Below are positions 1 through 64,000 of a stretch of DNA of 64,000 nucleotides, piece after piece. Below the pieces are notes generated by a model. It ran no database searches and was not told the origin of the DNA. It was given only the letters and a program-made list of their open reading frames with translations. The translations under genes and the position numbers were made by a program. Origin of the DNA: Dongia sedimenti (GTDB taxonomy: Bacteria > Pseudomonadota > Alphaproteobacteria > Dongiales > Dongiaceae); the NCBI GenBank assembly GCA_030715195.1, contig JAUYVI010000002.1:124001-188000 (forward strand). Direction: 5' to 3'. Within the stretch, counting starts at the first letter, position 1. Every line of letters starts with the position of its first letter.

Positions 1-2
1 TG

Positions 3-3000
3 CCGGCGCAGTTCAACAACGCCAACGAGATCGAGATCTCCCGCCGCATCGACCGCGGCATGGGGTCGAGCTACAAGGTCAACGGCTCGGAAGCCCGCGC
101 CCGCGATGTGCAGATCCTGTTCGCCGACGTCTCGTCCGGCGCGCATTCGACCGCCTTGGTCAGCCAAGGCCGGATCGGCGCCATCATCAACGCCAAGCCG
201 ATCGACCGCCGCTCGCTGCTCGAAGAGGCGGCCGGCATCACCGGCCTGCATTCGCGCCGGCATGAGGCCGAGCTGCGCCTGAAAGCGGCGGAGGCCAATC
301 TCTCCCGGCTCGACGACGTGATCGTCACCCTGGAGAGCCAGCTCGCCGCGCTGAAGAAGCAGGCGCGCCAGGCGACCCGCTATCGCAACCTGCAGGACCA
401 TATCCGCCGCGCCGAGGCGACCCTGTCGCATCTGCACTGGCTGGACGCGACCTCGCGCAAGGAGCACGCCGACTCTGCGCTGCAGAACGCGGAAGCCGCC
501 GTCGTGACCTTCACGGAAAGCGCCGCGGTCGCCGCGACCCAGCAGGCCGAGGCCGCCGCCTCCCTGCCCGCTTTGCGCCAGAGCGAGGCCGAGGCCTCGG
601 CCGAGCTGCAGCACCTCACCATCAGCCACGCCAATCTCGGCCGCGAGGAAGAGCGCGTCGCCGCGGAGCTGGCCGGCAGGCAGCAGCAGCTCCAGGACAA
701 CGACACGGACACGGCGCGGGCCCAGCAGCTCGCCGCCGATGCGGCGGAGGCGGCCGCGCGCCTCACCGCCGAGGCGGCCGAGATCGACGAGACCACCGCC
801 AGCGAGGCCGCGATCGCCGAGGAAGCGGCGCGCGCGGTCATCGCCGCCAATGCCGATCTCGAGGAATGCGAGAGCGAGCTGGCGCAATTGACCGGCGCGG
901 TCGCCGAGGGCGAGGCGCAGCTTTCCGCGCTCAACCGCCGGGTCAACGACTTCACCCACCGGCTGGAGCAGCTGCAGCGCCGCCGCGAGGATGCCGAGGC
1001 CGAGCTCGCGCGGCTGCGCGAAGAGATCGCCAACGACGCCGAGATCCAGACCGCGCGCGCGGCCTTGGCCGCGGCGGAAGCCCAGCTCGAAGCCGACCAA
1101 GCGGCGCTGACCCAGACCGAGGCGGCCCGCGCCACCGCTTCCGCCAAGGAAATCGAACGCCGCGAGGCGCATCAGGCACTGACGGCAGAGCGCGGCAAGC
1201 TGCAGGCCGAGGCCGATGCGCTGGCCTCGATCTTCGCCGGCAGCGATTCCGACATGTGGCCGCCGCTGATCGACGCGCTCTCGGTGGCGCCGGGTTATGA
1301 GCAGGCGCTCGGTGTGGCGCTGGGCGAAGATCTGCAGGTTTCCACCGATGCCGGCGCGCCGGTGCATTGGCGCGATGTCGGCACGGATCCGGCGGCATTG
1401 GCGCTGCCCGGCGGCCTGCCGCTTCTCTCGGAATTCGTCACCGGTTCATCGGCCCTGCTGCGGCGCCTCAACCAGATCGGCATCGCGCCGGACGAGGCGA
1501 CCGGACGCGCGCTCGCTGCCGAGCTGAAGCAGGGCCAGCGCCTGGTGACGCGCGACGGCGCGATGTGGCGCTGGGACGGCTACACGGTCGCGACCGAAGC
1601 GGCGACCGCCGCCGCGACCCGCCTGCGGCAGCGCAACCGGCTCATCGAGCTGACCGGGCAGCTGACCGACGGTCTGCCGGTGTTCGAGGCGAGCGCCGCG
1701 GATCTCGCCTGGTTCAAGGAAGAATCCGCCGCCCTCACCGAGCGGGAGAAGGCGGCGCGCCAGGCCCTGCAGGTCGCCTATAACGCGGCCCGCCAGGCGC
1801 GCGATGAAGCGGACCGCGCCGAGAAGCGCGCCATCGACAAGAACGCGCGGATTGCGGCACTCGAGCAGGCGGTCGCCGGCATCGCCAGCGACACCGAGGA
1901 AGCGCAGGCGCAGAGCGCCGCCGTGCAGGAGGAGCTCGCCGCCCTCCCCGACCTGCAGATCGCCCGCGACCGCGCCGGCGAACTCCGGCCGATCCTGGCC
2001 GAGCGCCGCGCCAAGCTGATCGAATGCCGCTCCGCCAGCGACCGCCTGCAGCGCGAGGCCGAGGCCCGCGCCCGCCGGCGCAGCGCGGTCGATCAGGAGG
2101 TCGCCTCCTGGAACGCGCGCGCGTCCCAGGCCGAGCGGCACCTGACCGATCTGGCCGAGCGCCGCGAGACGATCGCCGCCGAGATCACCCGGCTGGAGAC
2201 CGAGCCCGCGCGCATTGCCGGCGAGCGTGCGCGCCTGTTCGACCTGATCGCCGCCGCCGAAGAGAAGCGCCAACTCGCCGCCGACATGCTGGCCGAAGCG
2301 GAATCCGCGCTGAGCGTCGCCGACCGGACCTTGAAGACCGAGGAGCATCGCCTGGCCGAGGCCCGCGAGAACCGGGTCCGCGCCGAGGCCATGGTCGCGC
2401 AGGCGACCGAGGCCGCCGAAACGCTCGCCACGCATATCCGCGAGAAGCTGGAATGCGCGCCGGAGCAGGTGCTGGAGCTGGCCGAGCTCGATCCCGGCGA
2501 GCCTTTGCCCGACCATGCCTCGACCGAGGCCAAGGTGCAGCGACTCCTCCGCGAGCGCGAGAATATCGGTCCGGTCAACCTGCGCGCCGAAGCGGAAGCG
2601 ACCGAGCTCGACCAGCAGCTGGCCGGGATGCAGACCGAGCGCTCCGACCTCATCAACGCGATCTCGCGGCTGCGCCAGGGCATCAACAGCCTGAACCGCG
2701 AGGGGCGCGAGCGCCTGTTGGCGGCGTTCGAGCTGGTGAACGGCCATTTCGAGCAGCTGTTCACGCGCCTGTTCGGCGGCGGCAAGGCGATGCTGCGCCT
2801 GACCGAGTCGGAAGATCCGCTGGAAGCCGGGCTCGAGATCATGGCCTCGCCGCCGGGCAAGAAGATGCAGGTCATGTCGCTGCTCTCGGGCGGCGAGCAG
2901 GCCCTCACGGCCCTGGCCCTGCTGTTCGCGGTGTTCCTGGTCAATCCGGCGCCGATCTGCGTGCTGGACGAGGTCGACGCGCCGCTGGACGACGCCAATG

Positions 3001-3191
3001 TCGAGCGCTTCTGCGACCTCGTCGACGAGCTCGCCCGGCAGACCGGCACGCGGTTCCTGGTGATCACCCACCACCGCCTCACCATGGCCCGGATGGACCG
3101 CCTGTTCGGCGTCACCATGGCCGAGCGCGGAGTCTCGCAACTGGTCTCGGTCGACCTCCAGGGAGTGGACCTGCTGAAGGCCGCGTCTTAA
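3..3191 (+). CDS. smc: Chromosome segregation protein SMC (5' truncated by window edge)
   Basis: SMC is the condensin ATPase that loops and organises DNA with ScpA/ScpB during chromosome segregation. The frame is open from the first bases, so the N-terminal head with Walker A lies upstream, probably some 90-100 residues; about 1062 residues are visible. The visible part starts in the conserved head (RIDRGMGSSY, then LLEEAAGI near bases 220-240). It continues through a long Ala/Glu/Arg-rich coiled coil, a globular hinge at about 1230-1620 and a returning coiled coil. It ends in the C-terminal head with the ABC signature LLSGGEQAL at about 2880 and Walker B VLDEVDAPLDD at about 2960. Ends with TAA. 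Large frames on the opposite strand here are codon-bias shadows. Confidence 0.96.
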   Translation, partial: PAQFNNANEIEISRRIDRGMGSSYKVNGSEARARDVQILFADVSSGAHSTALVSQGRIGAIINAKPIDRRSLLEEAAGITGLHSRRHEAELRLKAAEANLSRLDDVIVTLESQLAALKKQARQATRYRNLQDHIRRAEATLSHLHWLDATSRKEHADSALQNAEAAVVTFTESAAVAATQQAEAAASLPALRQSEAEASAELQHLTISHANLGREEERVAAELAGRQQQLQDNDTDTARAQQLAADAAEAAARLTAEAAEIDETTASEAAIAEEAARAVIAANADLEECESELAQLTGAVAEGEAQLSALNRRVNDFTHRLEQLQRRREDAEAELARLREEIANDAEIQTARAALAAAEAQLEADQAALTQTEAARATASAKEIERREAHQALTAERGKLQAEADALASIFAGSDSDMWPPLIDALSVAPGYEQALGVALGEDLQVSTDAGAPVHWRDVGTDPAALALPGGLPLLSEFVTGSSALLRRLNQIGIAPDEATGRALAAELKQGQRLVTRDGAMWRWDGYTVATEAATAAATRLRQRNRLIELTGQLTDGLPVFEASAADLAWFKEESAALTEREKAARQALQVAYNAARQARDEADRAEKRAIDKNARIAALEQAVAGIASDTEEAQAQSAAVQEELAALPDLQIARDRAGELRPILAERRAKLIECRSASDRLQREAEARARRRSAVDQEVASWNARASQAERHLTDLAERRETIAAEITRLETEPARIAGERARLFDLIAAAEEKRQLAADMLAEAESALSVADRTLKTEEHRLAEARENRVRAEAMVAQATEAAETLATHIREKLECAPEQVLELAELDPGEPLPDHASTEAKVQRLLRERENIGPVNLRAEAEATELDQQLAGMQTERSDLINAISRLRQGINSLNREGRERLLAAFELVNGHFEQLFTRLFGGGKAMLRLTESEDPLEAGLEIMASPPGKKMQVMSLLSGGEQALTALALLFAVFLVNPAPICVLDEVDAPLDDANVERFCDLVDELARQTGTRFLVITHHRLTMARMDRLFGVTMAERGVSQLVSVDLQGVDLLKAAS

Positions 3192-3262
3192 CCCTTCCGC
3201 GCCCGCTGTTTTCCAGGCATTTTCTCCGCCTCGTCAAAGGCTTAGCCGGGGGCGAATCAAAC

Positions 3263-3291
3263 TTGACGTGTGTAGGGCGTTTACCTATGTT
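3263..3291 (+). promoter_or_regulatory. Sigma-70 type promoter of the F0 ATP synthase operon
   Basis: TTGACG (3263-3268) is followed after 17 bases by TATGTT (3286-3291), a near-consensus -35/-10 pair. It lies in the 181-base gap between smc and atpI, about 80 bases upstream of the atpI start. No clear intrinsic terminator for smc is visible in the same gap. Confidence 0.6.
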
Positions 3292-3372
3292 GCGCGCGCT
3301 CACGGCGGGGCGACTGGCGTGGGTGTCCTGTAGCAGTGCGTACGTCTCGGAGCATCGCTTGAGGATCGGCAG

Positions 3373-3687
3373 ATGACCGAGAAGGAGCCAGCCAACCTCG
3401 ACTCGCTCGACGCGAAGCTCAAAGCGGCGCGAGAGCGAAATCGGGGTCCCGGCGAGGCCTCCGGACCGTCCCAAGGGGCGTCCGGATTGGCGTACGGATC
3501 CCGCCTGTCGGTGGAGATCATCGCCAGCCTTCTCGCGGGCTTGTTTATCGGCTGGGTGATCGATCACTTCGCCGGCACAGGCCCGCTTTTCATGCTGGTC
3601 TTCATGTTCCTGGGCATCGGGTTGGGCGTCTTCAACGTGATGCGCATCTCGCGGCGGCAGCAGGACGAAGAAAACAAAGAGCAATGA
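3373..3687 (+). CDS. atpI: ATP synthase accessory protein AtpI
   Basis: Small membrane protein of 104 residues at the head of the F0 operon. In the family AtpI assists assembly of the c-ring and is not part of the finished enzyme. The sequence has a charged N-terminal half (about residues 1-45) and then two hydrophobic segments (about 49-67 and 72-90) ending in a basic/acidic tail. This matches the alphaproteobacterial AtpI layout. It is followed after 42 bases by atpB on the same strand. Identification rests on the two-helix pattern and on position; sequence conservation in this family is low. Confidence 0.85.
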   Translation: MTEKEPANLDSLDAKLKAARERNRGPGEASGPSQGASGLAYGSRLSVEIIASLLAGLFIGWVIDHFAGTGPLFMLVFMFLGIGLGVFNVMRISRRQQDEENKEQ

Positions 3688-3729
3688 GCGCCTGCCGCAT
3701 CGGGCGCTCGGGACAGCCGGGGACGAAAA

Positions 3730-4497
3730 TTGGCCGAAGGTCACCACTCACCGCTTGAGCAGTTTCAGGTCCACACGCTCGTTCCGCTGAAGATCGGCGG
3801 CGTGGACGTCTCCTTCACCAACGCCTCGCTGGTGATGGTGGCGGTGGCGGTGTTCATCACCGTCTTCATGCTGGCCGGCATGAGCAAGCGCGCGGTGGTG
3901 CCGGGGCGGTTCCAGGGCGCGGTCGAGTTCTTCCACGACTATGTGCACGGGCTGATCAACGAGAACATCGGCGCCGCCGGCCGCAAGTATTTCCCCTTCG
4001 TGTTCACGATCTTCATCTTCATCCTGTTCCTGAACCTGGTCGGCCTGGTGCCCTCCAGCCCGACCAGCCTGGTCTTCACCGTGACCAGCCACATCATCGT
4101 GACCTTCGCGATGGCGGCGGTGGTGTTCCTGCTCGCGACCGTCGTCGGCTTCATGCACCACGGCGTGCACTTCCTCTCCTTCTTCGTGCCGAAGGGCGTC
4201 CCGGCCTGGCTGCTGCCGCTGATGGTGCCGATCGAGGTGATGTCCTACTTCATCCGCCCGATCACCCTCTCGGTGCGGTTGTTCGCCAACATGGTGGCGG
4301 GCCACGTGATGCTGGCGGTGATCGGCGGCTTCGTGTTCAGCCTCGGCGCCGCGTTCTTCATCGTGCCGGGCCTCATCCCGCTGGCGGCGATCGTCGCGAT
4401 CTTCGCGCTCGAGCTGCTGATCGCCTGCCTGCAGGCCTATGTCTTCGCGACGCTGACCTGCATCTATCTCAACGACGCCATCCACATGGCGCATTGA
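3730..4497 (+). CDS. atpB: F0F1 ATP synthase subunit a
   Basis: Membrane subunit a of the ATP synthase forms the two proton half-channels against the c-ring. The 255-residue protein has about five or six hydrophobic helices. The essential arginine is in SVRLFANMVAGH (R183), next to the usual helix. Further conserved polar positions are in FALELLIACLQAYVF near the C-terminus. The start is a TTG at 3730, preceded by GGGGA at about 3719-3723; no in-frame ATG with a better site is present close by. It sits between atpI and atpE in the F0 operon. Confidence 0.96.
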   Translation: MAEGHHSPLEQFQVHTLVPLKIGGVDVSFTNASLVMVAVAVFITVFMLAGMSKRAVVPGRFQGAVEFFHDYVHGLINENIGAAGRKYFPFVFTIFIFILFLNLVGLVPSSPTSLVFTVTSHIIVTFAMAAVVFLLATVVGFMHHGVHFLSFFVPKGVPAWLLPLMVPIEVMSYFIRPITLSVRLFANMVAGHVMLAVIGGFVFSLGAAFFIVPGLIPLAAIVAIFALELLIACLQAYVFATLTCIYLNDAIHMAH

Positions 4498-4543
4498 TCG
4501 CAAACCACTCAACTACTCTCTCCAAGCAAAAAGGGACGCTAAA

Positions 4544-4768
4544 ATGGATATCGAAGCTGCAAAACTGGTTGGCGCGGGTCTCGCGGTTCTGGCCCTCGCC
4601 GGTGCCGGTATCGGTCTCGGCGTGATGTTCGGCCACTACATGGAAGGCGCGATGCGCAATCCGGAAGCCCAGGCCAAGCTGCGCGTCCAGCCGATGGTCG
4701 CCTTCGCGCTGATCGAAGCCACCGGCCTGATCGGCTTCGTCGTCTCGATGATCATCCTGTTCAGCTAA
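4544..4768 (+). CDS. atpE: F0F1 ATP synthase subunit c
   Basis: 74-residue hairpin of two transmembrane helices that forms the rotating c-ring. Helix 1 carries the glycine-rich packing motif (GAGIGLG). The loop holds RNPEAQ. Helix 2 carries the ion-binding carboxylate E58 in FALIEATGL. An AAAAGGGA ribosome binding site lies about 8 bases before the ATG. No sodium-type ligand set is obvious, so a proton-driven enzyme is the simplest reading. Confidence 0.97.
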   Translation: MDIEAAKLVGAGLAVLALAGAGIGLGVMFGHYMEGAMRNPEAQAKLRVQPMVAFALIEATGLIGFVVSMIILFS

Positions 4769-4802
4769 TCAGGATTCTTCATCTCGCGACGAGGTAGGCG
4801 AC

Positions 4803-5294
4803 ATGCCGCAGTTTGATCCGACGTTCTGGGCACCACAGCTGTTCTGGCTGGTGATCGTCACGACCGTGCTGTTCCTGGTGATGTGGAAGGTGACCCTGCC
4901 GCGGGTCGATGCGGTCATCACCGACCGCCAGGACCGGATCGCCGGCAACCTGCAGAAGGCGGAGACCCTGAAGGGCGAGGCGGAAAGCGCCCTCGCCGCC
5001 TATCAGAAGTCGATCGCCGACGCCCGGGCCGCGGCCCAGGCGGAGCATGCCAAGGCGGCGGCCGCGATCGCCGCGGAAAGCGCCAAGCGCGAAGCCGTGT
5101 TCGGCAAGCGCCTGGGGGATGAGGAAGCGGCGGCCGAAGCCAACATCGCGGCCGCGCGCTCGGCGGCGATGGCGCAGGTGAAGCCGATCGCAATCGACCT
5201 CGCCCAGACCATCACCGAGAAGCTGGTCGGCACCAAGGTCGGCGCCGACGCCGCGTCGAGCGCCGTCGAAGCCGCCGCGAAGGAGCGTGCCTGA
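4803..5294 (+). CDS. atpF': F0F1 ATP synthase subunit b'
   Basis: 163-residue peripheral-stalk subunit. It has one N-terminal membrane helix (about residues 13-33) and a long charged Ala/Glu/Lys-rich coiled coil that reaches F1. Paired b' and b genes are typical of alphaproteobacteria and phototrophs, where the stalk is a heterodimer. Its TGA overlaps the ATG of the next gene by one base (TGATG at 5292-5296), which suggests translational coupling. It is called b' because it is the first of the pair and lacks the longer N-terminal extension of the second. Confidence 0.92.
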   Translation: MPQFDPTFWAPQLFWLVIVTTVLFLVMWKVTLPRVDAVITDRQDRIAGNLQKAETLKGEAESALAAYQKSIADARAAAQAEHAKAAAAIAAESAKREAVFGKRLGDEEAAAEANIAAARSAAMAQVKPIAIDLAQTITEKLVGTKVGADAASSAVEAAAKERA

Positions 5295-5833
5295 TGGAGC
5301 AGGAAACCACCCAGTCCACCGAGCAGGCACCGGAAGCCGAGCACGGCGGCATCCTGGCGAACCCGGAGCTCTGGGTCGTCGTCGGCTTCATCATCTTCCT
5401 GGTGGTCGCCGGCCCCAAGGTCTGGAAGATGATCGTGACCGGCCTCGACCAGCGCGCGATCCGGATCAAGGGCCAGCTCGACGAGGCGCAGAAGCTCCGC
5501 GACGAGGCCCAGGCGCTGCTGAACGAGTATCAGCGCCGCCAGAAGGAAGCCGCCCAGGAAGCGGCCGGCATCGCCGCCGCCGCCCAGGACCTGGCCGCCC
5601 ACCACACCAAGGACGCGATGGCGGCGCTCGAGGCGAGCATGGCCCGCCGCGAGAAGTTGGCGCTGGAGAAGATCGCCCAGGCCGAGGCCCATGCCACCGC
5701 CGAAGTCCGCCGCGAGGCGGTCGAGGTGGCGACCGCCGCGACCCGCAAGCTCCTGGCCCAGGCCCTCACCGACGACCGCGCGACCGCGCTGGTCGATCAG
5801 TCGATCAAGGAACTGGACCGCAAGCTGCACTGA
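5294..5833 (+). CDS. atpF: F0F1 ATP synthase subunit b
   Basis: 179-residue partner of subunit b' in the peripheral stalk. It has a polar N-terminal extension (about 20 residues rich in Glu and Gln), one membrane helix (about 23-44, PELWVVVGF), then a long coiled coil with GQLDEAQKLRDEA and a C-terminal region that would contact the delta subunit. It is the last gene of the operon and is followed by a strong terminator. The F1 genes (atpH-A-G-D-C) do not follow, as is usual for the split arrangement in this group. Confidence 0.94.
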   Translation: MEQETTQSTEQAPEAEHGGILANPELWVVVGFIIFLVVAGPKVWKMIVTGLDQRAIRIKGQLDEAQKLRDEAQALLNEYQRRQKEAAQEAAGIAAAAQDLAAHHTKDAMAALEASMARREKLALEKIAQAEAHATAEVRREAVEVATAATRKLLAQALTDDRATALVDQSIKELDRKLH

Positions 5834-5858
5834 GCTGCGGTTGGGTTTGAGATACGGA

Positions 5859-5884
5859 ACGGCGCCCTCGCGGGCGCCGTTTTC
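5859..5884 (+). terminator. Rho-independent terminator of the F0 ATP synthase operon
   Basis: A perfect 9-bp stem (5859-5867 with 5872-5880, core ACGGCGCCC/GGGCGCCGT) has a TCGC loop and is followed by TTTTCGTTT. It starts 25 bases after the atpF stop. The T-run lies only on the + side, so it ends the atp operon rather than the converging gene. Confidence 0.88.
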
Positions 5885-5926
5885 GTTTGTGCGGCCGGCA
5901 GACGGTGCTGGATCTGGCGCTCCGCC

Positions 5927-6496
5927 CTACCCCGCTGCGATCGCCCGCAGCTTCAGCCCCAACGCGACCAGCGCGGCGCCGAAGATCAGGGTGTAGAGGC
6001 CGAGCCACCAGGTCAGCACCACCGCGCCGATCAAGGGACCGGCCGCCAGCACGATGCCGAGCACGACCGAGGCGAGGCCGCCAATCACCAAAGGCCATTT
6101 GCCGTCACGCCGGTGGTTGATCGCGGTGCCGATCATCAGCGCGCCGGTGACGATCGCCCAGGCGCCGATCAGCAGCATGAAGGTGAAGATGGTGATGGTC
6201 GGGAACAGCAGCATGACCACGCCGACCAGGACGTTGAACAGGCTCTCGGCCACGAGCAAGCCCCAGCGCTCGCGCCGCTGGCCGGCCATCACCGCGGAGA
6301 TCAGCCCGAAGATCCCGTCCGCCAGCATGTAGACGGCGAACACCCAGATCAGCGAGAGGATGGTGACGCCCGGCGCCAGGACCGCGATCACCCCGAACAC
6401 GATCCCGCAGACGCCGCGCAGCACGATCAGCCACCAGATTCCGGCGAACGGGGCGCTGCCGCGGTCGATCGGTCCGCTGTGAACGTCGGTGCTCAT
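5927..6496 (-). CDS. HdeD-family (DUF308) membrane protein
   Basis: 189-residue inner-membrane protein with six regularly spaced hydrophobic segments, the pattern of the HdeD/DUF308 family. Enterobacterial HdeD belongs to acid-stress genes, but the molecular role is unknown. A repeated internal pattern (GIVFGVIAVLAPG early, GLASVVLGIVLAAGP late) shows the typical duplicated three-helix unit. The ATG at 6496 has AGGAGTGAG just upstream. A general-stress-type promoter precedes it. It converges with the atp operon. Confidence 0.85.
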   Translation of the reverse strand: MSTDVHSGPIDRGSAPFAGIWWLIVLRGVCGIVFGVIAVLAPGVTILSLIWVFAVYMLADGIFGLISAVMAGQRRERWGLLVAESLFNVLVGVVMLLFPTITIFTFMLLIGAWAIVTGALMIGTAINHRRDGKWPLVIGGLASVVLGIVLAAGPLIGAVVLTWWLGLYTLIFGAALVALGLKLRAIAAG

Positions 6497-6528
6497 GGCT
6501 CACTCCTGTGCCGGTCCGTCCGTGACCG

Positions 6529-6554
6529 AACGCGGCGGCGGGGTTTTCTGTTCC
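6529..6554 (-). promoter_or_regulatory. Sigma-EcfG type general stress promoter upstream of the HdeD-family gene
   Basis: Read on the minus strand, GGAAC (6550-6554) is followed after 17 bases by CGTT (6529-6532). This matches the GGAAC-N16/17-CGTT pattern of alphaproteobacterial EcfG sigma factors. It ends about 32 bases before the start codon at 6496, a normal leader length. The match is exact, but short motifs can arise by chance; the stress-type gene downstream raises its likelihood. Confidence 0.6.
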
Positions 6555-6591
6555 GAGTGGGCCGATGGCACTGGATCTAAAGCATCACCGC

Positions 6592-6720
6592 TGCAGTGCC
6601 CCCCTCTCACTCCCCCCTGAAGGGGGGAGAAGAAGGCGAGATCGAGAGACGAAATCTGCCAACGGTACTCGGTGATAAGCCTCCCCCTCTTCAGGGGGGA
6701 GGTTGGAGGGGGGCATTGCA
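6592..6720. repeat. Paired inverted intergenic repeat, family 1 (copy 1)
   Basis: Two head-to-head copies of a roughly 41-base GC-rich palindromic unit fill the gap between two genes. The left arm (6592-6632) begins TGCAGTGCCCCCC and folds around CTCCCCCCTGAAGGGGGGAG. The right arm (6680-6720) is its reverse complement with a few changes, ending GGGGGGCATTGCA. The same architecture recurs at 10113-10282 and 16659-16788. No gene is visible in this 270-base stretch. Confidence 0.85.
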
Positions 6721-6769
6721 GCCGGGAAGCTGCCGATCGGCGCGCGATGAAGGATCCAGCCCAGCGCTT

Positions 6770-8287
6770 CTAAGCCACCCCCGGCACCGCGGCGGCTTCC
6801 GCTTCGACGGCGGCGCGGCGCGGCTTCGGGTGGATGTAGAGCTCTGAACGTTCCTTGCTGAGCGGCATGATCGGTCCGGGCGGGCGGATTTCGTAGACCA
6901 CCTTCTGCTGATGGTCGGCGAACTGGCGGTCGGCGTTGTAGACCCGGTTGAACTTCCAGATCGACTGGATGAAGTTGAACTGGCCTTCCAGCGCCAGCCG
7001 GCCCATCAGCTTCGCCGCCTTGCGCACCACCGCGACCCCGAGATGCTTGCGCGCGATCTCGCGCTGGGTCTCCACCAGCTCGGAATAGAATTCGTGCAGC
7101 GGCAGGGTGGTCGGCAGCACGGCGTGCTGGATGTCGAACAGCCGGTAGTCGTGGGTGGTGAGCTTGCGGGATTCGGTCAACCACAGTTCGGTGCCCGGAT
7201 AGGGCGTCGCCACGGTCAAGTGCACGATGTCGGGAATGCTGGTCGCCCATTCGCGCACGACGGCGAAGCGCTCCTTGTCCCAGCTCGGGTCGGCGATCAG
7301 GTTGATCGCGACCTTGACGCCGATGCTGCGCGCCACATCCAGCGCCTCGTTGTTGGTCCCCATCGAGACGCGCTTGCGGTGCAGCTTCAGCCCCTCGGCG
7401 TCGATCGCTTCCAGGCCGAGGAACAGGTAGCGCAGGCCGAGCTTGCGCCAATAGGCGAACACCTCCTTGTTCTTCAAGAGCACGTCGGCCCGGGTCTCCA
7501 GATAGAAGCGCTTTTTTATGCCGCGCTTCTCGATCTCATGCCCGATCGCGAAACCGTGCTCGGGGTGGATGAAGGCGACGTCATCGACGATGAAGACATT
7601 GGGCTCCTGGATCGAGGCCAGTTCCTCGCCGATCTTCTCCGGCGTGGCGCTGCGATAGCTGCGGCCGTAGAAGGTCCAGGCGCTGCAGAAGGCGCAGTCC
7701 CAGGGACAGCCGCGGGTGAACTCGATCGAGGCGCAGGGGTCGAGCTCGCCGATGAAATACTTGCGCCGGCGCCGCAGCAGGTCGCGCGCCGGCTGATACA
7801 TATCGAGATTTTCCAGCAGCACCGGCGCCGGTCCCTTGCCCTCCAGCGTCACCGCCCCGGGCACGGTCGCGACTTCGCGCTTCGGGATCGCCTTCAGCAG
7901 CAGCTGGGTCGAGAGTTCGCCCTCGCCTTTCAGCACGCAGTCGATGGTGCCGCGGCCATGCTCCAGGAGCTCGTCGGCGATGAAGGAGCCGCTATGGCCG
8001 CCGATGAAGGTGTAGCAATCGGGCAGGCGGCCCTTGACCGCCTTGGCGAGGTCGATGACTTCGGGAACATTGGCGAGATAGTTGAGCGAGAAACCGACCG
8101 CCTCGGGCTTGAAGGTCTTCATCTCCGCGTAGAGCTCGGCGTGGGAGAAGGTCTGCAGGTCGATGATGCGGACCTCGTGACCGGCCATGCGCACTGCCTG
8201 GGCCACCCGCTCCATCCCGAGCGGCTCGAGACGCAGGTAGATCTCGCTGTACATCAGCGGCGACGGATGCACCAAGAGAACGCGCAT
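6770..8287 (-). CDS. hpnR: Radical SAM B12-binding enzyme, probable hopanoid C-3 methylase HpnR
   Basis: 505-residue enzyme with an N-terminal B12-binding Rossmann-like domain (about 1-150) and a radical SAM domain. The cluster motif is CPWDCAFC with C194, C198 and C201. The C-terminal extension ends with a conserved-looking segment (SERSELYIHP). Among B12-radical SAM families the N-terminus (MRVLLVHPSP) and the EFTRGCPWDC context fit HpnR, which uses SAM to methylate ring A of hopanoids at C-3. AAGGAG precedes the ATG. No other hopanoid genes (shc, hpn) are in the window. A different B12-radical SAM methylase remains possible. Confidence 0.75.
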   Translation of the reverse strand: MRVLLVHPSPLMYSEIYLRLEPLGMERVAQAVRMAGHEVRIIDLQTFSHAELYAEMKTFKPEAVGFSLNYLANVPEVIDLAKAVKGRLPDCYTFIGGHSGSFIADELLEHGRGTIDCVLKGEGELSTQLLLKAIPKREVATVPGAVTLEGKGPAPVLLENLDMYQPARDLLRRRRKYFIGELDPCASIEFTRGCPWDCAFCSAWTFYGRSYRSATPEKIGEELASIQEPNVFIVDDVAFIHPEHGFAIGHEIEKRGIKKRFYLETRADVLLKNKEVFAYWRKLGLRYLFLGLEAIDAEGLKLHRKRVSMGTNNEALDVARSIGVKVAINLIADPSWDKERFAVVREWATSIPDIVHLTVATPYPGTELWLTESRKLTTHDYRLFDIQHAVLPTTLPLHEFYSELVETQREIARKHLGVAVVRKAAKLMGRLALEGQFNFIQSIWKFNRVYNADRQFADHQQKVVYEIRPPGPIMPLSKERSELYIHPKPRRAAVEAEAAAVPGVA

Positions 8288-8369
8288 GGCAGCTCCTTGT
8301 TGTCGTGAACGCCTGTCGGTGTACTCGCCTCCGGAACTCGAAATGGGCCGCCGCCGGATCTGGTGTCGT

Positions 8370-8867
8370 TCAGCTCAGGAAGCGGCGCTGTGGTGTCTCG
8401 GTCTCGCTCAAGAGTGCCACCACCAGGGCGCTGAAGGCCAGCAGGAACAATGCGGCACTGACCGCGTGGCCGGCCTCCCAGCGGTCCCGGAAGCGCATCC
8501 AATTGTCGGGCAAGGTCTCGGGAGTCCAGGCATTGAGCGCGGTGTTGACCGGATCGACCCAGCCGAACCAGACGCCGAGGGCCGCCGTGGCGCAAAGCGC
8601 CGCCAGCAGGGTGAGCACGCGCGCCGCTTTCCAGCTCCGAATCTGGGCGAAGACGATCCAGGTGGTGGCAATCGCCGTCACCTCGATGACCGCGCCGACC
8701 ACGCCGAAGGCGACGTAGACGTTGTGCTGCAGGGTCAGCCATTCCGGCCCGGTGAGCTTGACCTTCCCCGGATATTCCAGGGCATGGCAGAAGGTCATGC
8801 CGAGCGTCAGCGCGACCAGCAGCAGATTCACGAAACGAACGAATTTCAGCAGCATCTCCCCGCCCAC
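8370..8867 (-). CDS. DUF1772-type four-helix membrane protein
   Basis: 165-residue protein with four hydrophobic segments (about 8-26, 50-70, 80-102 and 138-158) and conserved-looking polar residues between them (HALEYPGK, and NxW/RDRWEAGH before the last helix). This resembles the DUF1772/anthrone-oxygenase-like family, often annotated as integral membrane protein of unknown role. It lies 82 bases upstream of the hopanoid methylase gene on the same strand and downstream of an aminotransferase, so the three may be co-transcribed. The start may be GTG at 8867 or ATG at 8855; the ribosome binding site does not decide between them. Confidence 0.65.
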   Translation of the reverse strand: MGGEMLLKFVRFVNLLLVALTLGMTFCHALEYPGKVKLTGPEWLTLQHNVYVAFGVVGAVIEVTAIATTWIVFAQIRSWKAARVLTLLAALCATAALGVWFGWVDPVNTALNAWTPETLPDNWMRFRDRWEAGHAVSAALFLLAFSALVVALLSETETPQRRFLS

Positions 8868-8902
8868 CCTCGGTTAGCTCCGAGGGCGGAGGGGCCGAGG
8901 CA

Positions 8903-10075
8903 TCAGATTTCGGCGACGGCCGCGATCAGCCGATCCAGTTCCGCCGCACTGTTCACGTAATGAACGGAGGCCCGGACCAGTTCCCGTAAACCTCTGGCGG
9001 ACATATCGAAAAGCGTCGAGGAGGCGCCCGAAACCGAGACGTTGATGCGGCGTTGGCTCAAAGCCGCCTTGATCGCGGCGGCGCTGTGCCCGGCCTTGGT
9101 GAAGGTCACGATGCCGCCTTTTTTGCGGCCGATATCATGGACCGTGACGCCGGGCAGCCCGGACAGGCCCTCGCGCAGCCGCGCCGCCTTGGCGGTGAGG
9201 TCGGCCTCGATCGCCGGCATGCCGACCTTGAGCGCATAGTCCGCGGCGGCACCAAGGCCGAGCCGCCCCGCGACATAGCTTTCCCAGTTCTCGAAGCGCC
9301 GCGCATCCTTGCGGATCTCGTAGCGGTCCGGCGCCACCCATTCCGCCGCATGGAGATCGAGGAAGGGCGGCTCCAGCCGCTCGATCCAGTCGCGCTGCAC
9401 ATAGAGGAAACCGGTGCCGCGCGGCCCGCGCAGATACTTCCGCCCGGTCGCCGAGAGCATGGTGCAGCCGATCGCCGCGACATCGATGTCGATCTGCCCG
9501 ACCGACTGGCAGGCATCGAGCAGGAACGGGATGTCGTGCCGCCGCGCCACCGCGCCGATCTCCGCCGCCGGATTCACCAGCCCGCCATTGGTCGGGACAT
9601 GGGTGAAGGAGAGGAGCTTCACCCTCTTGTCGATCATCTTTTCCAGGTCAGGGACGGAGACCTGGCCGGAGTCATCGTTGGGCACGGCCTCGACCACGGC
9701 ACCGGTCTTCTGGGCTATTTGCAGGTAAGAGATTACGTTGCTGGCATATTCGGCGATGCCGGTGAGGATCCGGTCGCCCGGTTGGAACTTGAGCGCATAG
9801 AACGCCATGTCCCAGCCGCGGGTCGCGTTCTCGACCAGCGCGATCTCGTCGGGATGGGCGTTGATCAGCTTGGCGATGGATGAGTAGACCGCCTCCAGCC
9901 GATCGCTCTCCTGGTTCGCCGCCTCGTAGCCGCCGATGCGCGCTTCGAGCTTGAGGTGATCGATGACGGCGTTGAGCACAGGCAGCGGCGGCAGCGAGGA
10001 GCCGGCATTGTTGAAATGCGCCACTTCCGCGCAGCCTGGCGTGTCGGGGCGCAGGCGATCGAGATCGATGGTCAT
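8903..10075 (-). CDS. Class V PLP-dependent aminotransferase / cysteine-desulfurase-like enzyme
   Basis: 390-residue fold-type I PLP enzyme. Key motifs are HFNNAGSS near the N-terminus, FLLDACQSVGQ (D187 for the pyridine nitrogen, Q190) and SATGRKYLRGPRGTGF with the Schiff-base lysine K213. These place it in the class V group with isopenicillin-N epimerase-like and NifS-like enzymes. No active-site cysteine loop of true cysteine desulfurases is evident, and no Fe-S genes are nearby, so the substrate is unknown. ATG at 10075 has GGGGTGA upstream and is preferred over an in-frame GTG at 10084. Confidence 0.8.
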   Translation of the reverse strand: MTIDLDRLRPDTPGCAEVAHFNNAGSSLPPLPVLNAVIDHLKLEARIGGYEAANQESDRLEAVYSSIAKLINAHPDEIALVENATRGWDMAFYALKFQPGDRILTGIAEYASNVISYLQIAQKTGAVVEAVPNDDSGQVSVPDLEKMIDKRVKLLSFTHVPTNGGLVNPAAEIGAVARRHDIPFLLDACQSVGQIDIDVAAIGCTMLSATGRKYLRGPRGTGFLYVQRDWIERLEPPFLDLHAAEWVAPDRYEIRKDARRFENWESYVAGRLGLGAAADYALKVGMPAIEADLTAKAARLREGLSGLPGVTVHDIGRKKGGIVTFTKAGHSAAAIKAALSQRRINVSVSGASSTLFDMSARGLRELVRASVHYVNSAAELDRLIAAVAEI

Positions 10076-10112
10076 GGTGTTCACCCCGTCTTAACTCCCC
10101 TCACTTTCAGAG

Positions 10113-10282
10113 TCCCCTCCCCAAGATTGGGGGAGGGCCAGGGAGGTGGTTGATGCAGCCAGAGCGCTGCCGGATTCTGAGAAGCGAGAGATCCAGCGCT
10201 GGATCATTTCCTCAGCCATCGATCGGATGCATCACAGCCGCATCAACCACCTCCCCCACCCTCCCCCAATCTTGGGGGAGGG
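10113..10282. repeat. Paired inverted intergenic repeat, family 1 (copy 2)
   Basis: The left arm (10113-10160) reads from CCCCTCCCCAAGATTGGGGG to GTGGTTGATGCAGCC. The right arm (10237-10282) is its near-perfect reverse complement. Each arm contains its own short palindrome. A 16-base perfect palindrome, GATCCAGCGCTGGATC (10190-10205), sits between the arms. It lies between two genes on the minus strand, with nothing coding seen in the 230-base gap. Confidence 0.88.
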
Positions 10283-10305
10283 AGTAGAAACGGAATCTTG
10301 GCTGC

Positions 10306-10830
10306 TTAACTGAAATCGATCTGCGCGACCGGCTGGAACCTGGCGAAGCGGTCCTTCAGCAGGCCGCCGTGATAGGCGATCAGCTGGGCGGCGGTCATCA
10401 CGCTGTTGTCGAGCGTGGTGTGCGCGTCCTCGGCCAGGGTGACGTCATAGCCGAGCCCATGCGCCACCCGGCAGGCGGTGTCGATGCAGAAATCGGTCTG
10501 CATGCCGGCCACGACCAGCTTGTCGACCCCGAGCTTCTTCAGCGCCGCATCGAGCCCGGTGTCGCGGAACGAGCTGCAATGATACTTGGTGACGACCGTC
10601 TCGCCGGATTTGGGCGCCACTTCCGGCCGGATCGCGAAGCCTTCGTTGCCTTCATGCAGCGGATCGCCTTCGCCGCCGTCATGGCGGATATGGATGACGG
10701 GAATCCGGGCCGCCCGCGCCTTCTCCAGCAGCGCCTTTGCGTTCTTCAGGAAGGCCTGGTCGTTGTGCGGTGGCTTCTCCTCCATCCACATGCCCTGTTG
10801 GATATCGATCATCAGCAATGCCGTGGTCAT
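10306..10830 (-). CDS. Cysteine hydrolase of the isochorismatase superfamily
   Basis: 174-residue enzyme with the catalytic triad of this superfamily: D9 in LLMIDIQ, K82 in VVTKYHCSS and C115 in GMQTDFCIDT, with the usual GMQTD loop before the cysteine. Members hydrolyse amides or esters such as nicotinamide, N-carbamoylsarcosine or ureidoacrylate. The residue set identifies the fold and mechanism but not the substrate. It is a single-domain protein of normal family length. The neighbours do not point to a pathway. Confidence 0.85.
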   Translation of the reverse strand: MTTALLMIDIQQGMWMEEKPPHNDQAFLKNAKALLEKARAARIPVIHIRHDGGEGDPLHEGNEGFAIRPEVAPKSGETVVTKYHCSSFRDTGLDAALKKLGVDKLVVAGMQTDFCIDTACRVAHGLGYDVTLAEDAHTTLDNSVMTAAQLIAYHGGLLKDRFARFQPVAQIDFS

Positions 10831-10909
10831 GCCAGCCTCACCTGCTCCCGTGAATCCGATGCCTTCTGATAGCGCCGGGCGAGAGCAGGATCAACCCAGG
10901 CGGCAACAC

Positions 10910-11473
10910 TCACTTCTTCAGAATCTCCTCGCAAGCATCCATATCGTTGAGAAGCGCGAAGGTGTCGCCGTGATCGTCCAGGCAGCCCTGCTTCCATTCG
11001 CCGGTGTGCTGTTCGCCGTCGGCTTCGGTGTAGGTCCCCAGTCCGTCCGGCAGATCGTCCTTCCACGCGCCATCATATCGACTGTCCGACCAGGTGAAGA
11101 CTCCGTGTCCATCTTTCTGGCCGTCGCGGTACATCCCCTCATAACGATTGCCGTTGGGCAGGACCGCCGTTCCCTGGCCTTCCAACTTGCCGGCCAAGAC
11201 GCCGCCTGAATTGGTATAGGTCAGGGGGTTGCCCGCGGGATCGGTGTAATGCCAGGCGAGTGTGCCTTCGCCCTCGGCCTTGCCCGACCGGCAGTCGCCC
11301 GACCAGGTCGCGGTCTCGTTGCGTTGCGGGTACGGGTCCCAAACCTGGCAGTTTGGACGCTCCGTATCCATCCACTTGGCGACCTTCAGCTGCTCGGCCT
11401 CCCAGGCCTGCCAGCCCGCGATGCCGACGACCGCCATCGCAATCCCGGCAAGCGCGACCGACGGCCACCGCAT
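10910..11473 (-). CDS. Membrane-anchored MORN-repeat protein
   Basis: 187-residue protein with an N-terminal hydrophobic anchor (about 7-22) and periplasmic-looking remainder. The body contains MORN-like units: YEGMYRDGQKDGHGVF, then YDGAWKDDLPDGLGTY, then HTGEWKQGCLDD, preceded by a degenerate GEGTLAW unit. MORN repeats form open beta-sheet rods that bind lipids or proteins. Two Cys pairs (C43/C60 and C166/C182 approximately) could form disulfides in the periplasm. It starts 5 bases after gcvPB on the same strand, so it may be read from the glycine operon. Function unknown. Confidence 0.75.
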   Translation of the reverse strand: MRWPSVALAGIAMAVVGIAGWQAWEAEQLKVAKWMDTERPNCQVWDPYPQRNETATWSGDCRSGKAEGEGTLAWHYTDPAGNPLTYTNSGGVLAGKLEGQGTAVLPNGNRYEGMYRDGQKDGHGVFTWSDSRYDGAWKDDLPDGLGTYTEADGEQHTGEWKQGCLDDHGDTFALLNDMDACEEILKK

Positions 11474-11478
11474 GCGCC

Positions 11479-13023
11479 CTACTCCGCCGCCTTCTTCGCT
11501 TCCTCCGGCTTCCAGCGCAAATGCGGGCTGCGGGCCGCGAGAGTCTCGTCCAGGCGGCGGCGCGGCGTGTGATACGGGCAGCCTTCGAAATAGGCCTTGT
11601 CGCCCGCCTTCGCGCGCTTCGCGAGACCCTTGACGCTCTCGATGTAGCGGTCGAGGGCGTCGCGGCTTTCGGTCTCGGTCGGCTCCATCAATAGGGCGCC
11701 GTGCACCACCAGCGGAAAGTACATGGTCATCGGGTGATAGCCCTCGTCGATCATCGCCTTGGCGAAATCGAGGGTGGTGACGCCGGTGCCGTCGAGGAAG
11801 CTGTCGTTGAACAAAGCCTCGTGCATGCAGGTGCCCTCGAAGGCCGGGGTCAGCTCGTCCTTCAAGCCGGCCAGCAGGTAGTTGGCGTTGAGGACCGCGT
11901 CGCCCGACACGTGGCGCAGCCCGTCGGCACCGTGGCTCATCATGTAGGCGAGTGCGCGGACGAACATGCCCATCTGGCCGTGAAAGCCTTTCAGGCGGCC
12001 GAACGCCTTGCCGGTTTCGTCATGCTCGACCAGGTCGAACCCGCCCTTGCCGTGGACGACATAGGGCACCGGCGCGTAAGGCGCGAGCGCGTCGGAGAAC
12101 ACGACCGGGCCGGCGCCGGGGCCGCCGCCGCCATGGGGCGTCGAAAAGGTCTTGTGCAGGTTGATGTGCATGGCATCGACGCCGAGATCGCCCGGCCTAA
12201 CGCGGCCGACGATGGCGTTGAAGTTGGCGCCGTCGCAATAGAAGTAGCCGCCGACCGAATGGATCGCCGCGGCCAGCTCCTGGATGTCGTTCTCGAACAG
12301 GCCGCAGGTGTTCGGGTTGGTGATCATGGTGCCGGCGACGTCCGGCCCGAGCTTGGCCTTGAAGGCGGCGACGTCGACCCGGCCGCGGGCATCGGCCGGG
12401 ACCGGATCGACTTCGTAGCCGGCCGCGGCGGCGGTGGCCGGGTTGGTGCCATGGGCGGATTCCGGGACCAGGATGCGCTTGCGCGCATCGCCCTTGGCGA
12501 CCTGCGCCGCGCGGATCGCCAGGATGCCGCAGAGCTCGCCATGGGCGCCCGCCGCCGGCGAGAGCGCCACGGCCGGCATGCCGGTCAGCACCTTCAGCCA
12601 ATGGGCCAGGGTGTCGATCAGCTCCAGCGCGCCCTGCACGGTCGAGACCGGCTGCATCGGATGGAGATCGGCCAGGCCCGGCATCCGCACCGCCTTCTCG
12701 TTGAGGCGCGGGTTGTGCTTCATGGTGCAGGAGCCGAGCGGATAGACCCCCATGTCGATGGCGTAGTTCTTCTGCGAGAGCCGGGTGTAGTGGCGCACCA
12801 CCTGGGGCTCGGAAAGGCCCGGGAGGCCGATCGGGTTCTGCCGCTTCAAGCCGCCGAGGCGGTCCTGGTGCTTGGGCACCTCGGGGACGTCGACGGCGGT
12901 CCGGCCGGCCATGCCCTGCTCGAAGATCAGCGGCTCCTCGAGCATCAGGCCGCGATTGCCGGAGATGGTGCCGGGGCCGGAGCTTGCAGCTGCGGCCACG
13001 GTGCCGCTCGGTCGGTCGGCCAT
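11479..13023 (-). CDS. gcvPB: Glycine dehydrogenase (decarboxylating) subunit 2
   Basis: 514-residue C-terminal half of the split P-protein of the glycine cleavage system. It carries the PLP lysine in INLHKTFSTPHGGGGPG. With GcvPA it decarboxylates glycine and passes the aminomethyl group to the lipoyl arm of GcvH. Its ATG (13021-13023) shares one base with the gcvPA stop (TGATG), so the two subunits are translationally coupled. A longer open frame upstream inside gcvPA is not coding. Confidence 0.95.
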   Translation of the reverse strand: MADRPSGTVAAAASSGPGTISGNRGLMLEEPLIFEQGMAGRTAVDVPEVPKHQDRLGGLKRQNPIGLPGLSEPQVVRHYTRLSQKNYAIDMGVYPLGSCTMKHNPRLNEKAVRMPGLADLHPMQPVSTVQGALELIDTLAHWLKVLTGMPAVALSPAAGAHGELCGILAIRAAQVAKGDARKRILVPESAHGTNPATAAAAGYEVDPVPADARGRVDVAAFKAKLGPDVAGTMITNPNTCGLFENDIQELAAAIHSVGGYFYCDGANFNAIVGRVRPGDLGVDAMHINLHKTFSTPHGGGGPGAGPVVFSDALAPYAPVPYVVHGKGGFDLVEHDETGKAFGRLKGFHGQMGMFVRALAYMMSHGADGLRHVSGDAVLNANYLLAGLKDELTPAFEGTCMHEALFNDSFLDGTGVTTLDFAKAMIDEGYHPMTMYFPLVVHGALLMEPTETESRDALDRYIESVKGLAKRAKAGDKAYFEGCPYHTPRRRLDETLAARSPHLRWKPEEAKKAAE

Positions 13024-14378
13024 CACTTCACCTCCGCGAGGGATTCTTTGAGGGCGGTTTCGAGCGCCGCCATATCCGCTTCGGTCACCGTCTCGGTTGC
13101 CGCGACCAGCAGCAGGTTCTCGAGTTCGGGCTTGCCCGCGACCAGGCGCGCCACGGGAACGCCGCCGAGCACCCGCCGCCTCGCCATGGCTTCGACCACC
13201 GGGATCGCCGGCTTCGGCAGCGCCAGGGTGAACTCGTTGAAGAAGGTCTCGTTCAGGAGCTTCACGCCCGGGATTTTCGCCAGGCGGTCGGCGAGGTTCG
13301 AGGCGGTGGCATGATTGAGCTCGGCCAATCGCTGCAGACCCGCCTCCCCCAACAGCGTCAGGTGAATGGTGAAGGCGAGCGCGCAAAGGCCTGAATTTGT
13401 ACAAATATTCGAGGTCGCCTTCTCGCGGCGGATGTGCTGCTCGCGGGTTGAGAGCGTGAGCACCCAGCCGCGCTTGCCATCGACATCGACGGTCTGGCCG
13501 GCGAGCCGCCCCGGCATCTGCCGCAGGAACTTCTCCTTGCAGGCGAACAGGCCGACGTAAGGGCCGCCGAAGCCAAGGGAATTGCCGATCGACTGCCCTT
13601 CCGCCACGGCGACGTCGCAGCCGGTATTGCCCGGCGCGCGCACCAGGCCATAGGAGATCGCCTCGGTGCAGACCGCGATCACCAGCGCTCCGACGGCATG
13701 CGCTGCCTCGGACAAAGCCGCAAAATCAATCAGATGACCGAAGAAGCTGGGATTCTGGATGACGACACAAGAGGTGTCCTTGTCGATCTTCTTGAGGATG
13801 TCCTCGCGGGCTTCGGGATCGTAGGGCGCGGCGTCGACGGCGAAGCCGGTGTGCTCGCCATAGGTCTCGATCACCTGGCGGTAATGCGGGTGCAGGCTGC
13901 CGGAGATCACCGCCTTCTTCCGGCGGGTGACGCGGTTGGCCATCATCACCGCCTCGACCGTGGCGGTGGCGCCGTCATACATCGAGGCGTTCGCCACATC
14001 CATGCCGGTCAGCAAGGCGACCTGGGTCTGGAACTCGAAGAGGTACTGCAGCGTCCCCTGGGTCACCTCCGGCTGGTAGGGCGTGTAGGAGGTCAGGAAC
14101 TCGCCGCGCTGGATCAGGTGATCGACCGAGGCCGGGACATGGTGGCGGTAGGCGCCGGCGCCCAGGAAGCTCGGCACCGACCCGGTGCCAAGGTTCTTCG
14201 CGGCCATGGCGCCGATCGCGCGCTCGACCTCGAGTTCGCCGGCATGCCGCGGCAGATCGACCGGATCCTTGAGCAGAGCCCCGGCGGGCACGTCGCGATA
14301 AAGGCTCTCGACCGAGGGCACGCCGATCTTGGCCAGCATCGCCCGACGATCCTCGTCGGTCAGCGGGAGATAACGCAT
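13023..14378 (-). CDS. gcvPA: Glycine dehydrogenase (decarboxylating) subunit 1
   Basis: 451-residue N-terminal half of the P-protein, which pairs with GcvPB to make the PLP active site. It starts MRYLPLTDEDRRAML and contains the family motifs SFLGAGAYRHHVP and TPYQPEVTQGTLQ, which place substrate and cofactor. The split A/B form, rather than one 950-residue GcvP, is found in many Rhodospirillales and Gram-positive bacteria. It lies 35 bases after gcvH in the riboswitch-controlled operon. Confidence 0.95.
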   Translation of the reverse strand: MRYLPLTDEDRRAMLAKIGVPSVESLYRDVPAGALLKDPVDLPRHAGELEVERAIGAMAAKNLGTGSVPSFLGAGAYRHHVPASVDHLIQRGEFLTSYTPYQPEVTQGTLQYLFEFQTQVALLTGMDVANASMYDGATATVEAVMMANRVTRRKKAVISGSLHPHYRQVIETYGEHTGFAVDAAPYDPEAREDILKKIDKDTSCVVIQNPSFFGHLIDFAALSEAAHAVGALVIAVCTEAISYGLVRAPGNTGCDVAVAEGQSIGNSLGFGGPYVGLFACKEKFLRQMPGRLAGQTVDVDGKRGWVLTLSTREQHIRREKATSNICTNSGLCALAFTIHLTLLGEAGLQRLAELNHATASNLADRLAKIPGVKLLNETFFNEFTLALPKPAIPVVEAMARRRVLGGVPVARLVAGKPELENLLLVAATETVTEADMAALETALKESLAEVK

Positions 14379-14413
14379 GATTGGGATTCCGTCTTAGTGC
14401 AGGCCATTCTGGC

Positions 14414-14788
14414 TTAAAGACTGGCCACATAGGCCTTGTAGGCCGCCTCATCCATCAGCCCGTCGAGCTCGCTCTTGTTGGCGAGCTTGATCTTGGCGAA
14501 CCAGCCCTTGCCGAGGGCGTCCTCGTTGACGGTGGCCGGCGCGTCGGTGAGCGCATTGTTGACCTCGACCACCTCGCCGCCGATCGGGGCATAGACCTCG
14601 CTCGCCGCCTTCACGGATTCGACCACCGCCAGCTCCTTGCCCTTCTCGATCTTCTTGCCGATCTCGGGCAGCTCGACGAAGACCACGTCGCCCAGCTGCT
14701 CCTGGGCATAGGGGCTGATGCCGACGGTGGCGGTGTCGCCATCGACCAGCACCCATTCATGTTCCTTGCTGTAGCGGATCGCACTCAT
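14414..14788 (-). CDS. gcvH: Glycine cleavage system H protein
   Basis: 124-residue lipoyl carrier that shuttles the aminomethyl intermediate between P, T and L proteins. The lipoylated lysine is K60 in [14 protein letters not shown]. Other hallmarks are RYSKEHEWV at the N-terminus and [12 protein letters not shown]. The start at 14788 has GGGGAG six bases upstream. An in-frame ATG seven codons earlier lacks such a site and is rejected. Confidence 0.96.
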
Positions 14789-14805
14789 GTCAGACTCCCC
14801 GATGT

Positions 14806-15921
14806 TCAATTGCGGTGATAGCGGTGCTGGACGAAGGGCATCTTGGCGACGCGGGCGGCCAGGGCCTTGCCGCGCACCACCAGGCTGACCGCGTTGCCGA
14901 TGCCGGCCGAAGCGGTCGCGACATAGCCCATGGCGATCGGCTTGCCCAAGGACGGGCCGAAGCCGCCGGAGGTGACCTCGCCGATCTCGCGGCCCTCGTC
15001 ATTGGCGATCTCGGTATGGGCGCGGGCCGGCGCCTTGCCCTCGGGCAGGATGCCGACGCGCTTGCGCGTGACCCCCTCGGCCCACTGCTTCTGCAGCACG
15101 GCGTCGCCCGGGAAGCCGCCCGCCTTGCGCCGCCGCTCGGCGATCGCCCAGGAAAGCCCGGCCTCGACCGGCGTGGTCTTCTCGGTGATGTCGCTGCCAT
15201 AGAGGCAGAGCCCGGCTTCCAGCCGCAGCGAGTCGCGGGCGCCGAGCCCGATCGGCTTCACCTCGGGCTCCTGCAAGAGCGTGCGCGCAAAGGCTTCGGC
15301 GGTGCCGCCCGGCACCGAGATCTCGAACCCGTCCTCGCCGGTATAGCCGGAGCGGGTCGCGTAGCACTTCACGCCCGCGATCTCGAGCGCGGCGCCGGTC
15401 ATGAAGGTCATCTTCGCGCTGGCCGGGGCCAGGCGCGCGACCACCGCGCCCGCCTTCGGCCCCTGCAGCGCCAGCAGCGCGAAATCGTCCAGCCGCTCGA
15501 GTCTGCAATCGGCGGGCAGGCTGGCGGCGATATGCCGATAATCGGCGTCCTTGCAGGCGGCATTGACCACCATGCGCAGGGTTTCGCCGTCGCGGGTCAC
15601 CATCAGGTCGTCGAGGATCCCGCCCTTGGCGTTGGTGAGGAACCCGTAGCGCTGCTGCCCGGATTGCAGCGAGCGGAAATCGTTGGGGCAGAGCTTCTCG
15701 ACCGCGGCGGCCGCGGCGTCATAACTCGGCGCGGTGATGCGGAACTGGCCCATATGCGAGACATCGAACAGGCCGGCAGCGCCGCGCGTGTGCTGGTGCT
15801 CGCCGAGGATGCCCATGGGATACTGGACCGGCATGTCATAGCCGGCGAAGGGCACCATCTTGGCGCCCAGCTCCACATGGAGATCGTGGAGCGGCGTGCG
15901 TTTGAGTGAAGCCTCTGACAA
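14806..15921 (-). CDS. gcvT: Glycine cleavage system aminomethyltransferase (T protein)
   Basis: T protein moves the methylene group to tetrahydrofolate and frees ammonia. It has about 371 residues from a TTG start at 15921, which has GGAGG exactly five bases upstream (15927-15931). A more distal ATG at 15975 would lie inside the riboswitch and is rejected. Motifs: [22 protein letters not shown], and [13 protein letters not shown]. It is the first gene of the operon and directly follows the tandem glycine riboswitch. It is followed by gcvH after 17 bases. Confidence 0.95.
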
Positions 15922-15969
15922 AACGTCCTCCGACCGAACAGGGATGCGCAGCTCCCCCTCGCGGCGGAA

Positions 15970-16219
15970 GCGCAACCCCCCTCTGTCCTTGGACCTGAGA
16001 GATTTCCCGGACGTAAATGACGCGCCCCCATCTTACGGAAGGTGGCAGGCGCGCGCCGGGTTTACTCCTTCGGTGGGCCGAGTCGAGACAATGACTCGGC
16101 CGCTTTCCAGAGCTGCATGTCGCCGCGGTCCTTTTGCCTGAGAGTTTCCGGGGGCGGTTGCTCCTTCGGCGTCGGACCACACTCGCCTGAATGCGGCTCG
16201 ATCTCTCCCGCAGGCGACA
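15970..16219 (-). ncRNA. Tandem glycine riboswitch controlling gcvT-gcvH-gcvPA-gcvPB
   Basis: Two glycine aptamers in series, read on the minus strand. Aptamer 1 spans about 16118-16219: P1 pairs TGTCGCC (16213-16219) with GGCGACA (16118-16124), and the conserved CCGAAGGAGCAA is at 16158-16169, followed by GGAAACTCTCAGGCAAAAGG. Aptamer 2 spans about 15970-16110, with CACCGAAGGAGTAAA at 16061-16075 and GGGAAATCTCTCAGGTCCA, then AGGACAGAGG. A short hairpin (GCCGAGTC...GACTCGGC) lies between them. The tandem form is typical of ON switches in front of gcv operons. The expression platform is not obvious; it may act on the gcvT ribosome binding site. Confidence 0.93.
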
Positions 16220-16288
16220 GTGTCGCGCGCACCTTGGGCCGGGCGCGCGACGAGGTCAAGGGGTCAGATGCCGGCGGAGCGCGCGTCG

Positions 16289-16516
16289 CTATTTCTTCTT
16301 GCCGCCGTTGGGGTCGTATTTGAACGAGACCTTGAGCTTGGTGCGGAAGGCTTCGACCTTGCCGTTCTCGATCACCAGATCCTGCTCGATGACTTCGGCG
16401 ACGCGCAGGTCGCGCAAGCTGCGCGAGGCGAGCTTGATCGCCGCCATCGCGGCATCTTCCCAGGACTTGCTGCTGGTCCCGATCAGTTCGAGGACTTTGT
16501 AGACGCTATCGGCCAT
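16289..16516 (-). CDS. Dodecin family flavin-binding protein
   Basis: 75-residue protein of the dodecin family. These assemble as hollow dodecamers that store riboflavin, FMN or related cofactors. MADSVYKVLELIGTSSKSW at the N-terminus, AAMAAIKLASRSLRDLR (helix) and the three-strand pattern ending LKVSFKYD match the family and its usual length of 65-75. The start at 16516 has GGGAGG six bases upstream; an upstream in-frame TTG is rejected. It is transcribed alone, upstream of the glycine operon on the same strand. Confidence 0.92.
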   Translation of the reverse strand: MADSVYKVLELIGTSSKSWEDAAMAAIKLASRSLRDLRVAEVIEQDLVIENGKVEAFRTKLKVSFKYDPNGGKKK

Positions 16517-16658
16517 GCCTGCCTCCCAATGCCTGGGTATGCAGAACGCCCGATCCGGGCCCAAGCTCCCGAACGGGCCTTGGTGGTGCTGGAATGCTAG
16601 GGCCGAAGTGGAGAGGCGTCAAACCGAGTGCTCGATCGGCGTCCGTGCGCGTTCTGCA

Positions 16659-16788
16659 CCGTCAACCCCCACCCCAACCCGCCCCCATCTTGGGGGCGGG
16701 GGACGGATAGAACCATCACTTACCGCAGCGTCTTCAATACAGCCCCTTCCCCCAAGATGGGGGAAGGCCAGGAAGGGGGTTGACGGTT
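16659..16788. repeat. Paired inverted intergenic repeat, family 1 (copy 3)
   Basis: The left arm starts ACCGTCAACCCCCACC and folds around CCCGCCCCCATCTTGGGGGCGGG. The right arm (16743-16788) mirrors it and ends GGGGGTTGACGGT. The arrangement (outer arm, C-rich spacer, inner palindrome, about 50-base centre) matches the copies at 6592-6720 and 10113-10282. It occupies most of the roughly 300-base gap between the lipoprotein and dodecin genes; no gene is seen there. Confidence 0.87.
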
Positions 16789-16814
16789 CCGCTGCTGCGA
16801 GGCCGAAGCGCAGC

Positions 16815-17387
16815 CTATTGCTGCGGGTTGCGGCGGTTGTAGGCCAGTTCCTTCTCGGTCACTTCGAGAAAGACGTAGATCTGGTAGTAGTCGCCGTTCT
16901 CGCCCTTCTGCAGCGGGATCGTCACCGTCGGGTTGTCGACGATCGTGGCGGTCGGCTTGTCGGCGGTGAGCGGGATGGTCACGTCGAACTGCTGGCGGGT
17001 GATCTTCCGGCCGCCCTGGCCGGTCAGGGCGATGACGTAGTTGAACGTCACCTGATCGCCAGTGAGCTTCGGCCCGCGGGACGCGGTGAGCTTGACCAAG
17101 AGATCGCTCACGATCTTGGTCTTCTTGGTGTCGGTGTCCTCGCTATAGATGCATTTCGGCGACACATCGACCAGCTTCGCCTCGAACGCGGTGTCGGTCA
17201 GGTCCTCCGACTCGCCGGCAAAGCGGGTCAGGTAGGCGGCGTCGGGAACCGCCTTCACCGACGGGCAGGGCATCGACTGCTTCGGTGTCTCCGCGCAGGA
17301 CGCCACCGCGAGCAAAACCACAGGCAGCAGGGCGCCCAGCAGAACGCCGCGCCCGATCCGATTGATAGCGCGCGCGCCGGCACCCAT
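16815..17387 (-). CDS. Predicted lipoprotein of unknown function
   Basis: About 190 residues with a signal peptide (GVLLGALLPVVLLAV) and a lipobox ending ASC, so it is likely a lipid-anchored periplasmic protein. The mature part has beta-rich stretches (DQVTFNYVIALTG, KITRQQFDVTIPL) and four cysteines counting the lipid-modified one, two of them close together near the N-terminus. I recognise no enzyme motif. The ATG at 17387 has GGGGGAAGG upstream. An ATG at 17408 is an alternative with a weaker site. Confidence 0.72.
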   Translation of the reverse strand: MGAGARAINRIGRGVLLGALLPVVLLAVASCAETPKQSMPCPSVKAVPDAAYLTRFAGESEDLTDTAFEAKLVDVSPKCIYSEDTDTKKTKIVSDLLVKLTASRGPKLTGDQVTFNYVIALTGQGGRKITRQQFDVTIPLTADKPTATIVDNPTVTIPLQKGENGDYYQIYVFLEVTEKELAYNRRNPQQ

Positions 17388-17431
17388 CACCTTCCCCCGA
17401 TCCGTCATGAATGCTTCACTCGATGAATGCC

Positions 17432-17671
17432 TTATAGGGCCTTGTGCGAGCCGTCGCAGAACGGCTGGCCGCTCGTGTGCTTGCAGCCGCAGAAGAACAC
17501 GCTCTTCGATTCGGTCGCGTCGTATTTCATCGGCGAGAAGGCGGAGCCCTTGTGCGAGCCGTCGCAGAACGGCTGGCTCTTGCTCAAGCCGCAGGCGCAC
17601 CAGAAATAGGCCTTGCCCGCCACCACATCCACCTTGAAGGGCGCCTTCTGCGCCACGTTCGGCTCGGCCAT
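17432..17671 (-). CDS. Double CDGSH-type iron-sulfur protein
   Basis: 79-residue protein with two CDGSH [2Fe-2S] motifs: CACGLSKSQPFCDGSH and CGCKHTSGQPFCDGSH. Each supplies three Cys and one His ligand, as in mitoNEET-type proteins. In single-domain eukaryotic forms two chains pair; here both modules are in one chain. Such proteins act in redox or Fe-S transfer, with unknown partners. The start at 17671 has GAGAGGGA upstream. It shares a divergent 235-base region with ispH, another iron-sulfur enzyme. Confidence 0.93.
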   Translation of the reverse strand: MAEPNVAQKAPFKVDVVAGKAYFWCACGLSKSQPFCDGSHKGSAFSPMKYDATESKSVFFCGCKHTSGQPFCDGSHKAL

Positions 17672-17847
17672 CGTCGATCCCTCTCCCGCCCGACCGCCGG
17701 TCCGGTTGGGCCAGGCGGGTCGTGGCCGGACTTTAATTAACCCTCTGAAATTCCACAAGCCCGCCGCGGTTTGGTCATGAACCGCCAGCATGATCGGCAC
17801 CGCAATGTCCGCCCCGTTCGTCTCCCGCCACGCCTACCGGATTGCCG

Positions 17848-17875
17848 TTGCCCAGGGCCCGCAAATCCCTATATT
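17848..17875 (+). promoter_or_regulatory. Candidate promoter of the ispH-thrB-rnhA operon
   Basis: TTGCCC (17848-17853) and TATATT (17870-17875) are separated by 16 bases and lie 31 bases before the ispH ATG at 17907. Position supports this ATG over in-frame starts further upstream, which would fall before the promoter. Confidence 0.5.
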
Positions 17876-17906
17876 CCGGGGCAACAGAGCAATCGCGGAA
17901 TCCGGC

Positions 17907-18851
17907 ATGCCGAAACGGCCCCTTACGATCCTCCTGGCCTCGCCGCGCGGCTTCTGCGCCGGGGTCGATCGCGCCATTCAGATCGTGCAGCGCGCCCTGG
18001 AGCGTTTCGGCGCCCCGGTCTATGTCCGCCACGAGATCGTGCACAACCGGCATGTGGTCGAGGAGCTGGAGCGCCAGGGCGCCGTCTTCGTCGAGGAGCT
18101 GGACGAGATTCCCGGCCAGTATCCCGTCGTGTTCTCCGCCCATGGCGTGCCGAAATCGGTGCCGGCCGACGCCGAGGCGCGCAAGCTGCTCTATCTCGAC
18201 GCCACCTGCCCGCTGGTCAGCAAGGTGCATCGCGAGGCCGAGGTCCATTACAATGCCGGCCACCATCTGATCCTGATCGGCCATGCCGGTCACCCCGAAG
18301 TGATCGGCACCATCGGCCAGCTGCCGCCGGGCGCGGTCACCCTGATCGAGACCATCAACGATGCCGAGAAGCTCAGCTTCAAGGATCCGACCCGCCTCGC
18401 CTACATCACCCAGACCACGCTTTCGATCGACGACACGGTCGGGATCATCGAGGTGCTGCGCCGCCGCTTCCCGGCGATCCATGGGCCGCGCAAGGAGGAC
18501 ATCTGCTACGCGACCACCAACCGCCAGTCCGCGGTGAAGTCGATCGCCGAACGCTGCGAGCTCATGCTGGTGATCGGCGCGCCGAATTCGTCGAACTCGC
18601 GCCGCCTGGTCGAAGTGGCCAAGAGCTGCGGCTGCCCCGCCGCCTATCTGGTGCAGAAGGCCGAGGAGATCGACTGGGACTGGCTGGAGGGTGTCGAGAC
18701 GGTCGGCATCACGGCGGGCGCTTCGGCGCCGGAGCTGCTGGTCCAGCAGGTGATCGACGAGCTGAAGGAGCGCTTCGACGTGACCATCGAGGAAACCTCG
18801 GTCACGGTCGAGACCACGCATTTCAAGCTGCCGCGCGCCCTCACCGCCTGA
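17907..18851 (+). CDS. ispH: 4-hydroxy-3-methylbut-2-enyl diphosphate reductase
   Basis: Last enzyme of the non-mevalonate isoprenoid pathway; it makes IPP and DMAPP using a [4Fe-4S] cluster. 314 residues. Cluster ligands are C17 ([12 protein letters not shown]), C101 ([12 protein letters not shown]) and C200 ([12 protein letters not shown]), with SAHG near residue 77-80. IPP and DMAPP also feed the hopanoids that the HpnR-like enzyme would modify, though the genes are not linked. It is the first gene of an ispH-thrB-rnhA operon, an order common in alphaproteobacteria. Confidence 0.97.
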
Positions 18852-18888
18852 TCCTTCAAGCCTGACCCTTCCGCAAGACTGATCCTCC

Positions 18889-19851
18889 ATGGCCGTCTAC
18901 ACCGAAGTCCCCGACGGCGATCTCGCCCAGTTCATCGCCGAATACGATATCGGCGAGCCGGTCTCGTGCAAGGGCATCGCCGAGGGCGTCGAGAACAGCA
19001 ACTACCTGCTGAAGACGACGAAAGGCACCTTCATCCTCACCCTCTATGAGAAGCGGGTGAAGCTGGAGGACCTGCCCTTCTTCATCGGCCTGATGCAGCA
19101 TCTGGCAGGCAAGGGCCTGAACTGCCCGACCCCGATCGCCGATCGCCAGGGCCAGGCGCTGAAGACGCTGTGCGGCCGGCCCGCGGCCTTGATCAGCTTC
19201 CTCGAAGGCATGTGGCCGCGCCGGCCGACCGAGAAGCACTGCCAGGCCTTGGGCGCCGCGCTCGCCGACTTCCATCTCAAGGGCCGCGACTTCGCCTTGC
19301 GCCGCCCCAACAATCTGTCGGTCGAAGGCTGGCGGCAGCTGATCGCCGCCACCGCCGATCGCGCCGACGAGGTCGAAGCCGGGCTCGGCGCGAAGCTCGC
19401 CAAGGAGTTCGCCTATCTGGAAGCGCATTGGCCGAAGGACTTGGAGAGCGGCGTCATCCATGCCGATCTCTTCCCCGACAACGTGTTCTTCCTCAACGAC
19501 AAGCTCTCCGGCATCATCGATTTCTACTTCGCCTGCACCGATTTCCTGGCCTATGACCTCGCGGTCTGCCTGAACGCCTGGTGCTTCCAGCCGGATATGA
19601 GCTTCAACGTCACCAAGGCGAAGCTGATGTTCGAGAGCTATCGCAGGGTGCGCCCGATCCCGGAGGCCGAGATGCAGGCGATGCCGCTGCTCGCGCGCGG
19701 CGCCGCCTTGCGCTTCCTGCTGACCCGGCTTTACGACTGGCTCAACCATCCGCCCGGCGCCTTCGTGAAGCCGAAGGATCCGATGGAATACATCCGCAAG
19801 CTCCGCTTCCACCAGGCGGCGCGCGATATCGGCGCTTATGGTTTGAAATGA
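18889..19851 (+). CDS. thrB: Homoserine kinase (APH-like type)
   Basis: 320-residue kinase that phosphorylates homoserine in threonine synthesis. It is of the aminoglycoside-phosphotransferase-like type rather than the GHMP type found in enterobacteria. Motifs: [10 protein letters not shown] in the glycine-rich loop region, catalytic [11 protein letters not shown], and the Mg-binding IIDFYFAC. Its last codons overlap the rnhA start (ATGA at 19848-19851). The partner gene thrC is elsewhere in the window, at 48064-49470. Confidence 0.93.
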
Positions 19852-20321
19852 GCGCCGCTGAAGCCAAGAACGAGACCAAAGCCACGGTGGTCGACATCTT
19901 CACCGACGGCGCCTGCAGCGGCAATCCCGGCCCCGGCGGCTGGGGCGCCCTGCTCCGTTACGGCGAAGTCGAGAAGGAACTCTCCGGCGGCGAAGCGCAG
20001 ACGACCAACAACCGCATGGAGATGATGGCGGCGATCGCGGCGCTGGAGGCCTTGAAGCGCCCTTCCACCGTGCGCGTCCACACCGACAGCCAGTATGTGA
20101 TGAAGGGCATCACCGAATGGGTGCCGCAATGGAAGAAGCGCGGCTGGCGCACCGCCGACAAGAAGCCGGTGAAGAACTCGGACCTCTGGCAGCGGCTGGA
20201 AAAGGCCGGGCAGCCCCACCAGGTCAAATGGTTCTGGGTCAAAGGCCATAACGGCCATGTCGAGAACGAGCGCGTCGATCTGCTGGCGCGCCTGGCGATC
20301 CCGGCAAGGTCCGTCGGGTAG
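19848..20321 (+). CDS. rnhA: Ribonuclease HI
   Basis: 157-residue nuclease that cuts RNA in RNA-DNA hybrids, for primer removal and R-loop resolution. The four acidic catalytic residues are D20 ([12 protein letters not shown]), E58 (NNRMEMMAA), D80 (VHTDSQYV) and D144 ([10 protein letters not shown]), with the family spacing. HNGH supplies the catalytic histidine. The start overlaps the thrB stop by four bases; longer upstream reading is only an open frame within thrB. Confidence 0.97.
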
Positions 20322-20425
20322 TTCGGACAGATCGGATTGATCGGCGCGCAAATCCAACTCCAGGGAACGCAGCGCCCCGCCCCCGGTTGACCTCCATTGA
20401 CCCGCCGTTCAATGGGATGTGAGCC

Positions 20426-22339
20426 GTGCGCAAGATCGGGCGTATCCTGCTATGGGTATTGGGCACCCTGGTCGTGCTGATGGTGGTCGCCGTCGTCGGC
20501 GTCTACACCCTGCTGAACTCTTCATTTCTGCTGGAGCAGGCCCAAGGGCGGGCCAGCAAGGCCACGGGGCGCAGCGTCTCGATCGAGGCGATCGACGTGG
20601 ACTGGAGCTGGACGCCGGTCATTCATCTGCGGAAAGTCAATCTCGCCAATTCCGACTGGGCCCAGGCCGAGCAGATGTTCTCGGCCGACAGCGTCGCCTT
20701 CGCCATCAAACCCTGGCCCCTGCTGGGCGGGCATGTGGTCTTGCCGTTCATCCGCCTCGAGGCTCCGAAAGTGGCTCTGGAGAAACGCAAGGACGGCGCC
20801 AGCAACTGGGATTTCAACGAGAACCCGGTCGCCGCCACCGCCGTCGAGGCCGTGCGGCCGGATGAGCGGTCCGAAGCGCCGTTCATCGGACAGCTCGAGA
20901 TCACCAAGGGCCAGATCTCCTACACCGACGCGTCGCGCAAGCTGAAGCTGGACGGCGACATCGACATCGCGGCCGGCGAAGCCGCGGGCGGCAATCCCAC
21001 CGTCAAGTTCAAGGCCCAAGGCACGCTCGAGGACCGTCCGTTGAAGCTCGACTTCACGGGCGGCGCGATCGCGATGCTGCGCGACACCGGCCAGCCCTAC
21101 CCGATCGACCTCAAGGTCGATTTCGGCGCCACCTCGATCACCTTGAAGGGCACAGTCGGCGATCCCTTCACCTTCCGCGACGCCAACGTGCAGATGCATC
21201 TCAAGGGTCCAGATCTCGCCGACGTGTTCCCGCTGCTCGGCATCCCCGCGCCGTCAACGCCGCCCTACGACCTGGCCGGCGACCTGAAGCGCACCGCGAA
21301 GGAATGGCGCCTCGAGAACATGAAGGGCAAGATCGGCAACAGCGACATCAACGGCCTGGTCGCGGTCGAGCCGCGCGAGAAGCGCTCCTTCCTGCATGCC
21401 GACCTGCATTCCAACAATCTCGACTTCGACGACCTGGGGCCGCTGATCGGCATTCCGCCCGACACCGACGAGACTTCGTCCAAGGCGCAGAAGAAAGAAG
21501 CCTCGGAGATGAAGGCGGAGGGAAACCTGTTTCCCGACAAGCCGATGCAGGTCGAGAAGCTGCGCGCCATGGACATGGACGTGACCCTGGACGCGAAGAA
21601 GGTGAATGCGGCGCCTTATCTGCCGGTCAAGGCAATCACCTTCAACGTCAAGGTCGATGACGGAAACGCCATGCTCAGCAAGCTCAACATGGCGGTGGCC
21701 GGCGGCACGATCTCCGGCAAGATGGGCCTCGATGCGCGCAAGGACAATCCGCTGGCGACGGCGGAGCTGTTCATCAAGAACCTCGACCTCGCGACCTTCT
21801 TCCAGAACTCGGAATACATCCAGACCACGGGCGGCAAGGTCGGCGGCAAGGTGACTTTGCAGGGCAACGGCCGCTCGCTCGCCCAGGTGTTCGGCGGTGC
21901 GGACGGTGCCGTCGAGCTCGGCATGACCGGCGGATCGTTCAGCGCGCTGGTCCTCGCGCTGGCCGATCTCGACCTGCAGAACGCACTTTTTCTCTATATC
22001 ACCGAGGACAAGAAAATCCCGGTCCGCTGCATTGCCGGCGGGCTCACCTTCTCCAACGGCAATGCCAAGTTCTCGCGCACCCTGATCGACACCAAGGAAT
22101 CGGTCATCTACGTGAAGGGGGATATCGACCTCAAGGCCCAGACGATGAAGACCGAACTCGATGCGGATTCCAAGGTGGTCAGCATCCTCAACGTACCGGC
22201 CCCGATCCTGATCCAGGGCAAGATCCGCAAGCCGAAATTCTCGCTCGGCAAGGGCTTCCCCCTGCCGGTCCCGCGGATCGGCGACGCCGAAGACAAGCCC
22301 TGCGACAAGATGCTGAACGACATCTTCTCGCCGTCCTGA
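20426..22339 (+). CDS. AsmA-family protein
   Basis: 637-residue protein with one N-terminal membrane helix (about 7-30), then a large periplasmic region. The start of the family (MRKIGRILLWVLG, then FLLEQAQGRAS, SIEAIDVDWSW) and the C-terminal AsmA region (MTGGSFSALVLALADLDL, then ALIDTKESVIYVKGDIDL-like end) fit. AsmA-like proteins form lipid-transfer conduits between inner and outer membranes in better studied bacteria. The start is GTG at 20426. A desaturase gene follows after 20 bases on the same strand, so both may bear on membrane lipids. Confidence 0.85.
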   Translation: MRKIGRILLWVLGTLVVLMVVAVVGVYTLLNSSFLLEQAQGRASKATGRSVSIEAIDVDWSWTPVIHLRKVNLANSDWAQAEQMFSADSVAFAIKPWPLLGGHVVLPFIRLEAPKVALEKRKDGASNWDFNENPVAATAVEAVRPDERSEAPFIGQLEITKGQISYTDASRKLKLDGDIDIAAGEAAGGNPTVKFKAQGTLEDRPLKLDFTGGAIAMLRDTGQPYPIDLKVDFGATSITLKGTVGDPFTFRDANVQMHLKGPDLADVFPLLGIPAPSTPPYDLAGDLKRTAKEWRLENMKGKIGNSDINGLVAVEPREKRSFLHADLHSNNLDFDDLGPLIGIPPDTDETSSKAQKKEASEMKAEGNLFPDKPMQVEKLRAMDMDVTLDAKKVNAAPYLPVKAITFNVKVDDGNAMLSKLNMAVAGGTISGKMGLDARKDNPLATAELFIKNLDLATFFQNSEYIQTTGGKVGGKVTLQGNGRSLAQVFGGADGAVELGMTGGSFSALVLALADLDLQNALFLYITEDKKIPVRCIAGGLTFSNGNAKFSRTLIDTKESVIYVKGDIDLKAQTMKTELDADSKVVSILNVPAPILIQGKIRKPKFSLGKGFPLPVPRIGDAEDKPCDKMLNDIFSPS

Positions 22340-22359
22340 CCTTCCGCTACCATCGGGGC

Positions 22360-23424
22360 ATGCGCGACTACAGCCTGCTCGGTCCCGAGAATGCCGCCGC
22401 CGTGGCCAAAGGCCTGGCAGGCGGCAAGTGGTATCGCTGCGCGGTGCCGCGCGAGACGCTGCAGGTTCTGATGCAGCGCCGCGACGGCCCGGCGATCCGC
22501 GACACCATCCTCTGGCTGGCGCTGCTGATCGGCTGCGGCGCGGGCGCGATCGCTTTCTGGGGCAGCGTGTGGTGCCTGCCCTTCTTCCTCTGCTATGGCG
22601 TGCTCTACGGCTCGGCGACCGACAGCCGCTGGCATGAATGCGGCCATGCCTCGGCCTTCAAGACCCGCTGGATGAACAACGCGGTCTACCAGCTCGCCTG
22701 CTTCATGATCATGCGCGAGCCGGAGATCTGGCGCTGGAGCCACACCCGGCACCATGCCGACACGATTATCGTCGGCCGCGATCCCGAGATCCAGCAGCCG
22801 CGCCCGCCCAGTCTCCTCAAGGTGTTCCTGAACTTCTTCGGCGTGATCGGGACGCCGATCGCGATCCGGAAGATGCTGATCCATGCCAGCGGCCGGATGC
22901 TCGCGGACGAGAAGACCTATGTCCCCGAGACGCTCTGGCCGAAGGTGGCCCGCACCGCGCGGATCTGGCTGGCGATCCACATCGCCTCGATCGGCACCGC
23001 GATCGTGCTGCAATCCTGGCTGCCGGTCCTGCTGGTCGGCGCCCTGCCGACGATGTATGGCGGCTGGCTGCAGGTCGCTTTCGGCATGACCCAGCATCTC
23101 GGCATGGCCGAGGACGTGCTCGATCACCGGCTGAGTGCGCGCACCGTGATGATGAACCCGGTGTTCCGCTTCCTCTATCTCAACATGAACTATCACATCG
23201 AGCACCACATGTTCCCGATGGTGCCCTATCACAATCTGCCGAAGCTGCACGAGGCGATGCGGCACGACACGCCGGAGCCTTGCAAGAGCACGCTGCACGC
23301 TTTCGCCGAGATCATCTCGGCGCTGATCCGGCAGCAGCGCGATCCCGGCTACACCATCCGTCGCCCGCTGCCGTCGAGCGCCAGCCCGTACCAGCCGGCA
23401 CCGCTCGCGGTCCCGGCGGAATAG
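22360..23424 (+). CDS. Membrane fatty acid desaturase family protein
   Basis: 354-residue integral membrane di-iron enzyme. The three histidine boxes are HECGH (92-96), HTRHH (128-132) and HIEHH (279-283), all intact. About four hydrophobic helices support them (52-80 and 203-240 are clear). The short loop before HECGH and its C-terminal tail resemble the FA_desaturase family that also includes hydroxylases, so the exact substrate (fatty acyl chain, sphingolipid or carotenoid) is open. It ends two bases before the converging amine oxidase stop. Confidence 0.85.
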   Translation: MRDYSLLGPENAAAVAKGLAGGKWYRCAVPRETLQVLMQRRDGPAIRDTILWLALLIGCGAGAIAFWGSVWCLPFFLCYGVLYGSATDSRWHECGHASAFKTRWMNNAVYQLACFMIMREPEIWRWSHTRHHADTIIVGRDPEIQQPRPPSLLKVFLNFFGVIGTPIAIRKMLIHASGRMLADEKTYVPETLWPKVARTARIWLAIHIASIGTAIVLQSWLPVLLVGALPTMYGGWLQVAFGMTQHLGMAEDVLDHRLSARTVMMNPVFRFLYLNMNYHIEHHMFPMVPYHNLPKLHEAMRHDTPEPCKSTLHAFAEIISALIRQQRDPGYTIRRPLPSSASPYQPAPLAVPAE

Positions 23425-23425
23425 G

Positions 23426-24685
23426 CTAGGCGCGCACGCTTTCCTTCGGCGCCATCGCCTCCACCGCTGCCATGCCGGTGAGATAGGCGCCGTGGCAGGT
23501 CGCGGCGAACTGCTGGGAGCAGGCCTCGCCGGCGAAGAACAGCACGTCATCGACCGGCCGCGCGAGTTCGCGGCGCTGATGGCCGGCGCCCGGCACCGCC
23601 GCTGAATAGGAGCCGAGCGTCCAAGGATCGCCGGCCCAGGCGGTGACGATCGTCCGCGAGGAGAGCGCCTTGCGGATATCGCCGCCGAAGGCCGCCACCA
23701 GGCGCTCGGTCAGATAGTCCACCGAAGCCGCCTGGCCGGCGCGTTCCAGCCAGGCGCCGAAGCGCCCGCCGGTGACACCGACCACATAGTCGAGGCCGAA
23801 GGGGCGGAACTGCACCGACATCGGCACGTCCTCACCGGTCATGAGGGCGCCGCTGATCGGCGTGTCCGGCCCGAACGGATTGTGCGTGAGATGGATGCCG
23901 ATGCGGTTGTGGACGCCCAGAGGCAGGTCATTTACGGCCGCGCGCTTCCAGTCCGGCAAAGGCGGATCGAACTGGATGCGGTCCGCGGCCAGCACATTGG
24001 TCGATACCGTCAGCAAGAGCCGCCGTCCGGTGACCGTGCCCTTGGTGGTCTCGACCGCGACACCCTTGGCGCTCCAGCGCACGCGTTGCACGGCGGCGTT
24101 CAAGGTCACCGGCACATCCGCGGCCCAGCGCGCCACCAGCGCCCCAAAACCGTCGCGCAACGGCCAGTTCTCCTCGGTGTCGTTATAGGCGACGGCATCC
24201 ACGGTGGAAACTTCATCCACGTCATGCGAAGTCCCGAGCGAAAACCAATAGGCGTGCAGCGCCGCCCAGCGATGCTCGAGATCGATCACCTCCGAGACCG
24301 CAATGTCCTCGCCACGCTTGGCGGCGGCTTTCATCGCCTCGTGATTGGCCTCCATCAGCCCGAGCAGCTCAGCCCGCTCCGACCCGTCGATCCAATGGGA
24401 ATCGGCAAAGACGTTCATCGACCATTGCCCGTCGCGCCGATAGTGGAAGCCGAACCGGTCGGCGATCGCGACGAAAGGATTGAGGCTGGCGCTGTGCATC
24501 CAATGGCAGCCGAGATCGAACGGAATGCCGGGCGCAATCTCCTCGGTATAGGCCCGGCCGCCGATCCGATGCGAGGCCTCGATCAGGTGGAAGGAGAGAC
24601 CGCGTGCCTGCGCGGCCTTGGCGGCAGCAAGCCCGGCCGCGCCGGCGCCGACGATGATGAGATCGACATCCGATTTGTTCTGCAT
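23426..24685 (-). CDS. FAD-dependent amine oxidase family protein
   Basis: 419-residue flavoprotein. The N-terminal dinucleotide motif is IIVGAGAAGLAAAKAA (about 10-25), followed by IGGRAYTEE, the second FAD contact. C-terminal FAD-binding is in LFFAGEACSQQFAATCHGAYLTG. This is the monoamine/polyamine oxidase and phytoene-desaturase-like fold; the arrangement GCHWMH near residue 58 is typical of the amine oxidase group. Substrate unknown. It overlaps no neighbour and is followed at 24703 (upstream on the strand) by recQ. Confidence 0.83.
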   Translation of the reverse strand: MQNKSDVDLIIVGAGAAGLAAAKAAQARGLSFHLIEASHRIGGRAYTEEIAPGIPFDLGCHWMHSASLNPFVAIADRFGFHYRRDGQWSMNVFADSHWIDGSERAELLGLMEANHEAMKAAAKRGEDIAVSEVIDLEHRWAALHAYWFSLGTSHDVDEVSTVDAVAYNDTEENWPLRDGFGALVARWAADVPVTLNAAVQRVRWSAKGVAVETTKGTVTGRRLLLTVSTNVLAADRIQFDPPLPDWKRAAVNDLPLGVHNRIGIHLTHNPFGPDTPISGALMTGEDVPMSVQFRPFGLDYVVGVTGGRFGAWLERAGQAASVDYLTERLVAAFGGDIRKALSSRTIVTAWAGDPWTLGSYSAAVPGAGHQRRELARPVDDVLFFAGEACSQQFAATCHGAYLTGMAAVEAMAPKESVRA

Positions 24686-24702
24686 TCAAACCCCAGGATG
24701 GC

Positions 24703-26547
24703 TCACGTGAACTCCGCGATCACCTTCATGAAGTCCTGGCCGTAGCGCGCGACCTTGCGCTCGCCAATGCCGGGGATCTCGAGGAAGGCATCGCGGTTCT
24801 GCGGCTTTCTCCGCGCGATCTCCGCCAGGGTCGCGTCGTGGAAGATGACATAGGGCGGCACGTTCTGCGCGACCGCCAGCGCCCGGCGGCGCGCCCGCAG
24901 CGCCTCCCAGAGATTCTGGTCGAGGTCCTGCGCGCCGGCGGGTGCGCCGAGCTGGCGCTTGCGTCCCTTGCCGCGCTCGGCGAGCTTGCGCAGCATGACC
25001 TGCTGCTCGCCCTTGAGGACCGGGCGCGCCGCTTCGGTCATGGCGAGGACGTTGTAGCCGTCGCCCGCCACGCTGAGGAAGCCGAGCGAGATCAGCTGGC
25101 TGGAGAGCGCGCGCCAGTCGTGCAGCGAGAGATCCTTGCCGACGCCGAAGGTTGGAAGCTGGTCATGGCCGTAATGCACCACCTTCTCCGTCACGTTGCC
25201 GCGCAGCACGTCGATGAGATGGGTGATGCCGAAGCGCTGGCCGGTGCGCAAGACGGCGGAGAGCAGCTTCTGCGCCGCAACGGTTGCGTCCCAGGTGGCC
25301 TGCGGCTCGAGACAGAGGTCGCAATTGCCGCAGGGCTGCGACTCCTCGCCGAAATATCCGAGCAGAGCCATGCGCCGGCATTCCGGCGTCTCGCAGAAGC
25401 GCAGCATCGCGTCGAGCTTGCGCTGCTCGATGACCTTGCGCGCCTCCGGCGCGTTCGATTCCGCGATCCGCTTCCGGAGCATCATCACGTCGCCGCGGCC
25501 GAAGGCGAGCCAGGCATCGGCGGGCGCGCCGTCGCGCCCGGCGCGGCCGGTTTCCTGGTAGTAGGCCTCGATGCTGGAGGGCAGATCGAGATGTGCCACG
25601 AAACGCACGTCCGGCTTGTCGATCCCCATGCCGAAGGCGACGGTCGCCACCACCACGACGCCGTCATCGGTGATGAAGCGGTGCTGGTTCTCGCGCCGCT
25701 CGTCCTGGGTCATGCCGGCGTGATACGGCAAGGCGGTCACGCCATGGGTCCGCAGCCAGGCGGCGATCTTCTCGGTCTTGTTGCGCGACTGGCAATAGAC
25801 GATGCCGGATTCGCCCTGGTGATCCTGCTGGATGAAGTTCAGCAGCTGGCGCTTGGCGTCGATCTTCTCGACCAGGCGATAGCGGATGTTCGGCCGGTCG
25901 AAGCTGGCGCGATAGACCTCGGCCTCTTCCAGCTTCAGGCGCTGGATGATCTCGCGCTGGGTGTCCTGGTCGGCGGTCGCGGTCAGCGCGATGCGCGGCA
26001 CATCGGGAAAGCGTTCATGCAGGATCGAGAGCTGGATGTATTCCGGCCGGAAGTCGTGGCCCCATTGCGAGACGCAATGCGCCTCGTCGATCGCGAACAA
26101 GGCCGGCCGCAGGGTGGCCAGCAAGTCCATGAAGCGCGGCGTGGTCAGGCGCTCGGGTGCCACGTAGAGCAGCTGCAGCGCGCCCTTGCGGAGCTGCTGC
26201 TCCACCTCGCGCTGTTCCTCGATCTGCAGGCTGGAATTGAGGAAGGCCGCGGCGACGCCGATCTGGCGCAAGGCGGCGACCTGGTCCTGCATCAGCGCGA
26301 TCAGCGGCGAGACCACGATGCCGACCCCGTCGCGCAGCATGGCCGGGATCTGATAGCAGATCGACTTGCCGCCGCCGGTCGGCATCAGCACCAGAGCATC
26401 GCCGCCGGCGCTCACATGGGAGATGATCTCGGCCTGATTGCCGCGAAACGCGCGATGGCCGTAGACCTTGTGGAGGATTTCTTCCGCGCGCGTGAGAACG
26501 GCCGAGTCGGTCGAATCTGCGCGTGCAGCTGCGGTCTCGACCATCAT
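24703..26547 (-). CDS. recQ: ATP-dependent DNA helicase RecQ
   Basis: 614-residue 3'-5' helicase for recombination repair. Domains in order: helicase core with Walker A MPTGGGKSICY, DEAH (DEAHCVSQWGHDF) with the aromatic-rich loop, and motif VI (QETGRAGRDG); then zinc-binding RQC with C-rich segment (CETPECRR and CGNCDLC); then a C-terminal HRDC domain (about 530-614, LWEALRARRRALA). Normal family length. The start at 26547 begins MMVETAAARAD. Confidence 0.96.
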   Translation of the reverse strand: MMVETAAARADSTDSAVLTRAEEILHKVYGHRAFRGNQAEIISHVSAGGDALVLMPTGGGKSICYQIPAMLRDGVGIVVSPLIALMQDQVAALRQIGVAAAFLNSSLQIEEQREVEQQLRKGALQLLYVAPERLTTPRFMDLLATLRPALFAIDEAHCVSQWGHDFRPEYIQLSILHERFPDVPRIALTATADQDTQREIIQRLKLEEAEVYRASFDRPNIRYRLVEKIDAKRQLLNFIQQDHQGESGIVYCQSRNKTEKIAAWLRTHGVTALPYHAGMTQDERRENQHRFITDDGVVVVATVAFGMGIDKPDVRFVAHLDLPSSIEAYYQETGRAGRDGAPADAWLAFGRGDVMMLRKRIAESNAPEARKVIEQRKLDAMLRFCETPECRRMALLGYFGEESQPCGNCDLCLEPQATWDATVAAQKLLSAVLRTGQRFGITHLIDVLRGNVTEKVVHYGHDQLPTFGVGKDLSLHDWRALSSQLISLGFLSVAGDGYNVLAMTEAARPVLKGEQQVMLRKLAERGKGRKRQLGAPAGAQDLDQNLWEALRARRRALAVAQNVPPYVIFHDATLAEIARRKPQNRDAFLEIPGIGERKVARYGQDFMKVIAEFT

Positions 26548-26605
26548 TCCCCGAACCTCGATGGAAACGGCGCGCGACGGCCAAGCCGCCGCACGCCGGT
26601 CAATA

Positions 26606-27088
26606 TCAGAGAGCCTTCATCACCGCTTCGGCGCTGGAGACTTCGAAGGCGCCGGGCGCCTCGATGTTGAGGGTCTTCACCTTGCCGTCCTCGAGCACCA
26701 TGGCCCAGCGGCTGGTCCTGAGGCCCATGCCGTAGCCGGTGCCGTCCATGGTGAGGCCGGTCGCCTTGGCGAAGTCGGCGTTGCCGTCGGCCAGCATCAG
26801 CACCTTCTCGCCGGCATTCTGCGCCTTGCCCCAGGCATCCATCACGAACGCATCGTTGACCGAAAGACAGGCGATGACCTCGACGCCCTTCTTCTTCAGG
26901 TCCTCGGCATGGGTGACGAAGCCCGGCAGGTGCTTGGCCGAGCAGGTCGGCGTGAAGGCACCCGGCAGGCCGAACAGCACCGCCTTCTTGCCCTTGAACA
27001 GATCGTCCGTGGTGGCGGTCTGCATGCCGTCCTTGTTCATGTATTTCAGCGAAATGGAGGGGAGCTTGTCGCCGACCTTGATGGTCAT
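26606..27088 (-). CDS. Peroxiredoxin of the Prx5 group
   Basis: 160-residue thiol peroxidase. The peroxidatic cysteine is C49 in LPGAFTPTCS, the PxxxTxxC motif; a second cysteine, C74 (VIACLSVND), is at the position seen in atypical Prx5 enzymes. The arginine that lowers the thiol pKa is likely in LRTSRWAM. It reduces H2O2 or organic peroxides. It is 88 bases downstream of the DsbD-like reductase gene on the same strand, a possible redox pair. Confidence 0.92.
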   Translation of the reverse strand: MTIKVGDKLPSISLKYMNKDGMQTATTDDLFKGKKAVLFGLPGAFTPTCSAKHLPGFVTHAEDLKKKGVEVIACLSVNDAFVMDAWGKAQNAGEKVLMLADGNADFAKATGLTMDGTGYGMGLRTSRWAMVLEDGKVKTLNIEAPGAFEVSSAEAVMKAL

Positions 27089-27176
27089 CGGATTATCCTT
27101 TCAGCTTCAGGCAGTATGTCGGGAAATTCGAAACGCAAACTAAGCCGGGAGCAGCGGAAATTCAACCGCCAGCCCC

Positions 27177-29213
27177 TCAATGCCCCTGGGCCTGGCCGAG
27201 CGCCTGAAGCACGGCGTCCGCAGTGAGCAATTCCGGCAGCACGATGCCCTCCGGCGCTTTCGGTCCATAGACCACGTTCAGAGGAATGCCATAGCGGTTG
27301 AAATGCCCGAGATAGCGGCTGATCGCCGGGTCGGGCTTGGTCCAGTCCGCCACCATCGGGACGACGGTCGACTGGTTGAGGCCGGTGCTGACCGGCGCGC
27401 GGTCGATCACCAGCGTCTTGTTGGCCTTGCAGGTCAGGCACCAATCGGCGGTGACGTCCACGAATACGGTCTTGCCGGAAGCGACCAGTCCCGGAATGGC
27501 GGCCTGGTCGAAGGCCTGCCAATGCACCGCCTCGCCCTGTGCCTGCTCCGCCGGCGTCGCCCGCAGCCATCCGAGCTGCCCGACCAGGATGAAGCCGAGC
27601 CAGAGCGCGGTCGCCGCCATGCTGACGCCGAGCGCCTTCCGGAGCCAGACCATCCAGCGGCCGGGCCGCGGCAGCATCACCGCGAGATGCGGCACGGCGG
27701 CGACGGCGAGATAAGGCAGCGCCAAGCCGATCGCCATCGCCAGGAAGATGGCGAAGATCTCGGCGGCGCCGCGCGAGAGCGCGAAGCCGATCGCGGTGCC
27801 GACGAAGGGCGCCGAGCACGGCGTCGCGAGAATCGTCGCGAACACGCCGGTCATGAAGGCGCCGAGCATCTTGTGGTTTCGCGCCCGGCGATCGGTCTCC
27901 AGCGCGAGGTCACCGGCCATGGCCGGCAGCGGCACCTCGAACAGGCCCCAGAGATTGGCGGCGAAGATGAGGCAGATCGCGGCCAGGATCGCGAGAAAGA
28001 CCGGCTGCTGGAACTGGATGCCCCAGCCGATCTCATGGCCCGCGAGCTTCAATCCCGCCAGCGCGGCTGCAAGGACCAGGAAGGCGGAGACGATGCCGGC
28101 CGCGGTCGCGAGGAAGCTCGCGCGCACATGCTCGCCTTCGCCGCCGCCATGCTGGAGCACCGAGGTCAGTTTCAGCACCAGCACCGGCAGCACGCAGGGC
28201 ATCACGTTGAGAATGAGCCCGCCCAGCAAGGCGACTCCGAGGATCAGCAACAGCGAAGCCGATGGCGGCGGCGCGGCCGGCGCGGCGGCAGTGCCTGCCA
28301 GCAGCGTGGCCGGGCCGAGGCCCGCCAGCTTGACCGGCGCTTCCAAGCCGCGCTCGCCGTCGGTCAGGGTCAGCGTGAGATCGCCGCCGGCCGCCTGGCT
28401 GCTGTCGGTGGACTGCTCGATCGGCAACGTCAGGGTCGCGCGACGCCCGCCATCGTTCAGCGTGACTTCAGGCTTGCCGAACAGGAGACTGTTCGGTCCC
28501 TCGACGAGCAGGTCCGGTTCGGCGAAGGCCTGGCCGTCGCTGACCGCTTCCACAATGAGCTTGTTGCCGGCATCGATGCGGACATTGGTCAGCTGCAGCC
28601 CACTGCCCTTCCCGTCGCCCGGCACCATCGCCTTGAAGCGGTTGATGAGCGGCGCCTGGTCGCTGGGCAAGGCCGGACCCGCCGGAATATCCAGCGCGAG
28701 ATCGGCGTCATAGGGAATGCAGACCTGCTCGCACACCAGATAGCGGAGATGCGCGCGGAGCTTCACCGCCGCGCCCGGCCGCGCCGGCACGACCGCGAGC
28801 GGGTACACCACCTGCTCCTTGTAGCCATAGGTCTGCAGGCCGAAGAGCTCGAAGCGATGCGGCGTCGGGTAGAGCAAGGTGGCCGAGGCCACGTTCTCCG
28901 AGCCGTCGAACGTGAGCTCCGGCGCGAAGCCGGCATCGCCGGGCGAGCGCCAATAGGTCTTCCAGCCGGATTTCAGCGTGACCGCGAGGCCGGCCGGCAG
29001 GGTCGCGAGGTCGCCGGCACCGGTCACCGCGCTCACCAGCCGGGCGGCGCTCTGCTCGGTGGTCACCGTGTTGCCGGCACCCGATTCGGCACGAGCCATG
29101 CATGTGAGAAAAAGGCCGAGCAACAGCGTGGCCGCGAAAGCACACTTGCGGGTCAAGCTGTTGTGATTACGCCGCTTAATGGGATCCGCCGATCTTGATG
29201 TCGCATTCATCAT
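27177..29213 (-). CDS. DsbD-like thiol:disulfide interchange membrane protein
   Basis: 678-residue protein that would carry electrons from cytoplasmic thioredoxin to periplasmic thiols. Parts in order: a signal peptide (CAFAATLLLGLFLTCMARA), an N-terminal periplasmic domain containing VCEQVCIPYD, an eight-helix membrane domain with the redox cysteines in NVMPCVLPVL and ATPCSAPFVG, and a C-terminal thioredoxin-like domain with DWCLTCK. All cysteine pairs appear intact. The N-terminal domain is of the longer ScsB-like type rather than the enterobacterial DsbD alpha. Starts M-M at 29213/29210. Confidence 0.88.
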   Translation of the reverse strand: MMNATSRSADPIKRRNHNSLTRKCAFAATLLLGLFLTCMARAESGAGNTVTTEQSAARLVSAVTGAGDLATLPAGLAVTLKSGWKTYWRSPGDAGFAPELTFDGSENVASATLLYPTPHRFELFGLQTYGYKEQVVYPLAVVPARPGAAVKLRAHLRYLVCEQVCIPYDADLALDIPAGPALPSDQAPLINRFKAMVPGDGKGSGLQLTNVRIDAGNKLIVEAVSDGQAFAEPDLLVEGPNSLLFGKPEVTLNDGGRRATLTLPIEQSTDSSQAAGGDLTLTLTDGERGLEAPVKLAGLGPATLLAGTAAAPAAPPPSASLLLILGVALLGGLILNVMPCVLPVLVLKLTSVLQHGGGEGEHVRASFLATAAGIVSAFLVLAAALAGLKLAGHEIGWGIQFQQPVFLAILAAICLIFAANLWGLFEVPLPAMAGDLALETDRRARNHKMLGAFMTGVFATILATPCSAPFVGTAIGFALSRGAAEIFAIFLAMAIGLALPYLAVAAVPHLAVMLPRPGRWMVWLRKALGVSMAATALWLGFILVGQLGWLRATPAEQAQGEAVHWQAFDQAAIPGLVASGKTVFVDVTADWCLTCKANKTLVIDRAPVSTGLNQSTVVPMVADWTKPDPAISRYLGHFNRYGIPLNVVYGPKAPEGIVLPELLTADAVLQALGQAQGH

Positions 29214-29309
29214 TTGCCAACTTTCGAGGCGGATTATAGGCTTACCGAAGATTGGTTAAGGTCACGAGTGTGTGGCCCCCCGACCCGGGGCGGCGTTCGA
29301 GAGGAAACT

Positions 29310-29885
29310 ATGGGCAGAACCGTTTCTCATCAAGGCTTTATGACCGGCGAACTGCTGGTCGCGATGCCGCAGATGCGCGACGCCCGGTTCACCCGCTCGG
29401 TCATCTATATCTGTGCCCATACCAGCGACGGCGCCATGGGGCTGGTGGTGAACCGGCTGGTCGGCTCGCTCACCTTCCCCGACCTGTTGCAGCAACTCAA
29501 CATCGACTCCCAGGGCATGGGCGAGCATATCCGGATCCGGAGCGGCGGGCCGGTCGAGACCGGGCGCGGCTTCGTGCTGCACAGCACCGACTATGTCGAT
29601 GACGCGACCCTGAAGGTCGGCGACCTGGTCGGCCTGACCGCCACCATCGACATCCTGAAGGACATCGCCTCGGGCTCCGGGCCGCGGCGCAGCATCCTGG
29701 CGCTGGGCTATGCCGGCTGGGGCCCGGGCCAGCTCGATCAGGAACTGCAGGCCAATGCCTGGCTGACCGTTCCCGCCGACGAGGAGCTGATCTTCGACGA
29801 CGGGCTCAACGACAAGTGGGAGCGCTCGCTCCACAAGATCGGCGTCGACTTCACCTTCCTCACCGCCGACGCCGGCCACGCTTGA
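29310..29885 (+). CDS. yqgE: YqgE/AlgH (UPF0301) family protein
   Basis: 191-residue protein of the YqgE/AlgH family. The hallmarks are GELLVAMPQMRDARFTRSV near the N-terminus, DGAMGLVVNRL, and GYAGWGPGQLDQEL. The role is not known; the family is widespread in Gram-negatives. Its start at 29310 has AGAGGA five bases upstream, and upstream in-frame codons lack a site. It diverges from the DsbD-like gene and converges with the VOC gene. Confidence 0.92.
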   Translation: MGRTVSHQGFMTGELLVAMPQMRDARFTRSVIYICAHTSDGAMGLVVNRLVGSLTFPDLLQQLNIDSQGMGEHIRIRSGGPVETGRGFVLHSTDYVDDATLKVGDLVGLTATIDILKDIASGSGPRRSILALGYAGWGPGQLDQELQANAWLTVPADEELIFDDGLNDKWERSLHKIGVDFTFLTADAGHA

Positions 29886-29892
29886 GGCGCGC

Positions 29893-30333
29893 TCACACGC
29901 GCTTCAGCATCTCCGTATAGCGCCGCTGCATTTCCGCGGGATCGACCGTCTCGATCGAATGCCCGATCAGCCAGTCGTACCCGAAGGGATCACGCACCGC
30001 GCCGGAACGCTCGCCGTAGAAATGATCGGCCGCCGGCCGCACCAGCGTGGCGCCGGCTTCGATCGCGCGTGCGATCAAGGCGTCGCAATCCTCGACATGA
30101 ATGTGGATCGAGACCCGCACATCGGCCGGATCCGGCGCAACAATGCCGTATTCGGGGAACTCGTCGGACAGCATGAGCGTGCTCGGCCCAAAGGCGAGCT
30201 CCACATGGCCGATACGGCCGCTCGGCTCGACCAGGCGGAACTTCTCCGCGACTCCGAACGCGGCCTTGTAGAAGCGGATCGCCGCCTCGGTGTCCTTCAT
30301 CCGGAAATAGGGGAACATTTCGTGGATCTGCAT
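29893..30333 (-). CDS. VOC (glyoxalase/bleomycin resistance-like) superfamily protein
   Basis: 146-residue protein of the VOC fold, PhnB/YdcN-like. N-terminal FRMKDTEAAIRFYKAAFGV and C-terminal VRDPFGYDWLIGHSIE mark the two beta-alpha-beta modules. The metal-ligand positions of true glyoxalase I are not clearly complete, so no reaction is assigned. GGGAGAAG lies before the ATG at 30333. It lies 64 bases downstream of an AraC gene on the same strand, an arrangement often found with VOC genes. Confidence 0.83.
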   Translation of the reverse strand: MQIHEMFPYFRMKDTEAAIRFYKAAFGVAEKFRLVEPSGRIGHVELAFGPSTLMLSDEFPEYGIVAPDPADVRVSIHIHVEDCDALIARAIEAGATLVRPAADHFYGERSGAVRDPFGYDWLIGHSIETVDPAEMQRRYTEMLKRV

Positions 30334-30397
30334 GGCTCTTCTCCCAGCTTGAGAAGGACACTCTGCGCGGCGGCGGTGTCCGCGTATTGAACGAAAT

Positions 30398-31243
30398 TTA
30401 CCGGCCGCACTTCTCCGGGACGTGGCGGCCGATCCCGCCCATCTCCCGATAGCGGCCGGGGGAGATGCCGGAGAAGGCGCGGAAATCACGGTTGAAATGC
30501 GCCTGGTCGGCATAGCCCGCATCCTGGGCCACCTCCGCCCAAGCCGTTTCAGGCCATCGCTCGAGCCGACGCAACACCCGACCGAAGCGGACCAGCCGCG
30601 CGTAGCGCTTCGGGGTGAGCCCCACCGCTTCGGCAAATCGCGCGATGAAATGACGATGGCTGACATCCAGCGCCGCGGCCACCTGCCCCACGCCACGCTG
30701 ACGCCCGAGCATGACGGCCGATTGGACGATGGCCGGATCGATGCCACGGATGCGCGGCAGGCGTTTCATCAGCGCGCGCTCGAGAATGGTCAGGCGCCGC
30801 TCCAGGCCCATCGCTTCGCCGAGTTCCATACGAAGACGCTCGGCGTCGCCGCCCCAGAAAGCCTCGAGGGGCGTATGGCAACCCGCGAAACGGCCGGTCG
30901 GCGCGCCGAGGAAGACGCCGGCGGCACCGGGGCGAAACACTGCGCCGACGGACGGCGCCGGATCGCTGCCGTCCTTGAGATAGGCGGCATCGCGCACCCC
31001 GCCGACCACGGCGTGGGCGACGAAATCCCCGACCGTGTCCGCATCGTCCGCGAACAGCCGCAGCGGCTTGCCGCCCAGGCGGATCACCAGGTGCGCCGAC
31101 ACAGCCGGCAACATGCGCTCGCACGGCGTCGATGGCGCCAGGGCGTCGGGCGACGCCGCCCAGATGCGTTCCACGAAGGGCTGCAGGATCGGATGCGGCG
31201 CACGGCTGATCTGAATGGCTTTGTCTCCACGCGAAGCCGTCAT
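30398..31243 (-). CDS. AraC-family transcriptional regulator
   Basis: 281-residue protein. The C-terminal third (about 185-275) has two helix-turn-helix units: VGQVAAALDVSHRHFIARFAE and WAEVAQDAGYADQAHFNRDF, followed by SGISPGRYRE, the AraC signature. The N-terminal part (LVIRLGGKPLRLF) resembles the DUF6597-like ligand domain. It is divergent from the SIS-amidase operon and upstream of the VOC gene, so it likely regulates one or both. The upstream open frame that continues beyond 31243 has no start support. Confidence 0.85.
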   Translation of the reverse strand: MTASRGDKAIQISRAPHPILQPFVERIWAASPDALAPSTPCERMLPAVSAHLVIRLGGKPLRLFADDADTVGDFVAHAVVGGVRDAAYLKDGSDPAPSVGAVFRPGAAGVFLGAPTGRFAGCHTPLEAFWGGDAERLRMELGEAMGLERRLTILERALMKRLPRIRGIDPAIVQSAVMLGRQRGVGQVAAALDVSHRHFIARFAEAVGLTPKRYARLVRFGRVLRRLERWPETAWAEVAQDAGYADQAHFNRDFRAFSGISPGRYREMGGIGRHVPEKCGR

Positions 31244-31363
31244 GTCCAGGCTTGACCCGGTCCTCTCTCTCCGGTGCATTCTCTGCCTGGAGAAGCGCGG
31301 TGTCCACGGACGCGAATGTCCGCATTCGCGGACGGGGCCCGCGCACGACGCGATGGGGTGAAA

Positions 31364-31924
31364 ATGTCGAAAGTCTCGGAATCCTTCGCCAACGCCGTCG
31401 CGGAGCTCGGCCGCGTCGCCGCGCGCATCGACGACGCGCAAGTCGAGGCCTTCATGGCGGCGATCGCGCGGGCGCCGCGGATCTTCGTGGTCGGCGCCGG
31501 ACGCGAGGGGTTGTCGGCCAAGGCCTTCGCCATGCGGCTCACCCATCTCGGCAAGCCGACCCATTGGATCTGGGACGACACCACGCCCGGCATCGCCGAC
31601 GGCGACCTGGTGATCGTCGTGTCCGGCGGCGGCTCGATCGGCCATATCGACTATGTCTTCGACCGCGCGGCGGAGGCCGGCGGCGAGATCGTGGTGGTGA
31701 CCGGCGATCCCGCGGGCATCACGCCGAAAAAAGCGAAACTCGTCCTGTTCCTGCCGGCCGCCGTCTACAAGGGCAAGGCCGAGGTCGTGCCCTCCTCCCA
31801 GCCGATGGGCAATCTGTTCGAGCAGGCGCTGTTCATCCTGTTCGACCAGATCGCGGTGGCCCTGGCGGCGCGGATGGGCATATCCAAAGCGGCCATGGAA
31901 GCGCGCCACCGCAACGTCGAATAA
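31364..31924 (+). CDS. SIS-domain sugar-phosphate isomerase (HxlB-like)
   Basis: 186-residue SIS-domain protein. The N-terminal half has IFVVGAGREGLSAKAFAMRLTHLG and VIVVSGGGSIGH, the sugar-phosphate-binding loops; C-terminal PMGNLFEQALFILFDQ matches 6-phospho-3-hexuloisomerase. In methylotrophs this acts with HxlA in the ribulose monophosphate pathway, but no hxlA is in the window. Solitary HxlB-like genes have unknown substrates. GGGGTG precedes the ATG. It starts the operon with two amidase genes. Confidence 0.78.
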   Translation: MSKVSESFANAVAELGRVAARIDDAQVEAFMAAIARAPRIFVVGAGREGLSAKAFAMRLTHLGKPTHWIWDDTTPGIADGDLVIVVSGGGSIGHIDYVFDRAAEAGGEIVVVTGDPAGITPKKAKLVLFLPAAVYKGKAEVVPSSQPMGNLFEQALFILFDQIAVALAARMGISKAAMEARHRNVE

Positions 31925-31950
31925 CAACAACCCGACAGGGATTCCCATCC

Positions 31951-33399
31951 ATGAAGATCGCAGAATATGCCGGCCATGATGCCACCGGGCTCGCCGAACT
32001 CGTCGCCCAGAAGCAGGTCACGCCGAAAGAGCTGGCGCAGACCGCGGCGCAGGCGATCGCCGCCGCCAATCCCAAAGTCAATGCGGTGGTCGAGCTCTAT
32101 CAAGACCGGATCGAGGGGCTGGACGAGAAGAGTCTGCCCGACGGACCTTTCAAGGGGGTGCCGTTCCTGATCAAGGATATCGGCCAGCATCTCGACGGGC
32201 GGAAGTTCGAATGCGGCAGCCGCTTGATGCAAGGCTTCGTGGTCGAGGGCGACAGCCATGTCGGCAAGCTGTTCAAGCAAGCGGGCTTGAACATCATCGG
32301 CCGCTCCAACGCGCCGGAATACTCGGTCGCGGGCACCACGGAGAACGCGCTCTACGGCAACACCTCGACGCCCTGGCGCGAGGGCTATTGCGCGGGCGGC
32401 TCCACCGGCGGCGGGGCCGCCGCCGTCGCCTCGGGCATGGTGCCGATGGCGCATGGCTCGGATATCGGCGGCTCGATCCGCATCCCGGCGAGCTTCTGCG
32501 GCGGCGTTGGGCTGAAGCCCTCGCGCGGCCGCGTCTCGGCCGGGCCGCGCGTCGAGGAAGGCGGCTGGGGGCTCGCCATGAATCTCGGGCAGACCAAGAC
32601 CATCCGCGACACCGCCGCCTTACTCGACGCGATGGCGAAGCCGCAGGTCGGCGATCCGTTCTGGATCCCGAAGCCCGAAGAGAGCTACCTCTCGCTCATC
32701 AAGCGGCAGCCGGGGAAGCTGAAGATCGCCTGGTCAGTGGATCCGGTGATGGACGCTCCGGTCGACAAGGAGGTCGCCGCGGCGGTCGAGCGCACCGCGA
32801 AGCTGCTGCAATCGCACGGCCACGAGGTCTGGGAAGAGGCGCCGGAGTTCGACGGCGAGGAAGCCAGCCGCAAGATGCTGGACGTCTGGTTCTTCGGCTT
32901 CGCCGAGAACCTCGATGCGGTCGGCGCCAAGCTCGGCCGCAAGGTCGGGCCGGACACGCTGGAGCCGATCACGCTCAAGATCTACGAGCATTCCAAGGGC
33001 ATCACGCCCAAGCGCTTCCTGGAGAGCCACGCCGCGATCAACACGCTGCGGCGCAAGCTGGGAAAGCTGATGGCGAAATGCGACGTCTGGATCTCGCCCA
33101 CCACGGCGCAGGTCGCCGAGCCGAACGGGCTCTACAACCTGGGCCGCGAGGGCGTGTCGGCGGAGGAATACATCGTGACGGCCGACCGGCCGCTGCAATT
33201 CACCTTCCAGCACAATGTCATGGGGACGCCGGCGATCTCGCTGCCGCTGGCACTGCACAGCAACGGCCTCCCCATCGGCGTGCAGCTCGGCGCCAACCCG
33301 GCGCAGGAGCACATCCTGCTGCAGCTCGCCGCCTTGCTGGAGCAGGAGATGCCGTGGAAAGACCGGGTGCCGCCGCTCCACGTGACGCGCGGGGTCTGA
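31951..33399 (+). CDS. Amidase-signature hydrolase (copy 1)
   Basis: 482-residue enzyme of the amidase-signature family, with a Ser-cisSer-Lys triad: K75 (PFLIKDIG), S151 (AGGSTGGGAA) and S175 (IGGSIRIPA). The N-terminal run DATGLAELV and the overall order resemble 6-aminohexanoate cyclic dimer hydrolase (NylA-like) and related amidases. The substrate is probably a linear or cyclic amide. It follows the SIS gene by 26 bases. It is roughly 70 percent identical to the next gene in the first 90 residues by hand count. Confidence 0.9.
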   Translation: MKIAEYAGHDATGLAELVAQKQVTPKELAQTAAQAIAAANPKVNAVVELYQDRIEGLDEKSLPDGPFKGVPFLIKDIGQHLDGRKFECGSRLMQGFVVEGDSHVGKLFKQAGLNIIGRSNAPEYSVAGTTENALYGNTSTPWREGYCAGGSTGGGAAAVASGMVPMAHGSDIGGSIRIPASFCGGVGLKPSRGRVSAGPRVEEGGWGLAMNLGQTKTIRDTAALLDAMAKPQVGDPFWIPKPEESYLSLIKRQPGKLKIAWSVDPVMDAPVDKEVAAAVERTAKLLQSHGHEVWEEAPEFDGEEASRKMLDVWFFGFAENLDAVGAKLGRKVGPDTLEPITLKIYEHSKGITPKRFLESHAAINTLRRKLGKLMAKCDVWISPTTAQVAEPNGLYNLGREGVSAEEYIVTADRPLQFTFQHNVMGTPAISLPLALHSNGLPIGVQLGANPAQEHILLQLAALLEQEMPWKDRVPPLHVTRGV

Positions 33400-33406
33400 G
33401 GTCGGC

Positions 33407-34855
33407 ATGAAGATCTCGGAATACACCGCCTATGACGCGACCGGCCTCACGGAACTGGTCGCAAAGCGCGAAGTGACGCCGACCGAGCTCGCGCGCTGTG
33501 CGGCGGAGGCGATCGCCGCGCGCAATCCCAAGGTCAACGCGGTGGTCGAGCTCTATGCCGATCGCATTGAAAAGCTCGACGAGACGACCCTCGGGAACGG
33601 TCCCTTCCGCGGCGTGCCGTTCCTGATCAAGGATATCGGCGGGCATCTCGACGGGCGCAGGATCGAGTTCGGCAGCCGGCTCTGCGCAGGGCTCACCACC
33701 ACCGACGGAGACACCCATGTCGGCCGGCTGTTCAAGGCGGCGGGGCTCAACATCATCGGCCGCTCCAACGCGCCGGAATATTCCATGTCCGGCACCACCG
33801 AGAACGCGCTCTACGGCAACACCTCGACACCCTGGCGCGAAGGTTACAGCGCGGGTGGCTCGACGGGTGGCGGCGCGGCGGCGGTCGCCGCCGGCATGGT
33901 GCCGATGGCCCATGGCTCGGACATCGCCGGCTCGATCCGCATTCCGGCTGCCTTATGCGGCGGGGTCGGGTTGAAGCCCTCGCGCGGCCGCGTCTCGATC
34001 GGACCGAAGATCGACGAAGGCGGCTGGGGCCTGGCCGCGAATTTCGCGCAGACCAAGTCGATCCGCGACACCGCCGCTTTGCTCGACTGCATGGCGGTGC
34101 CGCAACCGGGCGATCCCTTCGTCATTCCGAAACCGGCGGAGTCTTATGCGAGCCTGATCCGGCAAGAGCCGCCGAAGCTCAAGATCGGCTGGTCCACGAA
34201 GCCACTGAACGACCGGCCGGTCGATCCGGAGATCGCGGCAGCGGTGGAACGCACGGCCAAGCTGCTGGCGTCACTCGGCCACGAAGTCGAAGAGGATCAC
34301 CCGGACTATGACGGCGAGGACGCGGCGCAGCGCATGCTCGACGTCTGGTTCTTCGATTTCCCGAAGCGCATCGACTCCTACGCCGCACAGACCGGCCGCA
34401 AGCCCGGCCCGGGCACGCTGGAGCCGGTAACCCTCGCGATCTACGAATATGCGAAGACCATCAGCACGCCGCAGTTCCTGACCGCGCATGGCGCATTGAA
34501 CACGATGCGCCGCAAGCTCGGGCCGTATTTCCAGCGGCATGATTTGTGGCTGTCACCGACCACGGCGGCAGTCGCCGAGCCCTGGGGCCGGTACAATCTC
34601 GGCCGCACCGATCTCTCGCCGCAAGCGTACATGGCGCACATCTTCCGCCAGATCCAATTCTGCTTCCCGCACAACGTCATGGGCACGCCGGCGATCTCCT
34701 TGCCGGTGGCGATGCACAGCAGCGGCTTGCCCATCGGGGTGCAGTTGGGTGCACGGCCGGCGGAGGAGCATCTGCTGCTGCAGGTGGCGGCGGTGTTGGA
34801 GAGGGAGTGTGGGTGGGGGGAGAAGGTGGTGCCGATGGCGGTGCGCGCCGTCTAA
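33407..34855 (+). CDS. Amidase-signature hydrolase (copy 2, tandem paralogue)
   Basis: Also 482 residues, 7 bases after copy 1, and clearly a duplicate: 10 of 10 residues identical in PKVNAVVELY, and the triad is K75, S152 and S176. The one-residue shift reflects a small indel. It differs at positions lining the entry (for example EYSMSG for EYSVAG, CGSRLM for FGSRLC), which suggests a changed substrate. Its stop codon overlaps the stop of the converging low-GC nuclease gene by three bases (34852-34854), so a boundary of the islet is here. Confidence 0.9.
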   Translation: MKISEYTAYDATGLTELVAKREVTPTELARCAAEAIAARNPKVNAVVELYADRIEKLDETTLGNGPFRGVPFLIKDIGGHLDGRRIEFGSRLCAGLTTTDGDTHVGRLFKAAGLNIIGRSNAPEYSMSGTTENALYGNTSTPWREGYSAGGSTGGGAAAVAAGMVPMAHGSDIAGSIRIPAALCGGVGLKPSRGRVSIGPKIDEGGWGLAANFAQTKSIRDTAALLDCMAVPQPGDPFVIPKPAESYASLIRQEPPKLKIGWSTKPLNDRPVDPEIAAAVERTAKLLASLGHEVEEDHPDYDGEDAAQRMLDVWFFDFPKRIDSYAAQTGRKPGPGTLEPVTLAIYEYAKTISTPQFLTAHGALNTMRRKLGPYFQRHDLWLSPTTAAVAEPWGRYNLGRTDLSPQAYMAHIFRQIQFCFPHNVMGTPAISLPVAMHSSGLPIGVQLGARPAEEHLLLQVAAVLERECGWGEKVVPMAVRAV

Positions 34856-36627
34856 TTCCTCTTCACCGCGTCCTTTGCTTTCTCGGGTGAGAGTTTCTCC
34901 ACGAGAGCCTCAGCTAAAGCATCGATCGGTTGACGCCTATGGGCAAGAAAGAAACCTGTTTTGCTTTCACATATCGCCGCCGAAACAGCATACTTGATCT
35001 CGGTAAGAAGGGCATCCGGGAAAGGCTTCCCTTGCGATTTGAATACAGCTTCCATCCGAGATGACCATTTCGACCTCGACTTCCTAAAAGCATCTGCACC
35101 CAGATCGACGCCGTATTGCCTCCTAATGACTTCAGCGTAGAGCCTTGGATCGACCAAATCCTCGAACTCGGATTCCTTGAGATCAGGAGTGACGGTCATC
35201 GTAACGTCCCGAATCTGCAGGAGCTTTGCTTCCGTGGCCTTCTTTACAGCTTCCCGCCCTGCTGCGTCATCGTCCAAGAGCACGTGATGTCGACAAATCG
35301 TGTTGTCCAACTGGCCGAGCCGATATCTGAGGTTGCTGCAGCCCCCCATGCTCTCCGCGTTTAACCTGCCATTCTGAAGCATAGGAGCAATTGCGGGCAT
35401 CAAAGAGAGAATATGCAAGATAGATGCGCGGTCGTCTTCACCCTCGACCACAAGCATTACCTCGGTGTTGCTCAAGTTGTCCGCAGTCTGAACTCCCAAG
35501 ATCTGTCGAATCTCGGCAATATTCTTCGCTTGGGTCGCCTTATTTTTCGCAACGACGATATTCGAATTGATCGCGTCTCTATTCACAAGAATTGGACAAT
35601 GAGTCGTAATGATGACTTGGCTACGCTGCGATATCTCAAGCAGCACTCGCCGGATTTCGTGAATCGCTCCAGGATGGAGATGAGATTCCGGCTCTTCTAT
35701 AGCCAGCATATTACTTTCAGTCTGCTGTTCACCATTCCTGGAATGCCGCATCATCGCAAGGGCGATTAAACTCTTGATTCCGTCGCCCTTCTCCTGGAGC
35801 GATGTTCGAACGCCGTCGTCGACGAAGATCTCACACGAGCGACGAATTGCTCGACTGATATTCTCTTCGTCAAACCTAATTTCAATCTCCCTGACCGAAG
35901 GGATGAACTGTGCGATCGTTCTCTGAATGTTAGCCGCGAGAGCACTAACGACACCTTGTTGAAGTTTCTCAATCTGCTCTACCGCCTTCTTGAAGCGGTC
36001 TTCTTCTTTCTTTTGTAGACTTGAAAGCTCCCTGGCGACCATTTCTTCGACAATTTCATAGGTTAGACCCGCGGGACGGATCGCCGGAATATATGTCGAC
36101 TCAAATAGCTTCCCAATGAAGGCCGCAATTTCTCGAGCCTTTTGAGAAAGCGGCCCTTGTCCGCGGCCTTGTTTCGCAATCGCGAATTTTAATTCTTCTC
36201 TTCCGAGGCTGATCTGCACTGGCAACAACCCATTCAGGTTGTGTCCTATTTCTTCTTTGAAATGCGCCGTCTCTGCTTCAGTCAATCTAAACTCAACGGT
36301 AAATACCGATAGTCCCTTTGGTTTCGCCTCCTGCAAAGAAACTGGAAAATCGCGCAGCCATTCATACTCAAGAGACCGAGTCGTACCAATTCGGCGTCGA
36401 GCGGGATTGCGCCTAAGTTGCTGTCTCTGGAAGTACCGTCGCACATCATCTAAAGAGGCGACAGAAAGGTTGTCTAAGATTGCGAGTACAAGCCCAATAG
36501 CAGAGAGGAAGTTCGACTTCCCCTCATTGTTCTGGCCGATCAGAACGGTAAGGTTGTCCGAAATATTGAGCTTTCTTGCTTGAACAATGCTTCTGTAGTT
36601 TTGGACTGAGAAGCTAACAATTCTCAC
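34852..36627 (-). CDS. OLD-family ATPase-nuclease (AAA + TOPRIM) in a low-GC islet
   Basis: 591-residue OLD-family protein. N-terminal ABC-type ATPase: Walker A GQNNEGKSNF (31-40), signature-like QEKGDGIKSLIALAM, Walker B LAIEEPESHLHP and a switch ITTHCPIL. C-terminal TOPRIM nuclease: EGEDDRAS and HHVLLDDDAAGRE. OLD nucleases occur in phage P2 (Old) and in defence systems such as Gabija, but no GajB-like helicase is next to it. Lines I counted by hand are about 48-57 percent G+C, against about two thirds around it, and rarer codons (ATA, TTA, AGA) are common. Likely horizontally acquired. GTG start with GGGGGAG upstream. Confidence 0.87.
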   Translation of the reverse strand: MRIVSFSVQNYRSIVQARKLNISDNLTVLIGQNNEGKSNFLSAIGLVLAILDNLSVASLDDVRRYFQRQQLRRNPARRRIGTTRSLEYEWLRDFPVSLQEAKPKGLSVFTVEFRLTEAETAHFKEEIGHNLNGLLPVQISLGREELKFAIAKQGRGQGPLSQKAREIAAFIGKLFESTYIPAIRPAGLTYEIVEEMVARELSSLQKKEEDRFKKAVEQIEKLQQGVVSALAANIQRTIAQFIPSVREIEIRFDEENISRAIRRSCEIFVDDGVRTSLQEKGDGIKSLIALAMMRHSRNGEQQTESNMLAIEEPESHLHPGAIHEIRRVLLEISQRSQVIITTHCPILVNRDAINSNIVVAKNKATQAKNIAEIRQILGVQTADNLSNTEVMLVVEGEDDRASILHILSLMPAIAPMLQNGRLNAESMGGCSNLRYRLGQLDNTICRHHVLLDDDAAGREAVKKATEAKLLQIRDVTMTVTPDLKESEFEDLVDPRLYAEVIRRQYGVDLGADAFRKSRSKWSSRMEAVFKSQGKPFPDALLTEIKYAVSAAICESKTGFFLAHRRQPIDALAEALVEKLSPEKAKDAVKRN

Positions 36628-36944
36628 GGCATCTCCCCCAGACAGTCTTTCTATTTGTAGCCTCTAAAAGTTGATCTTGTCTAGCAGAGGCCCTTAGATA
36701 CCGGTACATCTGCGTTTCTCTATGAGGCCACCAATGCTCAGCAACGCCGCGAGATGGCCCTGACAGTCCAGGCTGACCCGATTCTCGTCCCGACTTCACG
36801 TTCGGGGCGGAAATCGTGCCGGTGGCGGCGCTGCCCTGCTGTAGAAGGACCTTGGCTCCGGCTTTCTCGGAGCCGACCGCCGGACTATCATGCCGGCGAT
36901 CGCGGCGGATTCACCTCCCGGAACGAAGCCAGGGCGAGAGCATC
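36628..36944. other. Intergenic stretch at the islet edge
   Basis: 317 bases without a gene that I can support. The half next to the OLD gene is AT-richer (to about 36730), the rest has the GC-rich host look. A 7-bp inverted repeat GGCTCCG/CGGAGCC (36854-36860 and 36868-36874) could be a small hairpin without a T-run. No tRNA, attachment repeat or transposase remnant is visible. Confidence 0.6.
36654..36683 (-). promoter_or_regulatory. Candidate promoter of the OLD-family gene
   Basis: On the minus strand TAGACA (36678-36683) and TACAAA (36654-36659) are 18 bases apart, about 27 bases before the GTG start. The -10 is a partial match only. The AT-rich stretch belongs to the islet and may have come with the gene. 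Confidence 0.4.
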
Positions 36945-38039
36945 ATGGGTACGGACGACGGCCAGACCGAGCAGGTCGAGAAGCTGCTGACCACGCCGCA
37001 TCTGGCGGATGCGCTGGAGAGCGAGCAGTTCCGGCATTTCCTCGACCAGGTGCCGATCGCCATCGCGGTCTCCGAGATGAAGGGCGCAGAGAGCATCGTC
37101 TATGCCAATCCGGAGTTCGAGAAGGTCTCCGGCCAATCGTCCGCCGCGCTGGAAGGCAAGCCGTGGTCTTTTCTCCCCGGCCAAGCCGATGGCGACAAGG
37201 GGGCGCGCAAGCTCGGTGCCGCTATCGTGGATTCCAGCGATTTCGTCGGGACGTTCCGGATCGATCGCGCGGATGGAGAACCGACGATCGTGGATGCCTA
37301 TTCCAACATCATCGTCGATGACAACGACATCCCCGCGTTTCGGCTCGCCGCGCTGGTCGACGTGACCGCCCACGAGCAGGCGAAGCGCGAAGAGTTCGAG
37401 CAGAAGATTCGCGAGAAGGACACCCTGCTGCAGGAGGTTCAGCACCGGGTCAAGAACAACCTGCAGATGATCACGGCGTTGATCCGCATCGAGACGCGCA
37501 ACGCACGGGGCAAGATCGAGAGCGCGCCGTTCGACCGGCTGGCCGGGCGCATCGACGCGGTGCAGCGGATCTACAAGCTGCTCTCCGAGCAGGCGCCGGG
37601 CGCCGAGATCGATCTCGGCGCGTACTTGAGCGAAATCGCCTCCTCGGTGATGCATTCGCATGCGGTCGAGGGGATTCGGCTCGATCTCAAGGTCGATAGC
37701 TACCCGGTCTCGGTGAATGTGGCGATGCCGGCCGGGTTGGTGGTGAACGAGCTGCTCACCAACGCACTCAAGCATGCCTTCGCCGGGCGCGACGGCGGCA
37801 CCATCACACTGCACAGCCTGGTCGAGGGCGACACCTGCCGGGTGGTCGTCGCCGATGACGGGGTCGGCTTCCCCGAAGGTGTGAGCTGGCCCCAGCACGG
37901 CAAGCTCAGCGCGCTGATCGTCCGCTCGCTGCGCGACAACGCCAAGGCGGACCTGAAGGTGGAGTCGAGCCCCGGAAAAGGCACGCGGATCACGATCACG
38001 TTCAAGCGCTCATCCGCGGCCGCGCAGGTGGCGGGCTGA
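36945..38039 (+). CDS. PAS-domain sensor histidine kinase of the HWE/HisKA_2 type
   Basis: 364-residue soluble kinase. A PAS domain (about 30-145, PIAIAVSEMKG, FVGTFRIDRADG) is followed by a helix and the HisKA_2 H-box LLQEVQHRVKNNLQ with the phospho-acceptor H167. The ATPase domain has VVNELLTNALKHAF, DDGVGFPEG and SSPGKGTRITI. This kinase class is frequent in alphaproteobacteria and often feeds the general stress response, but no cognate response regulator gene is adjacent. GGCGAGAG precedes the start. Confidence 0.9.
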   Translation: MGTDDGQTEQVEKLLTTPHLADALESEQFRHFLDQVPIAIAVSEMKGAESIVYANPEFEKVSGQSSAALEGKPWSFLPGQADGDKGARKLGAAIVDSSDFVGTFRIDRADGEPTIVDAYSNIIVDDNDIPAFRLAALVDVTAHEQAKREEFEQKIREKDTLLQEVQHRVKNNLQMITALIRIETRNARGKIESAPFDRLAGRIDAVQRIYKLLSEQAPGAEIDLGAYLSEIASSVMHSHAVEGIRLDLKVDSYPVSVNVAMPAGLVVNELLTNALKHAFAGRDGGTITLHSLVEGDTCRVVVADDGVGFPEGVSWPQHGKLSALIVRSLRDNAKADLKVESSPGKGTRITITFKRSSAAAQVAG

Positions 38040-38079
38040 TTCCCGCCAACCCGCCTGCAACCCCAAACAGGAACTGAGA

Positions 38080-38724
38080 ATGCTCACCGTCCATCATCTC
38101 GGCCGCTCCCAATCGGAGCGCATTGTCTGGCTCTGCGAGGAGCTGGGCATACCCTACGAGCTGAAACGCTATGATCGCCGCGCCGACAACAAGCTGGCGC
38201 CGCCGGAATACAAGGCGCTGCACCCGATGGGGATTGCGCCGGTGATCACCGACGGCGATCTCACGCTGGGCGAGTCCGGGGCGATCGTCGAGTATATCGT
38301 GCAGACCTATGGAAACGGGCGACTGATCCCGCGGCGCGGGGACGCCGGGTTTGCCGATTTCCTCTACTGGTTCCATTTCGCCAATGCGACGCTGCAGCCG
38401 ACCCTGGGGCGCGTGATGGCGCTGGAGCGGCTCGATCCCTCCGAGAAGAATGCGCCGCTGCAAATGGCGAAGGATCGGCTGTGCCTGCTCTTCGGCATGC
38501 TTGAGCAGAAGCTGGGCGCGGCCCCCTATCTCGCCGGCGCGGCGCTGACCGCGGCGGACATCATGACCGTGTTCTCGCTGACCACGATGCGGCTGTTCCG
38601 GCCGACCGATCTTTCCGCCTATCCCAGCATATTGGCGTATCTGCAACGGGTCGGGGCGCGGCCGGGCTACCAACGTGCGATGGCCAAGGCCGACCCGGGG
38701 TTTGCGCCTCTCCTCGGCGCGTAG
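38080..38724 (+). CDS. Glutathione S-transferase family protein
   Basis: 214-residue protein. N-terminal thioredoxin-like domain: MLTVHHLGRSQSERIVWLCEELG, then HPMGIAPVITDGDLTLGESGAIVEYI, the glutathione contact region with ES. The all-helical C-terminal domain follows (about 85-205). Active serine or tyrosine is likely near residue 10, as is usual in bacterial beta/theta-like forms; the subclass is not clear. It is transcribed alone, 40 bases after the kinase gene. Confidence 0.88.
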   Translation: MLTVHHLGRSQSERIVWLCEELGIPYELKRYDRRADNKLAPPEYKALHPMGIAPVITDGDLTLGESGAIVEYIVQTYGNGRLIPRRGDAGFADFLYWFHFANATLQPTLGRVMALERLDPSEKNAPLQMAKDRLCLLFGMLEQKLGAAPYLAGAALTAADIMTVFSLTTMRLFRPTDLSAYPSILAYLQRVGARPGYQRAMAKADPGFAPLLGA

Positions 38725-38787
38725 AGGCTACCTGCGCGACTGCTGTCGGCACCGTATCACCGGGTTCAGCGCGGCGATGGCGGGCAG

Positions 38788-39579
38788 CTACGCCGCCTCG
38801 GTCTCCGCGCCGGCCTGCTGGCGCATCAGGCGCATGATGTCGCGCTCCAGCTCGGCATAGCCGGGGAGTTCCAGCACGTCCTCCTTGCGGGACCAGCGCC
38901 TGCCCTGCTTGAAGGCGGGCACGATGTTGGCGGCGACGGTGCCGGGATGGCGCGAGAGGAAGATGATGCGGTCGGCCATGAAGATCGATTCCTCGATGTC
39001 ATGGGTCACCATCAGGATGGTCTTGCCGGTCTCCTCGGCGATGGCGATCGAGAGCTCCTGCATGTGCCAGCGGGTCTCGGCGTCGAGCGCGCCGAACGGC
39101 TCGTCCATCAGCAGGATCTCGGGATCGTTGGCCAGAGTGCGGGCGATGGCGACCCGCTGCTTCATGCCGCCGGACAGCACCTTCGGATAGGAATCGGCGA
39201 ACTTGGTCAAGTGCACCAGGTCGATGAAATGGGCGGCGCGGTCGCGGCGCTCGGATGCAGCAACGCCGCGGAGCCGCAATCCGTATTCCACGTTCTGGCG
39301 CACGGTCAGCCAGTCGAACGAGGTGTAGGCCTGGAACACCATGCCGCGATCGCGGCCCGGACCGTCGATCACGCGGCCGTCGAGGGTGATGGTGCCGCTC
39401 GACGGCCGGTCGAGGCCGGCCACCATGCGCAGGATCGTGGACTTGCCGCAACCCGAGGGGCCGAGCAGGACGCAGACCTCGTTGCCGCCGACCTCGAAGG
39501 AGACGTCGCGGATCGCCTCGACCGTGCCGCCCTTCGGTCCCGGGAAGGTCTTGCCGATGCGCTCCAGCTTCAGTCTCAT
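38788..39579 (-). CDS. ABC transporter ATP-binding protein (nitrate/sulfonate/taurine type)
   Basis: 263-residue cytoplasmic ATPase. Walker A GPSGCGKST (about 40-48), Q-loop (MVFQAYTSF), signature LSGGMKQRVAIA, Walker B LLMDEPFGALD and H-loop VTHDIEES. It belongs to the TauB/SsuB/NrtD group. Its start overlaps the permease stop by four bases (ATGA at 39576-39579). It is the last gene of the seven-gene operon. Confidence 0.94.
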   Translation of the reverse strand: MRLKLERIGKTFPGPKGGTVEAIRDVSFEVGGNEVCVLLGPSGCGKSTILRMVAGLDRPSSGTITLDGRVIDGPGRDRGMVFQAYTSFDWLTVRQNVEYGLRLRGVAASERRDRAAHFIDLVHLTKFADSYPKVLSGGMKQRVAIARTLANDPEILLMDEPFGALDAETRWHMQELSIAIAEETGKTILMVTHDIEESIFMADRIIFLSRHPGTVAANIVPAFKQGRRWSRKEDVLELPGYAELERDIMRLMRQQAGAETEAA

Positions 39580-40388
39580 CGGGCGCTCTCGTCGATATAG
39601 GGGAAGAGCAGGCGGTGGGCGATGCGGAACAGCATGTCGCACAACAGGCCGAGCACGCCGATCACCACGATGCCGGCCATGATCTCGTCGGTGTGCAAGA
39701 AGCGCCGCGCGCGCATCATCATGGCGCCGATGCCGTTGGTCGAGGCGACGATCTCGGCGATCACCAGATAGGTCCAGGAGACCGCCAGCATCTGCCGCAT
39801 GGCCACGACCACGTTGGGCAGCACGGCCGGCACGATCACGGTGCGCAGGATCTGGCCCCGCGTGCCGCCCAGGGTCATCGAGGTCTCGATGAACTCGGGC
39901 CGGACCTGCTTGGTGTAGTCCATGACCAGGACGATCAGGAAGAACACCACGCCGACGAACAAGAGCGCGATCTTCGGCCCCTCGCCGGTGCCGAACCACA
40001 TCAGCAGCACCGGGATGAAGCTCGGCGCCGGCAGGTAGCGCCAAGCCGCCATGAACGGGTTGAAGAAGGCCTCGAGCGCCCGGAACGAGCCCATGACGAT
40101 GCCGAGCGGCACCGCGATCACCGACGCGAGCGCGAAGCTGACCAGGATGCGCAGTACGCTGGCGCCGATGTCGATCCAGAAGTCCGGCGTCGAGAGCAGC
40201 GCGACCAGGGTCGAGAGCACCTTGAACGGGCTGGGCAGCAGCAGCTCGGTCACCAGCCCGGCCGAGACCGCGAACTGCCAGATGGCGAAGAACAGCAACC
40301 AGCAGGCGACGCCGAGCGCGACCGCGCTCCGCCGCGCGATCGGCGCGCGGAGGGTGAGGAGAGGACGGCGGCGCGGAGGCGTGGTCAT
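39576..40388 (-). CDS. ABC transporter permease (nitrate/sulfonate/taurine type)
   Basis: 270-residue inner-membrane permease with six or more helices. The coupling-helix motif is in ASLGGTRGQ-like SMTLGGTRGQILRT at about residue 178, followed by the conserved AMRQMLAVSWTYLVIAEIV. The start at 40388 follows a palindromic repeat. It pairs with the ATPase downstream and the binding protein upstream. Confidence 0.92.
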   Translation of the reverse strand: MTTPPRRRPLLTLRAPIARRSAVALGVACWLLFFAIWQFAVSAGLVTELLLPSPFKVLSTLVALLSTPDFWIDIGASVLRILVSFALASVIAVPLGIVMGSFRALEAFFNPFMAAWRYLPAPSFIPVLLMWFGTGEGPKIALLFVGVVFFLIVLVMDYTKQVRPEFIETSMTLGGTRGQILRTVIVPAVLPNVVVAMRQMLAVSWTYLVIAEIVASTNGIGAMMMRARRFLHTDEIMAGIVVIGVLGLLCDMLFRIAHRLLFPYIDESAR

Positions 40389-40429
40389 TGGCGGTCGCAG
40401 CAAAGTTGGTTCGGCATGAAGATTATACT

Positions 40430-40521
40430 CCGTCATGCCGGGACTTGGTCCCGGCATCCACGCCTTTCTATCGTGCGGCACTCAAGGCGTGGATCCCGGC
40501 GCCTAGCGCCGGGATGACGGA
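40430..40521. repeat. Palindromic intergenic repeat, family 2 (copy 1)
   Basis: A 92-base imperfect dyad starts CCGTCATGCCGGGACTTGG and ends GCCGGGATGACGGA, with AAGGCGTGGATCCC as the internal arm pairing GGCATCCACGCCTT. A second copy is at 47948-48038 and a half copy at 49558-49588. It lies inside the ABC operon, between the binding-protein stop and the permease start. Confidence 0.9.
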
Positions 40522-40544
40522 GGAATACGCGGAAGCGCCGAACC

Positions 40545-41603
40545 CTACTCCCGCGCCTTGATCTCCTGGCGGAAGCCCGCCTTCACCAGCTCCGCCATCA
40601 GGCTGCAATCGACGCCCTTGGCCGGGTCGATCTTGGTCTTCATCAGGCCGAGCTTCACCCACCAGTCGTTGATGAGCGCCACGGTGTCGCGCATGCCGTC
40701 GCGGGCGATGCCGAGCGGCGGCTCGCCGTCGAGCACACCGCAGGAACGCGCCGCCTCGTCGAAATCATAGGTGTAGTTGCCACCCTTCAAGTCCTTGCCG
40801 TTGGTGCCGACCACGGATTCGACGTCGGGCACCGGCCATTTCAGGAAATCGGCATAGACCTGGTTGATGCCGGGCGTGTCGTCATGCCAGGCCTGCACCG
40901 CCTGGAACAAAGCCTTCAAGGTGGCAACCGCCACCGGGCGTCGCTCGGCGATGAAAGTCTTGTTCATGTAGAGCACGTCCATGAAGATGCCGGTCTTCAG
41001 AAAGACCGGATCGGCGGAGGTGGCTACGGCGCGCGAGCCTTTGAGCGATTCCGTGAGCTTCGAGACCCAGGGCTCGTATTCATAAGCCGCGGCGAGATCG
41101 CCGGAGACCATCGGGCCGACCGCCTCGTCGGCGTTCAAGTTTACCCACTCGACCGAGTCATATTTGATGCCCTGGCTGTCGAGCCAGACGCCCATCAGGA
41201 GCTGGCCGATATAGGCCTGCGGCGCGGCGATCTTCTTGCCGGGGAGATCCTTGGGCTCGACGTTCGGGGCCAGGGCGATCTGGTCGACGCCGTAGGAGGG
41301 ATTGAGGAAGGTGACCATGACCTCGTTGGTGCCCTGCTCCACGGCGATCGGCGTGTACTCGCTGGTGCAGTAGAGGACGTCGATCTGGCCGGCCGCGAGT
41401 GCCGAATGCGCACCCACCGGATCGTCGAAGATGGTGTTCTCGATCTCGAGATCGGGGGCGAGGTTCTTCTGCTTCGCGACCTCCAGGCTGGAATAGCCGG
41501 GCCAGGACACGCAGAGCCCGACCTTCACCTTCTCCGCGGCGAAGGCGCCGCTGCTGAGGGCGATTGTGGCGGCGAGGGTCGCCGCGGCGAATGTGTTCTT
41601 CAT
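40545..41603 (-). CDS. ABC transporter substrate-binding protein (NMT1/taurine-like)
   Basis: 352-residue periplasmic protein with a signal peptide (FAAATLAATIALSSGAFA). The mature part, starting EKVKVGLCVSWPGYSS, has the two-lobe periplasmic binding fold of the taurine/sulfonate/thiamine-precursor group. A ligand-binding region with VLYCTSEYTPIAVEQG and WVNLNADEAVG is typical. Ligand not predictable from sequence. In the operon context it may bind the compound degraded by the adjacent hydrolases. It is 70 bases after the second SDR gene. Confidence 0.88.
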   Translation of the reverse strand: MKNTFAAATLAATIALSSGAFAAEKVKVGLCVSWPGYSSLEVAKQKNLAPDLEIENTIFDDPVGAHSALAAGQIDVLYCTSEYTPIAVEQGTNEVMVTFLNPSYGVDQIALAPNVEPKDLPGKKIAAPQAYIGQLLMGVWLDSQGIKYDSVEWVNLNADEAVGPMVSGDLAAAYEYEPWVSKLTESLKGSRAVATSADPVFLKTGIFMDVLYMNKTFIAERRPVAVATLKALFQAVQAWHDDTPGINQVYADFLKWPVPDVESVVGTNGKDLKGGNYTYDFDEAARSCGVLDGEPPLGIARDGMRDTVALINDWWVKLGLMKTKIDPAKGVDCSLMAELVKAGFRQEIKARE

Positions 41604-41672
41604 TGTTGCCTCCTTGTTATCGTTGGCGTCGGGTTTCTCACCCGATCGTTCAGTTCATTGTCCCCTGCACAA

Positions 41673-42416
41673 TCATGGCATCACGCTGCCGCCATTGGGT
41701 CCGAGGCCCTGGCCGGTGAAATAGCGGCCGCCCGGTCCGGCCAGGAAGGCGGCGAGCGCGCCGATCTCCCGCGCTTCGCCGAAGCGGGCGAGCGGAATCT
41801 GCAGCTCCTTGGCGCGCCATTCCGGGCTCATATGCGCGGCGTCGAGCATGGCGGTGTCGATCGGGCCGGGGCAGATCGCGTTGACCAGGATCGCCGGGGC
41901 GAATTCCCTGGCCCAGCTGCGCACCAGGCCGAGCACGCCGTGCTTCGAGGCGACGTAAGCGGAGAACTGCTCGCGGCCGTAATAGGACATGTCCGAGGCG
42001 ATCAGGATCGCGCGGGCCTCGGCGCCGGGCTGCGGCTGCCGGTCCCGCATCCAGCGCAAGGCCTCGCGGCCGACCAGGAAGCTGCCGCGCAGGTTGACCG
42101 CGATCACCGCGTCGAAATCGGCGGCACTGGTCTCCAGCAGCGGCTTCTCCTGGATGATCCCGGCACAATGCACCAGGATGTCGAGCCGCTTCGCCATGCG
42201 CTTCGCCACGTCGAACAGCGCCAGGACGCTGCCCTCGTCGGCGACGTCGAGATCGTAGGCCAGGGCGCCGGGAATCGCGGCGGCCGTCTCGCTGCAATCC
42301 AGGCGGTCGGCCAGGATCAGCTGCGCCCCTTGCTCCGCCAGCGCCAAGGCGCAGGCGGCGCCGATGCCGCGATGGGCGCCGGTGACCAGGGCGGTCTTGC
42401 CGGCGAGCGCGGTCAC
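41673..42416 (-). CDS. Short-chain dehydrogenase/reductase (SDR), second of pair
   Basis: 247-residue SDR. NAD(P)-binding TGAHRGIGAACALA (about 12-25), NAG-like HCAGII, and the active YVASKHG motif. It starts with ATG at 42416, overlapping the stop of the first SDR by four bases. The catalytic Ser is in ASDMSYYGREQFSAY. Substrate unknown; its place after the two hydrolases suggests oxidation of an alcohol or amino-alcohol product. Confidence 0.88.
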   Translation of the reverse strand: MTALAGKTALVTGAHRGIGAACALALAEQGAQLILADRLDCSETAAAIPGALAYDLDVADEGSVLALFDVAKRMAKRLDILVHCAGIIQEKPLLETSAADFDAVIAVNLRGSFLVGREALRWMRDRQPQPGAEARAILIASDMSYYGREQFSAYVASKHGVLGLVRSWAREFAPAILVNAICPGPIDTAMLDAAHMSPEWRAKELQIPLARFGEAREIGALAAFLAGPGGRYFTGQGLGPNGGSVMP

Positions 42417-43192
42417 GACATCACCTCGCCGCGGTCGATGTTGACGGTCTGGCCGGTCATGTTGGCGGCGAGGTCGCTGGCGAGGAAGAGGTAGAGGCCG
42501 GCGATGTCGGCCGGGTTCATAAGGCCGGGCAGCGACTGGCCGGCCATGATCTCGTCCAGCAATTGCGTTTCCGGCAGGTGGCTGCGCTCGGCCATGCGCC
42601 GGAGCGACAGCATCGACTGGTCGGTCTTGACCCAGCCGGGCGCGACGGCGTTGACATTGATGCCCTTGGGCCCGAGCTCCAGAGCCAGCGCGCGGGTCAT
42701 GCCGACGATCGCGTGTTTCGAGGCGCAGTAGGCCGAGAATTCGGCCGCCGCGGTGCGGCCCCAGATCGAGGCGGTGAAGACGATGCGGCTGCCCTTGCGC
42801 ATCTTCGGCAGGGCGTCGCGGGTCACGTAATAGGTGCCGAGGATGTTGATGTCGATGATGCGGGCGAAGGTCGCCTCGACCTCGGCGCCCGACTCGGCGA
42901 TCGGCGTGATGCGTTCCAGCCCGGCATTGTTGACCAGCACGTCGATGCGGTCGAGTTGGCTCAGTGCTTTGGTGACCGAGGCACGATCGGTGATGTCGCA
43001 GCGGAGCGCCGTCACCGCGCGGCCGCAGCTCGCGGCGATCTCCTGCGCCGTGGTCTCGACGCCGGCATCGTCGGCCAGGATGGCGAGGTCGGCTTTGGCC
43101 GCGGCGAAGGCTTCCGCGACACCGCGGCCGATGCCGCGGCTGGCGCCGGTCACCAGAACCGTCTTTCCCCCGAAATCGAAGTTGGCCCCCAT
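42413..43192 (-). CDS. Short-chain dehydrogenase/reductase (SDR), first of pair
   Basis: 259-residue SDR with TGASRGIGRGVAEA (about 15-28), NNAGLERITP, the catalytic Ser in FTASIWGR and YCASKHAIVGM. C-terminal VNIDRGEVMS is usual in the classical group. It starts seven bases after the creatininase-like stop; an upstream in-frame TTG at 43207 lies inside that gene and is less likely. It differs clearly from the second SDR (for example in the loop after the active site), so the pair is not a recent duplication. Confidence 0.87.
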   Translation of the reverse strand: MGANFDFGGKTVLVTGASRGIGRGVAEAFAAAKADLAILADDAGVETTAQEIAASCGRAVTALRCDITDRASVTKALSQLDRIDVLVNNAGLERITPIAESGAEVEATFARIIDINILGTYYVTRDALPKMRKGSRIVFTASIWGRTAAAEFSAYCASKHAIVGMTRALALELGPKGINVNAVAPGWVKTDQSMLSLRRMAERSHLPETQLLDEIMAGQSLPGLMNPADIAGLYLFLASDLAANMTGQTVNIDRGEVMS

Positions 43193-43199
43193 GGATCGG

Positions 43200-43958
43200 C
43201 TATCCAAACTCCTTCTTCACCGCGGCGGCGATGTCGCGGCAATACTGCTCCACCATCGCCTTGCCCTTGGCCGCCGAGGCGCCCTTGGCCGAGGTCAGTG
43301 CACCGGAGGACGGCACCCAGTCGCGGTGCGGCGGCCAGATGTCATAAGGTGGGAACTGGGCCGGTGGATTGTCCGGGATGAGATCGAGCCGCACCATGTC
43401 CGGGTAGTAATGCAGCATCATGGAGGTCTCCATGACCGCGGCGTGCTCAAGGGCGACGCCCGGAAAGCCGTCGGGGAACACGGTCTTGATCGTGTCCTCG
43501 GTGCAGAAGTCCCAATATTCGAGACGCATCACCTTGAGGCCGGTATGGCCGCATTCGCGCATCGCGAGATCGATGCCCTCGGTGACGATCCACTGGTTCT
43601 CGTAATGGCCGACCACGCAGCAGATCTTCTTCACGCCATGCCGGACCAGCTCGCGGATCACGTCGCGCACCATGGAGATGAGCGTCTGGGCGTCGAGGTT
43701 GAGGGTGCCGGGGAAATGCGGGCCGCCGCCCGATTTCGGCATCGACTTGTAGCCGAAGCTCAAGGTGGGCGCGACGACGCCGCCGACCCTCTCGGCCACG
43801 TCGCGGCAGAGCGCGGTGGGGAGCAGGCAATCGACCGAGAGCGGCAGATGTGGCCCGTGCTGCTCGGTGGCGCCGCAGGGGATGAAGACGGTCGGATTGC
43901 GCTTCAGCGCGTCCCGGAATTCCGGCCAGGACATCCGGTCCATCATCACCTGGGTCAT
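43200..43958 (-). CDS. Creatininase-family amidohydrolase
   Basis: 252-residue metalloenzyme. The putative metal ligands E32, H34 and D43 (GATEQHGPHLPLSVD) and H118/E120 (GHYENQW) have the spacing of Pseudomonas creatininase, offset by two. H172 and E177 (ALEHAAVMETS) lie near the catalytic region. The family hydrolyses cyclic amides such as creatinine, but also includes formamide deformylases and MftE-like peptidases. The ATG overlaps the ureohydrolase stop by four bases. The linked ureohydrolase favours a guanidino-type ring as substrate, an inference. Confidence 0.85.
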   Translation of the reverse strand: MTQVMMDRMSWPEFRDALKRNPTVFIPCGATEQHGPHLPLSVDCLLPTALCRDVAERVGGVVAPTLSFGYKSMPKSGGGPHFPGTLNLDAQTLISMVRDVIRELVRHGVKKICCVVGHYENQWIVTEGIDLAMRECGHTGLKVMRLEYWDFCTEDTIKTVFPDGFPGVALEHAAVMETSMMLHYYPDMVRLDLIPDNPPAQFPPYDIWPPHRDWVPSSGALTSAKGASAAKGKAMVEQYCRDIAAAVKKEFG

Positions 43959-44929
43959 CGATTGCGCCGGCGCGCCGAGGCATCGGCCAGGAGACAGAGG
44001 ATCTCGAACATCAGCGTGGCGCCGACCAAAGCGGTGTTGCCGGTCTGATCGAAGGGCGGCGAGACCTCGACCACGTCGCCGCCGATCAGATCGAGCCCCT
44101 GCAGCCCGCGCAGCAGATGCTGGGCCTCCAGCGTGGTGAGGCCGCCGATCTCCGGCGTGCCGGTGCCCGGCGTGAAGGCGGGGTCGATGCCGTCCACGTC
44201 GAAGCTGACATAGGTCGGGCCGTCGCCGGCGACGCGGCGCGCCTCGGCGATGGTCTTCTCGACGCCGAGCTTGGCGAACTCCTCCATGTAGATGACCCGC
44301 ATGCCGCTCTTCTCGGCGAACTCCATGTCGTTGCCGCTGTAGATCGAGCCGCGGATGCCGATCTGCACCGTGCGCTTCGGATCGAGCAGCCCCTCCTCCA
44401 CCGCGCGCCGGAACGGCGTGCCGTGGGTGTACAGGTTGTCGCCGAAATAGCGGTCGTTGGTGTCGGAATGGGCGTCGAAATGGATCATGCCGATCGGCCG
44501 CTTCTTCGCGATGGCGCGGAAGATCGGCAGGGTGATCAGGTGGTCGCCGCCGGCCGAAAGCGGCACGGCGCCGGCCGCATGGACCTTGGCGTAAAAGCCT
44601 TCGATCCGCTTCAGCGCGTCCATGAGGTCGATTGGGTTCACCGGGGCGTCGCCGAGATCGGCCACGCGGGCGAGCTCATACGGCGCGATGCGGCTCACAT
44701 GGTGCACCTTGCGCATGAAGCTCGACATGTTGCGGATCTCGCGCGGGCCGTGCCGGGCGCCGGCGCGGTTGGTGGTGCCGCCGTCCCAGGGCACGCCAAT
44801 AAGCGCGATGTCCACCTGGGTGGGCTCGGTGATGTAGGGCAGCCGCATGAAGGTCGGGATTGCGCCGAACCGCGGCACGATGGCGGCATCGACCGGTTGT
44901 GGGTTGTTGTGACCTGTCGGCAGGTTCAT
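43955..44929 (-). CDS. Ureohydrolase (agmatinase/guanidinobutyrase-like)
   Basis: 324-residue arginase-fold enzyme with a binuclear Mn site. The ligands are H130 (SAGGDHLI), D152, H154 and D156 (HFDAHSDTND), and D244 and D246 (SFDVDGIDP). All six are intact. It hydrolyses a guanidino group to urea and an amine. The exact substrate cannot be read from motifs; agmatine, 4-guanidinobutyrate and 3-guanidinopropionate enzymes share them. It is the first gene of an operon with a creatininase-like hydrolase, and it diverges from a LysR gene. Confidence 0.9.
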   Translation of the reverse strand: MNLPTGHNNPQPVDAAIVPRFGAIPTFMRLPYITEPTQVDIALIGVPWDGGTTNRAGARHGPREIRNMSSFMRKVHHVSRIAPYELARVADLGDAPVNPIDLMDALKRIEGFYAKVHAAGAVPLSAGGDHLITLPIFRAIAKKRPIGMIHFDAHSDTNDRYFGDNLYTHGTPFRRAVEEGLLDPKRTVQIGIRGSIYSGNDMEFAEKSGMRVIYMEEFAKLGVEKTIAEARRVAGDGPTYVSFDVDGIDPAFTPGTGTPEIGGLTTLEAQHLLRGLQGLDLIGGDVVEVSPPFDQTGNTALVGATLMFEILCLLADASARRRNR

Positions 44930-44980
44930 TTGGGTGCGCGCCTCCGCTGTTTCTCCGATCTTCCCGCCAATGGCCAGTTG

Positions 44981-45021
44981 CGATAAAGTCGAAATATCGG
45001 AAGTAAGCTTCCGGTTTATCG
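44981..45021. promoter_or_regulatory. Candidate LysR operator in the divergent region
   Basis: An outer pair CGATAAA/TTTATCG (44981-44987 and 45015-45021) encloses a tight dyad CGGAAG-TAAG-CTTCCG (44998-45013). It lies in the 104 bases between the divergent ureohydrolase and LysR genes, immediately upstream of the LysR start. Interrupted dyads here are the usual LysR binding pattern. Confidence 0.5.
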
Positions 45022-45033
45022 AAAGTATGCGCC

Positions 45034-45960
45034 ATGGCCGCCAATCCCGGGAACCTTGGGAACATCGACCTGAAGCAGATCCAGGCCTTTCTCACAGTCG
45101 TGGAAAGCGGCGGCTTCGCCGCGGCCCAGGCGGTGCTGAACGTGAGCCCGTCGCGCTTGAGCACCTTGATCTCCGAGCTCGAGCGGCGGTTGGGGATGCG
45201 GCTCTGCCAGCGCGGCCGCGTCGGATTTCGCCTGACCGAGCGCGGCGAGGAGGTCTATCGCGCGGCGCAGCGGCTGGTGACCGGGCTGGACGCATTCCGC
45301 TCCGATGTGAGCGCGCTCGCCGGGCGCCTGGTCGGCAATCTCGCGATCGGCATGGTGGACAACATCATCTCCAACCCGGCCAACCACCTGCCGAAGGTGA
45401 TGAACCGCTATGGCGAGCGGGCGCGCGAGGTCCACATCACCATGCATATCGACGCGCCGCAGGAGCTGGAACGGAAGGTCCTGGACGGGCGGCTGGACCT
45501 GGCGATCGGCGCCTTCCACCACACCGTGCCGGGGATCGCCTATCGCGCGCTCTTTCTCGAGGAGCAAGTGCTCTATTGCGGCGCCGGCAACGTGCTGTTC
45601 GGGCGCGCCGCCGAGGCGATCTCCAACGAGGACATCCTGGCGGCCCCTTATGCCGGCCGCGGCTACATGGAGGACCGGCGGCCGCTGCGGTTCAGCGCCA
45701 GTGCCAGCTCATACTCGATGGAGGGCCTGGCGCTGATGGTGCTGTCGGGACGGTTCATCGCCTATCTGCCGAGCCATTACGCGGCGCCCTGGGTGGCGCG
45801 CGGCGAGATGCAGCCGATCCGCCCGCGCCGCCTCTCCTATCAATCGCTGTTCGAGGTCGCGGTGAAGAAAGGCGCCTCGCAGACTCCGGCCTTGCAGGCG
45901 TTTCTGGAGGATCTCTACGCGACACATGCGAAGCCGTCTCGTCGCCACCCGCGGGTCTAG
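45034..45960 (+). CDS. LysR-family transcriptional regulator
   Basis: 308-residue regulator. The N-terminal winged helix-turn-helix (about 14-72) contains LKQIQAFLTVVESGGFAAAQ and VSPSRLSTLISELERRLG. The C-terminal effector domain follows (about 95-295). It diverges from the ureohydrolase operon across 104 bases, so it most likely controls it in response to the pathway substrate or product. Its stop codon overlaps the stop of the converging acetyltransferase (CTAG at 45957-45960). Confidence 0.92.
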   Translation: MAANPGNLGNIDLKQIQAFLTVVESGGFAAAQAVLNVSPSRLSTLISELERRLGMRLCQRGRVGFRLTERGEEVYRAAQRLVTGLDAFRSDVSALAGRLVGNLAIGMVDNIISNPANHLPKVMNRYGERAREVHITMHIDAPQELERKVLDGRLDLAIGAFHHTVPGIAYRALFLEEQVLYCGAGNVLFGRAAEAISNEDILAAPYAGRGYMEDRRPLRFSASASSYSMEGLALMVLSGRFIAYLPSHYAAPWVARGEMQPIRPRRLSYQSLFEVAVKKGASQTPALQAFLEDLYATHAKPSRRHPRV

Positions 45961-46610
45961 ACGATTCGATCCAGCAGTTTCCTGAACTCGGCGTCGGCCT
46001 TTGCGGGCTTGGCGCGCATGCCTTCTGAGTTCATCACGTCTTCAAGCAGGGCGCTGGTCAGCAGGTGGTCGCGCCATTCGCCGTTGATCTTGAGATAGCC
46101 GCGCGCCTCGCCGATTTCGCGGAAGCCGAACTTGGCGAGGAGGTGGCGGCTCGGGCGGTTGTCGGGGATGCAGGCGGCATCGATGCGGTGCAGGCCGAGG
46201 CCCTGGAAGGCATGCGGCAGCAACGCGCGCATGGCGTCGGTCATGTAGCCCTGGTTGGCGTTGAGCTCGCCCATCCAGTAGCCGAGATTGGCGGCCTGGG
46301 CCACGCCGCGACGGACGTTGTTCAGGTTCACGCCGCCGATCAGGAGGTCGTCGGCTTTCCTGAAGATGTGGAAGCCGTAGCCGAGGTCGAGCCGCCATTC
46401 CTGATGGATGCGCGCGACGCGATCGCGGAACACCGCGCGCTCCAGCGCGTCCTCGCCCCAGGAGGGCTCCCAGGGCTCCAGAAAGGCCCGGCTCGCCTCG
46501 CGCACCGCGACCCATTGCTTGTAGTCGGTGCGCGACGGCGGGCGCAGATAGGTGCGCTCGCCGATCAGCTTGAAGCGCGAAAGACCGTCGGAGCGGAAGA
46601 GCGGCAGCAT
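45957..46610 (-). CDS. GNAT-family N-acetyltransferase (RimJ/RimL-like)
   Basis: 217-residue acetyltransferase. The N-terminal part TYLRPPSRTDYKQW and the acetyl-CoA region LGYWMGELNANQGYMTDAMRA fit the ribosomal-protein acetyltransferase (RimJ) group. It lies 25 bases after the M16 peptidase gene in a thrC-M16-GNAT order seen in other alphaproteobacteria. The substrate is not known. Confidence 0.88.
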   Translation of the reverse strand: MLPLFRSDGLSRFKLIGERTYLRPPSRTDYKQWVAVREASRAFLEPWEPSWGEDALERAVFRDRVARIHQEWRLDLGYGFHIFRKADDLLIGGVNLNNVRRGVAQAANLGYWMGELNANQGYMTDAMRALLPHAFQGLGLHRIDAACIPDNRPSRHLLAKFGFREIGEARGYLKINGEWRDHLLTSALLEDVMNSEGMRAKPAKADAEFRKLLDRIV

Positions 46611-46635
46611 CGCGCGCGTTCCTCCCGACCCGGTC

Positions 46636-47940
46636 TCAGGCGAGGCGGCGCCGAACCGCGTCGAGGCTCGGCACCTGGGCGACCGGACCCAGCGAGGCCA
46701 GGGTCGGCGCCGAGGCGAAGATGCGCTTGGCGATGCGGGCGATGTCGGCGGTGCCGACCGCCTCGATCTTGGCCACCACCTCCTCGGCGGGGATCGCCCG
46801 GTCGTAGAGCAGGAGCTGGGACGCGAGCTGCTCGCAGCGGCTGCTGGTACCCTCGCGCGACATTAGCGTGCCGGCCTTCAATTGCGCGGCGGCGCGCTTC
46901 ACCTCCTCCTCGTTCAGGGTGTCCGCGACCTTCAGCACCTCGTCGATGATGACCGGCATCATCTCGGCCGCCTCCTTCTCGCCGGTGCCGGCATAGATGC
47001 CGAACAGGCCGGCATCGCTGTAGGAGCTGGAGAAGGTGTGGATGGAGTAGACCAGGCCGCGCTTCTCGCGCACCTCCTGGAACAGGCGCGAGGACATGCC
47101 GCCGCCGAGGAGCTGCGACAGCACCGCCGCGGCGTAGTAGTCGGGATCGTGATAGCTGACGCCGGAGAAGCCGAGCACGACGTTGACCTGCTCGAGGTCG
47201 CGCTCCTCACGGTGCTCGCCGCCGCGATAGGCCGCGGTCTCGGTGCCGGGCTCGGCGCCTTTCGGCAGGCGATCAAGCAGACGCGTGGCGAGATCGACCA
47301 GGCGATCGTGGTCGATATTGCCGGCGGCGGCGACAATCATGCGCTCCGGGCGATAGCGGCTTTCGAGATAGCCGGCCACGACGTCGCGCGGCAGCTTGCC
47401 GATGATCTCGGCGCGGCCGAGGGTCGGCCAGCCCATCGGCTGGTCGGGAAAGGCGACTTCCTGGAAGTGGTCGAAGATGATGTCGTCGGGCGTATCCTCG
47501 GCCTGGCCGATCTCCTGCAGCACCACGGCGCGCTCGCGCTCCAGTTCGGCCTCGTCATAGACCGAGTTCTGCAGGATGTCGGCCAGCACGTCGATCGCCA
47601 GCGCCATGTCGGCGCTGAGCATCTTGGCGTAATACGCGGTCTGCTCGCGGCCGGTATAGGCGTTGAGCAGCCCGCCGACCGATTCGATTTCCTCGGCGAT
47701 CTCACGGGCGTTGCGACGCTTGGTGCCCTTGAAGGCCATGTGCTCCAGCAGATGCGCGACGCCGTTATGCTCCAGCGTCTCGTGCCGCGTGCCGACGCCG
47801 GCCCAGATGCCGAGCGAGACGGTCTCGACCGAATCCATGCGGTCGGTTGCCACCCTGAGGCCGTTGGGCAGGGTGGTGATGCGGACGGAGTTCGAGGGAG
47901 TGGGCTTTTGGATGTTCAACGCGTTTGCTTTCCTTTGCAC
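46636..47940 (-). CDS. M16-family zinc peptidase
   Basis: 434-residue protein of the M16 (pitrilysin/processing-peptidase) family. The inverted zinc motif is HLLEH (H63, E66, H67) in GVAHLLEHMAFKGT, with the third ligand likely in the following RERAVVLQEIGQ segment. C-terminal REKRGLVYSIHTFSS is the family's second conserved site. It resembles the mitochondrial-processing-peptidase beta-like bacterial proteins. GTG start at 47940 has GGAG five bases upstream; a TTG at 47919 with AGGAAAG before it is an alternative. Confidence 0.93.
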   Translation of the reverse strand: MQRKANALNIQKPTPSNSVRITTLPNGLRVATDRMDSVETVSLGIWAGVGTRHETLEHNGVAHLLEHMAFKGTKRRNAREIAEEIESVGGLLNAYTGREQTAYYAKMLSADMALAIDVLADILQNSVYDEAELERERAVVLQEIGQAEDTPDDIIFDHFQEVAFPDQPMGWPTLGRAEIIGKLPRDVVAGYLESRYRPERMIVAAAGNIDHDRLVDLATRLLDRLPKGAEPGTETAAYRGGEHREERDLEQVNVVLGFSGVSYHDPDYYAAAVLSQLLGGGMSSRLFQEVREKRGLVYSIHTFSSSYSDAGLFGIYAGTGEKEAAEMMPVIIDEVLKVADTLNEEEVKRAAAQLKAGTLMSREGTSSRCEQLASQLLLYDRAIPAEEVVAKIEAVGTADIARIAKRIFASAPTLASLGPVAQVPSLDAVRRRLA

Positions 47941-47947
47941 CTAAACT

Positions 47948-48038
47948 CCGTCATGCCCGGACTTGGTCCGGGCATCCACGCCTTTGCATCCTGCGGCACC
48001 CAAGGCGTGGATCCCCGCGCCTAGCGCGGGGATGACGG
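47948..48038. repeat. Palindromic intergenic repeat, family 2 (copy 2)
   Basis: A 91-base dyad, CCGTCATGCCCGGACTTGG to CGCGGGGATGACGG, with internal arms GGCATCCACGCCTT and AAGGCGTGGATCCC. It fills the gap between the thrC stop and the M16 start in the same transcription direction. The unit is close to copy 1 in length and layout. Confidence 0.9.
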
Positions 48039-48063
48039 AAGAGAATGAAATCGACCTTCTCAT

Positions 48064-49470
48064 CTAGTTACCAGATCCGCTGCGCCGGTGGCTCAGCACG
48101 TAGTCTTGGATCTTGCCGAGATCCTTCGGCAGCACGTCGTAGCGTTCGCGGCGGCTCAACAGATTGCCGAGATGCGCCGGCAAGGCAGGACGGATACCGG
48201 TCGCCTTCTCCACCGCGTCGGGGAATTTGGCAGGATGGGCGGTCGCGAGGGCGACCACCGGGATCGATTTGTCCTTGCGCGCGGCTTCCGCGGCGGCGAC
48301 GCCGATCGCGGAATGCGGGTCGATCAGCATGCCGGTGCGCTTGTAGAGGTCGGCCATGGCCTTGAGCGTGCCGGCATCGTCGAGCTTGTAGCCGGTGAAC
48401 AGCTTCTGCACGGCGGGCCAGCCGGATTTCGGCGCCGCGAACCGGCCGGTCTTGCGGAAGGCGTTCATCGCCTCGCCGAGCTTCGGCCCGTTGCGCTTGA
48501 AGAGATCAAACAGCAGGCGCTCGAGATTGCTGGAGATCTGGATGTCCATCGACGGGCTGAGGCTCGGCACCACGCCGGACACTTTCATCGATCCGCTCTT
48601 GAAGAAGCGAGTCAGGATGTCGTTGCGGTTCGAGCCGACGATGAATTGCGATACATCCAGACCCATCTGCTTCGCCGCATAGCCGGCATAGACATTGCCG
48701 AAATTGCCGCTCGGCACCGAGAAGGCCAGCTTGCGGTTGGGGGCGCCGAGCGCCACCGCGGCGGTCACGTAATAGACGATCTGGGCCATGACCCGGGCCC
48801 AGTTGATCGAGTTGACCGCCGACATGCCGATCTTGTCGCTGAAGGCGTGGTCGTTGAAGCAGGCCTTCACGATGTCCTGGCAGTCGTCGAAGCTGCCGTC
48901 GATCGCGATGTTGAAGACATTGCCGGCATCGATGGTGGTCATCTGGCGGCGCTGGACCTCGGAGACACGGCCCAGCGGATGCAGGATGAAGATGTCGATT
49001 GCGCGGCGGTCGCGGCAGGCTTCGAGCGCCGCCGAGCCGGTATCGCCCGAAGTGGCGCCGATGATGGTGACGCGGCGGCCCTGCTTTTTCAGCACATGGT
49101 CATAGAGCCGGCCGACCAGCTGCAGCGCCAGGTCCTTGAAGGCCAGGGTCGGGCCGTGGAACAGTTCCTCGATCCAGACCCCCTCGCCCACTTCGACGAG
49201 CGGCGTCACCGCGGCGTGGCGGAAGCCGGCATAGGTCTCGGCCACCATGGATTGGAAGGTCTTCTGCGGGATCGCTTTGCCGATGAACGGCGCCATGACG
49301 GCGGCCGCGACCTCGGCATAGGGTTTGCCGTCGAAACCGGCGAGGGTCTTCGGCTTCAGGCTGGGCCAGGATTCCGGAACATAGAGCCCGCCATCCCGGG
49401 CGAGGCCGGCCAACAGAACCGCCTCGAAATCGAGCCGCGGCGCGGCGCCGCGGGTGCTGATATAGCGCAA
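48064..49470 (-). CDS. thrC: Threonine synthase
   Basis: PLP enzyme that turns O-phosphohomoserine into threonine, the step after homoserine kinase (thrB at 18889-19851). 468 residues from a TTG at 49470, with GGAGG six bases before it; the longer open frame to 49524 has no such site. The PLP lysine is K112 in HGPTLAFKDLALQ. Phosphate binding is in GATSGDTGSAA and the C-terminal SVPSGNFGNVYAG. It lies upstream of the M16 and GNAT genes. Confidence 0.95.
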   Translation of the reverse strand: MRYISTRGAAPRLDFEAVLLAGLARDGGLYVPESWPSLKPKTLAGFDGKPYAEVAAAVMAPFIGKAIPQKTFQSMVAETYAGFRHAAVTPLVEVGEGVWIEELFHGPTLAFKDLALQLVGRLYDHVLKKQGRRVTIIGATSGDTGSAALEACRDRRAIDIFILHPLGRVSEVQRRQMTTIDAGNVFNIAIDGSFDDCQDIVKACFNDHAFSDKIGMSAVNSINWARVMAQIVYYVTAAVALGAPNRKLAFSVPSGNFGNVYAGYAAKQMGLDVSQFIVGSNRNDILTRFFKSGSMKVSGVVPSLSPSMDIQISSNLERLLFDLFKRNGPKLGEAMNAFRKTGRFAAPKSGWPAVQKLFTGYKLDDAGTLKAMADLYKRTGMLIDPHSAIGVAAAEAARKDKSIPVVALATAHPAKFPDAVEKATGIRPALPAHLGNLLSRRERYDVLPKDLGKIQDYVLSHRRSGSGN

Positions 49471-49557
49471 AATCCACCTCCAAATGGGTGGCCGTACAGT
49501 AGTTTGCCGGATGTTCCGAGGCAACCGCGCAGGCTTTGCCGTTTCCGAATACCCGAA

Positions 49558-49588
49558 GTCATCCCGGGACTTGGCCCCCGGATCCGCG
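49558..49588. repeat. Half copy of intergenic repeat family 2
   Basis: GTCATCCCGGGACTTGGCC and CCCGGATCC match the left arm of the family 2 repeats at 40430 and 47948, without the right arm. It lies in the 142-base gap between a histidine kinase gene and thrC. Confidence 0.65.
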
Positions 49589-49612
49589 GCGGCGTAGGCG
49601 GTTTCCGCCCGC

Positions 49613-51655
49613 CTATTGCAGACGGTCGGGCGGGAGCCAGAGGGTGGCGGTGGTGCCTTCGCCGATGCGGCTGTGGAGAGTGATGGTGCCGCCGTGCATT
49701 TCGGCCAGGCGGCGGGAGATGGCGAGGCCGAGGCCGGTCCCTTCCCGCTTGCGGCTCACGTTGCTGTCATTCCCCTGGAAGAAGGGCTCGAAGGCGCGTT
49801 CGATGGTCTCGGGCGACATGCCGCGGCCGGTATCGGCGACGCTGACGGTGAGGCCGTCGCCATTGGCCGAAGCCTTCAGCTCCACCCTTCCGCCGGGCGG
49901 CGTGAACTTGGCGGCATTGGTCAGCAGGTTGAGCACGATCTGGGTGATCGCGCGCTGATCGCCGTGCAGGCCCACCGCGCCCAGCGAGATATGGGTGGCG
50001 AAGGAGACCTCCTTGCCGTCGATCTCCTGGGTCACGAAGCGCGCCGCGGCGCCGAGCACCGCGCCGACGTCGAACACCTCCTCGATCAGCGGGAACTTGC
50101 CGGCCTCGATCTTCGACATGTCGAGGATGTCGTTGATCATGCGCAAGAGATGCCGGCCCGAGCCGGCGATGTCGTTGACGCATTCGCGCTGGCGGTCGTT
50201 GAGGGCGCCGTAGGCCTGGCTGTTCAGCACGTCCGCGAAGCCGATGACGGCATTCATCGGCGTGCGCAATTCATGGCTGACGGTGGCGAGGAAGCTGGTC
50301 TTGGCGCGGTTGGCGGCCTCGGCCTGCTTCATCGCGGTTTCCAGCTCCTGCCGGCTTTCCTCGAGATCGAGCTCACGCTGCTTCTGGGCCGAGACGTCGA
50401 TCAGCATGCCGCGCAGCTCAAGCGAGCCGTCGACCTTGCGATCGACGCGGAAGAGATCGCGGACCCAGATCACGCGGCCGTCGGCGTTGACGATCCGGTA
50501 TTCCCATTCATGGTCCTGGTCAGGCGTGAGCTCGGCCGCGGCGAGGCGCTTCATGCGCTCGCGGTCGTCCGGGTGGAGAAAATTGATCCAGGCGCGCGGT
50601 TTCTGCCATTCGGCCATGGAATGGCCGAACATCGCCATCGCGCGCTCGCCGATATACGTGTAGTCGAGGAAATGCGGGCCTTCCTTGGCATAGGGAACGA
50701 TGCGGCTGCTTTCCATCATCATCTGCAGGCGGCTCTGGCCTTCCAGGACCTCGTCCTGCTGGCGATCCTGCTCGGCCCGGGCGATCGCGACCACCAGCAG
50801 GCCGATCAGCACCGCGGCCAGCATGGCGGCCAGGGCGATGCGCTCGCCGTCGAGCGCGAAATGCGGGAACGGCATCACGCCGTAGCGCGCCGCGCCGACC
50901 AGGGCGACGGCGATCAGCAGGGCCGAGAGGCTGGCGCCGCGGCGGCCATAGGAGATCGCGCCCCAGAAGGCGAGCGGCAGGCAGATCACCGCCAGGGTCG
51001 AGACCCCGAGCGCCAGACCGGGCGTCATCCAGCCGACCATGAACAGCAGCCAGCAGGCCGAGCTGGCGAGCGCCGCGATCTCCATCCAGCGCGGGCCGCG
51101 CACCCGCGCCTGGGTCACCCAGACCAACGCCATCGGCACGGTCATCAGCACCGCGGTCGCATCGGCGGTCGCCCAGCCGAACCAGAGGGCGAGCGGGTGC
51201 ATATCGGTGTGTGGACCGACCAACAGCACGCCGACGATGCCGGAGAGCGCCGGAACCACCACCACGCCGAACAGGATAAAGCGCTGCAGATCGTCCTGGG
51301 TGCGGAACCGGGGATCGAAGGGCGCGAAGCGCGCCATCACGGCATAGGCCAGCACGGCCTCGATCACGTCGCCGGTCGCCGCAATCAGCGAGCCGGGGGC
51401 GCCGCCGCGGGAAATGGCCTCGACCGCGACCGCGAGGATCGCCGCCGCCGGCAGAGCGCGCCAGCCGTAGAGCACCAAAGGCGCCAAGGCCACGGCGCCG
51501 CACCAGAACAGGCCGAGGCCGCCGTCATTCCAAGGGAGGAGGCTCGACGCGACCAGGCGGCTGGCCAGCGCCCCGAACAGCGAGACCGCCGCCGCGTAAT
51601 AGAGCCGGACGCGGTTCTCTTCAGAGCGGAAATCTATGGCGAGCTTCGGCATCAT
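49613..51655 (-). CDS. Membrane hybrid-type sensor histidine kinase (MASE1-PAS-HisKA-HATPase)
   Basis: About 680 residues. The N-terminal third is a multi-helix membrane sensor of the MASE1 type (eight or so segments). Then follow a PAS/PAC domain (FLDYTYIGERAMAMFGHS, REYRI-like EWEYRIVN), a coiled linker, HisKA with H in ATVSHELRTPMNAV, and the ATPase domain (NLLTNAAKFTPPG, DTGRGMSPE, GTGLGLAISRRL). No receiver domain follows, and no response regulator is adjacent. Start ATG at 51655 (MMPKLAIDF, with GGGGGCG upstream) is preferred; an ATG at 51748 would add 31 residues. Confidence 0.88.
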   Translation of the reverse strand: MMPKLAIDFRSEENRVRLYYAAAVSLFGALASRLVASSLLPWNDGGLGLFWCGAVALAPLVLYGWRALPAAAILAVAVEAISRGGAPGSLIAATGDVIEAVLAYAVMARFAPFDPRFRTQDDLQRFILFGVVVVPALSGIVGVLLVGPHTDMHPLALWFGWATADATAVLMTVPMALVWVTQARVRGPRWMEIAALASSACWLLFMVGWMTPGLALGVSTLAVICLPLAFWGAISYGRRGASLSALLIAVALVGAARYGVMPFPHFALDGERIALAAMLAAVLIGLLVVAIARAEQDRQQDEVLEGQSRLQMMMESSRIVPYAKEGPHFLDYTYIGERAMAMFGHSMAEWQKPRAWINFLHPDDRERMKRLAAAELTPDQDHEWEYRIVNADGRVIWVRDLFRVDRKVDGSLELRGMLIDVSAQKQRELDLEESRQELETAMKQAEAANRAKTSFLATVSHELRTPMNAVIGFADVLNSQAYGALNDRQRECVNDIAGSGRHLLRMINDILDMSKIEAGKFPLIEEVFDVGAVLGAAARFVTQEIDGKEVSFATHISLGAVGLHGDQRAITQIVLNLLTNAAKFTPPGGRVELKASANGDGLTVSVADTGRGMSPETIERAFEPFFQGNDSNVSRKREGTGLGLAISRRLAEMHGGTITLHSRIGEGTTATLWLPPDRLQ

Positions 51656-51830
51656 GCTGGTGCGCCCCCGACGGGCAGCTTGCCAGCCGCGCGACGCGGG
51701 CGGCAAGCCGCTTGGCGCGTAGTCTTCCGACTCTGTGACCATTCCCACACCCGACCGATTTCGTCGCGTCGACGGATGAAGAATACGGTGTGGGCCGTGA
51801 TCGGCCCGTGACCGAAGGCTAGCGCATTGT

Positions 51831-53354
51831 TCAGTCGGGCAAATAGCGGCGCTGCAGATGCGCCTTGAAGACCTCGACGTCGAGCGGGCGGCCGGTCGCC
51901 GCGGTCACGATCTCCGCGGTCGTCAGGCTGGAGCCGCGCTCATGCACGTTCGGGCGCAGCCAGGCCATCAGCGGCGCGAAATCACCGCGCGCGATCGCGG
52001 CCGGAATCCGCGGATCGGCTTCGCAGGCGGCTGCGTACAGCTGCGCCGCGGTCATGGCACCGAGGCTGTAGCACGGGAAGTAGCCGACCGCGCCGTCGAA
52101 CCAGTGAATGTCCTGCAAACAGCCTTCGCGATCGCTGGGCGGCTTGATCCCGAGCAAGGACTTCATCCCTTCATTCCAGGCGGCTGGGATATCGCCCACC
52201 TGGAGATCGCCCTTCACCAGCGCCTGCTCAAGGCGATAGCGCAGGATGACATGGGCCGGATAGGTCACCTCATCGGCATCGACCCGGATGAAGCCCGGCT
52301 CGACCCGGCTGTAAAGCCGCCGCAGGTTGTCCGGCGCGAAGGCGGCCTCGTTGCCGGGGAAGGTCTCGTTCAAGAGCGGCGAGAGGAAGGTGCAGAAGTC
52401 CAGGCTGCGCGACGCCTGCATCTCGACCAGCAGCGACTGGCTCTCGTGCAGCGCCATGCCGCGCGCCTGGCCGACCGGCTGCAGCCGCCATTGGCTGGGC
52501 AGGCCGCGCTCGTACATCGCATGGCCGGTCTCGTGGATGATCCCCATCAAGGCCGAGGTCACCTGGTCCTCGGCATAGCGGGTGGTGATGCGCACGTCGT
52601 CCGGCACGCCGCCGCAGAACGGATGCAGGCTGGTGTCGAGCCGGCCGTGATCGAAATCGAAGCCGATCGTCTTCATCACCCGCTCGCCGAGCGCCTTCTG
52701 CTTCTCGACCGGAAACGGACCCTTGGGCTCGATCGGGGCCGGCGCCTTGGCCTGGCGCTCGAGCACCGCGCCGAGGAAATCGGGCAGGAAGGCGGCATAG
52801 TCGGCGAACACCGCATCGATGTCCGCGGTGCGGCTGCCGGGCTCGTATTCGTCCATCAGCGCTTCATAAGGCGAGAGGCCGAGCTTCTCCGCCTTGGCCT
52901 GCGCCGCCTCGCGCACCAGGCGGATGATCGCCTCGAGATGCGGCTTCACCATGGCGAAGTCGCCGGCGGGGCGCGCCTGGCGCCAGACCGCCTCGCAGGA
53001 AGTCGCCGCCTTGCTCATGGCTTCGACCAGATCGGAATTGAGCGCGGTCGCATGGACATGGACCCGGCGCATCTCGTGCAGATTGGCGCGCTGCCAGGGG
53101 TCGAGGCCCTTCGCCTCCTCATGCGCGGCTTGCAGGAGCTCGCCGGTCTTCGGTTCGGTGAGGAGCTGGTGCGAGACCACGCCCAGGGCCGCCAATTGCT
53201 CGGCCCGGGCGGAATGCCCGCCTTCCGGCATCATCGCCGACATGTCCCAGTGCAGCATGCCGGCGGCGTCGCGCAAGGCCGACCAGCGGCGGAAACGGTT
53301 CTCCAGGTTCTCGTAGGCGCCCACCGTATTCGACTTGGCCGTGTTCTGGCTCAC
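51831..53354 (-). CDS. M32-family metallocarboxypeptidase
   Basis: 507-residue zinc carboxypeptidase of the Taq type. The zinc motif is HETGH (H274, E275, H278) in GIIHETGHAMYE, followed by the family's conserved DQVTSALM before it and ESQSLLVEMQ after it, which supplies the third ligand glutamate. It removes C-terminal residues from peptides in the cytoplasm. Its ATG overlaps the SURF1 stop by four bases (53351-53354), so it is coupled to the oxidase assembly gene. Confidence 0.94.
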   Translation of the reverse strand: MSQNTAKSNTVGAYENLENRFRRWSALRDAAGMLHWDMSAMMPEGGHSARAEQLAALGVVSHQLLTEPKTGELLQAAHEEAKGLDPWQRANLHEMRRVHVHATALNSDLVEAMSKAATSCEAVWRQARPAGDFAMVKPHLEAIIRLVREAAQAKAEKLGLSPYEALMDEYEPGSRTADIDAVFADYAAFLPDFLGAVLERQAKAPAPIEPKGPFPVEKQKALGERVMKTIGFDFDHGRLDTSLHPFCGGVPDDVRITTRYAEDQVTSALMGIIHETGHAMYERGLPSQWRLQPVGQARGMALHESQSLLVEMQASRSLDFCTFLSPLLNETFPGNEAAFAPDNLRRLYSRVEPGFIRVDADEVTYPAHVILRYRLEQALVKGDLQVGDIPAAWNEGMKSLLGIKPPSDREGCLQDIHWFDGAVGYFPCYSLGAMTAAQLYAAACEADPRIPAAIARGDFAPLMAWLRPNVHERGSSLTTAEIVTAATGRPLDVEVFKAHLQRRYLPD

Positions 53355-54085
53355 CGCTGGCCTCGCTCGCGTTCCAGTTTCAGGTGAAAGATCACATACA
53401 CAACCGCCAGCGAGAGCGCCAGCAATGCCCAGGTGATCGCGTATTGCAGGTGATCGTTGGGCAGGTTGATCCGGGCCTGGCCGCCGATCGGGAAGCCGCC
53501 GGGATTGGGCGCGAGATCCGCGTCGAGATAGAGATCGGTGCGGGCCGGGATGCCGGCGGCCTCAACCATCTCGGCCGGGCTCAAGTAGAACCAGACGTTC
53601 TTGGCGGGCTCGTTGTCGGGCTGGAAGGTCGCCTTCTGCTGCGGCAGGCGGAGGATGCCGTCGATCGTGACCGTGCCCGAAACCTGACCCGCGGCGCGGG
53701 TCTCGGGCAGCTTCATATTCTCCGGAACCCAGCCGCGCTCGATCAGCACGGTCTCGCCGCCGTTTGGTTCATTGGGGTCGATCTTCAGAGGCGTCACGAT
53801 CCAGTAGCCGACATTGCCGTTCTGGGACCGGGCGGCGAGATAGAACTCGTGCGCATGGTCGAAGCTGCCGGTCACGGCGACGCGGCGGAACTCGAACGGG
53901 GCCAGATCGGCGCCCGGCGGCGGCAGCGGGACCGGATCGGCCGTGGTGCGCTCCACGCGCTCGGCGATCAGGCCTTCCTTCCAATGCAGGCGCTGCACCT
54001 GCCAGACCGAGAGACCGATCATGACCAGGATCGCCGGCACCGTGAAGACGGTCGGCCAGAAGGTGGGGCGAAAGGGAAGACGCAT
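53351..54085 (-). CDS. surf1: SURF1-family cytochrome oxidase assembly protein
   Basis: 244-residue protein with one helix at each end (about 13-31 and 213-232) and a periplasmic loop between, the SURF1 layout. N-terminal PFRPTFWPTVFTVPAIL, WQVQRLHWKE and GYWIVTPL are typical. It delivers heme a to subunit I in aa3 oxidases. It lies at the end of the oxidase gene group and is overlapped by the M32 gene. Confidence 0.94.
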   Translation of the reverse strand: MRLPFRPTFWPTVFTVPAILVMIGLSVWQVQRLHWKEGLIAERVERTTADPVPLPPPGADLAPFEFRRVAVTGSFDHAHEFYLAARSQNGNVGYWIVTPLKIDPNEPNGGETVLIERGWVPENMKLPETRAAGQVSGTVTIDGILRLPQQKATFQPDNEPAKNVWFYLSPAEMVEAAGIPARTDLYLDADLAPNPGGFPIGGQARINLPNDHLQYAITWALLALSLAVVYVIFHLKLERERGQR

Positions 54086-54118
54086 GGTGCTGCCTAGATA
54101 ATCAGAGCGGGCGGCGAT

Positions 54119-54493
54119 TCAACGGTTGTTCCCATTGGCGTCGCCGCTCCCGGCCCGGTGATGGAGCTGGAGCGCCATCAGCACGGTCTTGGCGGGGCGC
54201 ATCAGCAGGGCGCCGCCGCCGAGCGTGATCGGGATCAGCAGAACGACGAACAGCCAGTACGGGGGATTGAGGGTGAACTCGACCCAGAAGGCGACTCCCA
54301 TGACGATCGCGCCCCAGATCAGGATGACGAAGGCGATCGGCCCGTCGCCGGTCTCTTCGGAATGGAAGTCGAGGCCGCAATTCGAGCAGGCGGGAGCGGG
54401 TTTGAGGAAACCCATCAGCAGCTTGCCCTGGCCGCAGCGCGGGCAGACGCCCGCGAGACCGGATGCGATCGGCGAGCGGTAGCCGGCGGTCAC
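54119..54493 (-). CDS. DUF983-family zinc-ribbon membrane protein
   Basis: 124-residue protein with an N-terminal zinc-ribbon (CPRCGQGKLL, then ACSNCGLDF) and two hydrophobic helices (about 52-72 and 79-98). DUF983 genes are regularly found next to cytochrome oxidase genes, and the role is unknown. The start is GTG at 54493; a clear ribosome binding site is missing. A terminator separates it from ctaE upstream. Confidence 0.85.
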   Translation of the reverse strand: MTAGYRSPIASGLAGVCPRCGQGKLLMGFLKPAPACSNCGLDFHSEETGDGPIAFVILIWGAIVMGVAFWVEFTLNPPYWLFVVLLIPITLGGGALLMRPAKTVLMALQLHHRAGSGDANGNNR

Positions 54494-54509
54494 GGGGTGC
54501 GCTCTGCTG

Positions 54510-54543
54510 AAAAGAAAAGCCCTCCCCCGGCTTCGGGGGAGGG
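54510..54543 (-). terminator. Rho-independent terminator after ctaE
   Basis: Read on the minus strand, a perfect 9-bp stem CCCTCCCCC/GGGGGAGGG (54535-54543 with 54520-54528) has a six-base loop and is followed by CTTTTCTTTT. It lies 38 bases after the ctaE stop. It would end the ctaC-D-B-G-E transcript before DUF983, though partial read-through is possible. The stem sequence is the same as the core of repeat family 1. Confidence 0.8.
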
Positions 54544-54581
54544 TTGGATGGCGGTGCCGCGAACGCGCTGCACCAATCGGA

Positions 54582-55430
54582 TCATCCCGCGTACGGGCCG
54601 GGGCCGCTGCCCCAGATGTAGACGAAGCTGAACAGGAACAGCCAGACCACGTCCACGAAATGCCAGTACCAGGCGGCGGCTTCGAAGCCGAAGTGATGGT
54701 CCGGCTTGAAGTGGCCCTTGATCGCCCGCACCAGGCAGACGATCAGGAACACGGTGCCGACGATCACATGGAAGCCGTGGAAGCCGGTCGCCATGAAGAA
54801 GGTCGAGGTGTAGATGCCGTCCTTGAAGCCGAACGGCGCGTGCAGGTACTCGTAGGCCTGGAACGAGGTGAACAGCACGCCGAGCAGCACGGTGAGCGCC
54901 AAGCCCTGGATCAGGCCGGCGCGGTCGTTATGCTTCAGCGCATGGTGTGCCCAGGTCACGGTGCAGCCGGAGGTCAGCAGGATCAGCGTGTTCAGCAGCG
55001 GGATCGCATAGGGATCGAGCGGCGTGATCGCGGTCGGCGCGGTCGGCGGCCAGACGCCGCCGCTGGCTTCGCGCGGGAAGATCGAGAAATCGAAGAACGC
55101 CCAGAAGAAGGCGGCGAAGAACATCACCTCGGAGGCGATGAACAGCGCCATGCCGTACCTGAGGCCGATCTGCACGACCGGGCTGTGATGGCCCTGGTGC
55201 TCGCCCTCCTTCACCACGTCGCTCCACCAGAAGAACATGGTGGCGAAGATCAGGAGCAGGCCCGGCACGATGTTCCCGAGCCCGAACTTGTGCCCGAACA
55301 CCGCGATGTCGTGCATGTAGAGCACCATGCCGACCGTGAACAGGCCGCCCGCCAGCGCGCCGACCACGGGCCACGGGCTGGGATCGACCAGGTGATAAGG
55401 ATGGTTCGGCTTGTGGGCTGCGTCGCTCAT
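54582..55430 (-). CDS. ctaE: Cytochrome c oxidase subunit III
   Basis: 282-residue membrane subunit with seven helices. Conserved regions include [24 protein letters not shown], and [15 protein letters not shown] with the WHFVDVVWL ending. It stabilises the catalytic core and the proton channel. ATG at 55430 has GGGAGA upstream; a GTG three codons earlier lies too close to that site. It is the last gene of the core oxidase operon before the terminator. Confidence 0.97.
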
Positions 55431-55489
55431 GGTCTCCACTCTCCCTTCGCGGCCGGTCCCCCTCGGACCCGGCCGGCAGATTCACGCAC

Positions 55490-56098
55490 TCAATTCACCG
55501 CCGGCTTGGAAGCCGGCTCGGCCGCACCGACCTTGGCCGGCGCGTCCTGCGCCGACGGCTGGTCGGCCGCCTTGAAGAAGGTATAGGACAAGGTCACGTC
55601 CGACATCCGGTTCAGCAGCTTGTCCTTGGCCAGCTCGGGATCGAGATAGAAGGTCACCGGCATCTCTATGGATTCACCCGGCTGCAAGGTCTGCTCGGTG
55701 AAGCAGAAGCACTGGATCTTCACGAAATACGGACCCCATGGCTCCGGCGACACGTTGAAGGTCGCGGTCCCGGTGATCGGCTTGTTGCTGAGGTTCTTCG
55801 CCTCGAAATAGGCGAGATAGGTCTCGCCGACCTTGGCCTCGATCTTGTTCTGCTTCGGATAGAACGCCCAGGGCATGCTCTGGTTGACGTCGCCGGAGAA
55901 GCTGACGGTCACGACGCGGTCGATCGCCTGGCCGCGCGCGCCGGCGACATCGGCGCGGATCGGCGTGCCGTCGAAGCCGGTGCGCTCGCAGAAGATGCGG
56001 TAGAGCGGCACCGCGGCGAAAGTCAGCCCGACCATGAAGGCGAAGACCCCGACCAGGATCATCACCACGTTCAAGTTGCGGCGATTCTGGCGAGTCAT
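55490..56098 (-). CDS. ctaG: Cytochrome c oxidase assembly protein CtaG (Cox11)
   Basis: 202-residue copper chaperone for the CuB site of subunit I. One N-terminal helix (about 10-30), then a periplasmic domain with the copper-binding CFCF in KIQCFCFTEQTLQPG. It is the Cox11 type typical of alphaproteobacteria and mitochondria. It follows the small coxF-like gene closely. Confidence 0.95.
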   Translation of the reverse strand: MTRQNRRNLNVVMILVGVFAFMVGLTFAAVPLYRIFCERTGFDGTPIRADVAGARGQAIDRVVTVSFSGDVNQSMPWAFYPKQNKIEAKVGETYLAYFEAKNLSNKPITGTATFNVSPEPWGPYFVKIQCFCFTEQTLQPGESIEMPVTFYLDPELAKDKLLNRMSDVTLSYTFFKAADQPSAQDAPAKVGAAEPASKPAVN

Positions 56099-56100
56099 GC

Positions 56101-56226
56101 TCAGCCGCCCTTCATCTTGACGATGGTGACGACATAGACCAGCACGACGAAGGCGACCAGCGCCGCCAGCAGCGCCCAGTTGCGCTGGCGCAGCCGCTTC
56201 TGCTTCTCGGTCAACTGCGCGTTCAT
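56101..56226 (-). CDS. Small single-helix membrane protein (CoxF-like)
   Basis: 41-residue protein with a charged N-terminus ([11 protein letters not shown]) and one membrane helix ([20 protein letters not shown]). Its ATG overlaps the ctaB stop by four bases (ATGA) and it ends two bases before ctaG, so the spacing argues for a real translated gene. Such small ORFs (sometimes called coxF) are common between ctaB and ctaG. The function is not known to me. Confidence 0.78.
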
Positions 56227-57170
56227 GACAGCACCGAGAGGATGGCAGGCATCACGCCCGGCGCCCGATCGACGCAGAGCAGCGCGAAATGCAGGAAGAG
56301 ATAGAGCAGCGAGAAGCCGAACATGCGCTTGGCGTTGCGCAGGTCGTCGCTGCGGAGCACCCGGATCGCATGGCCGACGAAGCCGAGATTGAGCGCGATC
56401 GAGGCCGCGCCATAGATCCAGCCGGCGACGCCGAAATAGACCGGCACCAAGGTCAGCGGGCAAAGGATCAGGGTGTAGACCAGCATCTGCAGCTTGGTGG
56501 AGCGCTGGCCGGCCACCACCGGCATCATCGGCACGCCCGCCTTGGCGTAATCGCCTTCCTTATAGAGGGAGAGCGCCCAGAAATGCGGCGGGGTCCACAT
56601 GAAGATGATGAGGAAGAGCGAGATCGAGGCGAGGCTGACATCGCCGGTCACCGCGGCCCAGCCGATCATCGGCGGGAAGGCGCCGGAGGCGCCGCCGATC
56701 ACGATGTTCTGCGGCGTCGAGCGCTTCAGCCAGATCGTGTAGACGACGACATAGAAGAAGATGGTGAAGGCGAGCAGTGCCGCCGCGGTGGTGTTGACCG
56801 CGATGTCCATCAGCATGACGGAGAAGGCGGAGAGCACCAGGCCGAAAGCCAGCGCTTGCTCCGGGGTCACCGCGCCGCGCGGAATCGGGCGGTTGCGGGT
56901 GCGCGACATCACGGCGTCGATGTCGCGGTCGTACCACATGTTGATGGCGCCGGAGGCGCCGGCGGCGACCGCGATGCAAAGCACCGCCACCGCCGCAATC
57001 ACCGGATGGATATGGCCGGGGGCCACGAACAGGCCGGCGAAGCCGGTGAACACGACCAGCGACATCACCCGCGGCTTCAGGAGCGCGACGAAGTCGCCGA
57101 CGCGCGCGCCGGCCTCCGCCTCGATCCGGGCGGGGGTTTCGCCGACTATGCCAACCTGCTGTTCAGCCAT
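56223..57170 (-). CDS. ctaB: Protoheme IX farnesyltransferase (heme o synthase)
   Basis: 315-residue UbiA-type prenyltransferase with about nine helices. It adds a farnesyl group to heme b, making heme o for oxidase assembly. The catalytic aspartate motif is in [12 protein letters not shown], followed by [11 protein letters not shown] second conserved loop has [15 protein letters not shown]. It lies 57 bases after ctaD. Confidence 0.96.
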
Positions 57171-57227
57171 CTCAGTCAGATCATCCCAACGGACCGGCGG
57201 CGGGGCCTACCCCGCCGCCCTATCCGA

Positions 57228-58874
<1,647 letters not shown>

Positions 58875-58884
58875 CTAACGGCGC

Positions 58885-59790
58885 TTAATTCGCCGGCTGA
58901 ACTTGCGAGGCGGAAGCGAGCTGGCTCGAAGCCGTGCTCGATGCGGGTGCGTTGTTGGACGCGGCCGGCGCTTCAACCTTGTCGAACTTGCCCTGGGCTT
59001 CCTTCACCCAGGCGTCGAACTCCTCCTGGGAGACGGCGCGGACCTTGATCGGCATGTAGGCGTGCTGGATGCCGCAGAGCTCGGAGCACTGGCCGTAATA
59101 GATGCCGGGCTTCTCGATGTTGAACCAGCTCTCGTTGACGCGGCCGGGCACGGCGTCGTGCTTCACACCGAAGCTCGGGATGGTCCAGGAGTGGATCACG
59201 TCGTCCGAGGTGATCTGGATGCGGATGTTCTTGCCGACCGGCAGGACCACCTCTTCGTCGGTGTCCAGCAGGCGGACGACATTCTTTTCCTTGGCGACGG
59301 CGGCCTCCGCGGTGACCATGCGCGCGTCGAAGGTGAAGTTGCCGTTATCCGGATAGACGTAGGACCAATACCACTGATGGCCGACCGCCTTGATGGTCAT
59401 GTCCGGCTTCGGGATCTCGAGCTGATTATAGAGGAGGCGGAAGGACGGGATCGCGATAATCACCAGGATCAGCACCGGAATGCCGGTCCAGGCCACTTCG
59501 AGCAGGGAGTTGTGCGTGACCTTCGACGGCACCGGGTTCCGCTTGGCGTTGAAGCGGAACATCACATAGAGCAGCAGCACCATGACCAGGGCGACGATCA
59601 CAAAGATGATCGGCGTCAGGATGACGTTGTGGATGAAGTCCAGCTCGTCGGCCAAGGCGGTGACGGGCGGCTGCAATCCGATCTGCTCGGGCTTCGGCGC
59701 GCCGATCACTTCCTGGGCGAGCGCCGATCCGGCCCAACTGAACGCCCCCACCGTCGCGACGGCTTGTGCGAGAACACGCTTCAACGACAT
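58885..59790 (-). CDS. ctaC: Cytochrome c oxidase subunit II
   Basis: 301-residue subunit with a signal peptide (AVATVGAFSWAGSALA), two membrane helices (about 50-72 and 95-115) and a C-terminal cupredoxin domain. The binuclear CuA site is in CSELCGIQHAYM, plus a histidine before it. It accepts electrons from cytochrome c. The C-terminal tail rich in Ala and Ser is not conserved. It is the first gene of the oxidase operon, with a 370-base region upstream. Confidence 0.97.
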   Translation of the reverse strand: MSLKRVLAQAVATVGAFSWAGSALAQEVIGAPKPEQIGLQPPVTALADELDFIHNVILTPIIFVIVALVMVLLLYVMFRFNAKRNPVPSKVTHNSLLEVAWTGIPVLILVIIAIPSFRLLYNQLEIPKPDMTIKAVGHQWYWSYVYPDNGNFTFDARMVTAEAAVAKEKNVVRLLDTDEEVVLPVGKNIRIQITSDDVIHSWTIPSFGVKHDAVPGRVNESWFNIEKPGIYYGQCSELCGIQHAYMPIKVRAVSQEEFDAWVKEAQGKFDKVEAPAASNNAPASSTASSQLASASQVQPAN

Positions 59791-59859
59791 ATCGATCCAC
59801 CCCGTCCTGTCGGCTCCGGCAAGGCCCCCAAAGACCCGTCTCGCCGACGTGTGCGAAAG

Positions 59860-59889
59860 GCCGGAATCGGACCGAGCGGTCCTTCCGGC
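59860..59889. other. Hairpin in the ctaC upstream region
   Basis: Two nested stems: GCCGGAA/TTCCGGC (59860-59866 and 59883-59889) and GGACC/GGTCC (59869-59873 and 59878-59882) with a four-base loop and a two-base bulge. It lies 70-100 bases before the ctaC start. It could be a leader structure if transcription starts further upstream, or an operator. No T-run follows on either strand. Confidence 0.5.
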
Positions 59890-60031
59890 ACCAAAATTGG
59901 CTCACATTCCAAGGCTTTGACGGGCAGGCGCAGGCTTGCGTCCGACCCCCATCGAAAGCGAGCCGACCCTACATGGGCGATCCCGATAACTCAAGCATTT
60001 CGGGGCCTTGCACGCCTTAAGCAGGAGCGCT

Positions 60032-60071
60032 TTGCGACGGATCAAAGCGATTCTGCGACGATCCGTCGCAA
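60032..60071. repeat. Perfect 12-bp inverted repeat between ctaC and tldD
   Basis: TTGCGACGGATC (60032-60043) and GATCCGTCGCAA (60060-60071) are perfect inverted copies with a 16-base spacer, and the spacer holds a third partial copy, CTGCGACGATCC. It is located in the divergent region, so it is a candidate operator; as a hairpin it has no T-run. The rest of the roughly 370-base region shows nothing coding. Confidence 0.75.
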
Positions 60072-60099
60072 TAAAGGTAAAAGCCGCGGGTAAATGCGG

Positions 60100-60127
60100 T
60101 TGGTGGCGCCGTGGGATCACTTATATT
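60100..60127 (+). promoter_or_regulatory. Candidate promoter of tldD
   Basis: TTGGTG (60100-60105) and TATATT (60122-60127) are 16 bases apart. The -10 is near consensus, and it lies 32 bases before the tldD ATG, whose GGAGG is five bases upstream. Confidence 0.45.
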
Positions 60128-60159
60128 GCTGAGAGAACACTGCGTTTCCGGAGGATTGC

Positions 60160-61593
60160 ATGTCAAATCTGATCGAGGCCGACCGGCTGTTTTTCGAACG
60201 GGCCGGGCTGGACCGATCGCGGATCGAGCGCACGGTCGCCGATTCGCTGAAGGGCGCCGACGACGGCGAGCTCTATCTGGAATACGCCCAATCCGAGGCC
60301 CTCTCCTATGACGACGGCAGGCTGAAGAGCGCCAGCTTCGACACCACGCAAGGCTTCGGCCTGCGCGCGGTCAGCGGCGAGACCCATGGCTATGCCCATG
60401 CCAGCGAGCTTTCGGAAGCCGCGATCAAGCGCGCGGCAGAGACGGTGAAGGCGGTCCATGCCGGGCGCGGCGGCAAGCTCGACGTGGCGCCGAGCGGCAC
60501 CAACCGGCAGCTCTACAAGCCCGACAACCCGATCGCCCTGGTGCCCTTCGAGAACAAGGTGACGGTGCTGCAGGAGATCGACGCTTACGCCCGGGCCAAG
60601 GACCCGCGGGTAAAGCAGGTCATGGCTTCGATCTCCGGCTCCTGGCAGGCGATCGAGATCCTGCGCGGTGACGGCGCCCGCACCGCCGACATCCGGCCGC
60701 TGGTCCGGCTGAACGTCACCGTCATGGTCGAGGCCAACGGCAAGATGGAGACCGGCAGCCACGGCACCGGCGGCCGCATCGGCTACGAGTCCCTGCTCGA
60801 GCCGGAGCACTGGAAGGCGAGCGTCGATGAGGCGCTGCGCCAGGCGCTGGTCAACCTCGACTCGGTCCCCGCCCCCGCCGGCGAGATGCAGGTGGTGCTC
60901 GGGCCCGGCTGGCCGGGCATCCTGCTGCACGAGGCGATCGGGCACGGGCTGGAGGGCGATTTCAATCGCAAGAAGACCTCCGCCTTCGCCGGGCTGATGG
61001 GCCAGCGCGTGGCCGCCAAGGGCGTCACCGTGGTCGATGACGGCACGCTCGGCCAGCGCCGCGGTTCGCTCACCATCGACGACGAAGGCACGCCGACCCA
61101 GTGCACCACGATGATCGAGGACGGGATCCTGGTCGGATACATCCAGGACCGGCAGAACGCGCGGCTGATGGGCATGAAGCCGACCGGCAACGGGCGGCGC
61201 CAGAGCTTCGCCCACAGCCCGATGCCGCGCATGACCAACACGATCATGATGAACGGCCCGAGCGATCCGAAGGAAATCATCAGCTCGGTGAAGAAAGGCC
61301 TCTATGCCGTCAATTTCGGCGGCGGTCAGGTCGATATCGTCTCCGGCAAGTTCGTGTTCTCGGCGGCCGAGGCCTACCTGATCGAGGATGGCAAGATCGG
61401 TCCCGCCGTGAAGGGTGCGACGCTCATCGGCAACGGGCCCGACGTGCTGACCAAGGTTGAGATGATCGGCAACGACATGATGCTCGATCCCGGCATCGGC
61501 ACCTGCGGCAAGGACGGCCAGGGCGTTCCGGTCGGCGTCGGACAGCCGACGCTGCTGATCGGAGGCCTGACCGTGGGCGGCACCGGCGGCTGA
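60160..61593 (+). CDS. tldD: Metalloprotease TldD
   Basis: 477-residue subunit of the TldD/TldE zinc protease. The zinc motif is HExxxH (H257, E258, H262) in LLHEAIGHGLEGD. The family C-terminus with SGKFVFSAAEAYLIEDG is intact, and C449 in GTCGKDGQ is the expected third ligand. TldD/E process peptide precursors such as microcin B17 and CcdA in E. coli. No tldE or precursor peptide gene is adjacent in this window. Its 3' end (bases 61498-61562) is duplicated at 63782-63846. Confidence 0.96.
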   Translation: MSNLIEADRLFFERAGLDRSRIERTVADSLKGADDGELYLEYAQSEALSYDDGRLKSASFDTTQGFGLRAVSGETHGYAHASELSEAAIKRAAETVKAVHAGRGGKLDVAPSGTNRQLYKPDNPIALVPFENKVTVLQEIDAYARAKDPRVKQVMASISGSWQAIEILRGDGARTADIRPLVRLNVTVMVEANGKMETGSHGTGGRIGYESLLEPEHWKASVDEALRQALVNLDSVPAPAGEMQVVLGPGWPGILLHEAIGHGLEGDFNRKKTSAFAGLMGQRVAAKGVTVVDDGTLGQRRGSLTIDDEGTPTQCTTMIEDGILVGYIQDRQNARLMGMKPTGNGRRQSFAHSPMPRMTNTIMMNGPSDPKEIISSVKKGLYAVNFGGGQVDIVSGKFVFSAAEAYLIEDGKIGPAVKGATLIGNGPDVLTKVEMIGNDMMLDPGIGTCGKDGQGVPVGVGQPTLLIGGLTVGGTGG

Positions 61594-61746
61594 CCGCCAT
61601 CCAAAAATATAACGCGTGAGATCTTAGACCTGCGGCCTGAGACCCGAGACCTAGACTTCGTTTCAGAACACTGGGGCGGAGTCTAGGCAAGCTGGAACAC
61701 GCGTGCTAGTTCTCCCCGCCGCGATTTTCAATTGAAGAGAACACCA

Positions 61747-63771
61747 ATGCTCCGGGAAGGCCATTCCGCCGACGCCATGCGCGCGGAACCCGAACATTTG
61801 CGTCTTGGCCTGTTCGCCGTCGCACTGTCATTGATACTCACCCTTCTCATGTTGATCCTGCGGGTCGGCCTGCCGACGCCGCCGATGGCGCTGCTGGTCG
61901 GTCCGGCAATCCTCAGCGTCGCGGTGCTGCCGCCGCTGCTGCTCGCGCGCGCGCTCTGGGTCGGACCGCTGGCGGCGCTGGGACTGCTGATCGGTTGTGC
62001 CTTGGCCGCGATCGGAATTGTCGGAACGGCCATTCTCTGGATTGCGGCGTTGGGTTCGATTGGCGTCGCCGTCATGCGGACGCGACGCGACGGACCCGGC
62101 CGGCTCTGGCTCTGGACTCTGCTGCTCATCGTCACCGGCCTGCTGTCGGCGCAGCTGATCAACGGCAGCAAGTACCTCAGTTTCGTCGCCGACCAGTTGC
62201 TGCTCTACGGCCGCACCGACGGCGACATGATGTTCCACGGCGCGATCACCAACGCCTATCGCTACTTCCACTTTCCGAGCACCGGGATCGACGGCCTGAA
62301 GCTGCTCCGCTACCACACCGGAATCGATGCGCTGGCGGCAATGATTGCCGCCGGAAGCCGCATCGACGCGGTATTGGCACTGATCGTCGTCAGGGCGCAG
62401 ATCCTGTTTCCGCTGACGGTGTTCGCCGCCGCCTGGGCCGGCAGTGTGCTCGGCCGCGCCCTCTTGCCGACCTACGCCTTCCGCCCGCTCGGCCTCACCG
62501 TCGCCGCATTGCTTTTGGTGGTCCTGCAGCAGTGCGGCTCGTTCCCCGAACTGGGGGCGGATAACGACCCCTTGCTGCTCAGCGGCAACCTGCTCCTCCT
62601 GATCATGCCGACCGTGACGGTCGACCTTCTCAGTCGCCGCAGCGAAGCCTGGGCGTCGCTGGTGCTCGCCGTGATCGCGGTGGCGTTTCTCTGCCTGGCG
62701 AAGGTCTCGACCGGGACAATGTGGTGTGCGTTCGCGGGCTACCTGGTGCTTCGGTCGATCGGCCCGAAGCGGGCCGCCTTCTGGATCACCGGCGTTGCCA
62801 TGCTCCTGGTCTTCCTGCTGAGCACGCTCCTCACGACCGAGCCCGGCCAGTCCGGTGCGGTCTGGTTCGGGACACCGTTCTTCGTGGAGTACGGCTTCCG
62901 CAAGGGCAACTACGACCTGCCGCTTCAACTGCACGCCTATCTGCTGGTGGCCCTGCTGGCGATGCTGGGATTCCGCAAGACTTCCGCCGCGCCGCAGACA
63001 AGATACCTGTTCGAAGCGCTTCTGGTCACCGCGGCGCTTGCCAATCTGGTCGGCCTGGTGTTGCAGATCCCCGGCGCCGACGCGGTGTTCTTCTTTTCCG
63101 CCGTGAGCTGGCTGGTTCTGCCGCTGCTGGTCATGCTGGCCGCGGCGGTTCCGCAGATCGTCCGGCGGTTCGCGCCGCGCGGCCGACGCCTGGCCTGGGG
63201 CGCGGTCGCCGTGGTGCTCGTCGCCGCCACCGTCGATGGAGGTGTCAGGACCGTCAATCGGTTCTATCTGGCCGTCTCGGCCGCGGCGTTGCTGCATACC
63301 GGAGACCTCACTTACTACGCAAGCGACAGGCGCCGCGTCTGGCGCGCCGATGCCCGGCGCGCGCTGGCCGAACACGGTCTCCTCGGTCTCTACCGACTGC
63401 CGCCGCCGACGCCGCTCGCGCTCGGCCTGCAGGACGCACTCGCCGCGGCCAAGCGCGCCGACCCTGCGACCGCGGCTTACATCCCGCCGCAATCCGACTA
63501 CTGGAACCAGGTGCGCGATTGCGACGGACGCAGCCTGTGGCCGATGGCGGCGGCCGGCGTGCCACTGATCGACGGCTATGTCCCGGTGCAGGACGAATGC
63601 CCGCAGGAGTTCGCCCTTACCGGATACGGCACGCCGCCGCCGGTCCGCGTGCCGCTGTCGGATTCCGAGCTTAGCCGCCGCGCGGCCGCCGCGGGATTCC
63701 CGGTCGTGCTGGAGATCGAGAGCTTGAAGGACCGCACCAAGGACCGGCTCGCCGCGCCTTGGCAGCCCTGA
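61747..63771 (+). CDS. Large multi-span membrane protein of unknown function
   Basis: About 674 residues. From about residue 20 to 520 the sequence is a series of hydrophobic segments, roughly 11-13, with loops such as YGRTDGDMMFHGAITNAYRYFHFPS between the early helices. The final 150 residues are soluble and Pro-rich (RLPPPTPLALG). The long first extracytoplasmic loop recalls GT-C glycosyltransferases, but I see no clear catalytic motif, so no function is given. An ATG at 61747 is chosen; a TTG at 61732 is possible. It lies between tldD and a diverged fragment of the tldD 3' end. Confidence 0.72.
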   Translation: MLREGHSADAMRAEPEHLRLGLFAVALSLILTLLMLILRVGLPTPPMALLVGPAILSVAVLPPLLLARALWVGPLAALGLLIGCALAAIGIVGTAILWIAALGSIGVAVMRTRRDGPGRLWLWTLLLIVTGLLSAQLINGSKYLSFVADQLLLYGRTDGDMMFHGAITNAYRYFHFPSTGIDGLKLLRYHTGIDALAAMIAAGSRIDAVLALIVVRAQILFPLTVFAAAWAGSVLGRALLPTYAFRPLGLTVAALLLVVLQQCGSFPELGADNDPLLLSGNLLLLIMPTVTVDLLSRRSEAWASLVLAVIAVAFLCLAKVSTGTMWCAFAGYLVLRSIGPKRAAFWITGVAMLLVFLLSTLLTTEPGQSGAVWFGTPFFVEYGFRKGNYDLPLQLHAYLLVALLAMLGFRKTSAAPQTRYLFEALLVTAALANLVGLVLQIPGADAVFFFSAVSWLVLPLLVMLAAAVPQIVRRFAPRGRRLAWGAVAVVLVAATVDGGVRTVNRFYLAVSAAALLHTGDLTYYASDRRRVWRADARRALAEHGLLGLYRLPPPTPLALGLQDALAAAKRADPATAAYIPPQSDYWNQVRDCDGRSLWPMAAAGVPLIDGYVPVQDECPQEFALTGYGTPPPVRVPLSDSELSRRAAAAGFPVVLEIESLKDRTKDRLAAPWQP

Positions 63772-63781
63772 CGCACCGTTC

Positions 63782-63846
63782 GGGACCCGCGGCAACGACG
63801 GCCAAGGCGTGCCGGGCGGCGTCGGCCAGCCGACCCTGCTGAACGG
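63782..63846 (+). pseudogene. 65-bp diverged duplicate of the tldD 3' end
   Basis: Bases 63782-63846 align without gaps to 61498-61562 of tldD; I count 9 differences in 65. The translation reads GTRGNDGQGVPGGVGQPTLL against GTCGKDGQGVPVGVGQPTLL. The zinc-ligand cysteine C449 is replaced by Arg. Homology stops abruptly on both sides. No start or upstream tldD sequence accompanies it. It is therefore a remnant and not a gene. Confidence 0.88.
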
Positions 63847-63849
63847 CCA

Positions 63850-63877
63850 GGGCCGATTCTGCGGCCAGAATCGGCCC
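63850..63877. other. Perfect 12-bp hairpin after the tldD fragment
   Basis: GGGCCGATTCTG (63850-63861) and CAGAATCGGCCC (63866-63877) pair perfectly with a CGGC loop, four bases after the tldD fragment. No T-run follows. It may be a terminator of another kind, a repeat, or the end of a mobile element. The remaining bases to 64000 show nothing I can assign. Confidence 0.7.
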
Positions 63878-64000
63878 GGTCGCGGTCCGGGCCGAACCGC
63901 GCCCAGCGCTGTAAACATCGGATTCCGCTCAGGCTTTGACACAATATGCTGTGGATGGCATGGAAGGCACCGAGTAGACTGCGCCCGCTCGATCCGGCGC

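Follow-up and report, generated by a model that had tools for sequence, protein, structure and literature searches.

A short second copy of the 3′ end of the tldD gene lies about 2.3 kb downstream of its source in the analysed window, the whole stretch of 64 kb corresponding to C12:124001-188000 of a 6.13-Mb draft genome (G000, 26 contigs). This copy is probably a non-functional, decaying fragment of the genome's own tldD gene, which would have arisen after the split of this lineage from its relatives and been left at the rebuilt border between the genes mem1 and GT2 of a variable glycan-type gene cluster. The features of the region are as follows:

60160-61593, + strand: tldD, intact, encoding a metalloprotease subunit of 477 aa (NCBIfam NF008006 equivalog, 558 bits against a cut-off of 513).
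61496-61562, + strand: source copy of the repeat, inside the 3′ end of tldD; the final 31 bases of tldD (61563-61593) lie outside the repeat.
61594-61731, + strand: spacer, present once in the genome and predicted to form a 17-pair hairpin at 61650-61687.
61732-63771, + strand: mem1, whose product has many hydrophobic stretches and a length of 679 aa if read from the TTG start (674 aa if from the ATG at 61747); putative membrane glycosyltransferase by context only.
63780-63846, + strand: decayed, truncated copy of the tldD tail, 58/67 identical to the source and 8 bases from the mem1 stop codon.
63847-64000, + strand: intergenic DNA before the GT2 gene, with a perfect 12-bp hairpin at 63850-63877.

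The two copies form a 67-bp direct repeat that aligns without gaps, with a spacing of 2284, and the downstream copy is truncated on both sides. The coordinates, common orientation, spacing and 9 mismatches given in the first-pass annotation are correct, and the match runs two bases further to the left. The annotation also held that both copies read as the same peptide. This is true of five of the nine differences, which are silent; the remaining four alter a residue (C>R, K>N, V>G, I>N). One complete membrane-protein gene does lie between the copies, as had been described; its product, mem1, has no Pfam or NCBIfam family.

The local alignment score of the repeat is 89; when the tail was subjected to 200 dinucleotide shuffles, the scores averaged 28 and did not exceed 40. 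Across the 64-kb window, ungapped 67-mers with at least 58 identical bases were found at four offsets in the range 200-19,999, one of which is the tldD-tail pair. Two of the other three belong to a pair of tandem paralogous genes at 31950-34521, which we take to be amidase-like and which share DNA stretches of 70-85% identity. The third is an interspersed 101-nt palindromic repeat (40424-40524 and 47942-48042, about 90% identical) that perhaps represents a genome-wide repeat family. The window also contains an inverted repeat at 16658-16787, whose 55-nt arms are 76% complementary and lie 20 nt apart. When the whole genome was searched with a degenerate pattern at up to three mismatches, exactly two sites were obtained, both of them the tldD-tail copies, and the reversed control gave none. 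The genomic copy number is taken from this pattern search and not from the DNA similarity searches, because the latter scored 40 candidates each, out of 111, 202 and 110, and the known partner copy was not among the hits listed. A weak match at C1:358462 appeared in the genome DNA search. It is extremely improbable that an assembly artefact or chance similarity explains the repeat: the genome is indeed a draft of 26 contigs, but the copies are not identical, with 9 of 67 sites differing, and sit well within an 844-kb contig, and the repeat score far exceeds those of the shuffles.

The differences between the copies are distributed in a way that points to decay of the downstream one. At five of the nine differing sites the base of the copy is absent from all 18 relatives, and four of these sites are the residue-altering ones, at which the 18 relatives all share the base of the resident tldD. 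As none of the four residue changes is seen in any of the 18 relatives, the copy has lost its coding constraint. On this evidence the tail copy appears to drift freely, with the resident tldD still under selection. The share of silent differences, 5/9, is slightly above the expectation for pure drift (P about 0.08), which also fits import from a related strain. For two of the silent sites, 61542 and 61551, the base of the copy occurs in 15/18 and 11/18 relatives and that of the resident tldD in 0/18 and 5/18, respectively, and at four of the five silent sites the state of the copy is also seen in some of these relatives. Both copies have the ending GG, which is present in 0/18 relatives; this is a weak, one-base sign of a common origin within the lineage. 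The two copies also have a CTG codon in common, which may be old since it occurs in 3/18 relatives. With the GG ending in no relative but the CTG codon in three, an origin of the copy within this lineage is weakly favoured.

The cluster that contains the copy consists of seven genes past tldD up to der: mem1, GT2, asnB, two methyltransferase genes, mem2 and gtrA. The GT2 glycosyltransferase gene starts at 64038, 38 bases beyond the window end. The best NCBIfam match of its product is an ArnC-type transferase model, at 220 bits and thus below the cut-off of 529. The product of gtrA carries a GtrA domain (PF04138), and asnB encodes an asparagine-synthase-like protein. The combination of a GtrA-domain protein and a GT2 enzyme in one cluster resembles the GtrA/GtrB systems with a dedicated membrane transferase, which modify sugars. 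The cluster differs from these systems in that mem1 and mem2 have no Pfam family or PDB sequence relative and occur as a pair, together with asnB and methyltransferase genes.

No tail copy was found downstream of tldD in 18 relative loci, 16 from the family and two from the class, where the best scores were 36 in forward and 39 in reverse orientation against 89 for the repeat; the downstream stretch covered about 4 kb in G015, whose tldD is near a contig start, and about 10 kb in G016. The same holds for 76 tldD loci of named genomes, with best scores of 41 forward and 45 reverse. These 76 are the loci, out of 80, that have at least 300 bases behind tldD, and none of them contains a match to mem1, mem2, GT2, asnB or gtrA at E 1e-6. 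In the TldD tree the genome of the window falls outside a supported clade of six genomes labelled as the same genus; its lineage is isolated, and the sample includes no close relative of it. Two relatives, G009 and G013, carry a gene of the mem family directly 3′ of tldD without the tail copy. In G016, which also lacks the copy, tldD is followed by a methyltransferase gene and then by a mem gene.

The surroundings of tldD have been rearranged in the studied genome, and the relatives carry other DNA behind this gene. The genes bamB and der are neighbours in 14/14 relatives, a count from which G007 and G016 are left out: 13 have them within 150 bp and G011 has them 1.4 kb apart. In G000 the two genes lie on different contigs, bamB ahead of carB on C4 and der after gtrA on C12. 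The best NCBIfam match of the G000 bamB product is BamB, below the cut-off of that model. The downstream stretches of the 18 relatives contain no der match. A block of EamA, DUF1289 and cyclase genes, which lies behind tldD in G001, G004 and other relatives, is found in G000 on C23 beside carA, and no convincing trace of the tldD tail was detected beside the relocated EamA/cyclase block (best 28-29 bits). A candidate reciprocal breakpoint at C4:69410, where DNA behind bamB matches the tldD end, was rejected; the match lies within carB and is taken as chance. The GT2-asnB pair points towards the mem gene in G013 and G016 and away from mem1 in G000, so the mem1/GT2 border that holds the copy is a changed border. 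The split of bamB from der, the relocation of the EamA block and the changed orientation of GT2-asnB together place the copy at a rebuilt border. The rearrangement is lineage-specific and extends over C12, C4 and C23 of this genome (L003, L119, L117).

We propose that a tandem duplication of about 2.3 kb, with one end in the tldD tail and the other shortly after mem1, is the most likely mechanism by which the copy would have been formed. A deletion would then have removed the second unit except for its first 67 bp. The suggestion of the first-pass annotation that an old tldD duplication has been mostly lost fits this scheme, but no longer tldD remnant follows the copy. The segment 63847-64037 gave no trace of a second mem1 or of the tldD spacer above shuffles when compared with 61563-63771, and the deletion step is therefore unseen. 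The missing remainder of the duplicated unit is what is expected if it was deleted, and it lends no support to the scheme. As to intermediates, the relatives examined yielded neither a complete tandem duplicate nor a second genome that carries the copy. Like other remnants of partial gene duplications, the copy is a truncated direct copy of a gene end near its source, non-coding and drifting; it differs from them in that the rest of the unit is wholly gone and that its site coincides with a larger rearrangement. A single old duplication as the source of the tail copy as well as of the mem1/mem2 pair was also considered and rejected. The tail retains 87% identity despite its lack of constraint, compared with 44% between the mem1 and mem2 proteins, and mem2 resembles the G016 gene (60%) more than it does mem1. 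Judged by this divergence, the mem1/mem2 pair is far older than the tldD-tail repeat.

The same scar could be left in one step if a patch had been copied from tldD during break repair. According to this alternative, the copy is the fossil of a templated patch, 67 bp of the tldD end having been copied into the mem1/GT2 join while the present order of tldD, cluster and der was being formed; we regard this as possible, though on the unlikely side. It also seems rather unlikely that the tail was imported, that is, that the block from GT2 to gtrA was transferred from a related strain together with a piece of the donor's tldD. In line with such a transfer are the slight excess of silent differences, the presence in some relatives of the copy's base at four of the five silent sites, and the genes beside tldD in G016, which are similar to those of this cluster (MT1 77%, GT2 61%, mem2 60%, asnB 50%). 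However, no sampled relative matches the copy better than the resident tldD does (57/67 for the best one, G015, against 58/67), and the last 31 bases of the donor gene would have to be missing too. We thus judge tandem duplication followed by loss to be the likeliest origin, a patch copied in break repair the next and an imported tail the least likely of the three. The order of events and the repair mechanism are what we infer from the present arrangement.

Direct repeats on the same strand, one of them at the 3′ end of a gene and with another gene between them, are reminiscent of the attachment repeats that genomic islands leave at gene 3′ ends, where a direct repeat of the gene end likewise surrounds other DNA. 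The first-pass annotation had accordingly interpreted the tldD copies as attachment sites, attL and attR of an integrase using the tldD 3′ end, with mem1 as cargo. This is very unlikely. The annotation itself saw no integrase, and the Pfam and NCBIfam searches of the genes from tldD to der agree with it. Nor was an integrase found by Pfam among nine further neighbours, one of which gave no hit; the scan covered these genes only. No tRNA is present in L003, L052 and L053. After an insertion, the distal copy must precede the displaced remainder of the target, which here would be the last 31 bases of tldD and the DNA following it. The comparison of 63847-64037 with tldD gave a score of 26, a value reached by 22 of 200 shuffles, and the displaced tldD end was not found. 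The annotation had advised a look past the window end for an integrase or more tldD sequence; the GT2 gene and the rest of the glycan-type cluster are located there. Neither the 72,556 plasmid records nor the 50,697 phage records contain a match to mem1 at E 1e-5, and the composition of this gene (GC 0.676, GC3 0.85) is near that of its neighbours. The annotation had named relatives with the same gene order and no copy as evidence against an insertion. G009 and G013, with mem-family genes behind tldD and no tail copy, come near this, although the tree does not make their genes strict orthologues of mem1. The locus therefore differs from an island flanked by attachment repeats in that no integrase was identified, no displaced gene end is present at the far copy, no empty site was found in a sample that includes no close relative of this lineage, and the gene between the copies is part of a longer cluster. 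The passages on tldD in PMC6207609, PMC3161016 and PMC7716436 do not describe this gene as an attachment site; according to PMC3161016, Yersinia enterocolitica has an accessory gene cluster downstream of tldD.

A role of the copy as a conserved functional element, such as a terminator, an RNA element or a recombination site, is likewise highly improbable. Strong hairpins are predicted at two places, 61650-61687 shortly behind tldD and 63850-63877 directly behind the tail copy, and the second of them would speak for such an element. This hairpin is, however, outside the repeat and is not among the three listed terminator-like sites. The copy is not predicted to fold better than shuffled sequence (z 0.16), it is absent from the other loci examined, and conserved residues are lost in its tldD reading. 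The intergenic DNA at 63847-64000, in which the hairpin lies, shows no similarity to tldD, the tldD spacer or mem1.

The gene between the copies belongs to a small family of membrane proteins. In an alignment of eight mem proteins, G155 and D160 of mem1 (within the motif GRTDGD) are invariant, as are 22 further columns. As regards a possible GT-C type of membrane glycosyltransferase, a PDB sequence search gave no relative of mem1 at E up to 1 and none for mem2 either. The single-sequence structure model of mem1 has a mean pLDDT of 44, too poor for fold comparison. Clear mem matches in the family sample are confined to G000 and four genomes of the genus g4, with a marginal match in G001; the family, which we take to be Dongiaceae, and the order are each represented by 17 genomes. 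Among 385 genomes drawn from the class, four match mem: G000, G253 at 26% identity, and G001 and G339 marginally. The mem tree leaves out the two marginal matches. A GT2 match is found near the mem gene in all five other mem loci of the family (G253 not being counted here), three of the matches being only 25-29% identical and one lying about 5 kb away. Loci of the mem family (L003:2733-11825, L040, L042, L038, L114 and L115) lie behind tldD in several genomes of the family, near GT2 genes. The linkage of mem, GT2 and GtrA genes suggests that the mem proteins may take part in sugar transfer from a polyprenyl carrier.

The locus gives reason for caution in the reading of similar arrangements, since direct repeats of a gene 3′ end around another gene need not mean an island. 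If the copied patch were the true origin of the tail copy, it would be a bacterial case of filler copied into a rearrangement junction, at a locus that shuffles an undescribed family of putative membrane glycosyltransferases. This mem family, which is without prior description and is encoded near sugar-transfer genes, is a modest side lead, and knowledge of its function would be worth more than the repeat itself.
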